Assembly: GCA_003987775.1 (NCBI GenBank)
Contig: RXJD01000014.1
Location: 1-64,000, forward strand
Length of the DNA stretch: 64,000 nucleotides
From: Mycobacterium sp.
GTDB lineage: Bacteria > Actinomycetota > Actinomycetes > Mycobacteriales > Mycobacteriaceae
Reading direction: 5' to 3'
Every line of letters starts with the position of its first letter. Within the stretch, counting starts at the first letter, position 1. Below, one piece after another: positions 1 to 64,000 of this stretch. Below the pieces are notes generated by a model. The model was not told where the DNA came from. It saw only the letters and a program-made list of their open reading frames with translations, and made no database searches. Both the position numbers and the translations under genes were made by a program.

Positions 1-331
1 ACGGTCCGTAGCGCTTGAGGACGCTGTCGAGGTCGGTGCCCTCGATCATGCGCATCTCGAGGTACATCTGGCCGTCGATCTCGCCGTAGTCGTGGATGGG
101 CACGACGTGGGGTTCCTGCAGGCGACCGGCGATGCGGGCTTCGCGCTTCATCCGCTCGCGGAACACCGGGTCCTTGCTGAATTCCGCGGTCATCAGCTTG
201 ACGGCGACCGTCCACTCCTTGACGGTGTGCTCGGCCTCGTAGACCTCGCCCATCCCGCCGCGGCCCAGCAACCGCTTGAGGTGGTAGGGCCCGAACATCG
301 AGCCCACCCGCGAGTCTGGTGCCTCGCTCAT
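1..331 (-). CDS. pknH: Serine/threonine protein kinase PknH, N-terminal part (runs off the window)
   Basis: This is the first 110 residues of a Hanks-type Ser/Thr kinase; the rest lies beyond base 1. The glycine loop GRGGMGEV is at residues 23-30 and the ATP-binding lysine is K45 in VAVK. The stretch after it (REARIAGRLQEPHVVPIHDYGEIDG) is typical of mycobacterial PknH/PknD kinases. In M. tuberculosis PknH is a membrane sensor kinase that phosphorylates EmbR, and embR lies just upstream here on the same strand, which supports pknH over its paralogues. The start is the ATG at 329-331 and matches the N-terminus of PknH as I recall it. The extracellular sensor domain cannot be judged from this fragment. 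Confidence 0.9.
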   Translation of the reverse strand, partial: MSEAPDSRVGSMFGPYHLKRLLGRGGMGEVYEAEHTVKEWTVAVKLMTAEFSKDPVFRERMKREARIAGRLQEPHVVPIHDYGEIDGQMYLEMRMIEGTDLDSVLKRYGP

Positions 332-703
332 CGCTGATCCTCCTCAACCAACCCGAATCCCGCCGACACTATCAACAGCCTTCAGGTATCGCATGGAGCG
401 CAACCACCGGCCTCAGCAACCATGACGGTAATCGGGACGGTGGGCGCTTGCCAATAAGACTGCCAACACACCGACCCGAAAAACCGCACATTTTCCTGTG
501 GGGGTGACGGTACCGGTCGGCTCCGACAGGAACGCAATCGCCGTTGACCGCGAAAACGGTTGCGGCGAATGGTAATGCCCCCGCTGATGTGGCCGCTGGT
601 CACTTCGTTGCCGTACCGGCCGGCGCGGGCAGCCGCGGCCCGCCTCACTGCGCATCAAAGTGCTTGTGAGCCAGCCCCATTCACGTGCCAGCCGGCCACC
701 GGC
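332..703. other. Intergenic region between embR and pknH
   Basis: About 370 bases lie between the end of embR and the start of pknH. No frame here has a credible start, family motif or ribosome binding site. It presumably holds the pknH promoter, but I see no convincing -35/-10 pair. The gap means pknH is probably transcribed from its own promoter rather than only by read-through from embR. Confidence 0.5.
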
Positions 704-1864
704 TCAGGCCTGGGTGTGCGCGGCGATCTGGAAGGTGAACTCGTGGTCGCAGATCCGGATGTGGTCGCCGTCGTGAATGGTGGCGGCGGTGCGGATCCGC
801 TGGTGCCGCACGTGCACACCGTTGGAGGACCGCAGGTCGTTGATGATGTAGTTCGTCCCAGTGTCGACGATGACCGCATGGTGGCGGCTGACGTTCGCGC
901 TGTCCAGAACGATGTCGTTGTCGCTGAGGCGGCCGATCCGGGTCGCCGCCGAACGCAGCGGGTAGTCGCGCCCGGTGGCAACGTCGCGCAGGTACGCCGC
1001 CACCTTCTGAGTGGCGGCCATGGTGCGCTTGTCCAGCACGGTGACCGTTCCTACGGCGGTCACCTTGGCGTTCTGCTTCACGTCCAGGGTCTCCTGGCGC
1101 AGGATCTTCTCGTTGAGCGCCCGCAGCGTCGGGCCCGGATCGATCCCGAGGTCGTCAGCGAGCGTCGTCTTCACCCGGCGGTAGGCGTTGAGGGCGTCGG
1201 ATTGGCGGTCGGTGAGGTAGTACGCCGTGATCAGCTGCGCCCACAACGGCTCCCGGTAGGGGTGCTCGACGGTCAGCGCCTCGAGTTCGGTGATCACCGC
1301 CGATGCCCGTCCGCAGGCGATCTCGGCTTCCGCCTTGGCGGTGTGCGCGATGATCTTGTCCTCGACCAGGGCGGTGGCGAACGAGTCCACGAACGGGAAG
1401 TCCCGCAAGTCGTCCAGCACCGGTCCGCGCCATTCCTTGAGCGCCGCCGACAGATGCCGGCTGGCCTGTTCGAAGCTGCCCGCGGCGGCGGCATGGACAC
1501 CCGCGGTCTTCTCGGCGATGAACCGCCCGAGATCGCAGGTGTTTTCGGGGATGGTGAGCCGGTATCCGGGTGGTGCCGCGGCCAGCACCAGCCGGGGATC
1601 GACGCCGGCGGCGCCGACCAGCTTGCGCAGGTTCGACACGTAGGAGTGGATGCTGGCCCGCGCACCCGAGGGAGGCCACTCGTCCCACAGGGCGGTGATC
1701 AGCGTGTCGACTCCGACGGGCCGGTTCCGGTTGATCACCAGCATGGCCAGCACGGCACGCTGCTTGGGGGTGCCGAGGGAGACCAGGCCCCCGTCGATCT
1801 TCATCTCCAGCGGTCCGAGCACACCGAACTCGAGATGTGTGTCCATCATCGCGCTACCAGCCAT
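704..1864 (-). CDS. embR: Transcriptional regulator EmbR (SARP type with FHA domain)
   Basis: A 386-residue protein, close to the 388 residues of M. tuberculosis EmbR. The N-terminus (about 10-105) is an OmpR-like winged-helix DNA-binding domain, with LGTPKQRAVLAMLV and SIHSYVSNLRKL typical of SARP regulators. Residues about 110-280 are the bacterial transcriptional activation (TPR-like) domain. The last ~85 residues are a forkhead-associated domain with RIGR, SRHHA and SSNGVH, the phosphothreonine-binding motifs. In M. tuberculosis PknH phosphorylates EmbR, and EmbR controls the embCAB arabinosyltransferase genes, the ethambutol target. Adjacent pknH supports the same pairing here. Confidence 0.95.
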   Translation of the reverse strand: MAGSAMMDTHLEFGVLGPLEMKIDGGLVSLGTPKQRAVLAMLVINRNRPVGVDTLITALWDEWPPSGARASIHSYVSNLRKLVGAAGVDPRLVLAAAPPGYRLTIPENTCDLGRFIAEKTAGVHAAAAGSFEQASRHLSAALKEWRGPVLDDLRDFPFVDSFATALVEDKIIAHTAKAEAEIACGRASAVITELEALTVEHPYREPLWAQLITAYYLTDRQSDALNAYRRVKTTLADDLGIDPGPTLRALNEKILRQETLDVKQNAKVTAVGTVTVLDKRTMAATQKVAAYLRDVATGRDYPLRSAATRIGRLSDNDIVLDSANVSRHHAVIVDTGTNYIINDLRSSNGVHVRHQRIRTAATIHDGDHIRICDHEFTFQIAAHTQA

Positions 1865-2204
1865 TCCGGGTCCTCCGCGGTCGCCTGTGCCCTCCGATTA
1901 GAGGTGCCGGCACGGGACCTTCTTCCTTCATTATTGTGTCTTCATCGTTGTCGGTCTTGTAAGCCCTGGGTGCCGTACAGCTTGTTATTGTGCGGCATGC
2001 ACGGGTGAAGTTCGCGGATCCGGCGCTCCCGGCTGGTGCACGTCGCTAACCGCCGAGCTCTCCTCGATTGATTGAAAAGCCGTTCGCGCCAATGCGATCT
2101 TCCGGAACGCACGGCAATCATGCTGAAGCACAATATGATCCGCGGATCAGCACGCCAAAGCGGGCAGTCAACCGGATTGGTCGGCTGCCCGCGGAGGCAT
2201 CAGA
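1865..2204. other. Intergenic region upstream of embR
   Basis: About 340 bases between embR and the next secreted-protein gene. The embR-proximal part (about 1925-1990) is richer in A/T and may hold the embR promoter. The far end carries a strong hairpin listed separately. I see no supported gene; the small frames crossing it have no family motifs. Confidence 0.5.
2160..2192 (-). terminator. Hairpin terminator downstream of the C39-like protein gene
   Basis: GCGGGCAG (2160-2167) pairs perfectly with CTGCCCGC (2185-2192). An inner CCG/CGG pair extends the stem. It lies 12 bases past the stop codon of the minus-strand gene ending at 2205. There is no U-tract, which is common for mycobacterial terminators. 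Confidence 0.65.
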
Positions 2205-2915
2205 TCACTTGCGCGTCTCCTGGGTGACGCTCATGAAGTTGTGGCTGGTGGCCCATGCCTTGACGAACACGGCCATCGGGATCTGCTCGTCTTTGCCGTT
2301 CTTGCTGCCGCTGTCGTTGAGGTGCACGATGCCCTTGCCGGTGTCGACACCGGTCACCACCACGGCGTGGTCGGCGCGCGGCTGCCCGTCCTTACCGGTG
2401 TTCTCGATCGGCTGGTTCCAGATCATCTCGGCGTTGAGTCCGACGATGACGGCGTGACCGCTGCCGAGGTACTGCTCGAGGGCTTCCATGCCGGTGGCGA
2501 CACCGGTCTTGCCGGCCGTGTCCGCGTCGGTGTTGGTCGCGTGGATTCCGTAGTGCGCCAACAGGGTCGGCAGGTCGTCCGGGTCGGTGCCCATACCGGA
2601 GTTGGGGTCGTTCTTGTCGGCGGGCTTGACGTAGATCGAGCCCGGGTGCGTTGCGCTCGGGGTGGACTGGGCGACCTTGATGATGGACCGCTCCGAGGGC
2701 ATCTTGCCGGTGATCTGGCCGACCACATCGGCGCTGGACATGATGGCGCAGTCGTCGTAGTTCTGGTGAACCCAGTACTTGGCGACGGCGGTCGGGTCGC
2801 CGTACATGGTGCCCGTGCCAGCCTCGGCCGGGCCGGCCAACCCCAGCGCAATGACGCCGGCGGCGGTGGCCAGCAGGGCGGTCTTCGCGATCGAGGAGAC
2901 CTTGAGGCTCTTCAT
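2205..2915 (-). CDS. Secreted C39-like peptidase-family protein (Rv1268c homologue)
   Basis: A 236-residue exported protein. Residues 1-32 form a Sec signal peptide with a hydrophobic core (TALLATAAGVIALGLAG) and a likely cut after AEA. The mature part looks like the C39-like papain-fold family: a cysteine in NYDDC (C56), a histidine in RADHAVVVTG (H183) and an N/D pair in HLNDSGS (200-201) fit a Cys-His-Asp triad. The substrate is unknown, and many such proteins are uncharacterised. It occupies the place of M. tuberculosis Rv1268c. The start is an ATG followed by a basic n-region. Catalytic activity is inferred only from the spacing of these residues. Confidence 0.8.
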   Translation of the reverse strand: MKSLKVSSIAKTALLATAAGVIALGLAGPAEAGTGTMYGDPTAVAKYWVHQNYDDCAIMSSADVVGQITGKMPSERSIIKVAQSTPSATHPGSIYVKPADKNDPNSGMGTDPDDLPTLLAHYGIHATNTDADTAGKTGVATGMEALEQYLGSGHAVIVGLNAEMIWNQPIENTGKDGQPRADHAVVVTGVDTGKGIVHLNDSGSKNGKDEQIPMAVFVKAWATSHNFMSVTQETRK

Positions 2916-3026
2916 GCTCGTGTCCTTTGCTCTCGTGCTCCGCCTTCTGCGGAAGCCGTGCTGAACAAAGAATCGAATGGTGGCCTTTTTGTTATCTCTA
3001 CGGATTCTTGGAGTGACCTACGTGCT

Positions 3027-3395
3027 TCAGTTGCAGGCCCAGGTGTCGATGTAACCGCCCGGCAGCTTGCTCAAGGCGTCTTTCATCGCAGCGCTCAGGT
3101 CCGCCCCGGTGCCGCCCTTGTATTCGTGGTCCTTGGCCGCCACGGCCCCGCAAGCGGTGAAGGTGGTCAGGACCTTGCAGTCGGGGTAGGCGCAGGACTT
3201 CACGGCCGTCGCTTCGGCGGCGGCTTTGGTGGGGTAGGCGTGCGATCGTCCCCAAGAACCGTTGGCGGAGTAGGCGATCGCACCGTAAGAGTCGGCCGCC
3301 GCGGCGGTGGGCGCCAGCGTGATGGCAAGGGCGGCGGCGGCAGCCACGCGGGCAGCGGCGACCGCCAATCGCCGTCGACGGGTGGTCGTCGTCAT
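3027..3395 (-). CDS. Secreted DUF4189-family protein (Rv1269c homologue)
   Basis: A 122-residue exported protein. I chose the ATG at 3393-3395 rather than an upstream in-frame ATG that would run into lprA. It has an AGGTAGGA-like ribosome binding site and gives a twin-basic n-region and hydrophobic core ending TAAAADS. The mature domain has the DUF4189 pattern: YGAIAYSANGSWG, repeated alanines in AAAEATAVKSC, and four cysteines (KSC, DCK, FTACG and the final WACN) likely paired as disulfides. The molecular function is not known. It lies between lprA and the C39-like gene on the same strand, as in M. tuberculosis. Confidence 0.85.
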   Translation of the reverse strand: MTTTTRRRRLAVAAARVAAAAALAITLAPTAAAADSYGAIAYSANGSWGRSHAYPTKAAAEATAVKSCAYPDCKVLTTFTACGAVAAKDHEYKGGTGADLSAAMKDALSKLPGGYIDTWACN

Positions 3396-3424
3396 GGGAA
3401 GTCCTACCTTTCCGAGAGCCTGGG

Positions 3425-4171
3425 CTAGACGGGTTTGGTCGCGGTGACCTGTTTGCCCCAGTCGGACATGGTCAGCGTCACCGAAGTGTTTGCGGTCGGG
3501 GAGATTTGGATCTGCACCAGGTGAGAGGAACCGTCCGACGCGGTCCACACGGTGGTCGGCACCGTCGAGACGGTTTCGTCGGTCACCCGGGTGCCGGCCA
3601 GCGTCGCGATGTCGGCCGCTGACGAGTTGCCGGTGATCTTGGTGGTTGCGACACCGTTCACCTGCTGGCTGCCGGCCACGGCACCGTTCTTGAGGTTGGC
3701 CAGCAGGTTGGCCAGGCCTTTGTCGGGATCCAGCAGCACCGAGACGTTGTAGATCGAGGCGCCGTTGCCGAAGTCGGTGTACGTCCCCGGCTGTCCGAGG
3801 TCGGAGTAGAGGTGCCCGTCGACGAAGACGAATTGGGCTTCTTCGGCGTTGCTGCCCACCAGTACCGTGGCCACGCCTTTGGCGACCGTCTGTGGCGTAT
3901 TGGAGACGTCGCCGTCGAGCTTGGTCACTCGCATGTTGGGCACATCACCGTCGACTGCGACGGCGACGTGCATGCCGGTGGTCTTGCGCATCACCTCGGC
4001 GGCCTGCTTGAGCAGGGTCGCCGCCTCTCCACTGGTGGCGTTGGCCGTGCTGCCGGGACTCTTGGCGCCGTTCGACGGTTTGCTTCCGCATCCACCGACG
4101 GTGAGGACGACGGCGAACGCGACAGCGACTGCGGCGATCAGTTGCCGGTAGAGACGAGGCTTCATCGACAT
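3425..4171 (-). CDS. lprA: Lipoprotein LprA (LppX/LprAFG family)
   Basis: A 248-residue lipoprotein with lipobox VGGC, giving a lipidated Cys28. The mature part resembles the LppX_LprAFG family, whose half-barrel fold holds a hydrophobic pocket for acylated glycolipids: AATLLKQAAEVMRKTTGMHVAV near the start, VLVGSNAEEAQFVFVDGHLYSDLG in the middle, and a C-terminal VWTASDGSSHLVQIQIS. Relatives LprG and LppX carry lipids across the cell envelope, and LprA of M. tuberculosis is a TLR2 ligand. It sits downstream of an ABC exporter pair on the same strand, 80 bases away, so functional coupling is possible but unproven. Confidence 0.9.
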   Translation of the reverse strand: MSMKPRLYRQLIAAVAVAFAVVLTVGGCGSKPSNGAKSPGSTANATSGEAATLLKQAAEVMRKTTGMHVAVAVDGDVPNMRVTKLDGDVSNTPQTVAKGVATVLVGSNAEEAQFVFVDGHLYSDLGQPGTYTDFGNGASIYNVSVLLDPDKGLANLLANLKNGAVAGSQQVNGVATTKITGNSSAADIATLAGTRVTDETVSTVPTTVWTASDGSSHLVQIQISPTANTSVTLTMSDWGKQVTATKPV

Positions 4172-4251
4172 CTCCTATTGTCTGGCCCGACGGCCGACCA
4201 CCGAGCTTAGTGAGGCGGGGTCGATGTGGAGAGCCGTCTGAGCAGTCTGGC

Positions 4252-6153
4252 TCAGGCCCGGGTCATTTCGTAGTAGGCGCCGCGGCGTGCCAGTAGTTCG
4301 GTGTGACTGCCTTGTTCGACGATCCTGCCGCCCTGCACGACGACGATGCGATCGGCATCGCGAATAGTCGAAAGGCGATGGGCGATAATGAAACTGGTGC
4401 GATCGCGACGAAGTTCGCGGGTGGCCCGGGCGATCAGCAGTTCGGTGCGGGTGTCGACGGAGCTGGTGGCTTCGTCCAGGATCAGCAGCTGCGGGCGGGC
4501 CAGGAAGGCCCGGGCGATGGTGATCAGTTGTTTCTCGCCGACGCTGATGTTGCCGCCGCCCCCGCTGATCGGAGTCTGGTAGCCGGCCGGCAGCGTGTGC
4601 ACGAACCGGTCGACATACGCCGCCTGTGCCGCGGCCACGATCTCGGCCGGGCTGGCGTCGGGGCGGCCGTAGGCGATGTTCTCCTCGATCGTCCCGTCGA
4701 ACAGCCAGGTGTCCTGCAGCACCATCCCGATGCGGGAACGCAGCGCCTGGCGGTTCAGGGCCGCGATATCGACGTCGTCGATCAGGATCCGGCCGGAATC
4801 GACGTCGTAGAACCGCATCAGCAGATTCACCAACGTCGTCTTGCCGGCGCCGGTCGGCCCCACGATGGCGACCGTGCTGCCCGGCTCGGCCACCAGCGAC
4901 AGGTCGTGGATCACCGGATGGTCCGGCCGGTAAGCGAAACTCACGTGCTCGAACTCGACCCGTCCAGGTCCCGGCGAAACCGGCGTGGGTTGCCGGTCGG
5001 CCGGCTCCTCCGGCTCGTCGAGCAACTCGAACACCCGCTCCGCGCTGGCCACCCCGGACTGCAGGGTGTTGTACATCCCGGCGACCTGGCCCACCGGGGT
5101 GTTGAACTGCCGCACGTACTGGATGAACGCCTGAATGCTGCCCAGCGTGATCTGCCCCGCGGCGATCTGCAGGCCACCGACGACGGCGACCGCGACGTAA
5201 CCGAGGTTGCCGATGAAACCCGTTGCCGGCGCCACCAATCCGGAGAAGAACTGGGCGCCGAAGCTGGCCCGGTAGACATCGTCGTTGAGCTGGTGGAACT
5301 GTGCACGCGCGGCGGCTTGGTGGCCGAACGTCTTGACCACCGTGAAGCCGCTGTAGGTCTCTTCGATGTGGGCGTTGAGACGTCCGGTGCTGGTCCAGTG
5401 CGCCATGAACAGCTGCTTGGAACGCCGGGTGATCGCGCGGGTGGCCAACAGGGACAGCGGAACCGTGAACACGGTGATCAGTGCCAGCAGCGGCGAAATC
5501 CACACCATCATGACGAGCACGCCGAGCACGGTGAGAATCGACGTCACCAGCTGGCTGATGGTCATCGACAGCGAGGTCTGCATGTTGTCGATGTCGTTGG
5601 TGACCCGGCTAAGCAGCTCGCCGCGCTGTTGCCGGTCGAAGTAGGACAGCGGCAGGCGGTGCAATTTGTCCTCCACGTCGGCACGCAACCTGGTGATGGT
5701 CCGCTGCACGGTGATGTTCAGCAGCCGCGCCTGGCCCCAAAGCATCGCGGCGACAATCAGATACAGCACCAGTGCCAGCAGCAAGGTGCGTCCCACCGCG
5801 CCGAAGTCCACTCCGTGGCCGGGCACCACGTTCATCCCGGACAACAGGTCCGCGAAGGCGTTGTCACCGCGTGCCCGGGCCGCCGCCACCGCCTGGGCCT
5901 TGCTGATGCCCGGCGGCAGCCGGCGGCCGATCACGCCGTTGAACAGCAGATCGGTTGCGTGTCCGAGGATTCGGGGCACGACCACGCCGATAGCGGTTCC
6001 GACGATCCCGAGCGAGATGACGGCGACGCTCAACCCGCGATGCGGGGTCAGTCGTCCCAGCAGCCGGCGCGCCGATCCCCAGAAGTCCCGCGAGCGCATG
6101 TTGGGCGGCGCCGGGGCCGCGCCGCGGGGGCGTGCGCTCATCGGGGCGCTCAC
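4252..6153 (-). CDS. ABC exporter half-transporter, canonical ATPase subunit (Rv1272c homologue)
   Basis: A 633-residue type IV ABC half-transporter: an N-terminal six-helix membrane domain (about 45-370) fused to a nucleotide-binding domain. The Walker [10 protein letters not shown] is near residue 431, the signature is ISVGEKQ (near 535), and the Walker B is LLILDEATS with the normal catalytic glutamate. The GTG at 6151-6153 overlaps the upstream stop by four bases (GTGA); an ATG at 6141 is the alternative and would match the M. tuberculosis start better. It pairs with the upstream gene to form a heterodimeric exporter. The substrate is unknown; a lipid or drug is typical for this family. 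Confidence 0.9.
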
Positions 6154-7898
6154 TGCACGCCTCCCACTGCGGCGCTCACCGATTGGGAGGCGGCGAACTC
6201 GGCGTAGGTGGCGCACCCGGTCAGCAACGCTTCGTGGCTGCCTGCGCCGACGATGCCGCCCTTGTCGACCACGATCACCTCGTCAGCCTGGGCGGCAGTC
6301 GAAATCCTTTGTGTGACAATGATGATGGCCGACTCGCCGGCCTCCTCGCGCAGACTCTTGCGCACCTGGGCGTCAGTGTGCACATCGAGCGCCGAGAACG
6401 CGTCGTCGAACAGGTAGACCGCGGGGCGGCGAATCACGGCCCGCGCGATCGCCAACCGCTGACGCTGGCCGCCGGAGAAGTTGATCCCGCCCTGGGCGAC
6501 GCGCATCTGCAGCCCGTGCGGACGCACGAATTCCGCTGCGGCAGCGATGCGCAACGCCTCCCACATCTGCTCGTCGGTGACGGGTTGTCCGGGCACCGCC
6601 CCATAGCGCAGGTTCTCGGCGACGGTGCCGGTGAACAGGTACCCACGCTGGGGTACCAGACCGATCGCTGACCACAGCCGCTCGGTGTCATAGTCGCGCA
6701 CGTCGATGCCGTCGATCGTGACGGTGCCGGCGGTGGCGTCGTAGAGGCGGCAGATCAGCGACACCAGCGTCGATTTGCCCGAACCGGTGCTGCCGACGAT
6801 CGCGGTCGTGGTACCGGGCCGGGCGGTCAATGAGATGTCTTGCAGCACTGGATAATCAGCGCCCGGATAGGTGAAGGTCAGGCCGTCCAGACGAACCAGG
6901 CCACGGATCGGATGCGCCGGGAACCGGGGCTGCGGCGGGCTGGTGATCGCGGGTTCGGTGCCCAGCACTTCGGTGATGCGTTCGGCGCACACCGACGCCC
7001 GCGGCAGTACCACCAGCGTCATCGTCGCCATCAGGACCGCCATCAGAATCTGGGCGAAATACGCCAGGAACGCAATCAGCGATCCGACCTGCATCTGGCC
7101 CGCGTCGATGCGCAGACCGCCGAACCAGATCAGCGCGACGCTGGACAGGTTGATGGTCAGGGTGGTCACCGGCAGCATCAGTGCCTGCCAGTTGCCGGCG
7201 CCCAGAGCGGCATTCGACAGCGCCATGTTGGCCCGGGCGAACCGGTCGCGCTCGAAACCTTCGCGAGTGAACGCCCGGACCACCCGCACACCGGAGAGTT
7301 GATCGCGCATAACCCGGTTGATGCCGTCGATCAGGCGTTGCATGCTGCGGAACATCGGCAGCATGTGCGAAATGATCCAGTAGTTGGCGGCTGCCATGAC
7401 GGGAACGCTGACCAGCAACAGCCAGGTCAACGCCGCCTCCTGGTGGATGGCCATGATGACGCCGCCGACGCACATGATCGGCGCGGTCACCAGCACGGTG
7501 GCGCTCGTCTGCACCAGGAACACGATCTGCCGGACGTCGTTGGTGCTGCGGGTCAACAGTGACGGCGCCCCGAAGCGGGCCGTCTCATGCTCGGAGAAAC
7601 GCAGCACCTGGTCGAACATGGCCGCGCGCAGGTCCCGGCCGAACCCGGTTCCGGTGCGCGAGCCGAAGTAGGTGGCACCGACCGCACACGCCGCCTGCAG
7701 GCCGGTGACCACCAGCATCACCACCCCCAACCGCATGATGGTGGTCGTGTCGCCCTTGGAGACGCCGTCGTCGATGATCGCGGCGTTGACGGTGGGAAGG
7801 TACAGCGAAGCCAGGGTGCTGATCGACTGCAGCACCATCAACACGGCCACGAATGCGCGATACGGCAGGATGTACTGGCGCAGCAGTGCCAGGAGCAT
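6150..7898 (-). CDS. ABC exporter half-transporter with degenerate Walker B (Rv1273c homologue)
   Basis: A 582-residue half-transporter, the same length as I recall for Rv1273c. Membrane helices fill about residues 15-300. The nucleotide-binding domain has Walker [10 protein letters not shown] (near 366), a canonical signature FSGGQRQR, and a Walker B reading [12 protein letters not shown]. The catalytic glutamate is thus aspartate, as in one subunit of heterodimeric exporters with one degenerate ATP site. The partner encoded immediately downstream has the normal glutamate but an altered signature, the expected complementary pattern. The two genes overlap by four bases, so translation is probably coupled. 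Confidence 0.92.
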
Positions 7899-8068
7899 GG
7901 GGTAACTGTGTCACACCCGGTGGATGTAGTGCTGCGCACCAACAGACCCGGCCGGACCTGCGCGTTGTGGCGAAATGCCTGATCAGGTGGCGTGTCGGTG
8001 GTTGACCAGCAGGGCTGCGGCTACAGTGCATCGTGTGGAGCGGCAGCGGCCCAAGAGATGGGTGGGTA

Positions 8069-8641
8069 ATGGGGTGGGTCCCAGTGCGGCGTAAGTGGGC
8101 GGCGCGAATCGTGGCCGTTGGCGCCTCGGTGACTCTGCTGGGTGGAGTCACGGGTTGCTCCAATTCCGGCGACAACAAGCCCGGCGGGCCAGTTCCGTCG
8201 TCGTCGAACGGCGCCGAGGGCAAGCACGGCCCCTTCTTCCCGCAGTGCGGCGGCGTCACCGACGAGACGGTGACGCAGCTGACCAAGATCGCCGGGCTGG
8301 TCAACACCGCCAAGAACTCCGTGGGCTGCCAGTGGCTGGCCGGCGGCGGCATCTCGGGACCGCACTTCTCCTTCTCCTGGTACCGCGGCAGCCCGATCGG
8401 TCGGGAACGCAAAACCGAGGAACTCTCGCGTGCCAGCGTCGAGGACATCAACATCAACGGTCACGGCGGGTTCATCGCCGTCGGCAATGAACCGAGTCTG
8501 GGCGACTCATTATGTGAGGTCGGAATCCAATTCTCCGACGACTTCATCGAGTGGTCGGTCAGCTTCAGCCAGAAGCCCTTTCCGCCGGCCTGCGATATCG
8601 CCAAAGAGCTGGCCCGCCAATCGATAGCGAATTCGAAATGA
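8069..8641 (+). CDS. lprB: Lipoprotein LprB (DUF3558 family)
   Basis: A 190-residue lipoprotein. The signal segment has a basic start (RRKWAAR), a hydrophobic core and lipobox VTGC with lipidated Cys30. The mature part is a DUF3558 domain with FFPQCGGV, SVGCQWLAGGG, SFSWYRGSPIGRER and CEVGIQFSDD; conserved cysteines probably form disulfides. The function is unknown; the family is confined to actinobacterial envelopes. I chose ATG 8069; GTG 8084 would also preserve the signal. It overlaps lprC by four bases (ATGA), so the two are co-translated. The divergent ABC exporter gene starts at 7898, leaving a short shared promoter region. Confidence 0.9.
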   Translation: MGWVPVRRKWAARIVAVGASVTLLGGVTGCSNSGDNKPGGPVPSSSNGAEGKHGPFFPQCGGVTDETVTQLTKIAGLVNTAKNSVGCQWLAGGGISGPHFSFSWYRGSPIGRERKTEELSRASVEDININGHGGFIAVGNEPSLGDSLCEVGIQFSDDFIEWSVSFSQKPFPPACDIAKELARQSIANSK

Positions 8642-9180
8642 GCCGGCCGATGCGTGCCGTGACGGTGCTGATCGCGGTACTGATGGTCCTGACCGGATGT
8701 TCCAAATCGGTCGACGGCAAGGCCATGAAGGCCGGCGGCGCGGGTGTGCCGCGTAACGACAATTCCGAGCGGCAGTATCCGAACCTGCTCAAGGAATGTG
8801 AGGTCCTGACCACCGACATCCTGGCCAAGACCGTGGGCGCCGATCCGCTCGATATTCAGAGCACGTTCGTCGGAGCCATCTGCCGCTGGCAGGCGGCCAA
8901 CCCGGCCGGGCTGATCGACATCACCCGGTTCTGGTTCGAACAGGGCAGTTTGAGCAACGAGCGCAAGGTCGCCGAGGGGTTGAAGTATCAGATCGAGACC
9001 CGCTCGATCCAGGGAATCGACTCGATTGTGATGCGGCCCAACGATCCCAACGGCGCGTGTGGCGTGGCCAGCGACGCCGCGGGGGTGGTCGGCTGGTGGA
9101 TCAATCCGCAGGCGCCCGGTATCGACGCGTGTGGGCAGGCCCTCAAGTTGATGGAGCTGACGCTGGCGACCAACGCCTAG
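8638..9180 (+). CDS. lprC: Lipoprotein LprC (DUF3558 family)
   Basis: A 180-residue lipoprotein, the same length as M. tuberculosis LprC. The signal peptide ends in lipobox LTGC (Cys21). The mature domain belongs to DUF3558 like its neighbour LprB: ECEVLTTDILAKTVGADPL, AICRWQAANPAGLIDITRFWFEQGSL, and a C-terminal CGVASDAAGVVGWW. The start ATG at 8638 overlaps the lprB stop (ATGA). The pair probably arose by duplication and may act together in the envelope, but no biochemical role is known. In M. tuberculosis the next gene is Rv1276c; here a kinase cassette is inserted between them. Confidence 0.9.
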   Translation: MSRPMRAVTVLIAVLMVLTGCSKSVDGKAMKAGGAGVPRNDNSERQYPNLLKECEVLTTDILAKTVGADPLDIQSTFVGAICRWQAANPAGLIDITRFWFEQGSLSNERKVAEGLKYQIETRSIQGIDSIVMRPNDPNGACGVASDAAGVVGWWINPQAPGIDACGQALKLMELTLATNA

Positions 9181-9740
9181 TGTCGTGAATTGTTAATTCG
9201 TGAGCAGTAGTTGGCGACGGATTCGAGGATTTGGTCCAGCCGCGAGGCAACGGCCTAGGTTGCCTGTCGGGCATTACTGGCAGGTACGGCTGGACCGCAA
9301 TGCGACGTGAAGCTTTGGCGCACAGCGCTTCACGCAGACGCCGTCGCTCTGATGGTCGCATCCGCGGACTTGCCTTTACGCCCGTAGCCCACCCGGCCGC
9401 GGCCGTTACGACGCTGAGGGTGACATCGAGGTGGCAGCACCGACACGCCACCATCGAACTGCGTGCTTAACAGACAGGTTTCCGGCAGCGGGTAGGCCGA
9501 AGAGTGTGGCGGACAACGCGGCACACGGCAGAACCCGAGTCGAGAAAAGGAACGGGCTTCGACGCGCCATCTGTGCCTTCCTTGTGCGCGCCCTGAACGA
9601 TACATTCCTTCTCAACGTGCTGCCGGTTGGCGCTTGGTGTCAGCTCGTGTGTGCCACCGACGCACACACGAAGGCCAAGACTGCATCCCTGACCGACGGC
9701 CGGCCCTGAGGTCTTTTCCTGTGCTGAGGGAGGGTTGCTG
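9181..9740. other. Intergenic region in front of the inserted kinase gene
   Basis: About 560 bases between lprC and the kinase. Close to lprC it holds the left copy of a 22-bp inverted repeat (9196-9217). The rest (about 9218-9725) shows short open frames but no ribosome binding sites or family motifs that I recognise. The end, GAGGGAGGG just before 9741, is the ribosome binding site of the kinase gene. Confidence 0.5.
9196..9217 (+). repeat. Left terminal inverted repeat of the kinase cassette
   Basis: A 22-bp sequence beginning ATTCGTGAGCAG and ending TTGGCGA, 15 bases after the lprC stop. Its perfect reverse complement is at 11765-11786. The pair brackets one gene that is absent from the corresponding position in M. 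tuberculosis as I recall it. Confidence 0.8.
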
Positions 9741-11675
9741 GTGGAGGGGAAGTCGTTCGGTCGCTATCGATTGATTGAACTGCTCGGGCGCGGTGGCATG
9801 GGTGAGGTTTGGCGAGCCCACGACAGCGAGATCGACCGCATGGTCGCGATCAAGACTTTGCTTCCGAATTTCGCCGAAGACGAAAAATTCGAGCAGCGTT
9901 TTCGTCGCGAAGCGCGCCTGGCTGCGCGCCTGGACGACCCGCATGTGGTGCCGATCTATGACGTCGGAGAGATCGATGGGCGGCTCTACGTTTCGATGCG
10001 GCTGATCGTCGGGCAAGACTTACAAACCTTGCTCGAGGCAGGTCCGATGGATCCTCGACGCGCGGTGGCGATTGTTGGCCAGGTCGCAGGCGCACTCAAC
10101 GCGGCGCACGCCGTGGGCCTCGTCCACCGCGATGTCAAGCCCTCGAATATCTTGGTCGCCGACAACGACTTCGCCTATTTGATCGATTTCGGCATCGCAC
10201 GCGCGACCGGTGAGACCGGCCTGACCTCGACCGGCACGACCATCGGCACCTGGTCTTACATGGCCCCGGAGCGATTCGCAACCGGGATCGCCGGAGCCCC
10301 CTCTGACATCTACGCGCTTGCCTGCGTACTGTTCCAATGCTTGACGGGCGAGCTCCCATTCCCCGCCGTCGCTCTAGAACAGATCGCGGTCGCTCATATG
10401 ACCGCCCCGCCCCCTAAACCTTGCGGCACGCGGCCGGACATACCCATAGCCATGAATACCGTGATCGCCACCGGCCTGGCCAAAAGACCTGAGGATCGCT
10501 ATGCCAGCACCGTTCAATTAGCCGAGGCCGCCCGCGACGCGCTGGGGACACACACCGACCCAATTGCGCCCCCACAGCTCCCGTCTACGGTGGTTGCGGC
10601 GAAATCTACGGAACAGACGCCGAAGGTTCAGCACCAGTCGACTCCACCGGAAAACGCTGTGTCAGGACTGCCGGCATCGGCGGATGCGGCCACCCGTCCA
10701 GCCTCCCCGATCGGCTCCCACGACTCAGGCGTCGTGAAGAACGCCTCAGGTACCCGCGGGCGACCCTTCTGGCGCAGAAAATCTGTCGTCCTACCGATGG
10801 CGCTTTGTGTTGCGGTAGCCATTGCTGCTGCTGTCTTGCTCTTTCGGGAAAACCCGCGGGGCGACTTATCTTACGGTCAACAAGTGGTGGTATTCGGCGA
10901 CGCCGCCCGAAGTTCACATGGTGTGGCTGTAGACAACGCAGGCTCCGTTTATGTCACCGCTGAGGACAGCGGAGGCAATAGAACGAACGTGCTCAAGCTG
11001 GCGCCCGGCGCAAATCGCCCAGAACAATTGCCTTTTCCGAACCTCAATTATCTCGATGGAGTCGCCGTCGACAACGCGGGAGCTGTCTACGTGATCGCAC
11101 GGGACAACGGAACCAACAAAGTGCTCAAGCTGCCCGCTGGGGCTAGCCGCCCCGACGTTCTGCCCTTTCCTCCAGATCTGAAGAGGACCGCCGGTCCGGC
11201 GGTAGATGCAAGCGGTGCGGTCTACGTCTCTGAGAATGTTCCCGACAGCACACCACAGGTGCTGAAACTGCCAGCCGGAGCCTCCCACGCCGAAAAGCTG
11301 CCCTTCACGAACCTGAAAGTAACGCTTGGTATCGCGGTCGACGACGCTGGCGCCGTCTACATCACCGACGCCTCGGACTCGTCAGTTGGTCGGGTGTTGA
11401 AGTTGCCGGCCGGAGCACCTCGCCCAGAAGTGTTGCCCTTCATCCACCTTCGCTCCCCGGAGGGTGTGGCCGTGGGCAGCGGCGGCGCCGTATATGTCGC
11501 GGACGACGATGTGGAACACCCTCGAGTACTGAAGTTGGCTGCTGGAGCCGATCACTCGGATGTGCTGCCGTTCAACCGGATACAAGACCCCAAGGGAGTG
11601 GCGACGGATAAGAGCGGCGCAGTCTACGTCTCCGAAGGCGCGGCGGCAGTCGTAGTGAAATTGCCGGTGAAGTAG
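9741..11675 (+). CDS. PknD-like serine/threonine kinase with beta-propeller sensor domain
   Basis: A 644-residue receptor-like kinase. Residues about 8-270 are the kinase domain: GRGGMGEV (16-23), ATP lysine K38, HRDVKPSN catalytic loop, IDFG metal-binding motif and APERF. A proline/threonine-rich linker (about 275-345) leads to one transmembrane helix (about 352-372). The extracytoplasmic part has six or so repeats of the type GVAVDNAGAVYV followed by VLKLPAGA and LPF, an NHL-type beta-propeller as in PknD. I prefer GTG 9741 with GAGGGAGGG upstream; TTG 9735 is possible. The gene looks acquired: it is bounded by inverted repeats and uses more A/T-ending codons than its neighbours. Confidence 0.88.
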   Translation: MEGKSFGRYRLIELLGRGGMGEVWRAHDSEIDRMVAIKTLLPNFAEDEKFEQRFRREARLAARLDDPHVVPIYDVGEIDGRLYVSMRLIVGQDLQTLLEAGPMDPRRAVAIVGQVAGALNAAHAVGLVHRDVKPSNILVADNDFAYLIDFGIARATGETGLTSTGTTIGTWSYMAPERFATGIAGAPSDIYALACVLFQCLTGELPFPAVALEQIAVAHMTAPPPKPCGTRPDIPIAMNTVIATGLAKRPEDRYASTVQLAEAARDALGTHTDPIAPPQLPSTVVAAKSTEQTPKVQHQSTPPENAVSGLPASADAATRPASPIGSHDSGVVKNASGTRGRPFWRRKSVVLPMALCVAVAIAAAVLLFRENPRGDLSYGQQVVVFGDAARSSHGVAVDNAGSVYVTAEDSGGNRTNVLKLAPGANRPEQLPFPNLNYLDGVAVDNAGAVYVIARDNGTNKVLKLPAGASRPDVLPFPPDLKRTAGPAVDASGAVYVSENVPDSTPQVLKLPAGASHAEKLPFTNLKVTLGIAVDDAGAVYITDASDSSVGRVLKLPAGAPRPEVLPFIHLRSPEGVAVGSGGAVYVADDDVEHPRVLKLAAGADHSDVLPFNRIQDPKGVATDKSGAVYVSEGAAAVVVKLPVK

Positions 11676-11764
11676 GCGCAAATGCCAATCAATGCAAGCA
11701 TTCGGACCCGGTTTGATCGGTTCATCAAGCGATCCGGCGAGGGACGAAACTGATCAAGTGAAGA

Positions 11765-11786
11765 TCGCCAACTACTGCTCACGAAT
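11765..11786 (-). repeat. Right terminal inverted repeat of the kinase cassette
   Basis: Perfect 22-bp reverse complement of 9196-9217, starting TCGCCAACTACTGC. It lies 24 bases before the end of the convergent phosphatase gene. No clear target-site duplication is visible outside the two copies. Confidence 0.8.
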
Positions 11787-11809
11787 CACTAACTCAGGAC
11801 GCTCGCGGG

Positions 11810-12313
11810 TCAGCGCGGCACGTGGAAGTCGGTGAGCTCGGCTGTGCCGGGTTCGACTGCGGCCCACTGGCCGGGGACGCGTAGCACGGCGAGTGCAGAC
11901 GTCGGGTATTTCTCCGAGATGCTCTCGGCCGCAGCGATGTTGCTGGTGCCGGTGTCCGCGAGGATGAGGGCCACCGAGGATGTCGTCGGCTCGTGTCCGA
12001 CGATCAACAGGGTGGCGACATCGTCGTCGATCTGGTTTATCTCGTCGATAACGGTGCCCGGCGTGGCGCCGTAGAGGCGTCCCAGATAGCGGACGGGCGC
12101 TTCGATCCCGGTGCAGGCCAGGGTTTCTCGGGTTCGGGTGGCCGTCGAGCACAGCACGGCGTCGATGGCCGGCGCGTTGGCCCGTAGCCAGTCGCCCGCC
12201 AGTCCGGCTTCGCGCTCGCCGCGGGGGGCGAGGGGTCGCTCATGGTCGGGGACCCCGTCGGGGTAGGCCGACTTCCCGTGCCGCATCAGGATCAAGGTGC
12301 GCCGTTCGTCCAC
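11810..12313 (-). CDS. SixA-like histidine phosphatase (Rv1276c homologue)
   Basis: A 167-residue single-domain protein of the histidine phosphatase superfamily. LILMRHGKS near the N-terminus supplies the phospho-accepting histidine and RHG arginine; STATRTRETL and LLIVGHEPTTS supply the second arginine and second histidine. Length and motifs fit the SixA branch, which removes phosphate from phosphohistidine in E. coli; the mycobacterial substrate is unknown. No signal peptide is present, so it is cytoplasmic. It is divergently transcribed from the SbcD-like gene, and the 250 bases between them contain a 62-bp palindrome-ended repeat. Confidence 0.85.
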   Translation of the reverse strand: MDERRTLILMRHGKSAYPDGVPDHERPLAPRGEREAGLAGDWLRANAPAIDAVLCSTATRTRETLACTGIEAPVRYLGRLYGATPGTVIDEINQIDDDVATLLIVGHEPTTSSVALILADTGTSNIAAAESISEKYPTSALAVLRVPGQWAAVEPGTAELTDFHVPR

Positions 12314-12347
12314 CGGCTCACGTTATCCAGTCGAGAGTCTCGGGGGT

Positions 12348-12409
12348 CGCGAAGGTGCATAAAATGCCAACTTCGGCGGCGTGTCTGCGTACATCTGCGC
12401 ACGCTCGCG
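12348..12409 (+). repeat. 62-bp palindrome-ended dispersed repeat, copy 1
   Basis: The element begins CGCGAAGGTGC and ends GCACGCTCGCG, so its ends are near-complementary. It shares about 48 of 62 positions without gaps with the reverse complement of 36099-36160. Internal conserved words are AAAATGCCA, GCGGCGTGTC and CATCTG. It lies in the divergent promoter region between the phosphatase and SbcD-like genes. Confidence 0.75.
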
Positions 12410-12563
12410 CCGAAGCGGGGTTGCAGCTGAAACCAGAGTGACGCAGGAGGTTGCCTGCGCTCGCTACCGACAGACCCTCCGGCCGACGTCCCGGGGCTTG
12501 TCGGCACCCGGCCATACACTCCCGGTGCAACGCCAATCACGCATCCAGAAGGGGGTCGACGCC

Positions 12564-13712
12564 ATGCGGTTCCTACACACCGCCGACTGGCAACTGGGCA
12601 TGACCCGCCACTTCCTTGCCGGTGACGCCCAGCCCCGCTATTCGGCAGCCCGCCGCGACGCGGTGGCGGCCCTCGGCGCGCTGGCCACGGAGGTGGGCGC
12701 GGAATTCGTCGTCGTGTCCGGCGATGTGTTCGAGCACAACCAGCTCGCGCCGCAGGTGATCGGGCAGTCCCTGGAAGCCATGCGCGCCATCGGTATTCCC
12801 GTCTACCTGCTGCCGGGAAATCACGATCCGCTCGACGCGTCGTCGGTCTACACCGGCGCGCTGTTCACCTCGGAATGCCCGGACAACGTGGTTGTGCTGG
12901 ACCGGGCCGGCGTCCACGACATCCGGCCCGGTGTGCAGATCGTCGCGGCGCCGTGGCGGTCCAAGGCGCCCACCACCGATCTGGTCGCCGAAGTCCTCGA
13001 CGGCCTTGCTGCCGACGGCACCACCCGGGTCCTGGTCGCCCACGGCGGCGTGGACATGCTCGACCCCGACCGTGACAAGCCGTCGCTGATCCGGCTCGCT
13101 AACGTCGAGAAAGCGTTGTCGGACAACGTCATCCACTACGTCGCGCTGGGCGATAAGCATTCGCTCACCCAGGTCGGCGGCAGTGGCCGGGTCTGGTATT
13201 CCGGGTCACCGGAGGTGACCAACTACGACGACGTGGAGGCCAACCCCGGCCACGTGCTGATCGTCGACATCGACGAGGCCGATCCGCGGCGCCCGGTCAG
13301 CGTCCAGGCCCGGCACATCGGCCGGTGGCGTTTCCTGACGTTGCGCAACCAGGTCGACACCAGCCGGTGCATCGCCGATCTGGACGTGAATCTGGACCTG
13401 ATGCCCGACAAGGACCGCACCGTGGTGCGCCTGGCATTGACCGGGTCGCTGACAGTCACCGACCGCGCGGCGCTCGATGCCTGCCTGGACAGGTACTCCC
13501 GGTTGTTCGCCTGGCTGGGGCTGTGGGAACGGCACACCGATCTGGCCGTCATCCCCGCCGACGGCGAGTTCGACGACCTCGGCATCGGCGGATTCGCGGC
13601 CTCGGCGGTCGAGGAGTTGGTGGCAACGGCGCGTGCGGGAACCGACGATGCCGCCGACGCCCAAGCGGCGCTGGCCTTGCTGCTGCGTCTGGCTGACCGG
13701 GGTGCGGCATGA
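12564..13712 (+). CDS. SbcD/Mre11-like metallophosphoesterase (Rv1277 homologue)
   Basis: A 382-residue calcineurin-like phosphoesterase of the DNA double-strand-break nuclease family. Motifs in order are HTADWQLG (residues 5-12), GDVFEHN, LPGNHDP, VAHGGVD and ALGDKHS. In canonical SbcD/Mre11 the first motif reads D-x-H and the last contains H-x-H; here they read D-W-Q and D-K-H, so two metal ligands differ. As I recall, M. tuberculosis Rv1277 has the same changes. The start ATG follows GAAGGGGG. The gene overlaps the SbcC-like ATPase gene by four bases, as expected for the two subunits of one nuclease complex. Confidence 0.87.
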   Translation: MRFLHTADWQLGMTRHFLAGDAQPRYSAARRDAVAALGALATEVGAEFVVVSGDVFEHNQLAPQVIGQSLEAMRAIGIPVYLLPGNHDPLDASSVYTGALFTSECPDNVVVLDRAGVHDIRPGVQIVAAPWRSKAPTTDLVAEVLDGLAADGTTRVLVAHGGVDMLDPDRDKPSLIRLANVEKALSDNVIHYVALGDKHSLTQVGGSGRVWYSGSPEVTNYDDVEANPGHVLIVDIDEADPRRPVSVQARHIGRWRFLTLRNQVDTSRCIADLDVNLDLMPDKDRTVVRLALTGSLTVTDRAALDACLDRYSRLFAWLGLWERHTDLAVIPADGEFDDLGIGGFAASAVEELVATARAGTDDAADAQAALALLLRLADRGAA

Positions 13713-16339
13713 AGTTGCACCGGCTGGTCCTGGCGAACTACCGCGGTATCGCCCACCGCGAGATCGAATTTCCCGATCACGGCGTCGTGGTGGTCTACGG
13801 CGCTAACGAGATCGGCAAATCCTCGATGATCGAGGCGCTGGATCTGCTGCTGGAATCCAAGGACCGCTCGACGAAGAAAGATGTCAAGCAGGTCAAGCCG
13901 GCCAATGCCGACGTCGGCTCGGAGATCACAGCCGAAATCAGCAGTGGTCGTTACCGTTTCGTCTATCGCAAGCGGTTTCACAAGAAGTGCGAGACCGAAT
14001 TGACGGTGCTGGCGCCGCGCCGCGAACAACTCACCGGCGACGAAGCGCACGAGCGGGTCCGCGCCATATTGGCCGAGACGGTCGACACCGGGCTGTGGCG
14101 CGCGCAGCGGGTGCTGCAATCGTCGTCGACTGCCGCGGTGGATTTGTCGGGTTGCGACGCGTTGTCGCGTGCTCTCGACGTCGCCGCCTCGCAATCGGTT
14201 GGCGACGCCGCGCTGTCGGGCACCGAGCCGCTGCTGATCGAGCGGATCGACGCCGAATATGCGCGCTATTTCACCGCTACCGGCCGCCCGACCGGGGAGT
14301 GGGCTGCCGCGCGGACTCGGCTGGCAGACGCCCAAGCCGCGGCGGCGGAGTGTGCGAAGGCAATGGCCGAGGTCGACGATCGGGTGCATCGCCACGCCGA
14401 GTTGACGCGGCAATCGGCCGAGCTGGCCCGCCAGTGTGCGGACACCGGGCCGCGGCTCACCGCGGCGCTGGCCGCCGCCGATCGCGTCAAGGCGCTCACC
14501 GACGAGGTGCGCGAGGCCACGCTGATCGCTGCCGCTGCCGCCGCAAACAGCACCGCCTCAGCCGCCGCGCATGCCGGCCGTGTCGCGCTGATCACCGAAA
14601 TCGACTCCCGTGTGGCAACAATCGCCGCGCTGGTCGCCGAAGCCGAAGAGGCCGTCAGTCAACAGGCGGCGGCGGCCCGTGAAGCCGCGGGCTGCGACGC
14701 CGCGGCGCACGAGGCTGTCGCGATTCTGGCCGCGGCGCAGGAGCGCACCGAAGCTGCGCGCCGGGCCCTCGACAGAATCGCCGAGCGCGAGGAAGCCGAC
14801 CGGGTGAGCGCCCGCCTGGCCAAGATCGACGGACTCGAACGTGACCTCGATCCGATCCGTCAGGAGCTCTCCGGAATCGTGCTGACCGACCAGATGCTGC
14901 ACCGCATCGAACAGGCTGCCGCGTCCGTCGACCGGGCTGGCGATCAGCTCGAGATGGTCTCCGCGGTGGTGGAATTCACCGCTACCGCCGATATCGAACT
15001 TGCCGTCGGTGATCAGCGAGTCCCGCTGCCGGCCGGTCACAGCTGGTCGATCACCGCCACCGGTCCCACCGACGTGGAGGTCGCCGGTGTGCTGACCGCC
15101 CGAGTCACCCCGGGCACGAGCGCCCTCGACGTCCGAGCCAGATATGTTGCCGCGCAACAGGAACTCGCCGCAGCCCTGGAAGCGGGCGGGGTGGCGGACG
15201 TTGCGGCGGCACGGTTGGTTCATCAGCGGCGACGCGAGCTGTGCAGTACCCGCGACCGCCTCACCGCGACGCTGGCCGGGCTGTGCGGCGATGAGAACGC
15301 CGCCGAACTGCGCGTCAGGCTGGCGCAGTTGCAGGCCGGGCAACCGGCCGAGCCCGACCTGTTCGCCACCGACACCGGTAGCGCCCGGGCCGAACGCGAG
15401 GCCGCTGAGGCGGCTCGCTCGATAGCCCAGAAAGAGTGCGAACACCGGCGCGAGATCGCGACAGCCGCCACGCGCCGTCTCGCCGAAATCAGCACGCGGG
15501 CTGCGATATTGGGTAACGACGCCGCTACTCAACGCGCCGAACTCGATGCCGCTGTGACCAGGCTGGCCGGTGAGCGGGCGACGTTGAGCGACGATGCGCT
15601 GGCGGCCAAGGCCGAGGCCGAGCGTCATGTGGCTCATACCGCCGAGCTGCGTCTGGCCGAGCTGAACCAGGTCCTGGCCGCCGCGAATCCAGACCGGATC
15701 GCCGCCGAACTCGCCGAGGCGCAGCAGCAGGCCGAGGCGCTGCGCGAGCGCCGCGATGCCGTGCAGGCCGCGTTGCAGGAGATCACCATCGAACTCGCGG
15801 TATTGCGCAGCGAGGGGAGAAAGGGAAGGCTCGACGCCGCCGAGACGGAGCTCGAACAGGCCACCAGCCAGCACGCCCGGGTGGGGGACCGGGCCAGGGC
15901 CGCACAGCTGCTGCGGTCGGTGATGTGCCGTCATCGCGACAACACCCGCAAGCGGTATGTCGAGCCCTATCGCGCCGAACTGCAGCGGCTCGGGCGCCCG
16001 GTGTTCGGTCCGACGTTCGAGATCGACGTCGACAGTGACCTGCGAATCCTCAACCGAACCTTGGGCGGCGTCACCGTGCCGTATGAGTCATTGTCGGGCG
16101 GCGCCAAAGAGCAACTCGGCATTCTGGCGCGATTGGCGGGCGCGGCACTGGTCGCCAAGGAGGACACCGTCCCCGTCATCGTCGACGACGCCCTGGGATT
16201 CGCCGACCCCGATCGGTTGGCCAAGATGGGCGAGGTGTTCGACAGCGTGGGTGCGCACGGACAGGTGATCGTGTTGACGTGCAGCCCCACCCGATACGAC
16301 GGTGTCACGGGTGCGCATCGCATCGATCTGAACGCATAG
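13709..16339 (+). CDS. SbcC/Rad50-like SMC-family ATPase (Rv1278 homologue)
   Basis: An 876-residue ATPase. The N-terminal half-site has Walker A GANEIGKSS (31-39). Long alanine- and glutamate-rich coiled-coil segments fill about residues 200-370 and 540-740, separated by a middle section (about 385-490) that may hold the hinge. The C-terminal half-site has signature SLSGGAKEQLGIL (near 795) and Walker B VPVIVDDALGF (near 823). Such proteins dimerise around DNA and regulate the partner nuclease encoded upstream. I see no clear CXXC zinc hook, so hinge dimerisation would differ from Rad50. The ATG overlaps the upstream stop (ATGA). Confidence 0.88.
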   Translation: MKLHRLVLANYRGIAHREIEFPDHGVVVVYGANEIGKSSMIEALDLLLESKDRSTKKDVKQVKPANADVGSEITAEISSGRYRFVYRKRFHKKCETELTVLAPRREQLTGDEAHERVRAILAETVDTGLWRAQRVLQSSSTAAVDLSGCDALSRALDVAASQSVGDAALSGTEPLLIERIDAEYARYFTATGRPTGEWAAARTRLADAQAAAAECAKAMAEVDDRVHRHAELTRQSAELARQCADTGPRLTAALAAADRVKALTDEVREATLIAAAAAANSTASAAAHAGRVALITEIDSRVATIAALVAEAEEAVSQQAAAAREAAGCDAAAHEAVAILAAAQERTEAARRALDRIAEREEADRVSARLAKIDGLERDLDPIRQELSGIVLTDQMLHRIEQAAASVDRAGDQLEMVSAVVEFTATADIELAVGDQRVPLPAGHSWSITATGPTDVEVAGVLTARVTPGTSALDVRARYVAAQQELAAALEAGGVADVAAARLVHQRRRELCSTRDRLTATLAGLCGDENAAELRVRLAQLQAGQPAEPDLFATDTGSARAEREAAEAARSIAQKECEHRREIATAATRRLAEISTRAAILGNDAATQRAELDAAVTRLAGERATLSDDALAAKAEAERHVAHTAELRLAELNQVLAAANPDRIAAELAEAQQQAEALRERRDAVQAALQEITIELAVLRSEGRKGRLDAAETELEQATSQHARVGDRARAAQLLRSVMCRHRDNTRKRYVEPYRAELQRLGRPVFGPTFEIDVDSDLRILNRTLGGVTVPYESLSGGAKEQLGILARLAGAALVAKEDTVPVIVDDALGFADPDRLAKMGEVFDSVGAHGQVIVLTCSPTRYDGVTGAHRIDLNA

Positions 16340-16403
16340 TGATCGCGGTCACGCGGGAATACACTCGGGCCCATGGTGAGGATCTGCGGCACACGGATGG
16401 GCG

Positions 16404-17984
16404 ATGGACATTCAGCCTGACTACGTAGTGATCGGAACCGGCTCGGCCGGCGCCGTGGTGATCAATCGGCTCACCGCTGATGCGGGCACCGAGGTGGTGG
16501 CGTTGGAAGCCGGGCCGGGCGACACCAACAGATTCATCGGAATCCCCGCCGCCTTCTCCAAGCTGTTCCGCACCGAGGTCGACTGGGATTACCTCACCGA
16601 ACCCCAACCCGAGCTCGACGGACGCCAAATCTATTGGCCCCGTGGGAAAGTCCTCGGTGGCTGCTCGTCGATGAACGCAATGATGTGGGTGCGCGGTTTC
16701 GGCGCGGACTACGACGAATGGGCCCGGCGCGCCGACGAGCAGTGGTCGGGCTCCGCCGCGCTGGAATACTTCCGCCGCATCGAGGACGTCACCGCGGCCT
16801 GGCACTTCGTCAGCGGTGACGACAGCGGGGTCACCGGTCCGCTGCACATCTCCCGCCAGCGCAGTCCCCGCCCTCTGACCGCGGCCTGGCTGGCCGCCAC
16901 ACGCGAGTGCGGCTACCCCGCCGCGCGCCCGAATTCGTCATCACCCGAAGGGTTTTGCGAAACCGTAGTCACGCAGCGCCGCGGCGCCCGGTTCAGCACG
17001 TCCGACGCCTACCTCAAGCCGGCGATGAGCCGCAAGAACCTCACCCTGCTCACCGACGCCACCGCCACCCGCATCCTCTTCGAGGGCACCCGCGCAGTCG
17101 GCGTGGAATACCAGCGCGCCGGCCACAGCCACGTGGTGCACGCCCGTCGCGAAGTGGTGCTCTGCGGCGGAGCCGTCAACAGCCCGCAGTTGCTCATGCT
17201 CTCCGGAATCGGCGACCGTGACCAGCTGGCCGAGCACGGCATCGAGGTCGTGCACCACGCACCCGAGGTGGGTCAGAACCTGATCGACCACCTGGTGACG
17301 CCCGTCGGTTTCGACGTCGACGACGGCAGCCTGTTCGCCGCCGAGAAGCCGAAACAGTTGATCAACTACCTGCTGCGGCGGCGCGGCATGCTCACGTCCA
17401 ATGTGGGCGAGGCGTACGGATTCGTCCGCAGCCGGCCCGATCTCGAGCTGCCCGACCTGGAACTGATCTTCGCCCCGGCGCCCTTTTACGACGAGGCGCT
17501 GCAGCCCGCGGCCGGGCACGGCGTCGTCTTCGGGCCCATCCTGGTGGCCCCCGAAAGCCGCGGCCAGATCACGCTGCGCTCCGGCGATCCCTACGACAAG
17601 CCGCTCATCGATCCGCGTTATCTCTCCGACCCCCGGGATCGCGAGGCGATGATGGTGGGTTTGCGCATCTGCGCGGAACTGGCCCAGGCCCCCTCGCTGC
17701 GCGACGTGCTCGGCCCGGTGGTGCGGCCACGCAACTGTGCTCAACTCGACGACGCGACCCTCGAACAGGCCCTGAATCTCTGCTCGCACACCCTCTACCA
17801 CCCGATGGGCACCTGCCGGATGGGCAGCGACGAAGCCAGCGTGGTGGACCCGCAGCTCAAGGTGCGGGGAGTCGACCACCTCCGGGTCGCCGACGCCTCA
17901 GTGATGCCCAGCACCATTCGCGGGCACACCCATGCTCCCTCGGTGCTGATCGGGGAGAAGGCCGCCGATCTGATCCGCAGCTAA
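16404..17984 (+). CDS. GMC-family FAD-dependent oxidoreductase (Rv1279 homologue)
   Basis: A 526-residue flavoprotein of the glucose-methanol-choline oxidoreductase family. The dinucleotide-binding motif VIGTGSAGAVV is at residues 9-19. WPRGKVLGGCSSMNAMMWVRG is the first GMC signature and VVLCGGAVNSPQLLMLSGIG the second. Near the C-terminus HPMGTCRMG and RGHTHAPS carry the expected active-site histidines. It resembles choline or alcohol dehydrogenases, but the substrate cannot be read from sequence. It is cytoplasmic with no signal peptide. It starts about 65 bases after the SbcC-like gene on the same strand, so read-through is possible. Confidence 0.9.
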   Translation: MDIQPDYVVIGTGSAGAVVINRLTADAGTEVVALEAGPGDTNRFIGIPAAFSKLFRTEVDWDYLTEPQPELDGRQIYWPRGKVLGGCSSMNAMMWVRGFGADYDEWARRADEQWSGSAALEYFRRIEDVTAAWHFVSGDDSGVTGPLHISRQRSPRPLTAAWLAATRECGYPAARPNSSSPEGFCETVVTQRRGARFSTSDAYLKPAMSRKNLTLLTDATATRILFEGTRAVGVEYQRAGHSHVVHARREVVLCGGAVNSPQLLMLSGIGDRDQLAEHGIEVVHHAPEVGQNLIDHLVTPVGFDVDDGSLFAAEKPKQLINYLLRRRGMLTSNVGEAYGFVRSRPDLELPDLELIFAPAPFYDEALQPAAGHGVVFGPILVAPESRGQITLRSGDPYDKPLIDPRYLSDPRDREAMMVGLRICAELAQAPSLRDVLGPVVRPRNCAQLDDATLEQALNLCSHTLYHPMGTCRMGSDEASVVDPQLKVRGVDHLRVADASVMPSTIRGHTHAPSVLIGEKAADLIRS

Positions 17985-18020
17985 CGCACAGCCAACCGAC
18001 GTGCCGGGCACTGCTGATCT

Positions 18021-19307
18021 GTGCACAATGGCACGCATGATGGCATGCATGACGGGCTGCCTCCGATGACCATGAACGCCAAACGGCGCCGGGTGCACGA
18101 CAAACTGGCCAAGTGGCCGGGGGTGCGGCCGGTACGCCGTCCGGTAACCCCCGGCAGCGACGAGGAATTCGACCTGTTCTACGTCCGCACCGGCCACAAG
18201 TCGGCGCACCCGCTGGTGGTCATCCCAGGCGGTCCCGGGGTGGCATCTCTGCGGCTCTACCAGGGATTTCGCCGCCGCGCTGCCGCCGCCGGTCTCGACA
18301 TCATCATGATCGAGCACCGCGGGCTGGGCATGTCGCGCCACGATGACGCGGGCGCCGACCTGCCGCCGGAGGCAATGACCATCGAGCAGGTGGTCGACGA
18401 CGTCGCTGCCGTGCTGGACGACGCGCACGTCGACTCGGCGGTCATCTACGGCTCCTCGTACGGCAGCTACATCGCCGCGGGTGTCGGTGTCCGTCATCCC
18501 GCGCGGGTGCACGCGATGGTCCTGGACTCACCCGTGCTGTCCGCGCGCGACATCGTCGCGGTGCGCGACGCGATCCGGGGTGTGTTGCTGACCGGCGACA
18601 GCCCCGACACCGCGGAGCTGGCGCCCAAGATCCGGCGTCTGGTCGATGCCGGGGTGATGACCCCGTCCGCGGGGCAGGTCGCCGCGACGGTGTACGGCTA
18701 TGGCGGGGCGCCGATGCTCAATCATCAACTCGACCTGCTTCTCACCGGGCGCAGGATGTTGTGGCGGGCGCTGGTTCGCTTCACCACCATGAGCGTGAAC
18801 CAGAAGGTGCCCTACCGGTACGAATCCGACCTGGTGAGCCGCATCGCCTTCCGCGAGCTCGACTACGCCGCCGAACCCGACGGACTGCCCCTCGACCCGG
18901 CCGCGGCGGTGCGCGAAACACTGGTCAAGACAGCCGAATTCGAAGCCGAGCCGTACGATCTGATAACCGAACTGCCGAGATTCGACTGGCCCACCGTGGT
19001 GATCGCCGGCGGGCGTGACCTGATCACGCCGCTGACGGTGGCCGAACGGGCGATGTCGCTGCTGCCCAACGCGCAGCTGCTGCAATTGCCCACGATGGCG
19101 CACAGTGCGCTGGATTTCCGGGAGCCGGCCGCGCTGGCGATCGCCGGGGCGGTGTGCCGCGGCGAGGTCGACGGGCTGGCCGGACGCGCCGAGGAGCTGG
19201 ACACGCTGCCACCCCGGCTGCCGATGCGCGTGCTGTGGAAGGCAATTGACGTCGCGGCCACCGTGGAGGCGGCGGTGCCGCCGCTGCTGCACCGCGTCAG
19301 CGCATGA
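18021..19307 (+). CDS. Alpha/beta hydrolase, proline-iminopeptidase-like
   Basis: Up to 428 residues. The oxyanion region VVIPGGPG (about 66-73), the nucleophile elbow YGSSYGS (S146), the acid in GGRDLITP and the histidine in TMAHSAL give a complete Ser-Asp-His triad. The overall layout with a long cap resembles proline iminopeptidases and tripeptidyl aminopeptidases. The start is uncertain: GTG 18021, ATG 18045 and ATG 18066 are all possible and none has a clear ribosome binding site. The last 11 bases overlap the convergent oppA gene. I recall no counterpart at this place in M. tuberculosis, so the gene is an insertion or was lost there. Confidence 0.8.
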   Translation: MHNGTHDGMHDGLPPMTMNAKRRRVHDKLAKWPGVRPVRRPVTPGSDEEFDLFYVRTGHKSAHPLVVIPGGPGVASLRLYQGFRRRAAAAGLDIIMIEHRGLGMSRHDDAGADLPPEAMTIEQVVDDVAAVLDDAHVDSAVIYGSSYGSYIAAGVGVRHPARVHAMVLDSPVLSARDIVAVRDAIRGVLLTGDSPDTAELAPKIRRLVDAGVMTPSAGQVAATVYGYGGAPMLNHQLDLLLTGRRMLWRALVRFTTMSVNQKVPYRYESDLVSRIAFRELDYAAEPDGLPLDPAAAVRETLVKTAEFEAEPYDLITELPRFDWPTVVIAGGRDLITPLTVAERAMSLLPNAQLLQLPTMAHSALDFREPAALAIAGAVCRGEVDGLAGRAEELDTLPPRLPMRVLWKAIDVAATVEAAVPPLLHRVSA

Positions 19308-20964
19308 ACCCGATCGCGGTGTAGTCCAGGTCCGCCAACCCGCGGGCGCCGAAGTTCGCCAGCTTGCTGCGCACCGCCACCGGGCCGGGGGACTGGATCA
19401 GCGGCAGGCTGAATCCTTCGGCCCAGATGAGCCGGTCGACGTCGTTGGCCAGCGCCCGGGCCTTCCCGGGGTCGAGCTCGCTCAACGTCCGCTCGATCGC
19501 GTCGTCGATCTCCGGGCTGCCGATCTTGCCGAAGTTGCTGTCTCCGTTGGACGCGTAGATCTGGGTGAGCCCGGACAACGGGAACGCGTCGCCCACCCAG
19601 CCGAACAACGCGATGTCGAACGCGCCGACGTTGACGTAGTCGCGGAAAAAGCCGCTGCCGGAACGTGATTGCAGATCCAGCTTGACGCCGATCTCGGCGA
19701 GGCTGTGCTGGGCGATCTGGGTGACCGCTTTGGTGCTCTGGGCGTCGTAGAACAGCATCCGCACCACGAGTTGCCGACCGTCCTTCTCGCGGAACCCGGC
19801 CTCAGGATTGAGTTTCCAGCCCAGGGCATCGAGTTCGCGTGCGGCCCGCTGCGGGTCGTACGGGATGCTGTTGTCCTGATAGCCCTCCTGCCCGGCCACG
19901 AAGATGTGGTTGTTCAGCGGCACCGGGTCGCGGGTGAGTCCGTGCAGGGCAACGTTGGCGATGGTGCGCCGGTCGATCCCTTCGCTGACCGCCAGGCGCA
20001 GCGACTGGTCGGACAGGATCGACCCCTTGGCGCCGTTCATGGTGAAGTGCGTCCACACCGGTGCCGGTGCCTGCCTGATCGAGATGCCCTTCGTGCGTTC
20101 GGCGATGATGAGCTGGTCGAGCGAGGCGACCCCGGTCGCGTCGATCGTGTTGTTCTGCAGCGCCGGCAGCCGGGCCGGGTCATCGAGCACCAGATAGGTG
20201 ATGGAGTCCAGCCGCGGCTGGGTGCCCCACCATCTGGGGTTGCGGGTCAACACGATTCGCTGCTTGGCGCGATCCAGCGTGCTCATGATGAACGGTCCGG
20301 CGGTCACCCCCGGCGCATCGAGCCAGCCTTTGTTGAACGCCTCGGGTGTGGCGGTCACACTTTCGGGCAGCAGCATGCCGTTGCCGGCGAACATGCCACG
20401 CCACTCGGCGTAAGGCTTGGCGAAAGTCATGATCGCCTGGCGGTCGTCGACGCCGCGGGTCACCGAGGCGACGCGGTCGGCGCCATTGGTGGTGGCGATC
20501 TCGAAGGCGCTGTCGGTGCCGCTGGTGGCGTGGATCTGACTGGCGATGTCGCGCCAGGTGATGGGGCTGCCGTCGGACCAGACCGCTTTGGGATTGATGG
20601 TGTAGGTGATGACCTGCGGGTTGGTGCCGGTGAGCTCGACGCTGGTGAAGTAGTTGGTGTTGACGGTCGCCGAGCCGTCGGCCCCGATGGTGAAGGCGCT
20701 GGGCAGCGTGGCCTTCATCATCCCGGCGGTCTCCGAGGAGTTTCCGTCGATGTGCAGGATATTGAAGTTGGGTGGAAAGTCGATCAGGGCCAGCCGCAGG
20801 TTGCCGCCCTCTTGCAGGGTCTGCGGGTTCTGCGGGTTGAGGTCACTCGCGGTGCCGACGGCGCCGCGGCCGGCGGGTGTCAGTTGGCCGCCGGTCGAGC
20901 ACCCGGACAACACCAACACCGCCGCCAGCATCGCCACCGCGACCCGGCCCGCCCGGCTACGCAC
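19297..20964 (-). CDS. oppA: Oligopeptide ABC importer, substrate-binding lipoprotein OppA
   Basis: A 555-residue family 5 solute-binding protein. The signal ends in lipobox LSGC (Cys22), so it is anchored on the outer face of the membrane. SBP_bac_5 features include [47 protein letters not shown] and [16 protein letters not shown]. It captures peptides and delivers them to OppB/OppC; the M. tuberculosis system imports peptides including glutathione-related ones. It is the last gene of oppB-oppC-oppD-oppA and overlaps oppD by eight bases. It is shorter than the 591 residues I recall for M. tuberculosis OppA, with no evident loss of a domain. Confidence 0.9.
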
Positions 20965-22792
20965 GGCCCGGCTCGGGTTGCGGCACCGCGCCCAGTAGCC
21001 GGCGCGTGTACTCGTGTTGCGGATTGCCGAACACCTCCCGGCTTTCGCCCTGCTCCACCACCGCGCCGCGGAACATCACCACCACCTGATGCGCCAGATG
21101 TTTCACCACCGAAAGATCGTGGGAGACGAAGAGATAGGAGAGACCGAACTGATCCTGCAGGTCGAGCAGCAGGTTGATGATCCCGGCCTGAATGGAAACG
21201 TCGAGGGCCGACACGGGTTCGTCGAGCGCCAGGATCTTGGGCTGTAGCGCCAGGGCGCGTGCGATCCCGATGCGCTGTTTCTGTCCGCCGGAGAATTCGG
21301 CGGGATAACGGTTGGCGTCGGCGCGGCGCAGGCCCACGATGTCGAGCAGCTCGGCTACCCGGGCGTTGCTGTCGCCTTTGCTGAATCCGTTGGCGCGCAA
21401 CGGTTCGGCCAGTAGCTCGGAGACGGGCAGTCGAGGGTCCAACGATGCCACCGGGTCCTGGAACACCGCCTGGATATCGCGGCGCAACGACCGGCGGCCG
21501 GCCGGGCGCAGCGTGCTGACATCGGTACCGAGTACCTCGATCGAACCCGACTGCGGCGCAGTGAGTTCCAGGATCTGGTTCAGCGTGGTCGACTTGCCCG
21601 AACCGGACTCGCCGACGATGCCCACCGTGCGCCCCTGGTGCAGTTCGAAGCTGACGCCGTCGACCGCCCGGACTTCGCCGACGGTGCGGCGCAGCACCAG
21701 GCCCTTGGTCAGGGGATAGGTCTTGACCAGGTCCCGCACCCGCACGACGACGGTCGAGTGGTCGGGTGCGGCGACCGCTTGTTCGGTGGCGACATCGTAG
21801 ATCTCGGCCGCGCTGCGCCCGGCGGCCTTGTCGGTGCGGATGCAGGCCGCCCGATGCTCCGGCCCCACCTCGGTCAATTCTGGCTCGCCCGAACGGCATT
21901 CGTCGATGGCCAGCGGACAGCGCGGCGCGAACGGGCACCCCGGCTCCAGCCCCGCCAACGACGGCGGCGCGCCGGGGATGGGCACCAGCCGGGTGCCCTG
22001 CGGGGCGTCCAATCGCGGCACCGAGCCCAATAATCCGATGGTGTAGGGCATTTGACGGTCACGGTAGAGGTCGCCGACCCCGGCCGACTCGACCACCCGC
22101 CCGGCGTACATCACCAGAGCCCGGTCGGCGAACTCGGCGACCACACCGAGGTCGTGGGTGATGATGAGGACACCTGCGCCGGTCACGTCGCGCGCCTTCT
22201 TGAGTACCTCGAGGATCTGCGCCTGCACGGTCACGTCCAGCGCGGTGGTGGGTTCGTCGCAGATCAGCAGGTCCGGGTCATTGGCGATCGCCATCGCGAT
22301 CACCACCCGTTGCCGTTCCCCGCCGGACAGCTCGTGCGGAAAGGCGCGCGCCCGCTGCGCAGGCTGGGAGATACCGACCAGTTCGAGAAGTTCCACCGCG
22401 CGCTCGCGGGCGGCCTTCTTGCCCACGTCATGCTGGTGCACCCGGATCGCCTCGGCGATCTGATCGCCGACGGTATACACCGGGGTCAGCGCCGACATGG
22501 GGTCCTGAAACACCATTCCGATCGACTTGCCGCGAAACCGCGACATCCCGTCGTCGCCCAGCCCCAGCAGTTCGGTGCCCTGCAGCCGCACCGAGCCGCT
22601 CGCTGTCGCGTACTCCGGCAGCAGGCCCATCACCGCCATCGCCGCGGCGGACTTGCCCGATCCCGATTCGCCGACCATCGCCACCACTTCGCCTGGGTTG
22701 ACGTGGTAGCTGATGCCGCGGACCGCGGTCACCGGGACGCCGTCGGTGGGGAAGGTGACGGCCAGGTCGGCCACTTCCAGCAGCGAACTCAT
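20957..22792 (-). CDS. oppD: Oligopeptide ABC importer, double ATPase OppD
   Basis: A 611-residue protein with two ATPase domains in tandem, equivalent to fused OppD and OppF. The first has Walker [10 protein letters not shown], signature LSGGERQRV and Walker [13 protein letters not shown]. It is followed by the OppD-type cysteine-rich tail ([16 protein letters not shown]). The second has Walker [10 protein letters not shown], signature [10 protein letters not shown] and Walker [13 protein letters not shown]. Both sites look catalytically competent. Translation starts at the ATG at 22790-22792, overlapping the oppC stop by four bases; a longer open frame upstream is only a shadow of oppC. It powers peptide import by OppB/OppC. 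Confidence 0.93.
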
Positions 22793-23679
22793 TCGGCACC
22801 CCGTCGCAGGGTCCGGGCGCCGGGATCCAGCGCGTCCCGCAGCCCGTCGCCGGTCAGGTTGGCGCACAACACGATCAGCACCAACACCCCGGCCGGAACC
22901 AGGAAGACCCACGGGAAGGTGGTGGCGGCCTGGGTGCCGTCGGCGATCAGGGTGCCCAGCGACACGTCGGGGGGCTGGACGCCGAAACCCAGGAAGCTCA
23001 ACCCGGTTTCGGCCAGAATGGCGAACCCGACGTTGAGGGTGGCGTCGATGATCAGGATGGACGCCACATTGGGCAGCACGTGGCCGACGATGATCTTGCG
23101 ACTGGACACGCCCATATACCGTGCGGCGCGGATGAAGTCGTGCTCGCGCAGGCTCATGGTCAGGCCGCGCACCATGCGGGAACTGACCATCCAGCTGAAG
23201 GCGGCCAGCAGCAACACCAGCGACATGATGTTGGCCGAGTTCCTGGTTCGCGGTGAGACGATGGCAATCAGGATGAAACTGGGCACCACCAGCATCAGGT
23301 CGACCACGAACATCAGCAGCCCGTCGCGCCAGTCCTTGAAGTAGCCGGCGATCGATCCCACCGTGGCGGCGATACCGGTCGAGATCACCGCCACGCAGAG
23401 GCCGATCAACATCGACTTCTGCATTCCGCGCAGCGTCTGCGCCAGCATGTCCTGGCCGATTGCGTTGGTGCCCAACCAATGCCGGGCGTTGGGCGGTTGC
23501 AGCAGCGCGTTGAAATCGAGGTCGCGGTAGGAGTAGGGCAGCAGCGGTGGCAGCGCGTAGCAGCCGATGAACAGCAGCACCAGCAACGCCAGCGCCACCA
23601 CTGCCGACCGGTTGCGCAGGAACCGGCGCAGCACCAGCGTGCGGCGCGACGTGAATTCGGTGGTCTCGACCGCGGTCAT
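22789..23679 (-). CDS. oppC: Oligopeptide ABC importer, permease OppC
   Basis: A 296-residue inner-membrane permease with an N-terminal helix ([21 protein letters not shown]), the OppC-type periplasmic stretch ([23 protein letters not shown]) and five more helices. The EAA loop that contacts the ATPase reads [27 protein letters not shown]. The C-terminal helix pair includes [19 protein letters not shown], a hallmark of dipeptide/oligopeptide permeases. I chose the ATG at 23677-23679, which overlaps the oppB stop by four bases. It forms the channel with OppB. Confidence 0.93.
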
Positions 23680-24653
23680 GACACCCGCACCCGTGGGTCC
23701 AGCGCGGCATAGAGGATGTCGGACAACAGCCCCGCCAACAACGTGACGGCGGCGGAGAACAGCGTGATCGCCGCGATGATGTTGGTGTCCTGGGTGGCGA
23801 TGCCGCGGATGGTCCATTCACCCATGCCGTGCCAGCCGAAGATCTTCTCGACGAATACCGCGCCGCCGACCAGACCGGCGACACTGTAGGCGAACAGCGT
23901 CGCCATCGGGATCAGCGCGGTGCGCAGCCCGTGTTTGACCAGTGCGCGGCGACGCGTCAGGCCTTTGGCGCGGGCGGTGCGGATGAAATCCTGGCCGAGG
24001 ACATCGAGCATCGCATTGCGCTGGTAGCGGCTGTAGCCGGCCGCGGCGCTCAGCGTCAGGGTCAGCGTGGGCAGGATCAAGTGTTTCAACCGGTCAGCGA
24101 CCGCGGCCCAGCTGCCCTCGATCACACCCGGTGACGTCTCGCCGGTGTAGTCGAAGAGCTGAACGCCCAAAGCCCAGTTGGTTCGCAGCGCCCCCATGAT
24201 CAGCAGGTTGGCGATGACGAAGGTCGGCGTGCTCAGGATGAGCAGCGCGGTGACGGTGACGACACGGTCGCTGAGCCGGTACTGGCGTATCGCTCCCCAT
24301 GCTCCGAGCGTCACTCCGAGTAGCGTGCCCAGCACCGAGCCGACGAGGAGCAATCGCAGGGTCACTCCGATGCGGCGTCCCAACTCGACGCCGACGGGCT
24401 GGCCGGTGATCGTCTTGCCGAAATCGCCGTGCGCGGCGTGGGATACCCAGTTCACGTACCGGATCGGGATGGGCCGATCAAGGCCGAGGTCGTGAGCCTT
24501 GGCGTCGATCACCGCTTTCGGGGGCCGCGGACTGCGCTGCATCAGGCTCTCCAGCGGCGAGAACGCCACCGAGGTGAGGCAGAAGGTCAGAAACGACGCC
24601 AGCGCCAGCAGCACGACGTACTTCGCCAGCCGGCGCAGCAGAAAACGCGTCAC
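23676..24653 (-). CDS. oppB: Oligopeptide ABC importer, permease OppB
   Basis: A 325-residue permease and first gene of the opp operon. The first helix is [20 protein letters not shown]. The OppB-type conserved stretch [27 protein letters not shown] follows at about residues 54-81. The EAA loop reads [32 protein letters not shown]. The end contains [26 protein letters not shown], typical of OppB/DppB. Genes oppB, oppC and oppD overlap by four bases each, so the transporter is made as a coupled unit. The operon promoter should lie in 24654-24840. Confidence 0.93.
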
Positions 24654-24840
24654 GCCCTACCACCCTGCCGCATTGGGACAGGGTAACGATCCCTGCGGCG
24701 GAGAGCCTGTCGCCGCCCGCGTCCACGAACACATCGGTGTTGGCAAGACCTGCCCCCAACCTTCCCGCGGCTTTCCGCAGGGCAGTAGCGCGGCGGCGGA
24801 TGGCCGTGCTGACGTTGGCCACCGCCGAAGCTGACACGAA

Positions 24841-24872
24841 GGAGGGGAGGGGGCCGTAGCCCCCTCCCCTCC
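24841..24872 (-). terminator. Strong terminator hairpin after the PE_PGRS gene
   Basis: A perfect 14-bp stem: GGAGGGGAGGGGGC (24841-24854) pairs with the complementary run at 24859-24872 across a four-base loop (cgta). It lies 47 bases beyond the PE_PGRS stop codon and upstream of the opp operon, so it insulates oppB from PE_PGRS transcription. There is no U-tract. Confidence 0.85.
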
Positions 24873-24919
24873 GCCCGGTTGCCCAGTGAGCGACAGGGCG
24901 GCAGTCCGGTTGCCCTGAT

Positions 24920-27900
24920 CTACCGCTGCAGCACCCCGTCGAGGCCGTTAATGCCGGACGGCCCAGGCGGCGTACCGGTCCCGCCATTTCCTCCGTTGCC
25001 GCCGGTGCCTAGGACAATGGCGTTGCCGCCAAAGCCGCCTTTGCCGCCGGGCACCGCCCCGATGCCATTGCCGCCCGCGCCTCCGTTCCCGCCATCACCG
25101 AACAGTCCGGACCGCCCGCCGCCGCCGCCGAAGCCGCTCAAGACGCCGCCGGCGCCGCCGGCGCCCCCGGTCCCGCCGTCGCCGAGGAGGCCGATGGCTG
25201 TGCCACCCGCACCGCCGACTCCGCCAACACCGCCGACTCCGCCGTTCCCGCCGGCACCGCCGTTCCCGTAGATGCCGCTGCCGCCGCCGTCGCCGCCGCT
25301 GCCAGCGACAAAGCCGTAACCGCCGCTTCCGCCGCTTCCGCCGTTGCCGGTGAGCAGGGCGCCGTTACCGCCGCGTCCGCCGTTCGCGCCGAGGCCGGTG
25401 GTGGCACCGCCACCGACCCCGCCAGCCCCGCCGGTGCCATAGAACGTCCCCGCATTGCCACCGTTGCCGCCAGCGGCACCGCCGCCTGCACCAGCGCCGA
25501 CACCGCCTGCCCCGCCGGCCCCGCCGCTGCCGAAGTATGAGTTCGCGGAGCCACCCGCCCCGCCGACCCCGCCAGTGTTAAGTCCAAGGCCGCCCGCTCC
25601 TCCAGCCCCGCCGGTACCGGACAGGGCGGCGCCATCACCGCCGATTCCTCCTGCCCCGCCGACGGTCTGGCCTGCGCCGCCGCTGCCGCCGGCACCACCG
25701 GTGCCGGAGAACGAGCCGGCGTTACCGCCGTGGCCGCCGGCACCTCCGGCGGTGCCGGCGGGTGCGCTGCCACCTGCCCCGCCGGCGCCGCCGTTACCGG
25801 ACAACAGACCGGCGTTGCCGCCGGCTCCGCCGGCTCCGCCGGCTCCGGATCCGCCGAGGGCGCCGACGCCGCCGGTCCCGCCGTTGCCGGAAATAAGGCT
25901 GGCCCCGCCGTTCCCGCCGGCACCGCCGGTGCCAAGGCTCAGTCCTCCGGTGCCGCCGTGCCCGCCGTGGGCCAAGAGCGCGCTACCGCCGTTGCCGCTG
26001 GCTCCACCTGTGCCGCCACCAACTCCGCCGCTCCCGCCGGCGCCGCCGGCGCTGAATAGCCCGCCGGCCCCGCCCTGGCCGCCGGCGCCACCTAGACCGG
26101 CCCCGGTACCGCCGTCGCCGCCGAACCCAGCCGTGCCGGAGAACAGTCCGGCGGATCCGCCCCTGCCCCCAGCCCCACCGTCAACGCCGATCGCCCCGGA
26201 ACCTCCGGCTCCGCCGTTGCCCATCAAGATTCCGCCGTCTCCGCCCGCGGCACCGGTTCCCGGTGCCCCGTTGGCGCCATTACCGATCAGTGGGCGTCCG
26301 AGCAGTGCCTGGGTGGGTGCGTTGATGACATCGAGCAGAGCTTTATTCGAGGTGGCGATCCCGGCGGCGCCGTTGGCGCCAGTAGCGCCGGCCGGGCTGC
26401 CCAGCCCGGCATTGCCTCCGTTGCCGCCCAACCCGATGAGTTGTGCGTCGCCGCCCCGGCCACCGTTACCTCCGGCAAAGGGGCCACCTTCGCCACCAGC
26501 GCCGGCGTTGCCGCCATTGCCGATCAACGCGGCCTTGCCGCCGGCCCCGCCGGTGCCACCCCCGCCGCTCCCGGCCAGACCGCCGTTGCCGCCGGTGCCG
26601 CCGTCACCGAACAGGCCAACGGCGTTGCCGCCGGCGCCCCCGGCGCCGCTGACTGCGCCGCCGCTATCGCCGTTTCCGCCGGCTCCGCCGGAGCCGGCAA
26701 GGCCGCCGCTGTTGCCGCCGCGGCCGCCCGCCCCACCGCTCGTATCGCCAATGCCGCCGTGTCCACCATCCCCGCCGGTGCCGAACAGGGTTGCCGCATT
26801 GCCGCCGCTGCCGCCATTGCCGCCGGTACCGGTGCCGCCGACTCCGCCGGCACCGCCAATCCCACCGTCGCCCTGCAGCGTGCCGCCGTTGCCGCCGGCG
26901 CCGCCCGCTCCGCCGTTGACTTGGCCGAAGGCTCCTGCCCCCCCGGCTCCGCCGGTGCCGAACAGTGCGCCGGCCTTCCCGCCGAGTCCGCCCGCCCCGC
27001 CGACGCCGAAGCTGGTGCCACCGGCGCCACCGGTCCCGCCGGTGCCGGAGAGCATGGCGGCGTTGCCACCGGCGCCACCGGCGCCACCGGCGGCTCCGGC
27101 GATCCCACCGGCGCCACCGGCGCCACCGGCGCCATGGAACAAGCCGGCGTTGCCGCCCGCGCCACCGGCGCCGCCGGTAGTGCCGGGCGCATTGGCGGCG
27201 GCGCCACCGGCGCCGCCAGCGCCGCCGTCGCCATAGAACGCGCCGGCATTGCCGCCCTGCCCGCCCGCGCCAGCAGTCGCCTGCCCGCCACCGCCGAGGC
27301 CGCCCGCGCCACCGTTGCCGACGAACATGCTCGTCCCGCCGATACCGCCCTTTCCACCGATGCCGCCAGGGGTTAAGTTGCTCCCTCCTTCGCCGCCTGC
27401 TCCGCCGTCGCCAAACAGGCCGACGCCGCCGGCGCCACCGGCCCCGCCGGTGGTGCCCACGCCGCCGGCGCCGCCAGTTCCGCCGACGCTGAATAGCCCA
27501 GCGGCCCCGCCTTGACCGCCGGCACCGCCAACCCCGGTTGCTCCGTGGCCGCCCGCACCGCCGCTGCCGGGCGTGCCGAACAGCAATCCTGCGGCACCGC
27601 CGCGGCCTCCGGCCCCGCCCGTGGCGCCACTAGCACCCGACCCGCCTGCACCACCGTTGCCGATCAAGATCCCGCCGTCGCCGCCGTTCGCGCCGGTGCC
27701 CGCGGCGCCGTTGGCGCCGTTGCCGATCAGCGGTCGGCCCAGCAACGCCTGGGTAGGTGCGTTGACCACGCTGAGCAGACTCTGCGAAGCGGCCTCGGCA
27801 CTTGCATATCCGTTGGCGCTCGACTGCAAGGTCGCCACGAATTGGGCGTGAAACGCTGCGGCTTGGGCATTGACTGTCTGGAAAGACTGACCGTGTGTGG

Positions 27901-28066
27901 TGAACAGTGCCGCTATCTGGACCGACACCTCATCGGCTGCGGCGGTAAGCACTGAAATCGTCGGCTCACCCGCCGAAGCGGCGGCTTGTCCGATTGCATT
28001 CCCGATATTCGCTAAATCCCCGACGGCCGATGTCAAAAATTCTGGCGTGGCGATTACGTAGGACAT
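24920..28066 (-). CDS. PE_PGRS family protein with duplicated PGRS module
   Basis: A 1048-residue PE_PGRS protein. Residues 1-95 are the PE domain ([18 protein letters not shown], then the two-helix hairpin), which directs export by an ESX type VII system. A linker with [11 protein letters not shown] at residues 110-120 is followed by Gly-Gly-Ala/Gly-Gly-Asn repeats. The linker recurs at 590-600 ([21 protein letters not shown]), starting a second PGRS tract to the end. The start ATG at 28064-28066 has GAGGGG upstream; further in-frame codons upstream are not coding. It is likely exported to the cell surface. I recall no PE_PGRS gene between oppB and Rv1284 in M. tuberculosis. Confidence 0.95.
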
Positions 28067-29034
28067 TCGGCGACCCCTCATTTTTTGGTTTTGGTAAACG
28101 CAGGCAGACAAGCTGACCCAGGGTATCCAGATGGTGCAGACAAGGGAATAACTAACGGTGGTGTTATGCAAACGTTATAATTGTTTTCGCCTAATTCGAA
28201 TGCTTTTTGTTTTGGCGCGCACAAATTTGCATCATCTGACGCGCGTTTGTGCCGCAGTGAGGCGGATCATGACGCCGTGCCTCGATCGGTGTTGCGGATC
28301 CGGCGAAGGCGGCGGTCTGACAGCGCCCATCGCGCGTCGATCAACGAGGGTGCGTGCAGTGGCTATCAGGCCTTCGGTCATGTCGGCAGCTCGGTCAGTT
28401 GCCGCCAAGGCGGTGGCGGAAGAGGCGCAAGAAGGGGCCGCCGGGCCTCCTCCGGAATTGAACCGCGCGAATCATCGCGTGGCATATCGGCACAAGGCGA
28501 TGCAAGCACGGCTGGGGTGAAAATGTGATGCGCCATACCAATTCGATTTATTCAAATTGCCCCATCCCAGCCCGCGCTGCGTCAGATCAGGGCAGTTATC
28601 AGCTTGCGTCCCATGCCGCGACGAAGCGACCCCCAGTCCGCGTATTTCCGCCTGAGCTTCGGCACTCGGCTAAGTAATCGGATTTAAAGCTGAGATCAAT
28701 CAGGATCTCTGGGTCTCGGGGACGGGCCCTGGGACGGTTTGGGTTGGCACCGGTGATGTTGATCGAGGAGTTGCGCCCCGCCTGCAGCGCCCGGACGGCC
28801 GTGGCGTGAATATGCCGACGCGCGACTGGATGGCATGCGCGACGGCAAAGGGGTTCGGTCATCGCTGCGGCTCTGCACGAAGTGCCCGAGGGACGGTGTC
28901 CACGGACGAATCGGTGAGTGCGCGTTACGCGCGCGGTGATTTTGACCAGTGAAACGCCGGGTGCCTATTGTTAAACTTCGTCGCGCCTCGCTCTGCCTGG
29001 CGAATTTCCGCACTGCGATATACGGGAGACTTGC
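28067..29034. other. Long intergenic region between PE_PGRS and carbonic anhydrase genes
   Basis: About 970 bases separate these divergent genes. The PE_PGRS-proximal 150 bases (about 28075-28225) are unusually A/T-rich for this genome and contain runs such as GTTATAATTG, so they probably hold the PE_PGRS promoter and untranslated leader. The remainder is GC-rich. A plus-strand frame of about 120 codons at 28158-28520 and a minus-strand frame of 87 codons at 28599-28862 exist, but neither has a ribosome binding site or recognisable motif. I do not call genes here. Confidence 0.5.
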
Positions 29035-29526
29035 GTGACGGTTACTGACGACTACCTGGCCAACAACGCCAACTACGCGAGTAGCTTCCAGGGCCCGTTG
29101 CCGCTGCCGCCGAGCAAACACGTCGCGGTGCTGGCGTGCATGGATGCCCGCCTCGACGTGTACCGGGCGCTCGGGATCAACGAGGGGGAGTCGCACGTCA
29201 TCCGCAACGCCGGCGGGGTGGCCACCGACGACGCCATCCGGTCGCTGGCGATCTCCCAGCGGCTGCTGGGGACCAAAGAGATCATCCTGATCCACCACAC
29301 CGACTGCGGCATGCTCACCTTCACCGATGACGAGTTCAAGCGCGGCATCCAGGAGGAGACCGGCGTGAAGCCGCCGTGGGCGGCCGAGGCCTTCCCGGAC
29401 ATCGCCGAGGACGTCCGCCAGTCGCTGCGCCGGATCGAGAACAGCCCCTTTGTCACCAAGCACGAGTCGTTGCGCGGGTTCATCTTCGACGTCGCGACCG
29501 GCAAGCTCGAAGAGGTCACCCTATAG
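29035..29526 (+). CDS. canA: Beta-carbonic anhydrase (Rv1284 homologue)
   Basis: A 163-residue beta-class carbonic anhydrase that interconverts CO2 and bicarbonate. The zinc ligands are C35 (LACMDAR), with D37-R39 forming the catalytic dyad, and the HxxC pair in LIHHTDCG (H88, C91). HVIRNAGG is the third conserved motif. Length and residue numbering match M. tuberculosis Rv1284, which is a proven carbonic anhydrase. The start is GTG with GGGAGA upstream. Its position before cysD is conserved, although here a three-gene operon is inserted between them on the other strand. Confidence 0.95.
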   Translation: MTVTDDYLANNANYASSFQGPLPLPPSKHVAVLACMDARLDVYRALGINEGESHVIRNAGGVATDDAIRSLAISQRLLGTKEIILIHHTDCGMLTFTDDEFKRGIQEETGVKPPWAAEAFPDIAEDVRQSLRRIENSPFVTKHESLRGFIFDVATGKLEEVTL

Positions 29527-29539
29527 CGCGTCTGCTCGC
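29527..29539 (+). repeat. Half copy of the GCGAGCAGACG palindrome
   Basis: Thirteen bases, CGCGTCTGCTCGC, directly after the canA stop. They are identical to the outer end of the right arm of the palindrome at 32216-32275. The two sites bracket the rimK operon. A 13-base match alone is weak evidence. Confidence 0.45.
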
Positions 29540-29566
29540 GAGGGTCCTGCGCGCCAGCGGCGTCGA

Positions 29567-30577
29567 TCAGCCGTCGTCGTGCGCGGCCTGGAAGTCCTCC
29601 ACATGCTGCGCCACCTCGACGACGTGCTCGAAACGCGCGACGTGGAACAGCGCATCACCCTGGTGGACGATGGGCAGCTGGCTCCGCCCGATCACCAGCC
29701 CGGAATGGTCCGCGCTCACCGCGATCTCGGCGTCGCCGTAGGGATCGCTGATCGTGCCGATCTGCTCGCCGCGCGCGACCCGGGCACCGAGCGGCTTCGC
29801 GGCGCGGAACATGCCGCTCTCCGGCGCGCGCACCCAGGCGCTCGAGCGCGCCACGAACGGCTCGGCGCCGACGCGGTGCCGGCGTGACGACGGGAGCATG
29901 CCGAGCGCACGCATCACGTTGACGATGCCCTGTACCCCAGGGCGGATGGCCAGCTCGGCGAAGCGCAGCGCCTCGCCTGCCTCGTAGAGCAGCGTCGGGA
30001 TCCCTAACGCTGCGGCCGCCTCGCGCAGCGAGCCGTCGCGGACCGCGGCGTTGATCAGTACCGGCACCCCGAAGCTGCGTGCCAGCGCGAGGGTCTCGGG
30101 GTCGTCGAGGTTGCCGCGTATCTGCGGAAGGTTGTCGCGATGGATGGCCGCGGTGTGCAGGTCGATCCCGTGGGTGCAATTGGCGACGATGTCGGTCATG
30201 AACCGGTCGGCGAGCTTGGCGGTCAGCGACCCCCGCCCCGAGCCGGGGAACGAGCGGTTTAGGTCGCGCCGGTCGGGAAGATACCGCGAGTGGTGAAGCA
30301 CCCCATACACATTCACGATCGGGATCGCGATCAGCGTTCCGCGCAACTTCGCCAGCGCTGGCCGGCGCAGCAGGCGGCGGATGATCTCGACTCCATTCAG
30401 CTCGTCGCCGTGTACCGCGGCGCACACGAACAGCCGCGGGCCGTCCCGCCGGCCCCGCACCACCTGCACCCGCATGGTCAGTGGCGTGTGGGTGTAAAGC
30501 TGCGGGATCGGCAGCTCGATGGTGGCGCGCGTGCCCGGGGCGATTGACTCGCCGCCGATCACCACGTCGGTGCTCAA
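29567..30577 (-). CDS. Succinylglutamate desuccinylase/aspartoacylase-family zinc hydrolase
   Basis: A 336-residue M14-type zinc hydrolase of the AstE/AspA family. HGDE (56-59) gives ligands H56 and E59, and H141 in GIDLHTAA gives the third. DLNRSFPG (105-112) is the substrate-binding arginine motif. The C-terminal part (after about 240) is a beta-barrel domain with [21 protein letters not shown]. Family members cleave acyl-amino-acid amide bonds. It is the last gene of an operon with rimK and a retropepsin-like protease, overlapping rimK by four bases. This suggests removal or trimming of ligated amino acids, but the true substrate is unknown. Confidence 0.85.
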
Positions 30578-31479
30578 CCTTTACCCCGGGTGTTGGTCTT
30601 GCCGTGCCGGGCGTGCTTCTCGATGAATTCGATGATGAGCTTGGCGACGTCGCGCTTGGTCGCCTCTTCGATGCCTTCGAGGCCGGGCGACGAATTGACC
30701 TCGAGAACCACCGGACCGTGGTTGGAGCGCAGGATGTCGACGCCGGAGACGTTCAGGCCCAGGCGCTGCGCGGCGCGCACCGCGGTCGAGCGCTCCTCCG
30801 GGGTGAGCCGGATCAGCGAGGCAGCGCCGCCGCGGTGCAGGTTGGAGCGGAACTCGCCGGGCTTCGCCTGGCGCTTCATCGCCGCGACCACCTTGTTGCC
30901 GATCACGAAGCAGCGGAGGTCCGCGCCGTGCGCCTCCTTGATGTACTCCTGAACCAGGAAGTTCGCCTGCAGCCCCCGGAAGGCCTCGATGATCGCCTCG
31001 GCCGCAGAGCGGGTCTCACACAGCACGGTGCCCTTGCCCTGGGTGCCCTCCAGCAGCTTGACCACCAGCGGCGCGCCACCGACGATTTCGATCAGCTCGG
31101 ACGTGGCGTCGGTGGAGTGCGCGAAGGCGGTGACCGGCAGCCCGATTCCGGCGCGCGCCAGGATCTGCAGCGAGCGCAGCTTGTCGCGTGACCGGGTGAT
31201 CGCGACCGACTCGTTGAGGCAGTACGTGCCCATCATCTCGAACTGACGCACCACCGCCGAACCGTAGAACGTCACCGACGCGCCGATCCGGGGAATCACC
31301 GCGTCGAAGGTCTCGAGCTCCTCGCCGCGGTAGTGGACGGCCGGATCGTGCGAGGCGATGTCCATGTAGCACTTGAGGTGATCGAGTACCACGACGTCGT
31401 GGCCGCGCTGCTCTGCGGCCTCGACCAGCCGCCGGGTGGAGTACAGCTTCGGATTGCGGGACAGGATCGCGATTCTCAT
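30574..31479 (-). CDS. rimK: ATP-grasp ligase RimK (S6 glutamate ligase type)
   Basis: A 301-residue ATP-grasp enzyme very similar to E. coli RimK along its full length: [18 protein letters not shown] at the start, [27 protein letters not shown], then ATP-grasp motifs [41 protein letters not shown], and the metal-binding [15 protein letters not shown]. RimK adds glutamates to the C-terminus of ribosomal protein S6 in enterobacteria and can make poly-glutamate. Whether the mycobacterial S6 tail is a substrate cannot be decided from this window. It overlaps both neighbours by four bases, so the three proteins are made together. I recall no such operon at this site in M. tuberculosis. Confidence 0.92.
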
Positions 31480-31961
31480 GATTGTTCTTTCGGCAGCCGG
31501 TCGGCGCCCAGGCGCGGTCGTCCTGACAGATAGGAGCGGGCCGGGTCGACGTGGAAGCGTCCGCGCAGCGCGGTTCGCCCGAGCAGCATCCGGAAACGCA
31601 TGGTCTCTCGGTCGGTGAGGGTGATCTCGGCGAGGAAGCGCTCGCCGAACACCTCGACCGTGGTTTCGATGACGAAGCGCCGCTCCCGGTGCCCGCCCGA
31701 ATCCGCGACCATGCGCTCGTCCAAAACGTCGGCGAGGCAGATGCGTTCGACGCTCGCGTCATGCTGCAGCGGTCGCATCCCGAATCGCACCCGTCGCCGC
31801 CCGTTCTCGACCAGCGGCTCCACAAAGAACGCGTGCAGCGCGGAGGTCCGCGCACCGGTATCCACCTTGCATTTGATGTGTTCAATCCCCAGGTCGGGAA
31901 GCGACACCCACTCGCGCCATCCGAGCAGCGCGCATTCCCCGTGATCGATATTGCCCGCCAT
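31476..31961 (-). CDS. Retropepsin-like ATP-dependent zinc protease family protein (RimK-associated)
   Basis: A 161-residue protein of the family often annotated as ATP-dependent zinc protease or DUF785, found next to rimK in many bacteria. It has a retropepsin-like fold with active-site motif [13 protein letters not shown] (D34-T-G-A). [12 protein letters not shown] and [24 protein letters not shown] are the other conserved stretches. I chose the ATG at 31959-31961; codons upstream in the same frame show no similarity. It is the first gene of the rimK operon. Relatives include RimB, a small protease that acts in S6 modification in Pseudomonas, so a RimK-linked role is likely. Confidence 0.85.
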
Positions 31962-32119
31962 GGACCTGTGAGACTCCGACCGGAAACGTGTTGGACAGGA
32001 GCGCCGAGGGTCGCGCGATCGGCGTCGGCGTAGAAGCCGGAATCTATCACCCGTACGGACGCGAAGCGGGGCGCCCCGGTCGCTTTCCTGCGGCGCGTCC
32101 TCGCCCCACCGGGCCGGCG

Positions 32120-32206
32120 TCAGCCCACCTTGTATACCGCCAGCGCCTTCGCGAGCAGCGCGCCCTGGGGGTCCACGATCTCGGCCTCGCAGTTGCCCAT
32201 GGTCGC
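32120..32206 (-). pseudogene. C-terminal remnant of a hotdog-fold thioesterase
   Basis: Read on the minus strand, the last 26 codons before a stop at 32120-32122 give [18 protein letters not shown] then LAVYKVG. This resembles the end of PaaI/YbgC-type acyl-CoA thioesterases, where a strand ends with a short variable tail. Nothing upstream continues the domain. Instead the frame runs into the palindrome at 32216-32275, so the 5' part appears deleted at the repeat. The family assignment rests on a short stretch and is tentative. Confidence 0.45.
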
Positions 32207-32215
32207 GCACCGGGC

Positions 32216-32275
32216 GCGAGCAGACGGGAACTCGCACGATCTGTCGCCAACCTGTGCGAGTTCGCGTCTGCTCGC
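32216..32275. repeat. Long palindrome with 22-bp arms upstream of cysD
   Basis: The left arm starts GCGAGCAGACG (32216-32237) and the right arm ends CGTCTGCTCGC (32254-32275). The arms pair at 21 of 22 positions around a 16-base loop. It is not placed as a terminator of an intact gene. It abuts the thioesterase remnant, and its outer end is repeated at 29527-29539. Confidence 0.8.
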
Positions 32276-32313
32276 CACGGGGAGGTGCCCCAGCTCGCCC
32301 GGGGCACTAACCG

Positions 32314-32345
32314 TTGACACCGGCAATCCGGGCTGGTTTTATATC
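32314..32345 (+). promoter_or_regulatory. Probable cysD promoter
   Basis: TTGACA at 32314-32319 is a consensus -35 box. Seventeen to eighteen bases further is an A/T-rich -10 region (TTTTATATC, 32337-32345). The cysD start at 32395 then has a leader of about 40 bases. No other -35/-10 pair of this quality is visible between the palindrome and cysD. The Rrf2 regulator gene after cysNC is a candidate to act here. Confidence 0.5.
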
Positions 32346-32394
32346 TTCTAATAACAGTAAATCTGGTCAATCCAACCAACTTAACCGGGAAACG

Positions 32395-33330
32395 ATGCTG
32401 ATGACCACTGACGTCAAAGCCGCCCCCGCCGCCGGTCAGTACGAGTTGAGCCACCTGCGCTCGCTCGAGGCCGAGGCGATTCACATCATCCGAGAAGTGG
32501 CCGCCGAGTTCGAGCGGCCCGTGCTGCTGTTCTCCGGCGGCAAGGACTCCATCGTGATGCTGCACTTGGCGCTCAAGGCTTTTCGGCCAGGCCGCCTCCC
32601 ATTCCCGGTCATGCACGTGGACACCGGACACAACTTCGACGAGGTCCTGCAGACCCGCGACGAGCTGGTCGCCGAAGCCGGGGTGCGCCTGGTGGTGGCG
32701 TCGGTGCAGGACGACATCGATGCCGGCCGGGTGGTGGAGACCATCCCGTCGCGCAATCCGCTGCAGACCGTCACGCTGCTGCGCGCGATCGCGGAGAACA
32801 AGTTCGACGCGGCGTTCGGCGGCGCTCGCCGCGACGAGGAGAAGGCGCGGGCCAAGGAGCGGGTGTTCAGCTTCCGGGACGAGTTCGGCCAGTGGGACCC
32901 CAAGGCGCAACGGCCCGAACTGTGGAACCTCTACAACGGGCGCCACCACAAGGGTGAGCACATCCGGGTCTTCCCGCTGTCCAACTGGACCGAGTTCGAC
33001 ATCTGGTCCTACATCGGCGCCGAGAAGGTCACGTTGCCGTCGATCTATTTCGCCCACCGCCGCAAGGTTTTTCAGCGCGACGGGATGCTGCTGGCGGTGC
33101 ACCGGCACCTGCAGCCGCGCGCCGATGAAAAGGTGTTCGAGACCTCGGTGCGGTTCCGCACCGTCGGCGACGTCACCTGCACGGGATGTGTGGAATCCGA
33201 AGCCGCCACCGTGTCGGAGGTCATTGCCGAGACCGCGGTGTCACGATTGACGGAACGCGGAGCCACCAGGGCGGACGACCGGATATCGGAGGCCGGCATG
33301 GAAGACCGGAAGCGGCAGGGGTACTTCTGA
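32395..33330 (+). CDS. cysD: Sulfate adenylyltransferase subunit 2 (CysD)
   Basis: A 311-residue PP-loop ATP pyrophosphatase, the catalytic half of ATP sulfurylase that makes adenosine phosphosulfate from sulfate and ATP. The PP-loop FSGGKDS is at residues 46-52. HVDTGHNFDEV, FDAAFGGARRDEEKARAKERVFSFRD, LFPLSNWTE-type LSNWTEFDIW and the C-terminal VGDVTCTGCVES are typical of CysD. The ATG at 32395 or the one at 32401 may be used; both follow CCGGGA. The stop overlaps the cysNC start by one base (TGATG). The product acts with CysN GTPase in assimilatory sulfate activation. Confidence 0.95.
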   Translation: MLMTTDVKAAPAAGQYELSHLRSLEAEAIHIIREVAAEFERPVLLFSGGKDSIVMLHLALKAFRPGRLPFPVMHVDTGHNFDEVLQTRDELVAEAGVRLVVASVQDDIDAGRVVETIPSRNPLQTVTLLRAIAENKFDAAFGGARRDEEKARAKERVFSFRDEFGQWDPKAQRPELWNLYNGRHHKGEHIRVFPLSNWTEFDIWSYIGAEKVTLPSIYFAHRRKVFQRDGMLLAVHRHLQPRADEKVFETSVRFRTVGDVTCTGCVESEAATVSEVIAETAVSRLTERGATRADDRISEAGMEDRKRQGYF

Positions 33331-35174
33331 TGACGACATTGTTGCGCCTTGCGACCGCGGGCTCGGTCGACGACGGCAAGTCCACGTTGATCGGACGGCT
33401 GCTTTACGACTCCAAGGCGGTGATGGAGGACCAGTGGGCGGCCGTCGAAAAGACATCGAAGGACCGCGGTCACGAGTACACCGACCTCGCACTGGTCACC
33501 GACGGCCTGCGCGCCGAGCGCGAGCAGGGCATCACAATCGACGTGGCCTACCGCTATTTCGCTACTCCCAAGCGGAAATTCATCATCGCCGACACCCCCG
33601 GCCACATCCAGTACACCCGCAACATGGTGACCGGTGCCTCGACGGCGCAACTGGTGATCGTGCTCGTCGACGCGCGGCACGGATTGCTGGAGCAGTCGCG
33701 GCGGCACGCGTTCCTGGCGTCGCTGCTGGGCATCCAGCACATCGTGCTCGCCGTCAACAAGATGGACCTGATCGGTTGGGACAAAGAGCAATTCGAGGCG
33801 ATCCGGGACGACTTCCACGCCTTCGCGGCGCGGCTGGACGTGCAGGATGTCGCCACCATCCCGATCTCCGCACTGCACGGCGACAACGTGGTGACCAAGT
33901 CCGACAAGACGCCCTGGTACGAGGGGCCGGCGTTGCTGTCTCACCTGGAAGAGGTGTTCATCGCCGGTGACCGCAACCTGGTGGACGTGCGGTTCCCCGT
34001 TCAGTACGTGATCCGCCCGCACACCCTCGAGCACCAGGACCACCGCAGCTATGCCGGCACCGTGGCCAGCGGCGTGATGCGCCCCGGTGACGAGGTGGTG
34101 GTGCTTCCCGTCGGCAAGACCACCCGAATCGCCGCCATCGAAGGACCGAATGGTCCTGTCGCAGAAGCATTTCCGCCGATGGCAGTTTCGATCAGCCTGG
34201 CTGACGAAATCGACATCTCGCGCGGGGACATGATCGCCCGCACCAACAACCAGCCCAGGGTCACCCAGCAGTTCGACGCGACCGTGTGCTGGATGGCCGA
34301 CGGGTCGGCGCTGGAACCCGGCCGCGATTACGTCATCAAGCACACCACCCGGACGACCCGGGCGCGGATCACCGGACTGGACTACCGGCTCGACGTCAAC
34401 ACCCTGCACCGTGACAAGACGGCGACGGCGCTCAAACTCAACGAACTCGGTCGCATTTCGCTGCGTACCCAGGTGCCCCTGCTGCTCGACGAGTACTCCC
34501 GCAACGCCAGCACCGGGTCCTTCATCCTCATCGATCCCGACACCAACGGCACGGTCGCCGCCGGCATGGTGCTGCGCGATGTCGCGGCCCAGAAGGCGAG
34601 CCCGAACACGGTGCGGCACAAGTCGCTGGTCACCGCCGGCGATCGGGCGATACAGGGCAGGACGGTATGGCTCACCGGTTTGTCCGGTGCGGGCAAGTCG
34701 TCGGTGGCCATGCTGGTCGAACAGAAGCTGCTCGAAAAGGGTATTCCCGCTTACGTTCTCGACGGTGACAACCTGCGGCACGGCCTGAACGCCGACCTGG
34801 GCTTCAGCATGGCCGACCGCGCCGAGAACCTGCGCCGGCTGGCGCATGTCGCCACCTTGCTGGCGGATTCCGGTCAGATCGTCCTGGTGCCGGCGATCAG
34901 CCCGCTGGCCGAACACCGGGAGATGGCCCGGAAGGTGCACGCCGACGCCGGTTTCGAGTTCTTCGAGGTGTTCTGCGACACCCCGCTCAAAGAGTGTGAA
35001 CGGCGCGACCCCAAGGGGCTGTACGCCAAAGCGCGCGCGGGGGAGATCACGCACTTCACCGGGATCGACAGCCCGTATCAGCGGCCCAAGAACCCCGATC
35101 TGCGGCTCACCGCCGACCACAGCGTCGAAGAGCAGGCGCAGAGCGTGATCGACATGCTGGAAGTGCGCGCCTAA
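33330..35174 (+). CDS. cysNC: Bifunctional sulfate adenylyltransferase GTPase / APS kinase (CysNC)
   Basis: A 614-residue fusion, the same length as M. tuberculosis CysNC. The N-terminal GTPase has the P-loop GSVDDGKST (11-19), switch motif DTPGH and NKMD; domains II and III follow to about residue 435. The C-terminal APS kinase domain has Walker [10 protein letters not shown] (near 449), [11 protein letters not shown] and LFVS-like IVLVPAISP, and ends [19 protein letters not shown]. The GTPase drives ATP sulfurylase with CysD; the kinase phosphorylates APS to PAPS, the sulfate donor and reduction precursor. It is translationally coupled to cysD. Confidence 0.95.
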
Positions 35175-35209
35175 GGAGCCCGGCGGCCGAGGCTGGCACA
35201 ATCCAGGGC

Positions 35210-35689
35210 ATGCGGATGTCGGCCAAGGCGGAATACGCCGTGCGGGCGATGGTCCAGCTCGCAACGGTTCCCAGCGGCACCCTGGTCAAGACCGACGAGC
35301 TGGCCCAGGCTCAGGGCATCCCGCCGCAGTTTCTCGTGGACATCCTGACCAACCTGCGCACCGACCGCCTGGTGCGCAGCCACCGCGGACGCGAGGGCGG
35401 CTACGAGCTCGCGCGCCCCGGAACCGAGATCAGCATCGCCGACGTCCTGCGGTGCATCGACGGGCCGCTGGCCAGCGTCCGCGACATCGGACTGGGCGAC
35501 CTGCCCTATTCGGGGCCCACCGTCGCGCTCACCGACGTGTGGCGGGCGCTGCGCGCCAGTATGCGGTCGGTGCTCGAAGAGACGACCGTGGCCGACGTCG
35601 CCAACGGCGCCCTGCCCGAGCATGTCGCGCGAATGGCCGATGACTACCGGGATCAGGAGAGTCAGCGGCACGGAGCCGCACGCGGTTAG
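35210..35689 (+). CDS. Rrf2-family transcriptional regulator (Rv1287 homologue)
   Basis: A 159-residue Rrf2 regulator. The N-terminal winged helix has [50 protein letters not shown], the classic Rrf2 pattern. Only one cysteine is present (LRCIDG), so it lacks the three-cysteine iron-sulfur site of IscR/NsrR and resembles the cluster-free CymR branch. CymR controls cysteine and sulfur metabolism in Firmicutes, and this gene directly follows cysD-cysNC, so control of sulfate activation is a reasonable inference. The start may be ATG 35210 or 35216. Its end overlaps a convergent glyoxalase gene by four bases. Confidence 0.9.
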
Positions 35690-36072
35690 CCCGAGCCGTA
35701 GGGCCGGGTCAGGATCTCCATGGCGTGCCCGGACGGGTCCCGGAAGTACACGCCGCGCCCGCCGTCACGGGTGTTGATCTCGCCGGGTCGCTGGGCGCGT
35801 GGGTCCGCCCAGTGGGCCAGGCCGCGGTCTTTGATCTTGCCGTAGATCGCGTCGAAGTCCTCTTCGGAAACCAGGAACGCGTAGTGCTGCGGCCGGATCT
35901 CCTCGCCGTCGGCGACGTCGGCGTAGTCCAGGCTGGCGCCGTGATCCAGGGCGACGACCAGGAACGGGCCGAACGACGTCGGACTGGGCAGGCCGAACAG
36001 TTCGGCCAGGAACCCGGCGGATTCTCGCTTGTCGCGCGACGCGACGATGGTGTGGTTGAAGCTGATACTCAT
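35686..36072 (-). CDS. VOC-family (glyoxalase fold) protein
   Basis: A 128-residue single-domain vicinal-oxygen-chelate protein. [25 protein letters not shown] opens the first beta-alpha-beta-beta-beta module, and [20 protein letters not shown] closes the second with the usual metal-ligand glutamate. [18 protein letters not shown] is the central part. Members include dioxygenases, glyoxalases and resistance proteins; no specific function can be assigned. The start ATG at 36070-36072 fits the family; the upstream in-frame codons run into a repeat element at 36099. Another VOC gene follows on the same strand about 110 bases upstream. Confidence 0.8.
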
Positions 36073-36098
36073 GGTTCTCGCCAGTGTCCCCGCTGCGC

Positions 36099-36160
36099 CG
36101 CGAGCGTGCACAGATGCACAGCGACACGCCGCTGGCTCTGGCATTTTGCGCACGCTCGCG
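36099..36160 (-). repeat. 62-bp palindrome-ended dispersed repeat, copy 2
   Basis: Begins CGCGAGCGTGC and ends GCACGCTCGCG, a perfect 11-bp terminal inverted repeat. It has the same length as the element at 12348-12409 and, reversed, about 77 percent identity with no gaps. It fills most of the gap between two glyoxalase-family genes, just upstream of one start. Confidence 0.8.
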
Positions 36161-36182
36161 TCCCGAGGGATCGACCCGTGAC

Positions 36183-36596
36183 CTACTTCGGCGCCGTCAG
36201 CTCCAAAGCGATGTTGTCCGGGTCGCGGAACTCCAGGATGTACGACGGCCCGATGTCCTTGATGGGCTCGTGGGCAATGCCGAGCTCATCGAGATGTTCT
36301 GCGGCAGAGTCTAATTCGGCCTTACTGCCGACGCGGAACGCGATATGGTCCAAACCGCACCGGTTCTCGTCGAAGCGGTCATCGGCTACCGGCCGCAGAC
36401 CCAGCAGGCCGCCGCCCATGTCGTAGATGACGCCGCCGAACAGAAAGCCCAACCGGCGCCGGGTCGCTTCGTCGGCATTGTCGGGAGCCTCGATGAGCAC
36501 CGGCCAGTCGAACACACTCTCGTAGAACTGCCGCGACCGCTCGATGTCGGTGACGGTGAGCCGGACGTGGGCAATTGACGTGCTCGTTAAGGCCAT
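36183..36596 (-). CDS. VOC-family (glyoxalase fold) protein
   Basis: A 137-residue VOC protein: IAHVRLTVTDIERSRQFYESVFDWPV at the start, LDHIAFRVGSKAELDSAAEHLDELGI in the middle and GPSYILEFRDPDNIALELTAP at the end. This is the glyoxalase/bleomycin-resistance layout with H and E metal ligands in the expected strands. The substrate is unknown. I chose the ATG at 36594-36596; ATG 36605 adds three residues. It is divergent from the LLM oxidoreductase gene, with only 27 bases between starts, so both promoters must overlap or transcripts may be leaderless. Confidence 0.82.
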   Translation of the reverse strand: MALTSTSIAHVRLTVTDIERSRQFYESVFDWPVLIEAPDNADEATRRRLGFLFGGVIYDMGGGLLGLRPVADDRFDENRCGLDHIAFRVGSKAELDSAAEHLDELGIAHEPIKDIGPSYILEFRDPDNIALELTAPK

Positions 36597-36623
36597 CCAT
36601 CCCATGCTGCCAGAATCACTTAC

Positions 36624-37514
36624 GTGCAGATAGGTATGACGATGCCAGTGATGGAGCCGGACCTGGACGCGGCGCTGCTGCGCCAGTGGGCGCAGACGAT
36701 CGACGAGGGCCCGTTCTCGTCGCTGTGCTGGGGCGAGCGCATCGCCTTCGACAATCCGGACAGCCTGACGCTGCTGGGCGCCATCTCGGCATGGACGCAA
36801 AGGGTGCGGCTGGTCACGACGGTGATCGTGCCCCAGTTGCACGACCCGGTGATGCTGGCCAAGGGCCTGGCCACCGGCGACATGCTCAGTGGTGGTCGGC
36901 TGACGGTGGGAATCGGCGTGGGCGGCCGGCACGAGGACTACAACGCCGTCGGCGCCGATCCCAAGACGCAGACGATCCGCGGCATGGCCGAACGGGTCGC
37001 CGTCATGAAGCGGGTGTGGGCCGGGGAGAAGACCACCGACTCGGTGCGGCCGGTCGGACCCTCGCCGGTGCAGCAAGGTGGGCCGCCGCTGCACGTCGGC
37101 ACCATCGGACCCAAGACCGTGCGCAGTGCCGCCGCCTGGGCCGAGGGAATGGCCGGCACCACGTTGGACCTCGACGTGGCCAAGCAGAACGAGCTGTTCG
37201 ACGTGGCCCGTGCTGCCTGGTCCGAGGCCGGCAAACCGGAACCCCACCTGGCGACGTCGTTCTGGTTCGCGTTCGGCCCGGCGGACGAGGCCCGCGGCCA
37301 GGTGCATCGGCACCTGCGGCGCTACATGAACTGGATCCCGGCCGAGTACGTCGACGCCATGGCGCCGATGACCGGCTGGGCGGGCAGCGAGGACGAATTG
37401 GTCGCGGTGCTGCGGAGGTTTGCCGACATCGGCACGCACGAAGTGCAGCTCATTCCCACCAGCTCGGACATCGAGCAGGTGCGCCGCGCGGCCGACGTGA
37501 TCGCCGCGTTGTAG
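36624..37514 (+). CDS. LLM-class (F420-dependent type) oxidoreductase
   Basis: A 296-residue luciferase-like monooxygenase-family protein. Typical stretches are MTMPVMEPDLDAALLRQWAQTIDE, VRLVTTVIVPQLHDPVMLAKGLATGDMLSGGRLTVGIGVGGRHEDYNAVG, and PPLHVGTIGPKTVRSAAAWAEGMAG. In mycobacteria most proteins of this group use coenzyme F420 rather than FMN, but the cofactor is inferred from the clade. The substrate is unknown. The start is GTG. It ends directly against the convergent potassium channel gene, with no intergenic base. Confidence 0.85.
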   Translation: MQIGMTMPVMEPDLDAALLRQWAQTIDEGPFSSLCWGERIAFDNPDSLTLLGAISAWTQRVRLVTTVIVPQLHDPVMLAKGLATGDMLSGGRLTVGIGVGGRHEDYNAVGADPKTQTIRGMAERVAVMKRVWAGEKTTDSVRPVGPSPVQQGGPPLHVGTIGPKTVRSAAAWAEGMAGTTLDLDVAKQNELFDVARAAWSEAGKPEPHLATSFWFAFGPADEARGQVHRHLRRYMNWIPAEYVDAMAPMTGWAGSEDELVAVLRRFADIGTHEVQLIPTSSDIEQVRRAADVIAAL

Positions 37515-39254
37515 TCAGCCCGCGGCCGCTTCGCGAACGGCGGACTGACCTGTCGGCAGTCCTTTGCGCAGGGTGGCCAGCAGTTCGCGGTACGGGCCGA
37601 CCAGGTAGACCGTGTCGCCGCCTTCCAGGCGCGCGTCGCGGCGCGGATGCAGCTTGACCTGCCCGTCGGGCCCGGTGATCGCGATGACGCGGGTTTGCGT
37701 GGAGAGCTCATGCATGGGTTTGCCGTCGAGTTCGCTGCCGGAGGCGACGCACATGCCGCCCACCATGAACGAGCGTTGCCCGACGGAGAACGTCCCCAGC
37801 ACCTGCAGCCCCATCGCGGCACCGATGAACCAGGGCGCCGCCAGATCGACCGTCGAGCGGACGTGGTTGAACCCGAACCGCTGTGCCACCGCGGATCCCA
37901 GCGAGCGGTCGTACACCCGCAGCACCAGCGGGACGTGCTTGCGGTGCGGCCTGCGATGCGGGCGGGCATTCAACATCTCCCGCAAGACGATGCCTACCTC
38001 GATGTTGACCATGTCGTCCTGGGTCAGCACGGCCACCGCGCGGGCCTTCTCGACCCCGGCATATTCCAGCGTCTGGCGCAACGTCGCATCGCCGAAGATC
38101 ACCGGGACGTCGAGTTCGGCCGCCGAGGCCAGGTACCGATTGTTCTCGTCGAGCTCGATCACGGCGACGTCGCATCCGGCGGCGACCAGGTCGCTGACCA
38201 CGCGGCTGCCGAAAGAGCCCAGCCCGACGACGATGATGTGGTTGCGCATGTGGCGCACCCGGGAGCGCCCGGCCGAGCGGACGAAACGACGCGACAACAA
38301 CAGGTCGGCGACGAAGGCCACCAACAATGCGGTGGTGGTGACGCCGGCGAACATCAGCATGATGCTGAACAGCCGCAACCAGATCGGCTGGTTGGCGAAG
38401 CTGAAGTCGCCGTAGCCCACCGTCGCGATGGTCTCGGTGGTGAAATAGAGGGCGTCGATCCAATTCATGCCCGGCATCCGGTAGCAGAAGCGCAGCACCA
38501 CCGTCGACACCACCAGCAGGGCCAGCGCCGCCCCCAATGCCCGGTAGAACATCGGGTTCACTTCGTCACGCACGGTGCGCACGGCGTCCATGCCGCGGTG
38601 CATCCGGGGCCGGCCGGAGCGCGTCGGTACCGGCCGGGGAACCTGGAGGCCGCGGGCTGTGACCTCCTCGGCGGTGCCGATCATCACCGTCCAGTCCTTT
38701 GCGTGCACCTGCAGGTCCCGGCCCGGACACGCCACCACCTCCCCGGGAGCGGGGGAGTCCTTCCCGCCGATCACCGCCACTGGCGCCAGATCGCCGTAGA
38801 TCTCGCGCAAGGTCGCGTCCCGCGGCGCTTCGGAACCCGAGACCACGAAGTGGATGCCGGCCGCATCGAACGGGTGCGCGGTATAGGCCAGCACCGATTC
38901 GACCACCGAAGGCGCGGCGAGGTCGGCGACGTCCAGGATCGCGCCCGGGCCGTTGTCGGCGGCCATCGCCTCGCGCAAAACATCGTTGGCCAGCCGGGCA
39001 ACCACCCGCACATGAGGGTTGGCTTTCCTTGCGAGCAAAGCGATTTCGAGGTTCTTGGCGTCGTCGTCACCGACGCACACGACGGCGTCGGCATTGCTGA
39101 GGTCCACGCCGGCCAAGTTTTCGCCGGTCAGCATCGCGACGTTGGCGCCGACCTTGTTGAGTTCCTCGATGATCGTCGCAGCCAACGCGTCGTCACCGCT
39201 GACGATGATGTGGCGCACCATGTCCCGCCCGCTCCGCCATGAGTTGTCCCGCAT
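37515..39254 (-). CDS. Potassium channel with two RCK/TrkA-N domains
   Basis: A 579-residue membrane protein. The N-terminal Rossmann domain (about 10-150, HIIVSGDDALAATIIEELN) is followed by a two-helix ion channel module (about 235-330) with pore sequence TTETIATVGYGDF containing the K+ selectivity filter. A second TrkA-N domain (about 345-480, NHIIVVGLGSFGSRVVSDLVAAGCDVAVIELDENN) and a TrkA-C-like tail complete it. It should form a ligand-gated K+ channel in the cytoplasmic membrane. I chose ATG 39254 with GGGAG nine bases upstream; GTG 39260 and ATG 39221 are alternatives. Confidence 0.87.
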   Translation of the reverse strand: MRDNSWRSGRDMVRHIIVSGDDALAATIIEELNKVGANVAMLTGENLAGVDLSNADAVVCVGDDDAKNLEIALLARKANPHVRVVARLANDVLREAMAADNGPGAILDVADLAAPSVVESVLAYTAHPFDAAGIHFVVSGSEAPRDATLREIYGDLAPVAVIGGKDSPAPGEVVACPGRDLQVHAKDWTVMIGTAEEVTARGLQVPRPVPTRSGRPRMHRGMDAVRTVRDEVNPMFYRALGAALALLVVSTVVLRFCYRMPGMNWIDALYFTTETIATVGYGDFSFANQPIWLRLFSIMLMFAGVTTTALLVAFVADLLLSRRFVRSAGRSRVRHMRNHIIVVGLGSFGSRVVSDLVAAGCDVAVIELDENNRYLASAAELDVPVIFGDATLRQTLEYAGVEKARAVAVLTQDDMVNIEVGIVLREMLNARPHRRPHRKHVPLVLRVYDRSLGSAVAQRFGFNHVRSTVDLAAPWFIGAAMGLQVLGTFSVGQRSFMVGGMCVASGSELDGKPMHELSTQTRVIAITGPDGQVKLHPRRDARLEGGDTVYLVGPYRELLATLRKGLPTGQSAVREAAAG

Positions 39255-39562
39255 TAACACCCACTCCCGGTGAAATGGGCATCGGCCGGCTTGAACTGAC
39301 TATCGATCACCGCGCCGGTTAACGCCAGCACGACGCGCCTGCGCGTCGACCGGAACTCATCTTGAACCCGAGCGCCGCAGGCCGCAATCGCAGCGTCTAA
39401 TCGTCGTCCCGGCCGGCCGCCAGCACACAGAACTCGTTACCTTCCGGATCGGCGAGCACCACCCAGCTCTGCCTGCCCTGACCGATGTCGACATGGCGCG
39501 CACCCTTTCCCTCCGGCGTTACCCGCGGCACGACGAATTGATGCCGCGCCAATACTGTCAAG
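39255..39562. other. Divergent region between the channel and Nudix genes
   Basis: About 308 bases. The first half is non-coding and presumably promoter DNA of the channel gene. From 39397 to about 39540 the minus strand holds a glyoxalase remnant, listed separately. The Nudix gene begins at GTG 39563 just beyond it. Confidence 0.55.
39397..39540 (-). pseudogene. C-terminal remnant of a glyoxalase-family gene
   Basis: The minus strand reads GARHVDIGQGRQSW then VVLADPEGNEFCVLAAGRDDD and a TAG stop at 39397-39399. LADPEGNEFCVL is the hallmark C-terminal strand of the mycobacterial glyoxalase-like family. The preceding residues (FVVPRVTPEGK) do not continue the fold, and the N-terminal two thirds are missing where the Nudix gene begins. 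This is a degraded gene. Confidence 0.7.
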
Positions 39563-40099
39563 GTGCCTTTCATCGAAACCGTCGCTTCGCGCGAGGCCTA
39601 CCGCAACCCGTGGATGGTGCTCCGCGAAGACGACATCCGCCGGCCCGACGGCAGCCCGGGAATCTATGCCGTTGTGGACAAGCCGACCTATGCGCTCGTC
39701 ATGCCCTACGACGGAACGCGGTTCCGCTTGGTCGAGCAGTTCCGGTATCCCGTCGGCGCGCGCCGCTGGGAGTTTCCGCAGGGCACCGCCCCCGATCTGG
39801 CGGACCTGCAACCCGCCGCGCTTGCCGAGCGGGAGTTGCGGGAGGAGACGGGGCTGCGGGCAACGTCGTTCGAGGCACTCGGGCAGCTCGACGTCGCACC
39901 TGGAATGAGCAGTCAGCGCGGCTGGGTGTTCCTGGCGACCGGCATCACCGAGGGGCACGCTGATCGCGAGCACGAGGAACAGGACATGCGCAGCGCCTGG
40001 TTCCCGCGCGGAGAGGTCGAGCAGATGATGCGCGACGGTGTCATCGCCGACGCGCAGTCGATCGCCGCCTACGGCCTGTTTCTGTTGCGGGGGCGATGA
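39563..40099 (+). CDS. Nudix hydrolase (ADP-ribose pyrophosphatase-like)
   Basis: A 178-residue Nudix protein. The box ends with LAERELREETGL, the REUXEEXGU catalytic part that binds Mg2+; the stretch between the leading glycine (QGTAPD) and the arginine is a few residues longer than the classic pattern. YRNPWMVLREDDIRRPDG and LVMPYDGTRFRLVEQFRYPVG resemble ADP-ribose or GDP-mannose pyrophosphatases. The exact substrate is unknown. The start is GTG 39563, giving MPFIETVASREAYRN. The stop overlaps an ATG of the next frame, but the downstream secreted protein more likely starts later. Confidence 0.85.
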   Translation: MPFIETVASREAYRNPWMVLREDDIRRPDGSPGIYAVVDKPTYALVMPYDGTRFRLVEQFRYPVGARRWEFPQGTAPDLADLQPAALAERELREETGLRATSFEALGQLDVAPGMSSQRGWVFLATGITEGHADREHEEQDMRSAWFPRGEVEQMMRDGVIADAQSIAAYGLFLLRGR

Positions 40100-40182
40100 A
40101 TGCACGGCGCGACCGGGCTCCAATTGGACCGAGCGGGGATCGTATCCGCGCCGATATCGGGTCGCGTCATCGAACCGGCACC

Positions 40183-40680
40183 ATGGACGCGGTGCGTCTG
40201 GGATGGCTGTTCGCAATGCTCGTCGGGTGCGCCGCGGTGGTCGCTGTGCCGGCGGCACACGCGGCGACACCGTCGTGGAACGGCAAATACTCGCTGGTGC
40301 GGTACGCGGCTAGCAAGACCGGCACCAGCGTGGCCGCAACCCAGGCCGAAGCCACCTTCAGCGCTGACTATGTCTTCTCGACGGCGTGTTCGGCCGCCAC
40401 GTGTGTCGCCACCGCCAACAACGGGCCCAAGCCCAACAACCCGACGATCTCGGTGCCGTCGCACTACACCTGGGACGGCTCCCGGTGGGTCGAGCGCTTC
40501 GACTTTCAATGGGATTGCTACATGGGCGAAGGTGTTCCGAAAGTCTGGGCTCCGGCCACATCGTGGGCGTTCTACACCCCGCAGTCCGACGGGTCGCTGC
40601 GCGGCACCTGGCACACCGACATCGCCGGCGGTCCGTGCCAGGGCAGCGTCGAGATGCCGGTGGCGGCGTTTCGCGCCTGA
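40183..40680 (+). CDS. Secreted protein of unknown function (Rv2253-like)
   Basis: A 165-residue exported protein. The ATG at 40183 gives a normal signal peptide with a hydrophobic core (LGWLFAMLVGCAAVVAVP) and a cut after AHA; an earlier ATG at 40096 would place 29 basic residues before it. The mature part (TPSWNGKYSLVRYAASKTGTS) has four cysteines and WAPATSWAFYTPQSDGSLRGTWHTDIAGGPC. It resembles a mycobacterial family of small secreted proteins that I recall as including Rv2253; the function is unknown. Another likely member is encoded at 53314-53838. Confidence 0.75.
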   Translation: MDAVRLGWLFAMLVGCAAVVAVPAAHAATPSWNGKYSLVRYAASKTGTSVAATQAEATFSADYVFSTACSAATCVATANNGPKPNNPTISVPSHYTWDGSRWVERFDFQWDCYMGEGVPKVWAPATSWAFYTPQSDGSLRGTWHTDIAGGPCQGSVEMPVAAFRA

Positions 40681-40694
40681 CCCACGCCGCACAG

Positions 40695-40733
40695 CGAATC
40701 GCCGCCCCACAGCATCTGTGAGGCGGCGATTCG
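40695..40733. terminator. Bidirectional hairpin terminator
   Basis: CGAATCGCCGCC (40695-40706) and CACAG (40708-40712) pair with CTGTG (40716-40720) and GGCGGCGATTCG (40722-40733), with one internal mismatch and a three-base loop. It sits between the ends of two convergent genes (40680 and 40743) and can terminate both. Confidence 0.88.
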
Positions 40734-40742
40734 GGTGAGGGG

Positions 40743-41078
40743 TCAGGTGGTGGTGACGTACTGCGGGCAGTAGGCGCTGGCGGCGTCGACGGCGAAGGTG
40801 TGGGCGCCGCTGCTGCTCAGGCCGGTCCGCTGGGCCACTCCGCTGATGACCTGCTTGCTGGACTGCCCGGCGTCGAGGGCGCTGCAGACGGCGTGCGCCT
40901 CACTGATCGCTCGCGAGCTGCTGGGCGGGGTGATCCCGTCAGCCTTGATCTGCGCGATGAAGGCGTCGTCGACCGTGCTTGCGCCAGCGGTGCCGGCCAG
41001 GCCGAGGGCGGCCAGTCCGAGCGTGGCGGCGGTCAGAGCGGTGCCGGCCAGGGAAGCGGTGAAACGACGAGTGAACAT
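40743..41078 (-). CDS. Secreted DUF732-family protein (Rv1291c-like)
   Basis: A 111-residue exported protein of the DUF732 family, the same length as I recall for Rv1291c. The signal peptide ([26 protein letters not shown]) has a cut after AGA/GAS. The mature domain has [41 protein letters not shown] and AYCPQYV; the two cysteines probably form a disulfide. The function is unknown. I chose the ATG at 41076-41078. A set of four 7-bp direct repeats with 11-bp period lies 56-95 bases upstream. Confidence 0.82.
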
Positions 41079-41133
41079 TGCTATCTCCGTGCTACTGAGG
41101 GTGGTGGTGAACGCTGGTTTGCGTTGAACCAAG

Positions 41134-41173
41134 CTTCTTGCGCACGGCTTGTGAAGTTCTCAATAGATTCTTG
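41134..41173 (-). promoter_or_regulatory. CAAGAAT direct-repeat operator, site A
   Basis: On the minus strand four heptamers follow each other at an exact 11-bp period: CAAGAAT, TGAGAAC, CAAGCCG and CAAGAAG. The nearest end is 56 bases upstream of the DUF732 gene start. Similar arrays precede three other minus-strand genes. The spacing is that used by OmpR/PhoB-type response regulators. Confidence 0.6.
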
Positions 41174-41181
41174 ATGCTGGC

Positions 41182-41964
41182 CTAGAGAGCGTGCGCCGTG
41201 AGCCAGCGCCGCATTCTCTCGGCCACCGCCTGCCACCCGGGCTCCAGCATCACGTCATGGGCCAGGTCCGGAAATATTTCCGCCTCGGTTCCGTACGTTG
41301 TTGCAATAGAACGGGTTTCGCGTGTTGTGACGATGGCGTCATGCTCGGCGCCGAGCACCAGCAACGGCACCCGCTTCACCCGTTCGGTGTCGACCAGGTC
41401 GAGGGCGAGCATGTCGAGGAATGCGCGGTAGGACTCGTCCTGGAGTCGCCGCTGATAGGCGACGACGTCCGCCTCGGGCATCGCGGGGGAAAAGAACAGC
41501 TCTCTGGCCAGGGCGGGTGTGGTCACCAATGGTCCCAGCCGCCTCTGGGCGTTGACCTTGGTGAAGGTAACGGGGTGGCGGCGGGCGATGTGCCCGGTCA
41601 CCCGCAGCACGCCTGTGGGCCGGATCGAGGCCAGCAGGATGGCCCCGGCGGCGGCGTGCCGGGTCAGGTAGTGCTGCACCACGAAGCCGCCCATCGAATG
41701 CCCGATCAGCACCGGGGCCCTCGGCAGAGACTCCGCTGCCGAGGCGACGTCGGCGACGTAGTCCCGGATCCGGGCCCCCCGCAGGGCGCCGGAACTTCCG
41801 CCATGGCCGCGCAGACTCGGGGCCACCACGCGGTATCCCTGGCCGGCGAAGTAGTCGAGGAAGTGTTCGTCCCAGCACCACGCCGCATGCCAGGCGCCGT
41901 GAACGAACAGCAGCGGCACGGGATGCTCGTCGGTGGGGTCACCCTTGTCGATGACGTCGAGCAT
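41182..41964 (-). CDS. Alpha/beta hydrolase
   Basis: A 260-residue alpha/beta hydrolase. FVHGAWHAAWCWDEHF carries the HG oxyanion motif, LIGHSMGG gives nucleophile S90, VLGAEHDAIVT the acid and DLAHDVMLEPGW the histidine. The WCWDEHF start is seen in lysophospholipase and esterase-like members of this family. The start ATG at 41962-41964 is seven bases downstream of the preceding peptidase stop, so the two are probably one transcript. The last codons are close to the operator of the next gene. The substrate is unknown. Confidence 0.85.
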   Translation of the reverse strand: MLDVIDKGDPTDEHPVPLLFVHGAWHAAWCWDEHFLDYFAGQGYRVVAPSLRGHGGSSGALRGARIRDYVADVASAAESLPRAPVLIGHSMGGFVVQHYLTRHAAAGAILLASIRPTGVLRVTGHIARRHPVTFTKVNAQRRLGPLVTTPALARELFFSPAMPEADVVAYQRRLQDESYRAFLDMLALDLVDTERVKRVPLLVLGAEHDAIVTTRETRSIATTYGTEAEIFPDLAHDVMLEPGWQAVAERMRRWLTAHAL

Positions 41965-41971
41965 GCGGTTG

Positions 41972-42502
41972 TCAGCCGGCTGCGTTGGGCCGCAACGGCG
42001 GGCAGGTGCCGCCGTAGTCGGAGGCCAACTCGAAATGCCAGATCTCGTTGGCGTAGATCTGGCACAGCCCGTATTCCGAGCCGTTGCGGATGAGCCAGGT
42101 GTCGGCGACGGTGGGCCCGACGTCCACGGCGTGGCCGATGACGTGTTTGGAGGTCTCGGGGGAGGCGACGTATTCGCTGGCGATGGCGGCGCTGCCGTAG
42201 CGGGCGACGGCGTCATTGAACAGCTGCTGCTGGAACTCCGGCGAGCGCCAACCAGACGTGAGGCCCAGCGTGATGCCGTCGGCCTTGGCGCCGCGCGCGG
42301 CCTGCTGGATCGCCTGCAGCAGCGCCGGCGTGAGCCGGTTGACCGCCGGGTCGGCCATGTCGAAGGTGCTGAGTTCCTGACCGTCGGGCACCCATCCGCC
42401 CGCGGTGTCGTCGCCGCCGGGCGTGGCCGTGGCCGGCGCCGACGGTGCGACGGCGGCGAGCATCACACCCGCAGCCGCCGACAGAAGCCATTTCCGCATC
42501 AT
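41972..42502 (-). CDS. Secreted VanY-like D-alanyl-D-alanine carboxypeptidase (M15 family)
   Basis: A 176-residue exported zinc peptidase. Residues 1-27 are a signal peptide (MMRKWLLSAAAGVMLAAVAPSAPATA). The M15 motifs are SGWRSPEFQQQLFNDAV, then SKHVIGHAVDVG (SxHxxGxAxD, giving the His and Asp zinc ligands) and NEIWHFEL (catalytic and third zinc residues). These enzymes trim the terminal D-alanine from peptidoglycan stem peptides outside the membrane. It lies upstream of an alpha/beta hydrolase gene in the same probable operon. The GC-rich gap to 42554 separates it from the thioesterase gene end upstream. Confidence 0.87.
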   Translation of the reverse strand: MMRKWLLSAAAGVMLAAVAPSAPATATPGGDDTAGGWVPDGQELSTFDMADPAVNRLTPALLQAIQQAARGAKADGITLGLTSGWRSPEFQQQLFNDAVARYGSAAIASEYVASPETSKHVIGHAVDVGPTVADTWLIRNGSEYGLCQIYANEIWHFELASDYGGTCPPLRPNAAG

Positions 42503-42553
42503 CGCCTTGTACCTTGGCGATTCCAGCTACACGCGTCAAGCTGGGCCGCTCTC

Positions 42554-43234
42554 TCACGCGGCCAGCACCGTCGAGACCAGCGGCTTCAGCGTCTCGAACA
42601 ACGGCTGGCGGTCGCGCAGGTAGAAGTGGCCGCCACGCAGGATCTGCACCGAGAAGTCCGCGGTGGTGCGCGAGCGCCACTCGCGCAGGTCCGATTCGCT
42701 GACCAGTGGGTCTTCGCTGCCGCCGAACACGTGGATCGGGCAGGGCAGCCCCGCGGTGTCCTCCTCCCGGTCGGTCGCGCACAGCTTCAGGTCGTGCCGG
42801 GTGGTGCTGACGGCCCGCTCGTGCAGCGTGGGCCAGCGGGTCAACCCGGTGGGCCAGCCGCCCAGGTCGGAGAACAACGTCACCAGTTGCTCGTCGTCGA
42901 GTCCGTCCACCAGATGCAGCGGCGGCGGGAGGTGGGGAGGGGCGTAGGCGGACAGAAACACCGCGCGGGGCAGCGTGAGGCCCGCCGCCGCCCGCACCGA
43001 CGCCAGCCGGTAGGCGAGCAGCGCGCCGAAGCTGTGGCCGAAGAACATGTGCGGCTCGTCGAGGTAGGGGCGCAGCTGCTCGTTGACCTCGTCGACCAGA
43101 TCGCGCATCGTGGCGAACCGCTCGCGATTGGCGATCTCGACGGGAATCACCTCGACGGCCGGCGCGAGGGCCTTCTGCCAGGCTTTGAATGTCAGGCTGC
43201 CGCCGCCGGCGTGGTGGAAACAGAACATCCTCAT
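42554..43234 (-). CDS. Type II thioesterase (TesA-like)
   Basis: A 226-residue alpha/beta hydrolase of the type II thioesterase family that releases stalled acyl groups from polyketide or nonribosomal peptide synthases. MFCFHHAGGGSLTFKAWQKAL at the start, FFGHSFGALLAYRLA (nucleophile S68), PIHVFGGSEDPLVSESDLREW (acid) and LRGGHFYLRDRQP (histidine) are all typical. I prefer ATG 43234 with AGAAGG upstream; ATG 43270 would add 12 residues. No PKS or NRPS gene lies in this window, so its partner is elsewhere. Three 11-bp-period repeats lie 59-87 bases upstream. Confidence 0.87.
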   Translation of the reverse strand: MRMFCFHHAGGGSLTFKAWQKALAPAVEVIPVEIANRERFATMRDLVDEVNEQLRPYLDEPHMFFGHSFGALLAYRLASVRAAAGLTLPRAVFLSAYAPPHLPPPLHLVDGLDDEQLVTLFSDLGGWPTGLTRWPTLHERAVSTTRHDLKLCATDREEDTAGLPCPIHVFGGSEDPLVSESDLREWRSRTTADFSVQILRGGHFYLRDRQPLFETLKPLVSTVLAA

Positions 43235-43292
43235 GGTCGTCGCCTTCTTCTCGTGGCTGGTGAAGCTCACGATCGGGGACGGACCTCAACGG

Positions 43293-43321
43293 ATCCTTGG
43301 CGGATTCTTGCGGGAATCTTG
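43293..43321 (-). promoter_or_regulatory. CAAGAAT direct-repeat operator, site B
   Basis: Three heptamers on the minus strand, CAAGATT, CAAGAAT and CAAGGAT, each followed by CC, at an exact 11-bp period. The nearest end is 59 bases upstream of the thioesterase start at 43234. This is the cleanest of the four sites. Confidence 0.65.
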
Positions 43322-43462
43322 CGCGTTACCGGATGACTCGATAGCGGAGCCGGGCGACGCCGGTGGCCTCGAGCACGCGCACGAGTTCGAGGCTGGGGAC
43401 GCCCGCCGGCAGGCCGCTTTCGATCGGCTTACCCCCAAGCAGACCCGCTCCGCGGGTGAAAC

Positions 43463-43816
43463 TTACCGGGACAGTGGGCTGTAGAAGACCAGACCGTTGC
43501 CCTTGTTGTCGTACACCACCGCGCGGCGCTCGTGCGCGTCGTCATAGGGCGCCCGCACGATTCCGCCGCCGCTGGCCTCGATGGCCCTGGCCGCCGCGTC
43601 AACGTCCGAGGTCTTGATGCCGACGACGACCTGCCCGGGGATGGGGTGGTCCACCGCCGTGGCGAGTGCCAGCGTGATCGATCCGCCGTCGAGGGCCGCG
43701 AAATGGTCTCCGTCGCGGAACTTGACCGCCATTCCCAGGTTTTCGGAATAGAAGCGGATCGATTCGTCCAGATCGTCCGTCGACAACACGATCATCCGTA
43801 CTTCCTGTGTGCTCAT
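43463..43816 (-). CDS. VOC-family (glyoxalase fold) protein
   Basis: A 117-residue VOC protein. VRMIVLSTDDLDESIRFYSENLGMAVKFRDGDHFAALDGGSITLALA forms the first module, and VVVGIKTSDVDAAARAIEASGGGI with RRAVVYDNKGNGLVFYSPLS the second. It resembles the bleomycin-resistance/glyoxalase group, without an assigned substrate. The start ATG at 43814-43816 follows GGAGGTGGCG, a good ribosome binding site. It is divergent from the dehydrogenase gene. It is the fourth VOC sequence in the accessory block, counting the remnant at 39397. Confidence 0.83.
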   Translation of the reverse strand: MSTQEVRMIVLSTDDLDESIRFYSENLGMAVKFRDGDHFAALDGGSITLALATAVDHPIPGQVVVGIKTSDVDAAARAIEASGGGIVRAPYDDAHERRAVVYDNKGNGLVFYSPLSR

Positions 43817-43888
43817 CGCCACCTCCGGGAATCGTCGTGCCGCTAACGGTAAACCGCACCGCCGGGGGCCGTGGGACAAGATGGCAGG

Positions 43889-44851
43889 GTGCAGAAATCG
43901 CGTGAGGTACTCGGGATCGGCCCGTTCGAGCCGACATTCAGCAGCGAACTGTCCAAACGCTACGAATTCGCCACGCTCCCAGCCGGTCCGGAAAGGGCCG
44001 CGTTCCTCGCCGAGCGCGCCGCTGAGATCCGGGTGCTGGTGACCTCGGGTGGCCCCGGCGCGGACGCCGAGACCATCGCGGCCCTGCCCAATCTGGAAGC
44101 GATCGTCAACAACGGGGCCGGGGTGGACGCGATCGACCTGCAGGCGGCCGAGCGTCGCGGCATCGGCGTCAGCAATACCCCCGACGTGCTCTCCGACACC
44201 GTCGCCGACACCGCGCTGGGACTGATCCTCATGACGCTGCGCCGTTTCGGCGCCGCGGACCGCTACGTGCGGGCGGGGCGGTGGGCGAGCGACGGGCCGT
44301 TCGGCTACGCGCGCGACGTGAGCGGCCTTCAAGTCGGGATCCTGGGCCTGGGGCGCATCGGGTCGGCGATCGCGACCCGGCTGCGCGGATTCGACTGTGC
44401 CATCGCCTATCACAACCGCCACCGCATCGACGGCTCGTCATACCGGTATGCGGAATCGGCCGTGGAGCTGGCCGAGTCGGTCGACGTGTTGGTCGTCGCC
44501 ACCACCGGTGACGGTGGGAATCATCACCTGGTTGACCGGGCCGTCCTACAGGCGTTGGGTCCGGACGGCTATCTGATCAACATCGCCCGGGGCAGCGTCG
44601 TGGACCAGGACGTGCTGGTGGAGTTGCTGCGCAGCGGCGGTCTCGCCGGGGCAGGCCTGGACGTCTTCGCCGACGAGCCGCACGTGCCCGCCGCATTGCG
44701 CAGCCTGGACAACGTGGTGCTGTTTCCGCACATCGGCAGTGCGACGGCCCGCACCCGCCGGGCGATGGCGCTGCTGGCGATCCGCAACCTGGACAGCTAC
44801 CTGAGCACCGGTGAGCTGGTGACACCCGTGCTGCGGCCGGTCAGGCGGTGA
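43889..44851 (+). CDS. D-2-hydroxyacid dehydrogenase (glyoxylate/hydroxypyruvate reductase-like)
   Basis: A 320-residue NAD(P)-dependent dehydrogenase. The nucleotide-binding motif is VGILGLGRIGSAIATRL. The catalytic residues are the arginine in NIARGSVVD, the glutamate in DVFADEPHVP and the histidine in LFPHIGSATARTRRAM. GAGVDAIDLQAAERRGIGVSNTPDVLSDTVADTALGL is the usual substrate-side signature. It reduces a 2-keto acid such as hydroxypyruvate or glyoxylate, or the reverse. I chose GTG 43889 (MQKSREVLG); GTG 43871 adds six residues. The gene overlaps the convergent membrane-protein gene by 11 bases. Confidence 0.87.
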   Translation: MQKSREVLGIGPFEPTFSSELSKRYEFATLPAGPERAAFLAERAAEIRVLVTSGGPGADAETIAALPNLEAIVNNGAGVDAIDLQAAERRGIGVSNTPDVLSDTVADTALGLILMTLRRFGAADRYVRAGRWASDGPFGYARDVSGLQVGILGLGRIGSAIATRLRGFDCAIAYHNRHRIDGSSYRYAESAVELAESVDVLVVATTGDGGNHHLVDRAVLQALGPDGYLINIARGSVVDQDVLVELLRSGGLAGAGLDVFADEPHVPAALRSLDNVVLFPHIGSATARTRRAMALLAIRNLDSYLSTGELVTPVLRPVRR

Positions 44852-45347
44852 GCCTGCGCTGCACCTCTCGGGTGACGTCGAGATGCTGCTGGACGGTGGC
44901 GAGGTCGGCTTCCAGGGTGCCGGCGTCGGGCATGGTTGCGGCGGTGGCGTAGCGCGCCACCGCGGCCTCGATCGACTCCACCGTCGCGGTGATGGTCGCG
45001 AGTAATTCGTCGCGGTGGCTGGGTGCAAGCTGGGCGATGGCGACCAGGTGGTCGTCGAGGTCCAGTGCGGTCTGTTCCAGGTCGGCGCGCAACACGATCG
45101 TCGTCCCGGTGTCGATGGCGTTGACGGCGTACAGGGCGGTCATGGCGTCGCGCAGTCTGCGGTGCAGCCGCGCTTCGGGGTCGTGCGAGACCGCCCACGA
45201 TCGGGGAGCGCGGGTGGGCCGGCCCGGGATCAGCTGGTTGGCGTCGGTGATCGCCCGCTGCTGGCGGTGATGGACCACCGCGACAGCCGCCGCCGCAACC
45301 CCTGCGAGGAGGAACAGAATCAGGATCACCGCTACGACGATTTCCAT
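44841..45347 (-). CDS. Single-pass membrane protein, third gene of the zinc-ribbon/SPFH operon
   Basis: A 168-residue protein with one N-terminal transmembrane helix (residues 3-25, VVAVILILFLLAGVAAAAVAVV) and a cytoplasmic part that looks mostly helical with possible coiled coil (LHRRLRDAMTALYAVNAI, VAIAQLAPSHRDELLATITATVESIEAAVARYA, LEADLATVQQHLDVTREVQRRL). I recognise no named family. It starts three bases after the zinc-ribbon gene stop, so it belongs to that operon. By position it may play the part of the membrane subunit in ydjGHI-like systems, but similarity is not evident. Confidence 0.7.
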   Translation of the reverse strand: MEIVVAVILILFLLAGVAAAAVAVVHHRQQRAITDANQLIPGRPTRAPRSWAVSHDPEARLHRRLRDAMTALYAVNAIDTGTTIVLRADLEQTALDLDDHLVAIAQLAPSHRDELLATITATVESIEAAVARYATAATMPDAGTLEADLATVQQHLDVTREVQRRLTA

Positions 45348-45350
45348 CGA

Positions 45351-46790
45351 TTACCTCCGGTGGACGCGGCTGGGCGTTCGGCTCGAATGATGGCCGTGCG
45401 AATGGAAGTACGCCCAGATCGCGATCACCAGGATCACGACCAGGACCGCACAGGTGATGGCAATCGCCAGCTTGACCTTGCTCCACGGCCGATCGCCTGC
45501 CACCTCCCCGGTCAGGCCGTTGATGGCGACCTGGAACGGGCGGTTGCTGTACATAACCGTTAGCAGCCAGATGGGCAGCAGAATGTGCTTGAAGCCCAGG
45601 TAGTTCCAGTTGGTGCGGAGCTGGTGGATCCGCTGATGGTCACCCCCGATGTCGGATCGCACCGTCCGCTCGACGGCCTGCTCCATCTCCTGTTGCGCCT
45701 CGGGCAGCGCCTGTTCGGCATCCTTGTCGTAAGTGCGGCACAGGTGGCCGGCGACGAACTCGGGCGAGTAGGACCGTGCCTGCTCCACCGGCCACGGTTC
45801 GAGCTGCTTGATTCGTTTGCGGTTGAGGTTCTCGCTGTCGTTGGCCAGCACCGGCAGGTCGGCGAACACGTTATTCACTTGTCCGGCAACGCGATACCAC
45901 GACGTGCGGGTCTCGTAGATCGGGTCGCCGTCGCTGTCGGTGCCCACCCGCACCTGATAGTCCTCGCCGCGCTCTCCCTCGTACCAGGTGTCGGTGTTGG
46001 CGTCATAAGTGAAGTAGGCGGTGTACAAGCTGGAGAAGGCGCCGATCTCGCGGTATTTCTTGAAGTCGGTGGGCGCGAACCAGCGCTTGGTGACCCACTT
46101 TTCGATGAGCTGGCGGGCCTGTTTCTCGTCGATGCGGAACGGCACCACCCCGTCCACCGGCAACCGCGCCGGAGCGTTGTGCACATCGTCGCGCTGGATC
46201 GGTGTCGCGCAGTAGGGACATTTGGTGGACGTCAGGCTCCCGGCGAATTCCGTTGTGCCACCGCAGTTCTGGCACTTGACTTCGCGCATGCCGGAGACGC
46301 TCGGGCCCTCCTGGCCGCGCTGCGACTCGCGCAGGTGGTGCATCGCGCCACGCAATTCCCGCGATCTGACCGGGGTGTTTGGCGCGGTGATGTCGGAGTA
46401 GTTCCCGCAGCTGGGGCAGCGCATCTTCTGGCTGGCGATGTCGAAATTGAGCTGGCCGCCGCAGGACGCGCACGGGTACGTAAGGGTGCGTTCGGTCTGG
46501 TGGAACATCGCCGGGCCGGCCGGGGGACCGGCGAAGGGGCGCACGGGCGGCGGGGCCGGGGCGGGCGCCGGAGCCTGGCGTGGCGGCAGTGGCGGCGGAC
46601 TGGCCTGCGGCCGCGGCAACGGCGGGGGACCGGCCGGACGTGGCGGCAACGGCGGCGGAGCTGCGGGCCGTGGCGGCAGCGGCGGTGGTCCCGCGTTCCG
46701 GGGCGGCAGCGGGGACGGACTGCTCGGGGGGCGAGGCAACGGTGGCGGCTGCGGATGGGGAGGGCGCGGGTCGCCCGGGTCGTAACTCAT
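45351..46790 (-). CDS. Proline-rich double zinc-ribbon membrane protein (YdjG/TFIIB-zinc-ribbon-like)
   Basis: A 479-residue protein. Residues 1-95 are very proline-rich. Two zinc ribbons follow: CASCG...CPSCG (about 103-125) and CQNCG...CPYCA (about 165-190). The middle (about 200-420) resembles the conserved region of bacterial TFIIB-type zinc-ribbon proteins (VPFRIDEKQARQLIEKWVTKRWFAPTDFKK, YTAYFTYDANTDTWYEGERGEDY). Two C-terminal hydrophobic segments (LLPIWLLTVMY and LAIAITCAVLVVILVIAIWAYF) anchor it. It overlaps the SPFH gene by four bases. In Bacillus ydjGHI, similar proteins cooperate at the membrane with a phage-shock protein. Confidence 0.82.
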   Translation of the reverse strand: MSYDPGDPRPPHPQPPPLPRPPSSPSPLPPRNAGPPPLPPRPAAPPPLPPRPAGPPPLPRPQASPPPLPPRQAPAPAPAPPPVRPFAGPPAGPAMFHQTERTLTYPCASCGGQLNFDIASQKMRCPSCGNYSDITAPNTPVRSRELRGAMHHLRESQRGQEGPSVSGMREVKCQNCGGTTEFAGSLTSTKCPYCATPIQRDDVHNAPARLPVDGVVPFRIDEKQARQLIEKWVTKRWFAPTDFKKYREIGAFSSLYTAYFTYDANTDTWYEGERGEDYQVRVGTDSDGDPIYETRTSWYRVAGQVNNVFADLPVLANDSENLNRKRIKQLEPWPVEQARSYSPEFVAGHLCRTYDKDAEQALPEAQQEMEQAVERTVRSDIGGDHQRIHQLRTNWNYLGFKHILLPIWLLTVMYSNRPFQVAINGLTGEVAGDRPWSKVKLAIAITCAVLVVILVIAIWAYFHSHGHHSSRTPSRVHRR

Positions 46791-47956
46791 TGCTGCGGAA
46801 GCGGAGGCGGCGTGCCGGGCAGCGGGGGCGGGGTGCTGAACAACGACTGCAGGGCCGGCACGCTGGACGCCGGCGCCCAGTTCGCCATGCCCTCGGTCCA
46901 CACCACGGTGTCGCGGGTCAGCTGACCGCTGGCGACGAACGGCCGCAGCGCGCTGACGGGGTAGGGGCCGGCGGGTTGACCACCCTGATCGAAGTGGAAG
47001 AGCTGCTGGGTGGGCAGCGGCGGGGGTGCCCCTTGCATCGGCTGCTGGGTGGCCGCGAACTGCTGTGGTTGGGCCTGCGGCTGAGCGGCATTGGCCATCT
47101 GCGCGCCCAGCGCGACACCGAGCCCGGCCTGGATGGCCGAGCCGGCTGCGCCGCCACCTTCGTTCTGGGCCGCGGCCAGCATCGCGTCCGCCCGGCGGGC
47201 CTGCTCGTAACGGTTGAGGTCGCCGACGTTGTTCAGGAAGCTGCTCTCTTCCAGGCCGCGTGCGACGCCGCGGGTCATCGCCTGCTGGATCTCTTCCGGC
47301 AGCGAGATCGTCATGGTGACGGCGTCGATCCCGAGTCCGAAGGCCTGCACCCGCTGCGCCACGAACTCGCGCAGCTTGTCCGACAACTCCACCTGGCGGC
47401 CCTGCAGGTCGATCGCGCCCAGGCCGCTGCCCATGACCATGTCGTTGAACGCCAGGGCGATGTTGCGGCGGATCAGCTCGGTGATCTGATCCATGTCCAC
47501 CACGCTCTGGGTGCCCAGCACCTGGCGCAGGAAGACGGTGGGGTCGGTCACCCGCACCACCGTGGTGCCGTTGGCCCGCACCTGCACCATCTTGAAGTCC
47601 GGGTCCCGCACTGTCACGGGTTGCGGTGTGCCCCAACGCAAGTCGGGATACGGGCGGGTGTTGACGTAATAGACCTCGGAGCGGAACGGGCTGTTGAACC
47701 CGTATTTCCATCCCTGCAGCGTGCCCAGAATCGGCATGTTCTCACTGGTGAGGGTGTAGTGGCCGGGGGTGAACTGGTCGGCCAGCTGCCCGCGATAGAC
47801 GAACATCGCCCGCTGGCCCTCCCGGACGATCAGCTGGGCACCGTTCTTGATCTCGTTTTCATACCGCGGAAACCGCCATGCCAACGTGGTGTTCGTGTCA
47901 TCGAGCCATTCGATGATGTCGACGAACTCGCCCCGGATCATGTCGCGCATGCCCAT
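46787..47956 (-). CDS. SPFH-domain protein with C-terminal GYF_2-like domain (YdjI type)
   Basis: A 389-residue protein. The N-terminal two thirds match the SPFH/virion-core-protein group that includes YdjI: NTTLAWRFPRYENEIKNGAQLIVREGQRAMFVYRGQ, TPQPVTVRDPDFKMVQVRANGTTVVRVTDPTVFLRQVLG, QVELSDKLREFVAQRVQAFGLGIDAVTMTISLPEEIQQAM. A glutamine/alanine-rich linker leads to a GYF_2-like domain (QLFHFDQGGQPAGPYPVSALRPFVASGQLTRDTVVWTEGM). It is the first gene of a three-gene operon with the zinc-ribbon and single-pass proteins. It likely forms membrane-associated assemblies in envelope stress. An 11-bp-period repeat array lies upstream. Confidence 0.85.
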   Translation of the reverse strand: MGMRDMIRGEFVDIIEWLDDTNTTLAWRFPRYENEIKNGAQLIVREGQRAMFVYRGQLADQFTPGHYTLTSENMPILGTLQGWKYGFNSPFRSEVYYVNTRPYPDLRWGTPQPVTVRDPDFKMVQVRANGTTVVRVTDPTVFLRQVLGTQSVVDMDQITELIRRNIALAFNDMVMGSGLGAIDLQGRQVELSDKLREFVAQRVQAFGLGIDAVTMTISLPEEIQQAMTRGVARGLEESSFLNNVGDLNRYEQARRADAMLAAAQNEGGGAAGSAIQAGLGVALGAQMANAAQPQAQPQQFAATQQPMQGAPPPLPTQQLFHFDQGGQPAGPYPVSALRPFVASGQLTRDTVVWTEGMANWAPASSVPALQSLFSTPPPLPGTPPPLPQQ

Positions 47957-48073
47957 GGTGTCGGTCCCCTCCTCGGCCTTCGATATCTCGGCGAATCTTA
48001 CGCGGCGACGCGGTTGTTCAGCTGGCGGTTACGGCAAAGCCCTGCTCCGCCGCAGCGGGTGGCCGACGACAAC

Positions 48074-48102
48074 ATTCCAGGAGAGTTCTTGGAAAATTCT
48101 TG
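48074..48102 (-). promoter_or_regulatory. CAAGAAT direct-repeat operator, site C
   Basis: Minus-strand heptamers CAAGAAT, CAAGAAC and CTGGAAT at an exact 11-bp period. The nearest end is 118 bases upstream of the SPFH gene start, further than in the other cases. It also lies just beyond the end of the upstream hydrolase gene. Confidence 0.6.
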
Positions 48103-48110
48103 GAGCCCGG

Positions 48111-48953
48111 CTAGTGGCTGCGTGCGAGGGTGCGAATGAGGCCGGCGACGCGATGCGGCCGTTCGATCATCACGAGGTGCCCGGCTGGGGCGACGGTGAC
48201 GTGGTCTGCTCCGAGATCTGCAGCGAGCTCGAGCTGCTGGGCGCGCCAGCGCCGGGTGCGCCAACCCGTGTGCGCGGTCGCCACCATGCGTGGCACCGGT
48301 GGCAGCGGATGACGGATCCGCAGGTGGTACAGCTCGGCCGCAAGCTCGTGGTATCCGACATATTCGGTGAACAGCGCGGGCAGAAATGCGGGATCACTTG
48401 CTGCACTGCATATTTGGGCACGCATGGGCGCGTCGAGCCCGCCCGGCCGTCGCCGCTGCGCGAGCGCGAGGCCGACGCCGGCCACCGGTTCGTCGAGGTG
48501 CAGCGTGCGCAGGAGCGCCGCACCGGCGTGGGCGGCGGTGAGTTTGGCCGGTAACGGCAGCGCGGGCCGGCGGCGCTCGGTGGCGATGCTGGAATCGAGC
48601 AACAGCACGGCGCGGGTGCGGTGCGGGTACAGACGCGCGAATGCTTCGGCGTAGAAGCCGCCGACCGAGTGTCCCGCCACGACGGCGCGTTCGGCGCCCG
48701 GTACGGCGTCCAGGACGGCCGCGATCCTGTCCGCCTCAGCCTGCACCGTCGGCAAAGGGGGCGGGGTCACCGGAGTGCCGGGCCGGTCGAAGCGCAGCAC
48801 GGTGTGGTCGCCGGCCAGGTCCGCCGCCGTGTCGCTCCAGTGCAGCGCGCGCCCGCCCAGGCCGCTGCACAACACCACCACCGGACCGCTGTCGCCGTCG
48901 ACGAGGATGCGTACCCGGTAGCCGCCGACCTCGACATCGGCGCCGTGGCTCAC
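48111..48953 (-). CDS. Alpha/beta hydrolase
   Basis: A 280-residue alpha/beta hydrolase. VVLCSGLGGRALHWSDTA carries a variant oxyanion motif, VVAGHSVGGFYAEAFARLYP gives nucleophile S96, and APAGHLVMIERPHRVA gives the catalytic histidine. An N-terminal strand pair (VEVGGYRVRILVDGDSGPVVV) is typical. The substrate is unknown. The GTG at 48951-48953 overlaps the stop of the upstream membrane-protein gene by four bases (GTGA), so the two are co-translated. A longer open frame upstream in this phase is a shadow of that membrane protein. Confidence 0.83.
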   Translation of the reverse strand: MSHGADVEVGGYRVRILVDGDSGPVVVLCSGLGGRALHWSDTAADLAGDHTVLRFDRPGTPVTPPPLPTVQAEADRIAAVLDAVPGAERAVVAGHSVGGFYAEAFARLYPHRTRAVLLLDSSIATERRRPALPLPAKLTAAHAGAALLRTLHLDEPVAGVGLALAQRRRPGGLDAPMRAQICSAASDPAFLPALFTEYVGYHELAAELYHLRIRHPLPPVPRMVATAHTGWRTRRWRAQQLELAADLGADHVTVAPAGHLVMIERPHRVAGLIRTLARSH

Positions 48954-49681
48954 GGGCCGGTTGCGCTGGGTACCCGGGCGGTCCGCAGGGCGGCGTAGAT
49001 CAGCCAGGAGGCGAACGCCACCAGCTCGGCCCGCTGCGCGACGCCCACCATGCCCACGACGTCCGTGTGGTCGATGAGGATCGCCACGCCGGTCCAGATC
49101 GCGGTGCCGACCAACGCCGTCAAGGTGAGCAGTCCGGTGCGGCAGATCGGGGCGGAGGCGCCTTCCCGGTAGTCGGCGATCGCAAATGCCAACAGCGACG
49201 CGATCGCGGCGGCCAGCGCCATCCCGCTGCTGAGCCAGTGCAGCTGGTGGCTCAGCGGCACGGTCCCCGCGGCCTCGCGGGCCGCGCACGCGGCATCCGA
49301 ACTCGGCGCGCACACCAGCGTCCACACCGTGCTGTCCAGGCCCGTCGCCACAGCGAAGACCCCGAGTGCGCCCCAGCCTGCCTTGCTCCACCGGCTGCCC
49401 CGGACGCCGATCAGCGCAGCGACGGTCGCCACGACCAGGACGACGGCACAGGCCCGGTCGCAGATGCGAAACCACTCGCCATACGGTTGATCGGCCGCGG
49501 AGAGTTCGCTGATGTACATGTCCGGATCCGGCAGCAGACTGCGGGTGAGGTAGTTCTCGAGGATCCAGTTCGAATACAGCACGGCGCCGGCCACCGAACC
49601 GGCGGAGGCGATCCATCGCAGCGCGGACAACGACTCGTGACTGATCTCCGCCACCAGGGCGGAGCGTGGCCGCACTGCCAT
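48950..49681 (-). CDS. DUF998-like integral membrane protein
   Basis: A 243-residue protein with about six predicted transmembrane helices, including CAVVLVVATVAALIGV, AGWGALGVFAVATGLDSTVW, GMALAAAIASLLAFAIA, GLLTLTALVGTAIWTGVAI and AELVAFASWLIYAAL. The DUF998 features are a first helix region with YSNWILENYL and HQLHWLSSG before the fourth helix. The function is unknown. I chose the ATG at 49679-49681 (MAVRPRSALVAEISHESL); an earlier ATG at 49708 adds nine residues. It is coupled to the downstream hydrolase gene. Confidence 0.75.
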   Translation of the reverse strand: MAVRPRSALVAEISHESLSALRWIASAGSVAGAVLYSNWILENYLTRSLLPDPDMYISELSAADQPYGEWFRICDRACAVVLVVATVAALIGVRGSRWSKAGWGALGVFAVATGLDSTVWTLVCAPSSDAACAAREAAGTVPLSHQLHWLSSGMALAAAIASLLAFAIADYREGASAPICRTGLLTLTALVGTAIWTGVAILIDHTDVVGMVGVAQRAELVAFASWLIYAALRTARVPSATGP

Positions 49682-49746
49682 ACCGCCATCATGCCGTGGT
49701 CGGCACATTGCGGCGGGTCTTCGGGAACCTGGCGCGCCGTGTTTCG

Positions 49747-50733
49747 CTATGCCAGGTCGGATTCCGCGTCGACGGCGGCGTACTGACGGACACCGGTCTG
49801 CAGTGCCTTGCGCATCAGCTCCGGCTGGTGCTCGTAGGGAGCGGTCGAGTCGATGAAGCGCTGGACGACCTCCACGAAACGGTCCGGGTGGTCACCGTGC
49901 GGCATGTGGCCGGACTCCTCGAAGATTTCCAGACGCGAGCCGGGGATCTGTTCGTGGGCCACCCGGGCGTGGTTGGCCGGGATGATCAGGTCGTCCTCGC
50001 CCCAGATGATCTGGACGGGAAGGTCGTGCATCAGGTAGGTGCGGTCGAGCATGGTGACGTACTGGCCGCGGGTGTCGACGACTGCGCGCAGGGTGCGGGC
50101 GAACGCTTCGACGGCGCCCGGTTTGCGCAACCCGCCCACCAGGCGCGGCAGGCTGGCGACGTCACGGGTCAGCCGGGTGGAGCCGGCGACGTGACCGACC
50201 GCGCGGCTGACCAGGCCCAGAGCGGGGACCGCGCCGGGCAGTCGCAGCGCCGAGAGCATCTCGGCGCCCATGGGCATCGCCGCGAAGCGCAGGGCCGCGC
50301 TCACCTCCGTGGTGACGCCGCCGGCGCTCACCAGCACCACCCGCTCGACGAATTGCGGGTACTGGTAAGCGAACTGGGCCGCGAGGCCGCCGCCGAGAGA
50401 GTGCCCGACGAGGGTGACCCGGTCGATTTCGAGGGCCGTCAGCAGGTCGCGTAGGCCGTTGGCGAACGCGGCCAGCGAGTAGTCGGCGCGCGGCTTGTCC
50501 GATTCGCCGTGGCCCAGCATGTCGGGCGCGATGACGGTGAATCGCTGGGCAAGCTTGGCGTGCACCGGTTCCCACGTCGTCGAGCTGTCGCCGACGCCGT
50601 GCAGCAGCACGACGACCGGGCCGGAACCGGCGATACGGAAGGCGCGCCGGTGGCCGTGGATGGTGCGGAACTGCAGTGCCGGCGCGGTGACATCCCGTAC
50701 GGGCCGTAGGTGGCGGCGTGAACGGTTGGTCAT
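49747..50733 (-). CDS. Alpha/beta hydrolase (Rv2715-like)
   Basis: A 328-residue alpha/beta hydrolase. VVLLHGVGDSSTTWEPVHAKLAQRFTVIAPDMLGHGESDKP is the classic N-terminal half, LVGHSLGGGLAAQFAYQYP gives nucleophile S112, WGEDDLIIPANHA the acid and EESGHMPHGDHPDRF the histidine. It closely resembles M. tuberculosis Rv2715 as I recall it (LRPVRDV near the start, QFRT-HG-RRAFRIAGSGP). Rv2715 is a hydrolase of unclear substrate. The gene stands alone. Its upstream region holds an 11-bp-period repeat pair 66-83 bases before the start and a 21-bp inverted repeat further out. Confidence 0.88.
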   Translation of the reverse strand: MTNRSRRHLRPVRDVTAPALQFRTIHGHRRAFRIAGSGPVVVLLHGVGDSSTTWEPVHAKLAQRFTVIAPDMLGHGESDKPRADYSLAAFANGLRDLLTALEIDRVTLVGHSLGGGLAAQFAYQYPQFVERVVLVSAGGVTTEVSAALRFAAMPMGAEMLSALRLPGAVPALGLVSRAVGHVAGSTRLTRDVASLPRLVGGLRKPGAVEAFARTLRAVVDTRGQYVTMLDRTYLMHDLPVQIIWGEDDLIIPANHARVAHEQIPGSRLEIFEESGHMPHGDHPDRFVEVVQRFIDSTAPYEHQPELMRKALQTGVRQYAAVDAESDLA

Positions 50734-50798
50734 TGTCTCGTCCCCTTTGCGTCGTCTCCACCGCCGAGGCGGGGTATTGCGGAGAAGCTTGCCGGGGA

Positions 50799-50816
50799 GC
50801 TCTTGGAAAATTCTTG
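50799..50816 (-). promoter_or_regulatory. CAAGAAT direct-repeat operator, site D
   Basis: Two heptamers on the minus strand, CAAGAAT and CAAGAGC, separated by the same spacer (TTTC) as at site C, at an 11-bp period. A third position downstream is poor. The nearest end is 66 bases upstream of the hydrolase start at 50733. Confidence 0.55.
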
Positions 50817-50847
50817 AAGCTTTCGGGGCGAGGGGCTGCCTGGCTTT

Positions 50848-50908
50848 GTCGAGCCTGCAGATTTGCAGAGCTCTACTCGCACTTTCGCTGCAGGTTTACA
50901 GGCTCGAC
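50848..50908. repeat. Imperfect 21-bp inverted repeat
   Basis: GTCGAGCCTGCAG begins the left arm (50848-50868) and CTGCAGG...CAGGCTCGAC the right arm (50888-50908). The outer ten bases and the inner TGCAG pair; about 17 of 21 positions match. The loop is 19 bases. It lies in the 298-base gap between the hydrolase start (50733) and the end of the next gene (51032). I see no gene in that gap. Confidence 0.6.
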
Positions 50909-51031
50909 GGCGGGCGGCGGCTTATAGGGGGCCTACGCGTATAAGAACCCAGTCACGCTGTGCTGAGCGCCTTGCGGCCCAGCCTGACCCGTGCGAAGTG
51001 ACGATGCGGCTGGGCCAGCCTGCGAGGGACG

Positions 51032-51478
51032 CTATCCAACCCTGACCAGCGTGAAGGCGTTGCGCGGGTTGGGGATGCCGCAGGGTGCGGGGCTGCTCAG
51101 GAAGTCCACGCCACCCTCGAGCGTGGCCGGGTCCCACCACTGGCGGACGGTTACGGGATGCGCGCCGCCTCCCCATGAGGACCCGTTGTCGCCGAGGAAG
51201 TACGAGGGACATGTCACGCCGTCAGGGACCGTCCGCGTCACCACGTGCCGGCCGTCGACCAAGGGGGCAGAGAAACCATGACCGGGGGACGTCGTCACGT
51301 GGGCTACGCACTGCGGCGTGCACGTCGTCCTGATGGTCCAGGTGCCCGCTGGGACGGGTCCCTCCATGTAGGCGTAGACGCCTTCGGAGGCGGGGACTTC
51401 GGCCCCGGCTGCCGGAGATATGGCGATCAGGGTGCCTGATGATAATGCAATGGCTGCTAGCGGCAAGTTGACGTGCAC
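51032..51478 (-). CDS. Secreted protein of unknown function
   Basis: A 148-residue exported protein. I chose the GTG at 51476-51478 because GGGAGGGG lies five bases upstream and the following residues (HVNLPLAAIALSSGTLIAISPAAGA) make a signal peptide; an ATG at 51517 is possible but adds a charged stretch. The mature part has WTIRTTCTPQCVAHVTTSPGHGFSAPL and SYFLGDNGSSWGGG, with four cysteines. The pattern resembles small mycobacterial secreted proteins with a C-x3-C pair, but I cannot name a family. The 120 bases upstream are A/T-rich and probably hold its promoter. Confidence 0.65.
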   Translation of the reverse strand: MHVNLPLAAIALSSGTLIAISPAAGAEVPASEGVYAYMEGPVPAGTWTIRTTCTPQCVAHVTTSPGHGFSAPLVDGRHVVTRTVPDGVTCPSYFLGDNGSSWGGGAHPVTVRQWWDPATLEGGVDFLSSPAPCGIPNPRNAFTLVRVG

Positions 51479-51645
51479 CGTTTCCCCTCCCGCCACGGCT
51501 TCCTTGCCGTTGGACACTATGGCTGAAGGGTATCAGCGAAAGAGCAGGTCAGAATATTTTTACAAGAGGCTCATAAAAAACTAATATCTGCCGGCGAGCG
51601 CGCCGCGGCCCGGCGGTTTCGGATTCAGATCATTATGCGTGAAAC

Positions 51646-52302
51646 TCAGTCGTCGCAGCAGTCGCAGTCGTGTGCCTGCGCACCGGGCGGGGCCGGTACC
51701 GCACAGCACGCGTCGCCGCGCCAGGCGTTGACGCCCTCTTTGAGGGCGATTGCGGCGATGGCCAACCCCGCGACCGGATCGGCCCACGCCCAGCCGAACG
51801 CGCCGTTGAGGAGCAGGCCGACCAGTAGGACGGCCGACAGATAGGTGCACAACAACGTCTGTTTGGAGTCGGCTACGGCCGATAGCGACCCGAGTTCGCG
51901 GCCGGCCCGGCGCTGGGCGTAGGACAACACCGGCATGACCACCAGGCTGACGGCGGCAAGGATGAGTCCCGGCGTTGACGGCCGTGCTTCGCCTGCGCCC
52001 AGCAGGGAACGGATCGATTCGGCTGTCACATAGGCGGCCAGCCCGAAGAAGGAGAACGCGATGATGCGCAACGCGATTCGTTCGCGCGCTTCGTGGTCTC
52101 GGCCGGCGAACTGCCAGGCCACCGCGGCAGCGGATGACACCTCGATCACCGAGTCGAGTCCGAACCCGATCAGAGCCGTCGAGTCGGCGACCGTGCCGGC
52201 CGCGATGGCGACGATCGCCTCAACGACGTTGTAGCTGATCGTCGTGGCTACGAGCCACCGGATGCGGCGCGAAAGCACTTGTCGGCGCTCGGCTGTCGTC
52301 AT
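51646..52302 (-). CDS. Cation transporter, CDF-like, with cysteine-rich tail
   Basis: A 218-residue membrane protein with five to six helices of the cation-efflux fold: YNVVEAIVAIAAGTVADSTALIGFGLDSVIEVSSAAAVAW, ALRIIAFSFFGLAAYVTAESI, LILAAVSLVVMPVLSYAQRRAGRE and SAVADSKQTLLCTYLSAVLLVGLLLNGAFGWAWADPVAGL. Aspartates in GFGLDS and WADP occupy the usual metal site. The end reads CCAVPAPPGAQAHDCDCCDD, likely binding metal. The ATG at 52302 overlaps the ArsR-family sensor stop by four bases. Export of cadmium, lead or zinc is inferred from the CmtR-like partner. Confidence 0.83.
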   Translation of the reverse strand: MTTAERRQVLSRRIRWLVATTISYNVVEAIVAIAAGTVADSTALIGFGLDSVIEVSSAAAVAWQFAGRDHEARERIALRIIAFSFFGLAAYVTAESIRSLLGAGEARPSTPGLILAAVSLVVMPVLSYAQRRAGRELGSLSAVADSKQTLLCTYLSAVLLVGLLLNGAFGWAWADPVAGLAIAAIALKEGVNAWRGDACCAVPAPPGAQAHDCDCCDD

Positions 52303-52643
52303 TCGCACCCGCAACTGCAGCCGCTGCCGTTGGTGCCTGGGCAGACACAGTCAGGATCGACTGCGAGCACCAGCCCCATCAAGTCGTCGAGCGCCAGGCC
52401 GATGCGGTGATCGGCCAGCTCATATCGCATGCGACGGCCTTCAGGGACCGCGACAACGAGACCACATCCCCGTAGGCACGCCAAGTGGTTCGACAGGATC
52501 TGGCGGGACACGCCGAGGGCATCGGCCAGCTCGGCCGGATAGCCCGCCTCGCGATTGAGCCGTAGCAGGATCCGCGTTCGGGTGTTGTCAGAGAGCGCGT
52601 GACCGAGACGGGCCAAGGCGTCGACGTGGGTTAGCGTCGCCAT
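52299..52643 (-). CDS. cmtR: ArsR/SmtB-family metal sensor, CmtR-like
   Basis: A 114-residue winged-helix repressor. ARLGHALSDNTRTRILLRLNREAGYPAELADALGVSRQILSNHLACLRGCGLVVAVPEGRRMRYELAD matches CmtR of M. tuberculosis. C56 and C60 (ACLRGC) correspond to the alpha-4R ligands C57 and C61 of CmtR, and C99/C101 (DPDCVC) to the third ligand C102. CmtR releases DNA when it binds Cd(II) or Pb(II). The tail has three further cysteines (SGCSCGCE) not needed for the known site. It is cotranscribed with a metal efflux protein. A palindrome lies 12 bases upstream. Confidence 0.85.
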   Translation of the reverse strand: MATLTHVDALARLGHALSDNTRTRILLRLNREAGYPAELADALGVSRQILSNHLACLRGCGLVVAVPEGRRMRYELADHRIGLALDDLMGLVLAVDPDCVCPGTNGSGCSCGCE

Positions 52644-52654
52644 GCCCGAGATAG

Positions 52655-52670
52655 TACAGCAAAATCTGTA
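52655..52670. promoter_or_regulatory. Candidate operator of the CmtR-like repressor
   Basis: TACAG (52655-52659) and CTGTA (52666-52670) form a palindrome with a six-base A/T-rich spacer, 12 bases before the repressor start. ArsR-family sensors usually bind such imperfect A/T-rich dyads overlapping their own promoter. Confidence 0.55.
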
Positions 52671-52804
52671 TCAATGGATTCTGTGTCTCCGCGCGGGCTG
52701 ACTACTCTCTGCCAACTACAGCAACCGCACAATGAACCGCTGAACGTTTGCCGCCTTCAGCCGACATGCGAACCTTCGGCCGGCTCTCGCCGGCCGTTAC
52801 CCAC

Positions 52805-53104
52805 TCAGGGGCAATAAGCCGATTCCGCCGCGCTTACGGCCGCGGTGGCGTCCTGGTAGGTAGCGTTGCTGAATTTCGTCTGGACGACTTGGGCCAGTTG
52901 GTCGGGGGTGTAACCCTGGCTGCGGTCAGCGCAAATAGCGTGTCCGAGCGCGATCATCGTGTCTTTGTCACCGGAGAATCCCAGCTTGCCCATCTGGGCC
53001 AGATAGGCGTCATCGTCCGCGAGGGCGATGCCGCTACTGAGGGAAAAAGCCATGGCGACAACGGCAGGGATACACAGCAGGCGCAGTCCGCGAAGCGAAA
53101 TCAC
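52805..53104 (-). CDS. Secreted DUF732-family protein
   Basis: A 99-residue exported protein. The start is GTG 53102-53104, chosen because AAGGAGGG lies seven bases upstream and a signal peptide follows (SLRGLRLLCIPAVVAMAFSLSSGIALA). The mature part has DDAYLAQMGKLGFSGDKDTMIALGHAICADRSQGYTPDQLAQVV and ends ESAYCP, the DUF732 pattern with two cysteines. The function is unknown. It is the second DUF732 gene in this block after 40743-41078, and they share only family-level similarity. Confidence 0.83.
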   Translation of the reverse strand: MISLRGLRLLCIPAVVAMAFSLSSGIALADDDAYLAQMGKLGFSGDKDTMIALGHAICADRSQGYTPDQLAQVVQTKFSNATYQDATAAVSAAESAYCP

Positions 53105-53313
53105 GCTCGCCCTCCTTCTGTCGGGGGTGTTTGCTACCAGCAAAGTATGGGCCTCTCGGGGCCGGAGCGCGAGGGGAAGAAAAAAGTGCTCAGCCGGCGC
53201 AGCATCGAGTCGTCTGGGGATTAGGCCCAGCGCTGCCAACCCGCATCGATCCGACTGCGGCCTGAGTGGTGGCCGTTCGGATGATGGCTGCGAATCCTGT
53301 TGTGCGGCAGAGC

Positions 53314-53838
53314 TTATGCGGAGTTCGGGTCGGCGACCTGGACATCCGGCGAAATGTCGCCCACGCGCGTCGCGACGAACGGGATGACTATCGGGGCGCA
53401 CGGCGCCTCCGACTGCGTACTTACTCCCACGAAGGTTCCGTCCGGTTTCACCTGGAATGAGAGTGTCTCGGTGCCCTGCTTCATGGAGTTGTTGCAGGTG
53501 AACATCTTCCATCTGGTCGCTAGCCATTGGCCTCGGTTCTCGCGGAACACCAGCGCACCCTCCTCGGGCGGTTGCGGCCACGTGGGGCTGATCGAGGTGT
53601 CCCATGCCGTCGCGACGCACCCGGCGGGTGGGCACGCGGAGCGCATCGCGATCACGGTGGAATACGCGCCGGTCGGCTTCGGTACGCCGTCGATCGTCTG
53701 CTTACTGCCGTCGAAATCGAACCGGTACATGCCGTCAGCCAACGCCGAAGCCGAGGCAACGAGAGGGGTGGCCAGGGCGGCCGCCGGTCCCAGAATGGTC
53801 GCGGAAATAGCCGCTAGAAGAATGCGACAGATACTCAT
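53314..53838 (-). CDS. Secreted protein of unknown function, related to the 40183-40680 product
   Basis: A 174-residue exported protein. The signal peptide (MSICRILLAAISATILGPAAALATPLVASASA) ends near ALA. The mature part has DGMYRFDFDGSKQTIDGVPKPTG, SACPPAGCVATAWD, WKMFTCNNSMKQGTETLSFQVKPDGTFVG and SEAPCAPIVIPF, with cysteine spacing like the mycobacterial secreted proteins that resemble lipoprotein domains of serine kinases. C-x4-CVAT and the late GT...C strand are shared with the product of 40183-40680. The function is unknown. It is divergent from a DMT transporter gene. Confidence 0.72.
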   Translation of the reverse strand: MSICRILLAAISATILGPAAALATPLVASASALADGMYRFDFDGSKQTIDGVPKPTGAYSTVIAMRSACPPAGCVATAWDTSISPTWPQPPEEGALVFRENRGQWLATRWKMFTCNNSMKQGTETLSFQVKPDGTFVGVSTQSEAPCAPIVIPFVATRVGDISPDVQVADPNSA

Positions 53839-53934
53839 GGTGGCTGCCTTCGTTCAACTGCGCCCCCACCTGATCGTGTGCTCTGAGGCAAACCAATGCA
53901 AGAGGTGCGACCTTCCTTCTCGTATCGTCGGTAG

Positions 53935-54783
53935 GTGCTGATCGGACTGTTGTTCGCCCTTGCCTGCTCGGTCTGTTACGGAACGGCGTCGGTGTTGCAG
54001 GCCGCGGCAGCGCGGTCGGTGGAAGCCGGCAACGGGTCCGGCGTCGACGCGGTCCTGCTGATGCGTGCCCTGCGGCAGTGGCGCTACCTGGTAGGCGTGG
54101 GTCTCGATGGACTCGGTTTTGCGTTCCAGGTGGTGGCGCTGCGCTTGGTGCCGATCTACGTTGTCGCTGCTGCGCTGGCCGCCTCGATCGCGGTCACGGC
54201 CATCGTGGCCGCGTGGATGCTGTCGGTGCGGCTGTCACGAGCCGAATGGACGGCTGTCGGGGTGGTATGTGCCGGCCTGGCGATGCTCGGCATCGCGGCC
54301 GGACCGGAGGGCGAAGGGCACGGCCCCGAGGGACTGGCGTGGGCGCTGTTGGCCGTCGCAGCACTGGTCTTCATCGCCGGGGCCGCCGCGGGCCGGCTGC
54401 CCGACCGTCCGCGCGCACTCGCCCTCGGACTCAGCGCCGGCACCGGCTTCGGCCTTGTCGAGGTCGGCGTGAACCTGATCGACTCGATCGATCCCACCAA
54501 GGCCGCCTTCTATGCGAACCCGGCCTTATACGCCAGTGCCGTCGGCGGAATCGCCGGATTCTTGCTGCTTACCTCCGCGCTGCATCGTGGATCGGTGACC
54601 ACAGCGGTGGCGGGAATGGTGGTCGGTGAAACCGTCTTGCCGGCCATCATCGGCGTGGTTTGGCTCGGCGACCAAACTCGAGAAGGTCTCGGATGGATGG
54701 TGGCCGCGGGTTTGGGGATTGCGGTGGCGGCAACGCTGGTGTTGGCCCGGTTCGGCGAAACACCCAGTCCGGAAACGGTTTAG
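53935..54783 (+). CDS. DMT/EamA-superfamily membrane transporter-like protein
   Basis: A 282-residue membrane protein with about nine to ten hydrophobic helices, beginning IGLLFALACSVCYGTASVLQA and including VPIYVVAAALAASIAVTAIVAAW, GVVCAGLAMLGIAAGP, LAWALLAVAALVFIAGAAAG, ASAVGGIAGFLLLTSALHRGSVTTAVAGMVVGETVLPAIIGVVWLGD. The first-helix pattern and the last two helices fit the drug/metabolite transporter superfamily. The substrate is unknown. The start is GTG. The downstream lyase-like gene starts seven bases after its stop, so the two probably form an operon, which might couple export and inactivation of a compound. Confidence 0.82.
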   Translation: MLIGLLFALACSVCYGTASVLQAAAARSVEAGNGSGVDAVLLMRALRQWRYLVGVGLDGLGFAFQVVALRLVPIYVVAAALAASIAVTAIVAAWMLSVRLSRAEWTAVGVVCAGLAMLGIAAGPEGEGHGPEGLAWALLAVAALVFIAGAAAGRLPDRPRALALGLSAGTGFGLVEVGVNLIDSIDPTKAAFYANPALYASAVGGIAGFLLLTSALHRGSVTTAVAGMVVGETVLPAIIGVVWLGDQTREGLGWMVAAGLGIAVAATLVLARFGETPSPETV

Positions 54784-54790
54784 GTCTCGG

Positions 54791-55642
54791 ATGAGTCGCA
54801 TTCTGGATGTGGCCGTCGCGGGTGGCCCGTACGCGCTGGCCGCGGGGCCGGACGGCGCAATGTGGGTGACGCTGGTGCACAGCGGCGAGATCGCCCGAGT
54901 GACCGGCGACGGGGGCCTCGACGTGTATCCCGTTGCGCCGGAGAGCAAGCCGTCGATCATCACTGCGGGACCCGACGGCGCACTGTGGTTCACCCGTAAC
55001 GGTGACGATCGGATCGGGCGGATTACCACCGGTGGTGATCTCTCTGAATTCGAATTGCGCGGTGGCAGTGCACCATTCGGCCTCGTTGCGGGACCGGATG
55101 GGGCGCTGTGGTTCACCGCGATGACGTCCGGAGTGGTGGGCCGGATCGGTGTCGACGGGGTGGTCACCGACGTGGCGTTCCCGGGCGGCACACCGTCGAT
55201 GATCACCGCCGGCCCGGACGGCGCGCTGTGGTTCACGCTCAACGAGGCCAATGCGATCGGCAGGCTGGAGCCGTCGGGCGGTGTGACGCTGCGCGACGTG
55301 CCGACACCGCGCGCCGGTCCCGTCGGCATCGCTGCCACCCACGACGACGCCGTGTGGTTCACCGAGATTCGGACCGGCAAGCTCGGCCGTATCCCGATCG
55401 ACGACGCCATCCAGGAACTGGAGTTGCCGGGCAAACCGCATGCGGTGATCGCCAATCCGACCGGTGGGGTGTGGGTGAGCCTGTGGGGTTCCGGCCAGAT
55501 CGCGGGGGTGACCGCTGATGGTGACGTGTCGTTGATCGACCTGCCTGCCGGCAGCGAGCCGCACGGCCTGGCGATCGGACCGGACGGTGCGTTGTGGGCG
55601 GCGCTGGAGGCGGGGTATGTGATGCGGTTGCCGACGGTCTGA
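54791..55642 (+). CDS. Virginiamycin B lyase-like seven-bladed propeller protein
   Basis: A 283-residue protein made of about seven repeats of AGPDGALWFT...IGRI, a beta-propeller of the Vgb (streptogramin lyase) family. Vgb linearises type B streptogramins with a histidine and a glutamate near the C-terminus. Here KPHAV, EPHGL and WAALEAG place histidines and a glutamate at comparable places. Whether it acts on streptogramins is unknown, as many actinobacterial homologues are untested. The ATG at 54791 is seven bases after the transporter stop. No signal peptide is present, so it is cytoplasmic. Confidence 0.82.
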   Translation: MSRILDVAVAGGPYALAAGPDGAMWVTLVHSGEIARVTGDGGLDVYPVAPESKPSIITAGPDGALWFTRNGDDRIGRITTGGDLSEFELRGGSAPFGLVAGPDGALWFTAMTSGVVGRIGVDGVVTDVAFPGGTPSMITAGPDGALWFTLNEANAIGRLEPSGGVTLRDVPTPRAGPVGIAATHDDAVWFTEIRTGKLGRIPIDDAIQELELPGKPHAVIANPTGGVWVSLWGSGQIAGVTADGDVSLIDLPAGSEPHGLAIGPDGALWAALEAGYVMRLPTV

Positions 55643-55674
55643 AGGCCCTCACGACTAATCTCGTAGCGGTGACC

Positions 55675-55968
55675 ATGGGCCAGGGTTTTGACACCATTCC
55701 CGCCGCGGAGATCCGGCGCGACGACAACATCGAATTCCCGGTGGGCAACCCGGATGTGAAATGGCACTTCGACGAGAACAGGGCATCGAGGCCGCCGTGC
55801 GACCAGCCCGGAGTCCAGTGGTTTGTCGAGACGCTGGGGGAGCCCATGCTCGGTAGCCCGTTGGGTGATCTGTACACGTTCACCGTGAAGGAAGTCGGGG
55901 GAGCCGGCGCCGACGTCGAAGTCAAAGTCAGGGGCCATGTGCCCGTTCGGCGCTACCGGCGACAGTAG
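55675..55968 (+). CDS. Small hypothetical protein
   Basis: A 97-residue cytoplasmic protein. It begins MGQGFDTIPAAEIRRDDNIEFPVGNPDVKWHFDENRA and ends GDLYTFTVKEVGGAGADVEVKVRGHVPVRRYRRQ, suggesting a small beta-rich domain. I recognise no family. GTG 55669 is an alternative start two codons earlier. It lies 32 bases after the Vgb-like gene on the same strand, so it may be the last gene of that operon, and it ends just before the convergent acetyltransferase gene. Confidence 0.6.
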   Translation: MGQGFDTIPAAEIRRDDNIEFPVGNPDVKWHFDENRASRPPCDQPGVQWFVETLGEPMLGSPLGDLYTFTVKEVGGAGADVEVKVRGHVPVRRYRRQ

Positions 55969-55970
55969 AG

Positions 55971-56456
55971 CTAGGTTTGCGTGCACGCCCGCGGCTCGCG
56001 CCGCATCGTCAACGCGTCGACGCCGTTGTAGTACCCCGGACGGACGCCCACCTGGTCGAATCCCACGTCGCGGTACAGCGCGATAGCCGCTTCGTTGTCC
56101 CAGCGAACTTCCAGATACACCGCGCCGCCCCCGGCGAACGTCAGCAGCTCGTCCAATAGGCGGCGGCCGACGCCGCGCCCTTGGAATGCGGGGTCCACGC
56201 CGATATTGCGCACCTCGTAGAACGACACACCGGTAAAACCCGTGGAACCCAAACACGCGATTCCGCCGTAGCCGATCAGCGTCCCGCCCGTGCGCGCGCT
56301 GACGAAAAGACTGTCCTCACTGGCCAGTTCGCGGGCGAAGACGGCCGCCGACCACGGCTGTTCACCGGCGAATAGAACTGCGTCCAACTCGGCGCATCTG
56401 TCGACGTCGGCCGGCAAGAGCGCACCGATCACCACCGGCTCCACGGGCTCGGTCAT
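55971..56456 (-). CDS. RimI-like GNAT N-acetyltransferase
   Basis: A 161-residue GNAT enzyme. VRNIGVDPAFQGRGVGRRLLDELLTFA is the acetyl-CoA binding motif A (QGRGVG), followed by VYLEVRWDNEAAIALYRDVGFDQVGVRPGYYNGVDALTMRR, which is typical of RimI-type protein N-terminal acetyltransferases. RimI acetylates the N-terminal alanine of ribosomal protein S18 in E. coli. In M. tuberculosis the main rimI lies in another locus with tsa genes, so this is probably a paralogue and its substrate may differ. It is next to tRNA-Arg and transcribed in the same direction. Confidence 0.83.
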   Translation of the reverse strand: MTEPVEPVVIGALLPADVDRCAELDAVLFAGEQPWSAAVFARELASEDSLFVSARTGGTLIGYGGIACLGSTGFTGVSFYEVRNIGVDPAFQGRGVGRRLLDELLTFAGGGAVYLEVRWDNEAAIALYRDVGFDQVGVRPGYYNGVDALTMRREPRACTQT

Positions 56457-56668
56457 CGGCTCGCGACGGCCGGACGTCGAGAGCTTGGGATAGAGATCAA
56501 CGACTTCAACACGGCCTTCTTGTCGTCGGCAGCTTGCTTCTCGAAGTAGAGCACACGGTCATGGAGGCGGTCTTGCGCCTTTGTTCTGACGTGGCTGCGC
56601 TTCGTCCAGATCGCGATGAGCGGGGTGGAGATTGCGGACGGAAACGGCGCGAACGGGTTCGCGATCAA
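56453..56668 (-). CDS. Possible small protein or gene fragment next to tRNA-Arg
   Basis: After the tRNA, in the direction of tRNA transcription, a minus-strand frame reads ANPFAPFPSAISTPLIAIWT, then KRSHVRTKAQDRLHDRV and LYFEKQAADDKKAVLK, ending at 56453. It looks like a short membrane segment followed by a charged coiled-coil helix, a layout common in small phage or hypothetical proteins. No ATG is present; TTG near 56668 would give about 71 residues. The stop overlaps the acetyltransferase start by four bases, which supports translation. It may be only a remnant of an integrated element. Confidence 0.35.
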   Translation of the reverse strand: MIANPFAPFPSAISTPLIAIWTKRSHVRTKAQDRLHDRVLYFEKQAADDKKAVLKSLISIPSSRRPAVASR

Positions 56669-56696
56669 CGTCGTCGGTTCGTAGGTCGACGGTGGG

Positions 56697-56769
56697 TGCC
56701 CCCGGCAGGATTCGAACCTGCGGCCTTCTGCTCCGGAGGCAGACGCTCTATCCCCTGAGCTACGGGGGC
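56697..56769 (-). tRNA. tRNA-Arg (anticodon CCG)
   Basis: On the minus strand the acceptor strand GCCCCCG (56763-56769) pairs with CGGGGGC (56698-56704), and the discriminator A is at 56697. The T arm reads GCAGGTTCGAATCCTGC and the anticodon stem-loop has CTCCGGA with anticodon CCG, so it reads CGG arginine codons. The 3' CCA is not encoded. A tRNA-Arg gene beside argS is conserved in mycobacteria as I recall. Confidence 0.95.
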
Positions 56770-56884
56770 GCACTAGCGGAACGCTGCGCCATTGGGCCCC
56801 GCCAGAGTAGCGCATCCCGGTGACCACCCGAGCACCGGTAATGGATTCGGGGCGCGGGCCCCCCAGCCAATAGGATGGACGCTC

Positions 56885-58537
56885 GTGACCCCCGCCGACC
56901 TCGCTGAGCTGCTCAAAACCACCGCGACCGCGGTGCTTGCCGAGCACGACCTCGACGTGTCCGCACTGCCGCCGACGGTCACCGTGGAGCGTCCGCGTAA
57001 TCCTGATCACGGCGATTATGCGTCCAACTTGGCCCTGCAACTGGCCAAGAAGGTCGGCGCCAACCCCCGTGAGCTGGCCGGATGGCTCGCCGAAGCGCTG
57101 GCGCAGGCCGATGGCATCGCCTCGGCCGAGGTGGCCGGCCCTGGCTTCATCAACCTGCGCCTCGAGGCCTCGGCGCAGGCCAAGATCGTCAACGACGTCA
57201 TCGACGCAGGCGACCAATTCGGCCACTCCCACGTCCTCGACAACCAAAAAGTCAACCTGGAATTCGTCTCGGCGAACCCGACCGGACCCATCCACATCGG
57301 CGGCACCCGCTGGGCCGCCGTCGGCGACGCGCTGGGCCGGCTGCTCACCACCCAGGGCGCTGAGGTGGTCCGTGAGTACTACTTCAACGACCACGGCGCG
57401 CAGATCGACCGGTTCGCGAACTCCCTGGTTGCCGCGGCCAAGGGCGAGCCCGCACCGGCTGACGGCTACGCGGGCACCTACATCAACGACATCGCCGCTC
57501 AGGTCCTGCAGAAGGCACCCGAGGCGCTGAGCCTGCCCGACGCCGAGATGCACGAGACGTTCCGTCAGATCGGCGTCGACCTGATGTTCGCCCACATCAA
57601 GGAGTCGCTGCACGAGTTCGGCACCGACTTCGACGTCTACACCCACGAAGACTCGATGCACACCAGCGGCCGGGTGGAGCAGGCCATCGCGAAACTCCGC
57701 GATACCGGCAACATCTACGAGAAGGACGGCGCAACCTGGTTGCGCACCAGCGCTTTCGGTGACGACAAAGATCGCGTCGTGATCAAGAGCGACGGCATCC
57801 CCGCCTACATCGCCGGTGATCTCGCCTATTACCTGGACAAGCGGCAACGCGGTTTCGACCTGTGCATCTACATGCTCGGCGCCGACCACCACGGCTACAT
57901 CGCGCGCCTGAAGGCCGCCGCGGCCGCCTTCGGCGAGGACCCGGCCACCGTCGAGGTGCTGATCGGGCAGATGGTCAACCTGGTCCGCGATGGCCAACCG
58001 GTGAAAATGAGCAAGCGGGCCGGCACCGTCATCACCCTCGACGACCTCGTCGAGGCCATCGGCGTCGACGCCGCCCGATACAGCCTCATCCGCTCCTCGG
58101 TGGACACCCCGATCGACATCGATCTGGCGCTGTGGTCCTCGGCGTCCAACGAAAACCCGGTCTATTACGTGCAATACGCGCACGCCCGGCTTTCCGCGCT
58201 GGCGCGCAACGCCGCCGAACTGGGCCTCATCCCGGACACGGCGCAACTGGAACTGCTGAGCCACGACAAAGAGGGCACGCTGCTGCGCACCATCGGCGAA
58301 TTCCCGCGGGTCCTCAAGACCGCGGCCGCATTGCGCGAACCGCACCGCATCTGCCGCTACCTGGAAGATCTCGCCGGCGACTACCACCGGTTCTACGACG
58401 CTTGCCGGATCCTGCCGCAGGGCGACGAAGAACCCACCGACCTGAACACCGCGCGGCTGGCGCTGTGCCAGGCCACCCGCCAGGTCGTCGCCAACGGACT
58501 GGCCATCCTCGGAGTCAGCGCCCCGGAGAGAATGTGA
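56885..58537 (+). CDS. argS: Arginyl-tRNA synthetase
   Basis: A 550-residue class I aminoacyl-tRNA synthetase, the same length as M. tuberculosis ArgS. The N-terminal add-1 domain (about 1-95) recognises the tRNA D-loop. The ATP site has the HIGH-type motif [14 protein letters not shown] (about 137) and the KMSKS-type motif PVKMSKRAG (about 377). The C-terminal anticodon-binding domain contains [18 protein letters not shown]. It charges tRNA-Arg with arginine. The start is GTG 56885. Its stop overlaps the lysA start by four bases. Confidence 0.97.
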
Positions 58538-59952
58538 ACGTCCACCCCGCCGGACCCCGGCACGCCGAGGAGACCCGGCCGGCCAGCAGCCCGCCGCGTC
58601 CGCAGTCGCCCGAAGAGCTGTTGCGCCTGGCACCGAATGTGTGGCCGCGCAACACCGTTCGCGGCGACGACGGGATTGTCCAGATCGCCGGAGTCAAGCT
58701 GACCGACCTTGCCCGGGAGTACGGCACTCCACTGTTCGTCATCGACGAAGCCGACTTCCGGTCCCGCTGCCGGGAGACCGCCGCGGCATTCGGCGGCGGC
58801 GCCAACGTCCACTACGCCGCAAAAGCGTTCCTGTGCACCGAGATCGCCCGGTGGATCGAGCAGGAAGGCCTGTCGCTTGACGTGTGCTCGGGCGGCGAGC
58901 TGGCCGTCGCGCTGAACGCGGATTTCCCGCCGCAGCGGATCACCCTGCACGGCAACAACAAATCCGTGGCCGAGCTGACCGCGGCGGTGAAAGCCGGCGT
59001 CGGCCATGTCGTGCTGGACTCGTTGATCGAGATCGAGCGGCTCGACGCGATCGCCGGCGAGGCCGGAATCGTCCAGGATGTGCTGGTCCGGCTCACCGTC
59101 GGTGTGGAGGCGCACACCCACGAATTCATCTCCACCGCACACGAAGACCAGAAGTTCGGGCTCTCGGTGGCCAGCGGCGCGGCCATGGCCGCGGTGCGGC
59201 AGGTGTTCGCCGCCGACAACCTGCGGCTGGTCGGGCTGCACAGCCACATCGGGTCGCAGATCTTCGATGTCGCCGGCTTCGAAATCGCCGCACACCGGGT
59301 CATCGGGTTGCTGCGCGACATCGTCGCCGAATTTGGCGTCGACAAGACCGCGCAGGTGTCGACGGTGGATCTCGGTGGCGGCCTGGGGATCTCGTACCTT
59401 GCACCGGACGACCCGCCGCCGATCGCCGAGCTGGCGGAGAAGCTGAGCGCCATCGTCCGCAACGAATCGGCGGCGGTGGGCCTGCCCACGCCGAGGCTGG
59501 TGGTCGAACCCGGACGTGCCATCGCCGGGCCGGGCACCATCACGCTCTACGAAGTCGGCACCATCAAGGACGTCGACGTGAGTGCGACCGCCAACCGGCG
59601 TTACGTCAGCGTCGACGGCGGCATGAGCGACAACATCCGCACCGCCCTGTATGACGCCCAGTACGACGTCCGCCTGGTTTCGCGGCTCAGCGATGCACCT
59701 GCCACCCAGGCCCGGCTGGTCGGAAAGCACTGCGAAACCGGCGACATCCTGGTGCGCGACGCGTGGGTGCCCGACGACGTCGGGCCCGGTGACCTGGTCG
59801 CCACGGCCGCGACCGGCGCCTACTGCTATTCCCTGTCGAGTCGTTACAACATGATCTGCCGCCCGGCGGTGGTCGCGGTGAAAGCGGGGGAGTCCCGCTT
59901 GATCCTGCGCCGCGAGACGGTCGACGATCTGCTGAGTCTGGAAGTGAGGTGA
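58534..59952 (+). CDS. lysA: Diaminopimelate decarboxylase
   Basis: A 472-residue PLP enzyme that decarboxylates meso-diaminopimelate to lysine, the last step of lysine synthesis. The PLP lysine is in [28 protein letters not shown] and [12 protein letters not shown] bind the cofactor, and CETGDI...GAYCYS carries the partner-subunit active-site cysteine. The GTG at 58534 overlaps the argS stop (GTGA). It gives about 25 extra N-terminal residues compared with M. tuberculosis LysA (447 residues as I recall), rich in Pro and Ser and probably disordered; an internal start near [15 protein letters not shown] is possible. Confidence 0.95.
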
Positions 59953-59955
59953 ACC

Positions 59956-61286
59956 GTGCCCGGTAACGACAAGGACGTAAAGGCCGTCGGCGTGGCGGTA
60001 CTCGGGTTGGGCGTGGTCGGCAGCGAAGTCGTACGCATCATCAACGAAAGTGCCGACGATCTGGCAGGCCGCATCGGCGCCCCGTTGGTATTGCGTGGCG
60101 TCGGAGTGCGCCGCCTGGGCGGCGACCGGGGCGTGCCGCTCGAACTGCTCACCGATGACATCGAGGAACTCGCCTGCCGCGACGACGTCGACATCGTCGT
60201 GGAAGTGATGGGTCCCGTCGAACCCGCCCGCAAGGCGATCCTGACCGCTCTCGCACACGGCAAGTCCGTCGTGACGGCGAACAAGGCGCTGATGTCCGTC
60301 GCCAGTGGCGAACTCGCTGCGGTCGCCGAAAGAGAGGCCGTCGACCTGTATTTCGAGGCGGCGGTCGCCGGAGCGATCCCCGTCATCCGGCCGCTGACCC
60401 AGTCGCTGGCCGGCGACACGGTGTTGCGGGTGGCCGGCATCGTCAACGGCACCACCAACTACATCCTGTCCGAGATGGGCAGCACCGGAGCCGATTACCA
60501 GCAGGCACTGGCCGACGCGAGTGCCCTCGGATACGCCGAGGCCGACCCCACCGCCGACGTCGAGGGATATGACGCCGCGGCCAAGGCGGCGATCCTGGCG
60601 TCCATTGCCTTCCACACCCGCGTCACCGCCGACGACGTCTACCGCGAGGGCATCACCAAGATCACCCCGGAAGACTTCGAGTCGGCAAAGTCGCTGGGCT
60701 GCACCATCAAGTTGCTCTCCATCTGCGAGCGAATCACCACTGACGAAGGGCAGCAGCGGGTTTCAGCCCGCGTCTATCCCGCGTTGGTGCCCCTGACGCA
60801 TCCGCTCGCGTCGGTCAACGGTGCCTTCAACGCGGTCGTCGTCGAGGCCGAGGCAGCCGGGCGGCTGATGTTTTACGGCCAGGGCGCCGGCGGTGCGCCC
60901 ACCGCGTCGGCCGTCACCGGCGACCTGGTGATGGCCGCGCGCAACCGGGTGCTCGGCAGCCGGGGCCCGCGTGAGTCCCGCTACGCTCGCCTTCCCGTGG
61001 CCCCCATGGGATTCATCGAAACCCGGTACTACGTCAGCATGAACGTCGCGGACAAGCCTGGCGTGTTGTCCGCGGTGGCAGCCGAATTCGGCAAGCGCGA
61101 GGTGAGCATCGCCGAGGTGCGCCAGGAAGGCGTCGTCGACGAGGGCGGTCAACGGGTGGGTGCCCGGATCGTGGTGGTCACCCACCGGGCCACCGACGCC
61201 GCGCTGTCGGAGACCGTTGACGCACTGGCTGACCTGGACGTGGTGCAGAGCGTCGAAAGCGTGCTGCGACTGGAAGGGACCGACGA

Positions 61287-61290
<4 letters not shown>
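59956..61290 (+). CDS. thrA: Homoserine dehydrogenase
   Basis: A 444-residue enzyme reducing aspartate semialdehyde to homoserine with NAD(P)[17 protein letters not shown] is the dinucleotide-binding motif; [25 protein letters not shown] and the catalytic-domain [23 protein letters not shown] follow. The C-terminal ACT domain (about 355-440, [31 protein letters not shown]) allows feedback control, usually by threonine. The start is GTG, three bases after lysA. The stop overlaps the thrC start by four bases. Confidence 0.96.
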
Positions 61291-63328
<2,038 letters not shown>

Positions 63329-63547
63329 TCCACAGCGTGGCGGGCGGGTTTGCTTGCTTCCGGCCAGGAAGCGGGCTATCCTCGGACCCGTCCAGCAATT
63401 GCAGCATCTGCTCTGCACAAACTGCCTTGACGCTGAGACAACCACCAATTCTTCTCGTGAACGCGGTTCGCTGTTCGATCACCGTTTCAGAGTCGATTAT
63501 TGGGCGCACTCAGCAATTTGCCTGAATGCTTGACCTGATGCAGGAAT

Positions 63548-63571
63548 CCCCGCTTGACCTGATCAGCGGGG
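63548..63571 (+). promoter_or_regulatory. Hairpin in the rho leader
   Basis: CCCCGCT (63548-63554) pairs with AGCGGGG (63565-63571) around a ten-base loop, ending only about five bases before the rho ribosome binding site (AAAGGAAA). It lies in a leader of up to 250 bases. It could affect rho translation or be part of a Rho feedback site; this is inference. Confidence 0.5.
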
Positions 63572-63586
63572 CAAGAAAGGAAATCC

Positions 63587-64000
63587 GTGACTGATACGGA
63601 CCTCATCACGGCTGGCGAAAGCACCGACGCCGACAAGGTGTCGCACTCCGTGAACTCAGACGCTTCCGATGTCTCGGACGTCAAATCCAATGCGCCGTCC
63701 ACTTCGCTGGCGACCATGGTGCTGCCCGAACTGCGCGCACTGGCCAATCGGGCCGGCGTGAAGGGGACGTCGGGCATGCGTAAGAGCGAGCTGATCGCCG
63801 CCATCCAGCAGAGCACGGGACAGGCGAACGGCAAGTCCTCCGGTGCCGGCGAGTCGGTGCAGGAATCGGCCAAAGCCGATGCGCCGGCCCAGAATGACAC
63901 CGCTGCCCAGACCCCGACCGCCCAGGTGACCGCCCCCGAGGCGCCGCCCGCGGAGGTGCCGGACGCTGCCGAGCCGCCCCGCCGGGAACGCCGCGGCGCG
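63587..64000 (+). CDS. rho: Transcription termination factor Rho, N-terminal part (runs off the window)
   Basis: The first 138 codons of rho. The GTG at 63587 follows AAAGGAAA. After an acidic start (MTDTDLITAGEST), residues about 40-75 form the Rho N-terminal SAP-like domain (TMVLPELRALANRAGVKGTSGMRKSELIAAI). The following alanine/proline/glutamate-rich and basic segment is the disordered insertion of actinobacterial Rho proteins, which binds RNA. The RNA-binding core and ATPase ring are beyond the window. Its place after thrB is conserved in mycobacteria. Confidence 0.95.
   Translation, partial: MTDTDLITAGESTDADKVSHSVNSDASDVSDVKSNAPSTSLATMVLPELRALANRAGVKGTSGMRKSELIAAIQQSTGQANGKSSGAGESVQESAKADAPAQNDTAAQTPTAQVTAPEAPPAEVPDAAEPPRRERRGA

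What the first reader, a model, noticed from the sequence alone, without database searches (positions are those of the whole stretch)
41134..50816. Four promoters share a 7-bp direct repeat with an 11-bp period: a possible uncharacterised response-regulator regulon
Minus-strand sites at 41134-41173, 43293-43321, 48074-48102 and 50799-50816 carry CAAGAAT-like heptamers spaced by exactly four bases (4, 3, 3 and 2 copies). All have the same orientation relative to the downstream gene and lie 56-66 bases before the start in three cases and 118 in the fourth. The genes are a secreted DUF732 protein, a type II thioesterase, the SPFH/zinc-ribbon operon and an Rv2715-like hydrolase. Heptamers with 11-bp period are the binding mode of OmpR/PhoB-family regulators (for example PhoP). 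The sequence CAAGAAT is not a site I recognise for a mycobacterial regulator. I found no other intergenic array like it in the window; a single CAAGAAT lies at about 3005-3015 upstream of the C39-like gene.
Basis: partly seen in the sequence, partly recalled or inferred. Interest (0 to 1): 0.8.

Follow-up and report, generated by a model that had tools for sequence, protein, structure and literature searches.

The report
EmbR-type activator's repeat-array promoters
The repeated CAAGAAT sequences are real promoter elements found in many mycobacteria, and they most likely mark genes switched on by EmbR-type regulators, one of which is encoded in the same stretch of DNA; my paper searches turned up no earlier description of this DNA code.

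Summary
CAAGAAT-N4-CAAGAAT (up to 1 mismatch) occurs 9 times in the window's genome against 0 for the reversed pattern. All four window arrays recur before the same genes in two relatives, three clearly in a third. A fifth, degenerate array precedes the C39-like gene.

The full element is 2-4 heptamers at 11-bp period, 7 bp, then a weak -10 (GANNCT). This matches the published SARP promoter layout.

The best candidate binder is EmbR (window 704-1864), a SARP with an FHA domain. Arrays occur in 77 of 101 sampled same-genus genomes with an EmbR-type BTAD gene and 5 of 97 without. Fifteen of 150 listed sites lie within 5 kb of a listed BTAD gene, 0.47 expected. Relatives show embR, PknH-like kinase, array, DUF732 gene in a row. 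The predicted regulon, about 20 promoters, includes secreted proteins and peptide-synthesis loci, one resembling the isonitrile-lipopeptide cluster.

My searches listed no published EmbR site. Binding and activation are untested.

The parts
704..1864 (-). embR: SARP-type activator (Trans_reg_C + BTAD + FHA), proposed binder of the arrays
   Evidence: Pfam; PDB 2fez EmbR E=1.3e-218 and AfsR 8hvr E=7.8e-34; one of two BTAD matches in the genome
2969..3010 (-). Degenerate fifth array upstream of the C39-like gene: CAAGAAT, AGAGATA, AAAGGCC, 7 bp, -10 GATTCT (2974-2969)
   Evidence: weak by model alone (E 0.11); arrays before the equivalent gene in relatives
2205..2915 (-). secreted C39-like protein (Peptidase_C39_2), proposed target of the fifth array
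   Evidence: Pfam E=9.8e-7
41130..41173 (-). Array 1: CAAGAAT, TGAGAAC, CAAGCCG, 7 bp, -10 GAAGCT (41137-41132)
   Evidence: R1 E=1.7e-4 (two orthologous arrays were in the model); equivalents in L080, L081, L082
40743..41132 (-). secreted DUF732 protein, proposed target of array 1 (ORF listed from a TTG; likely start is the ATG at 41078)
   Evidence: Pfam; ORF list
43267..43321 (-). Array 2: CAAGATT, CAAGAAT, CAAGGAT, TGAGGTC, 7 bp, -10 GATCGT (43274-43269)
   Evidence: R1 E=1.1e-9, but this array itself was one of the 25 model sites; equivalents in L080-L082
42554..43270 (-). type II thioesterase, proposed target of array 2 (likely start ATG at 43234)
   Evidence: Pfam Thioesterase E=2.3e-34
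48069..48105 (-). Array 3: CAAGAAT, CAAGAAC, 7 bp, -10 GAATGT (48077-48072)
   Evidence: R1 E=3e-4; equivalents in L080, L081; only a 4-mismatch pair in L082
46787..47956 (-). SPFH/GYF_2 protein, first gene behind array 3
   Evidence: Pfam
50785..50819 (-). Array 4: CAAGAAT, CAAGAGC, 7 bp, -10 CAAGCT (50791-50786)
   Evidence: R1 E=6.3e-4 (one orthologous array was in the model); equivalents in L080-L082
   Evidence: Pfam Abhydrolase_1

Best explanation
The arrays are activator-dependent promoters of an EmbR-family SARP regulon. SARP protomers bind head to tail on 2-4 heptamers (consensus CAAGAAT, one per helical turn); the last heptamer ends 7 bp before a weak -10 (GANNCT), and the bound activator takes the place of a -35 by recruiting RNA polymerase. 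In the window's genome the binder is most likely the EmbR at 704-1864, with the second SARP (contig C112) perhaps serving a TTCG-spaced variant of the array. The FHA domain and the PknH-like kinases encoded beside embR in relatives suggest control by Ser/Thr phosphorylation. Shown by computation: array anatomy, conservation, co-occurrence with and closeness to EmbR-type genes. Inferred: binding, activation, phospho-control, and which paralogue reads which array.
For: (1) Co-occurrence: R1 sites (E<=1e-3) in 77 of 101 same-genus genomes with an EmbR-type BTAD match (E<=1e-43) against 5 of 97 without, Fisher 7e-27, 263 against 6 sites. Leaving out the 14 genomes that gave model sites: 63 of 87 against 5 of 97, 7e-23; with the plain pattern, free of the model: 72 of 101 against 16 of 97, 3e-15, while the reversed pattern splits 15 to 15. 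Family sample: 5 of 121 genomes have R1 sites, all among the six with a listed EmbR-like match of at least 52% identity. (2) Closeness: 15 of 150 listed sites within 5 kb of a listed BTAD gene, 0.47 expected. In 80 embR loci (flanks up to 10 kb) 51 R1 matches at E<=0.01 in 40 loci, 46 of them on the embR strand. (3) Repeated order embR - kinase - array - DUF732 gene. (4) SARP layout: in 26 deduplicated sites chosen by two heptamers alone from L101-L180, none of them a model site, G at position 25 in 26/26, A at 37 in 22/26, C at 40 in 23/26, T at 41 in 19/26; the AfsR paper states 11-bp spacing and 8 bp from the 3' repeat to the -10 (PMC10936776, passages). (5) A start codon at +48/+49, as leaderless transcription would give, at 7 of 18 own-genome loci tabulated (for L091 it is the second-ranked frame, L019 is counted in its own register; the window's arrays were not in that table and are not leaderless). 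(6) Recognition helix: the SARPs of L066-L073 (8 of 8) read S[ILV]HSY[VI]SN, those beside TTCG-spaced arrays (L063, L065) SIQSY; of 20 genomes without R1 matches 6 have HSY in the SARP fetched.
Against: No binding or expression data. 24 of 101 EmbR-type genomes gave no R1 site at the strict setting, and 3 genomes with an HSY-type SARP (G015, G033, G078) show neither R1 nor pattern matches. Five genomes without an EmbR-type gene have R1 sites. Genomes are related, so Fisher values overstate independence, and several of the 15 close sites come from near kin (for example G124/G145, G039/G080); the 1e-43 cut was chosen after seeing the data (1e-42 and 1e-45 also hold). G228 has a 56% EmbR-like protein but no R1 site. 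The main text of the M. tuberculosis embR-mutant paper does not name Rv1268-Rv1271 or the nrp genes (supplements not open to me); EmbR there is said to bind embC/A/B promoter DNA in vitro, and SPR saw no binding to hspX. The window's arrays lie 39-49 kb from embR. One array in G039 lies beside both a SARP gene and an OmpR-type regulator gene, and at 20 kb OmpR-type genes are over-represented too.
Confidence: 0.87

Rival explanations
1. An OmpR/PhoB-family two-component response regulator binds the heptamers.
For: Same winged-helix fold and 11-bp direct repeats; 7 of 34 sites within 20 kb of such genes, 2.5 expected; one site beside such a gene in G039.
Against: 1 of 34 sites within 5 kb, 0.63 expected. 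The five genomes sampled each carry 11-13 such genes (my count), whereas array presence tracks EmbR-type SARP genes. The distribution of each response regulator was not tested one by one.
Confidence: 0.06
2. The binder is a SARP, as in the best explanation, but for the window arrays chiefly the second paralogue (C112, beside an arabinosyltransferase-like gene) rather than the EmbR of the window.
For: Both are FHA-bearing SARPs; an array lies 13 kb from the C112 gene.
Against: The C112 helix reads SIQSH, not SIHSY; SIQSY-type SARPs in L063 and L065 stand beside TTCG-spaced arrays, while the SARPs of L066-L073, beside other arrays, have HSY.
Confidence: 0.2
3. The element is a promoter of an alternative sigma factor, the heptamers serving as -35.
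For: A -10-like hexamer at fixed distance. SigC control of the lipopeptide cluster in M. tuberculosis is recalled; the listing of PMC7924339 shows only that SigC raises ctpB and further genes.
Against: Two to four head-to-tail copies at 11-bp period do not fit a -35; copy number varies while the distance from the last copy to the hexamer stays fixed.
Confidence: 0.03
4. Chance or compositional repeats without function.
For: Single matches do occur by chance: the reversed pattern hits 30 of 198 genomes; 5 of 97 genomes without EmbR-type genes have R1 sites.
Against: Numbers far above shuffled and reversed controls and conserved place and orientation.
Confidence: 0.01

Closest known systems
EmbR (Rv1267c) of Mycobacterium tuberculosis, PDB 2fez
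   Same: The window protein is its full-length counterpart (E 1.3e-218); the stretch SGARASIHSYVSNLRKL is identical in the alignment.
   Different: The mutant paper's main text holds neither 'motif', 'consensus' nor 'direct repeat' and discusses embCAB, hspX and devS; here the predicted targets are DUF732/C39-like secreted proteins and peptide-synthesis loci.
Streptomyces SARPs (AfsR and the afsS promoter)
   Same: OmpR-type domain plus BTAD; direct repeats at 11 bp; last repeat close to a weak -10 (passages of PMC10936776).
   Different: Heptamer CAAGAAT; up to four copies; regulator carries an FHA domain and in relatives sits beside Ser/Thr kinase genes; a dispersed regulon.
PhoB/PhoP-type direct-repeat boxes (recalled, not tested)
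   Same: 7-bp units, 4-bp spacers, winged-helix readers.
   Different: Arrays are not enriched within 5 kb of response-regulator genes in the five genomes tested.

Membership tests
SARP (BTAD) regulator | N-terminal OmpR-type DNA-binding domain followed by BTAD | tested here: met
   Trans_reg_C 42.7 bits, BTAD 167.7 bits; AfsR chain E 7.8e-34
SARP (BTAD) regulator | Binding sites are direct repeats with 11-bp spacing | tested here: inconclusive
   The arrays have this form; that this protein binds them is inferred
SARP (BTAD) regulator | 3' repeat about 8 bp from the -10 | tested here: met
   7 bp from heptamer to hexamer in sites chosen without the hexamer; published value 8 bp; repeat ends are drawn by hand, and the -10 itself is inferred from sequence
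SARP (BTAD) regulator | Activates transcription by recruiting RNA polymerase | not testable with these tools
   Needs in vitro transcription or a reporter
EmbR subfamily | C-terminal FHA domain | tested here: met
   FHA 63.6 bits
EmbR subfamily | Partner PknH-type kinase encoded beside it | tested here: inconclusive
   Kinase genes beside embR in relatives; in this assembly the contig begins at window base 1, just beyond embR
OmpR/PhoB response-regulator regulon | Response-regulator gene near its sites or sharing their distribution | tested here: inconclusive
   1 of 34 sites within 5 kb, 0.63 expected; 7 of 34 within 20 kb, 2.5 expected; five genomes only; distribution of single orthologues not tested

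The most novel reading that the evidence does not exclude
Mycobacteria carry a kinase-linked SARP regulatory code: FHA-bearing EmbR paralogues, each with its own variant of the CAAGAAT array, directly activate a dispersed regulon of secreted DUF732/C39-like proteins and nonribosomal-peptide loci (including one resembling the isonitrile-lipopeptide cluster), in part from leaderless promoters. EmbR would then be mainly an activator of secreted proteins and secondary metabolism under Ser/Thr kinase control, not of arabinan synthesis.
Probability: 0.6. Interest if true: 0.82.

Novelty: new member of a known kind. Interest (0 to 1): 0.7.

Why it matters
EmbR was taken for a regulator of the arabinan genes embCAB, yet a deletion-mutant paper reports no effect on embCAB (abstract, passages and one results section of PMC9239209). 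A DNA code for EmbR-type regulators would turn the question of its direct targets into a short list of testable promoters, tie Ser/Thr kinases to particular secreted proteins and peptide products, and extend the SARP promoter logic of antibiotic producers to mycobacteria.

Tried and rejected
The two-heptamer pattern with 3 mismatches is noisy genome-wide (129 against 56), so a 46-position sequence-only model (R1) was built from 25 sites. Those sites had been chosen partly by the -10 letters, and they include the window's thioesterase array, four other sites of this genome and orthologues of three window arrays; so the -10 was tested again on sites chosen by heptamers alone and co-occurrence again without the 14 source genomes and with the plain pattern. 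R1 did not list the TTCG-spaced arrays of this genome (C28:74176, C28:48327, C37:59127, C104:22904); they come from pattern searches. A regular expression for SARP helices returned nothing, then a part, and was replaced by phmmer. Paper searches for an EmbR motif returned mostly unrelated papers. Sigma-factor and response-regulator readings were considered and set aside as described.

Weak points: match lists were cut by the tool, so the distance test uses listed sites and listed BTAD genes only (150 sites after merging overlapping ones), with a uniform 6-Mb genome for the expectation; tables were copied by hand; gene calls in loci are a simple GC-position heuristic; the FHA flag is a regular expression; near-identical sites were dropped (26 of 37 kept).
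Full report
What is there. The window (contig C99 of a 7.29-Mb genome) comes from a mycobacterium close to M. gordonae: its EmbR is 98% identical to that of M. gordonae DSM 44160. With up to 3 mismatches the pair pattern gives 8 matches in the window, shuffled mean 0.91, largest 4 of 100 shuffles. Across the genome it gives 9 matches with up to 1 mismatch against 0 for the reversed pattern. In 198 genomes of the genus (own included) 88 have such matches, 242 in all and 11-14 in five genomes; the reversed pattern gives 31 matches in 30 genomes.

Anatomy. Lining up sites showed more than heptamers: after the last heptamer come 7 bp and then a hexamer of the form (G/C)ANNNT, often GANNCT. Because those sites had been chosen partly by the hexamer, I repeated the count on 26 deduplicated sites (of 37) from 80 named embR loci chosen by two heptamers alone: the third heptamer keeps its G in 26 of 26, and the hexamer has G 19/26, A 22/26, C at the fifth place 23/26 and T 19/26; none of the 26 is a model site. 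A sequence-only model R1 finds the four window arrays at E 1.1e-9, 1.7e-4, 3e-4 and 6.3e-4 and the C39-like site at 0.11; the first of these was itself a model site, and orthologues of arrays 1, 2 and 4 were in the model. At 7 of 18 own-genome loci tabulated outside the window a start codon lies at +48 or +49, 6-7 nt behind the hexamer, as leaderless transcription would give (for L091 it is the second-ranked frame, L019 is counted in its own register). The window's own promoters are not leaderless.

Conservation. In L080 (G006) and L081 (G119, the M. gordonae contig) arrays stand before all four orthologous genes; in L082 (G107, the M. asiaticum contig) before three, with only a 4-mismatch pair before the SPFH gene. 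The C39-like gene beside embR has arrays in several named species and in G104.

Which protein. The window encodes, at 704-1864, a protein with Trans_reg_C, BTAD and FHA domains, the counterpart of M. tuberculosis EmbR (2fez) and a relative of AfsR. The BTAD search found two genes in this genome. Across 198 genomes R1 sites (E<=1e-3) occur in 77 of 101 with an EmbR-type BTAD match (E<=1e-43) and in 5 of 97 without (from; cuts at 1e-42 and 1e-45 give the same picture). Without the 14 genomes that gave model sites it is 63 of 87 against 5 of 97; with the plain pattern 72 of 101 against 16 of 97, the reversed pattern splitting 15 to 15. In a family-wide sample 5 of 121 genomes have R1 sites, all among the six with a listed EmbR-like match of at least 52% identity; one (G223) lies outside the genus, and the sixth (G228) has no site. 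Of 150 listed sites 15 lie within 5 kb of a listed BTAD gene, 0.47 expected; some come from near kin. The 80 embR loci hold 51 R1 matches at E<=0.01 in 40 loci, 46 on the strand of embR; one of them, in L170, is a model site. In L070-L073 the order is embR-like gene, PknH-like kinase, array, DUF732-like gene (Pfam for the kinases of L072 and L073 and the DUF732 of L072); in L063 and L065 an embR-like gene and an array sit between arabinosyltransferase-like genes. OmpR-type response-regulator genes are within 5 kb of 1 of 34 sites in five genomes, 0.63 expected; SARP genes of 3 of 34, 0.19 expected; at 20 kb the figures are 7 against 2.5 and 5 against 0.8, which weakens this control.

Recognition helix. 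The SARPs of L066-L073 read S[ILV]HSY[VI]SN; those of L063 and L065 read SIQSY and stand beside arrays with TTCG spacers and a fourth heptamer; L064 reads TIQSY beside a TTCT-spaced array. In 20 genomes without R1 matches the SARP fetched has HSY in 6, HTH in 4, HVY without a recognised FHA motif in 6, HAY in 2, another form in 1 and no aligned helix in 1. Three of the six HSY genomes (G093, G120, G197) do have pattern matches (G120 also one control match); G015, G033 and G078 have none.

Regulon. Own-genome sites with R1 E<=0.1 number 14, five of them model sites; with the TTCG-spaced sites and weaker conserved ones I estimate about 20 promoters. First genes include DUF732 and C39-like secreted proteins, type II thioesterase, SPFH/GYF protein, hydrolases, CDO_I, DUF1275, a GTP cyclohydrolase I-like protein, M48 peptidase, Cyt-b5/fatty-acid desaturase, DUF4190, AbrB (PF05145), MbtH in front of a peptide synthetase, and a Ser/Thr kinase behind an MMPL gene; the gene behind the best-scoring array (C54, L083) matched no Pfam family. 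One array lies between a PPE gene and TauD, thioesterase, AMP-ligase, carrier and AMP-binding/reductase genes (Pfam, gene order; FcoT and the carrier were scanned in the M. asiaticum copy only). I recognise this from memory as the layout of Rv0096-Rv0101, the isonitrile-lipopeptide cluster. The own-genome array is weak (E 2.9); the M. asiaticum one has a run of CAAGGAT, CAAGAAT, CAAGAAT, CAAGCAA.

Literature. The M. tuberculosis EmbR paper (PMC9239209: abstract, passages and one results section seen) calls EmbR a SARP, reports 90 of 116 changed genes down in the mutant and no effect on embCAB; the words motif, consensus and direct repeat do not occur in its main text, nor do Rv1268-Rv1271 or the nrp genes. 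The AfsR paper (PMC10936776: passages seen) gives the 11-bp and 8-bp rules and the likeness of AfsR to EmbR. Searches for an EmbR motif (listings seen) showed none; only open-licence papers are held.

Conclusion. The arrays are conserved promoter elements, and an EmbR-family SARP is the best-supported reader. Binding, activation, phospho-control and the split between the two paralogues remain predictions.

Noticed in passing
window 1-704: The contig begins at window base 1, so the kinase gene expected behind embR is not in this assembly piece.
   Followed up: partly
window 9735-11675: A Ser/Thr kinase with an NHL-repeat part lies in the embR neighbourhood.
   Followed up: partly
L075 6328 and L076 6177 (own contig C28): TTCG-spaced or related arrays stand before an MbtH/peptide-synthetase pair and before a Ser/Thr kinase behind an ABC-like/MMPL stretch.
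   Followed up: partly
L240 15402, L241 13264-13303: Array at the head of a TauD-thioesterase-AMP ligase-carrier-synthetase cluster resembling the isonitrile-lipopeptide cluster.
   Followed up: yes
L063, L065: embR-like genes between arabinosyltransferase-like genes, with a TTCG-spaced array just behind embR.
   Followed up: partly
L223, L224, L226, L227, L234, L236: A separate SARP group with a HNLHVY helix and no recognised FHA motif, in genomes without R1 matches.
   Followed up: partly
L078 4714 (-) and 4742 (+): Two divergent arrays back to back; an Abhydrolase_10 gene follows the plus-strand one.
   Followed up: no
G004 C1:3780652-3781755, G223 C1:378647-379762: The embR-like match contains one in-frame TGA in each; whether the genes are broken was not examined.
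   Followed up: no
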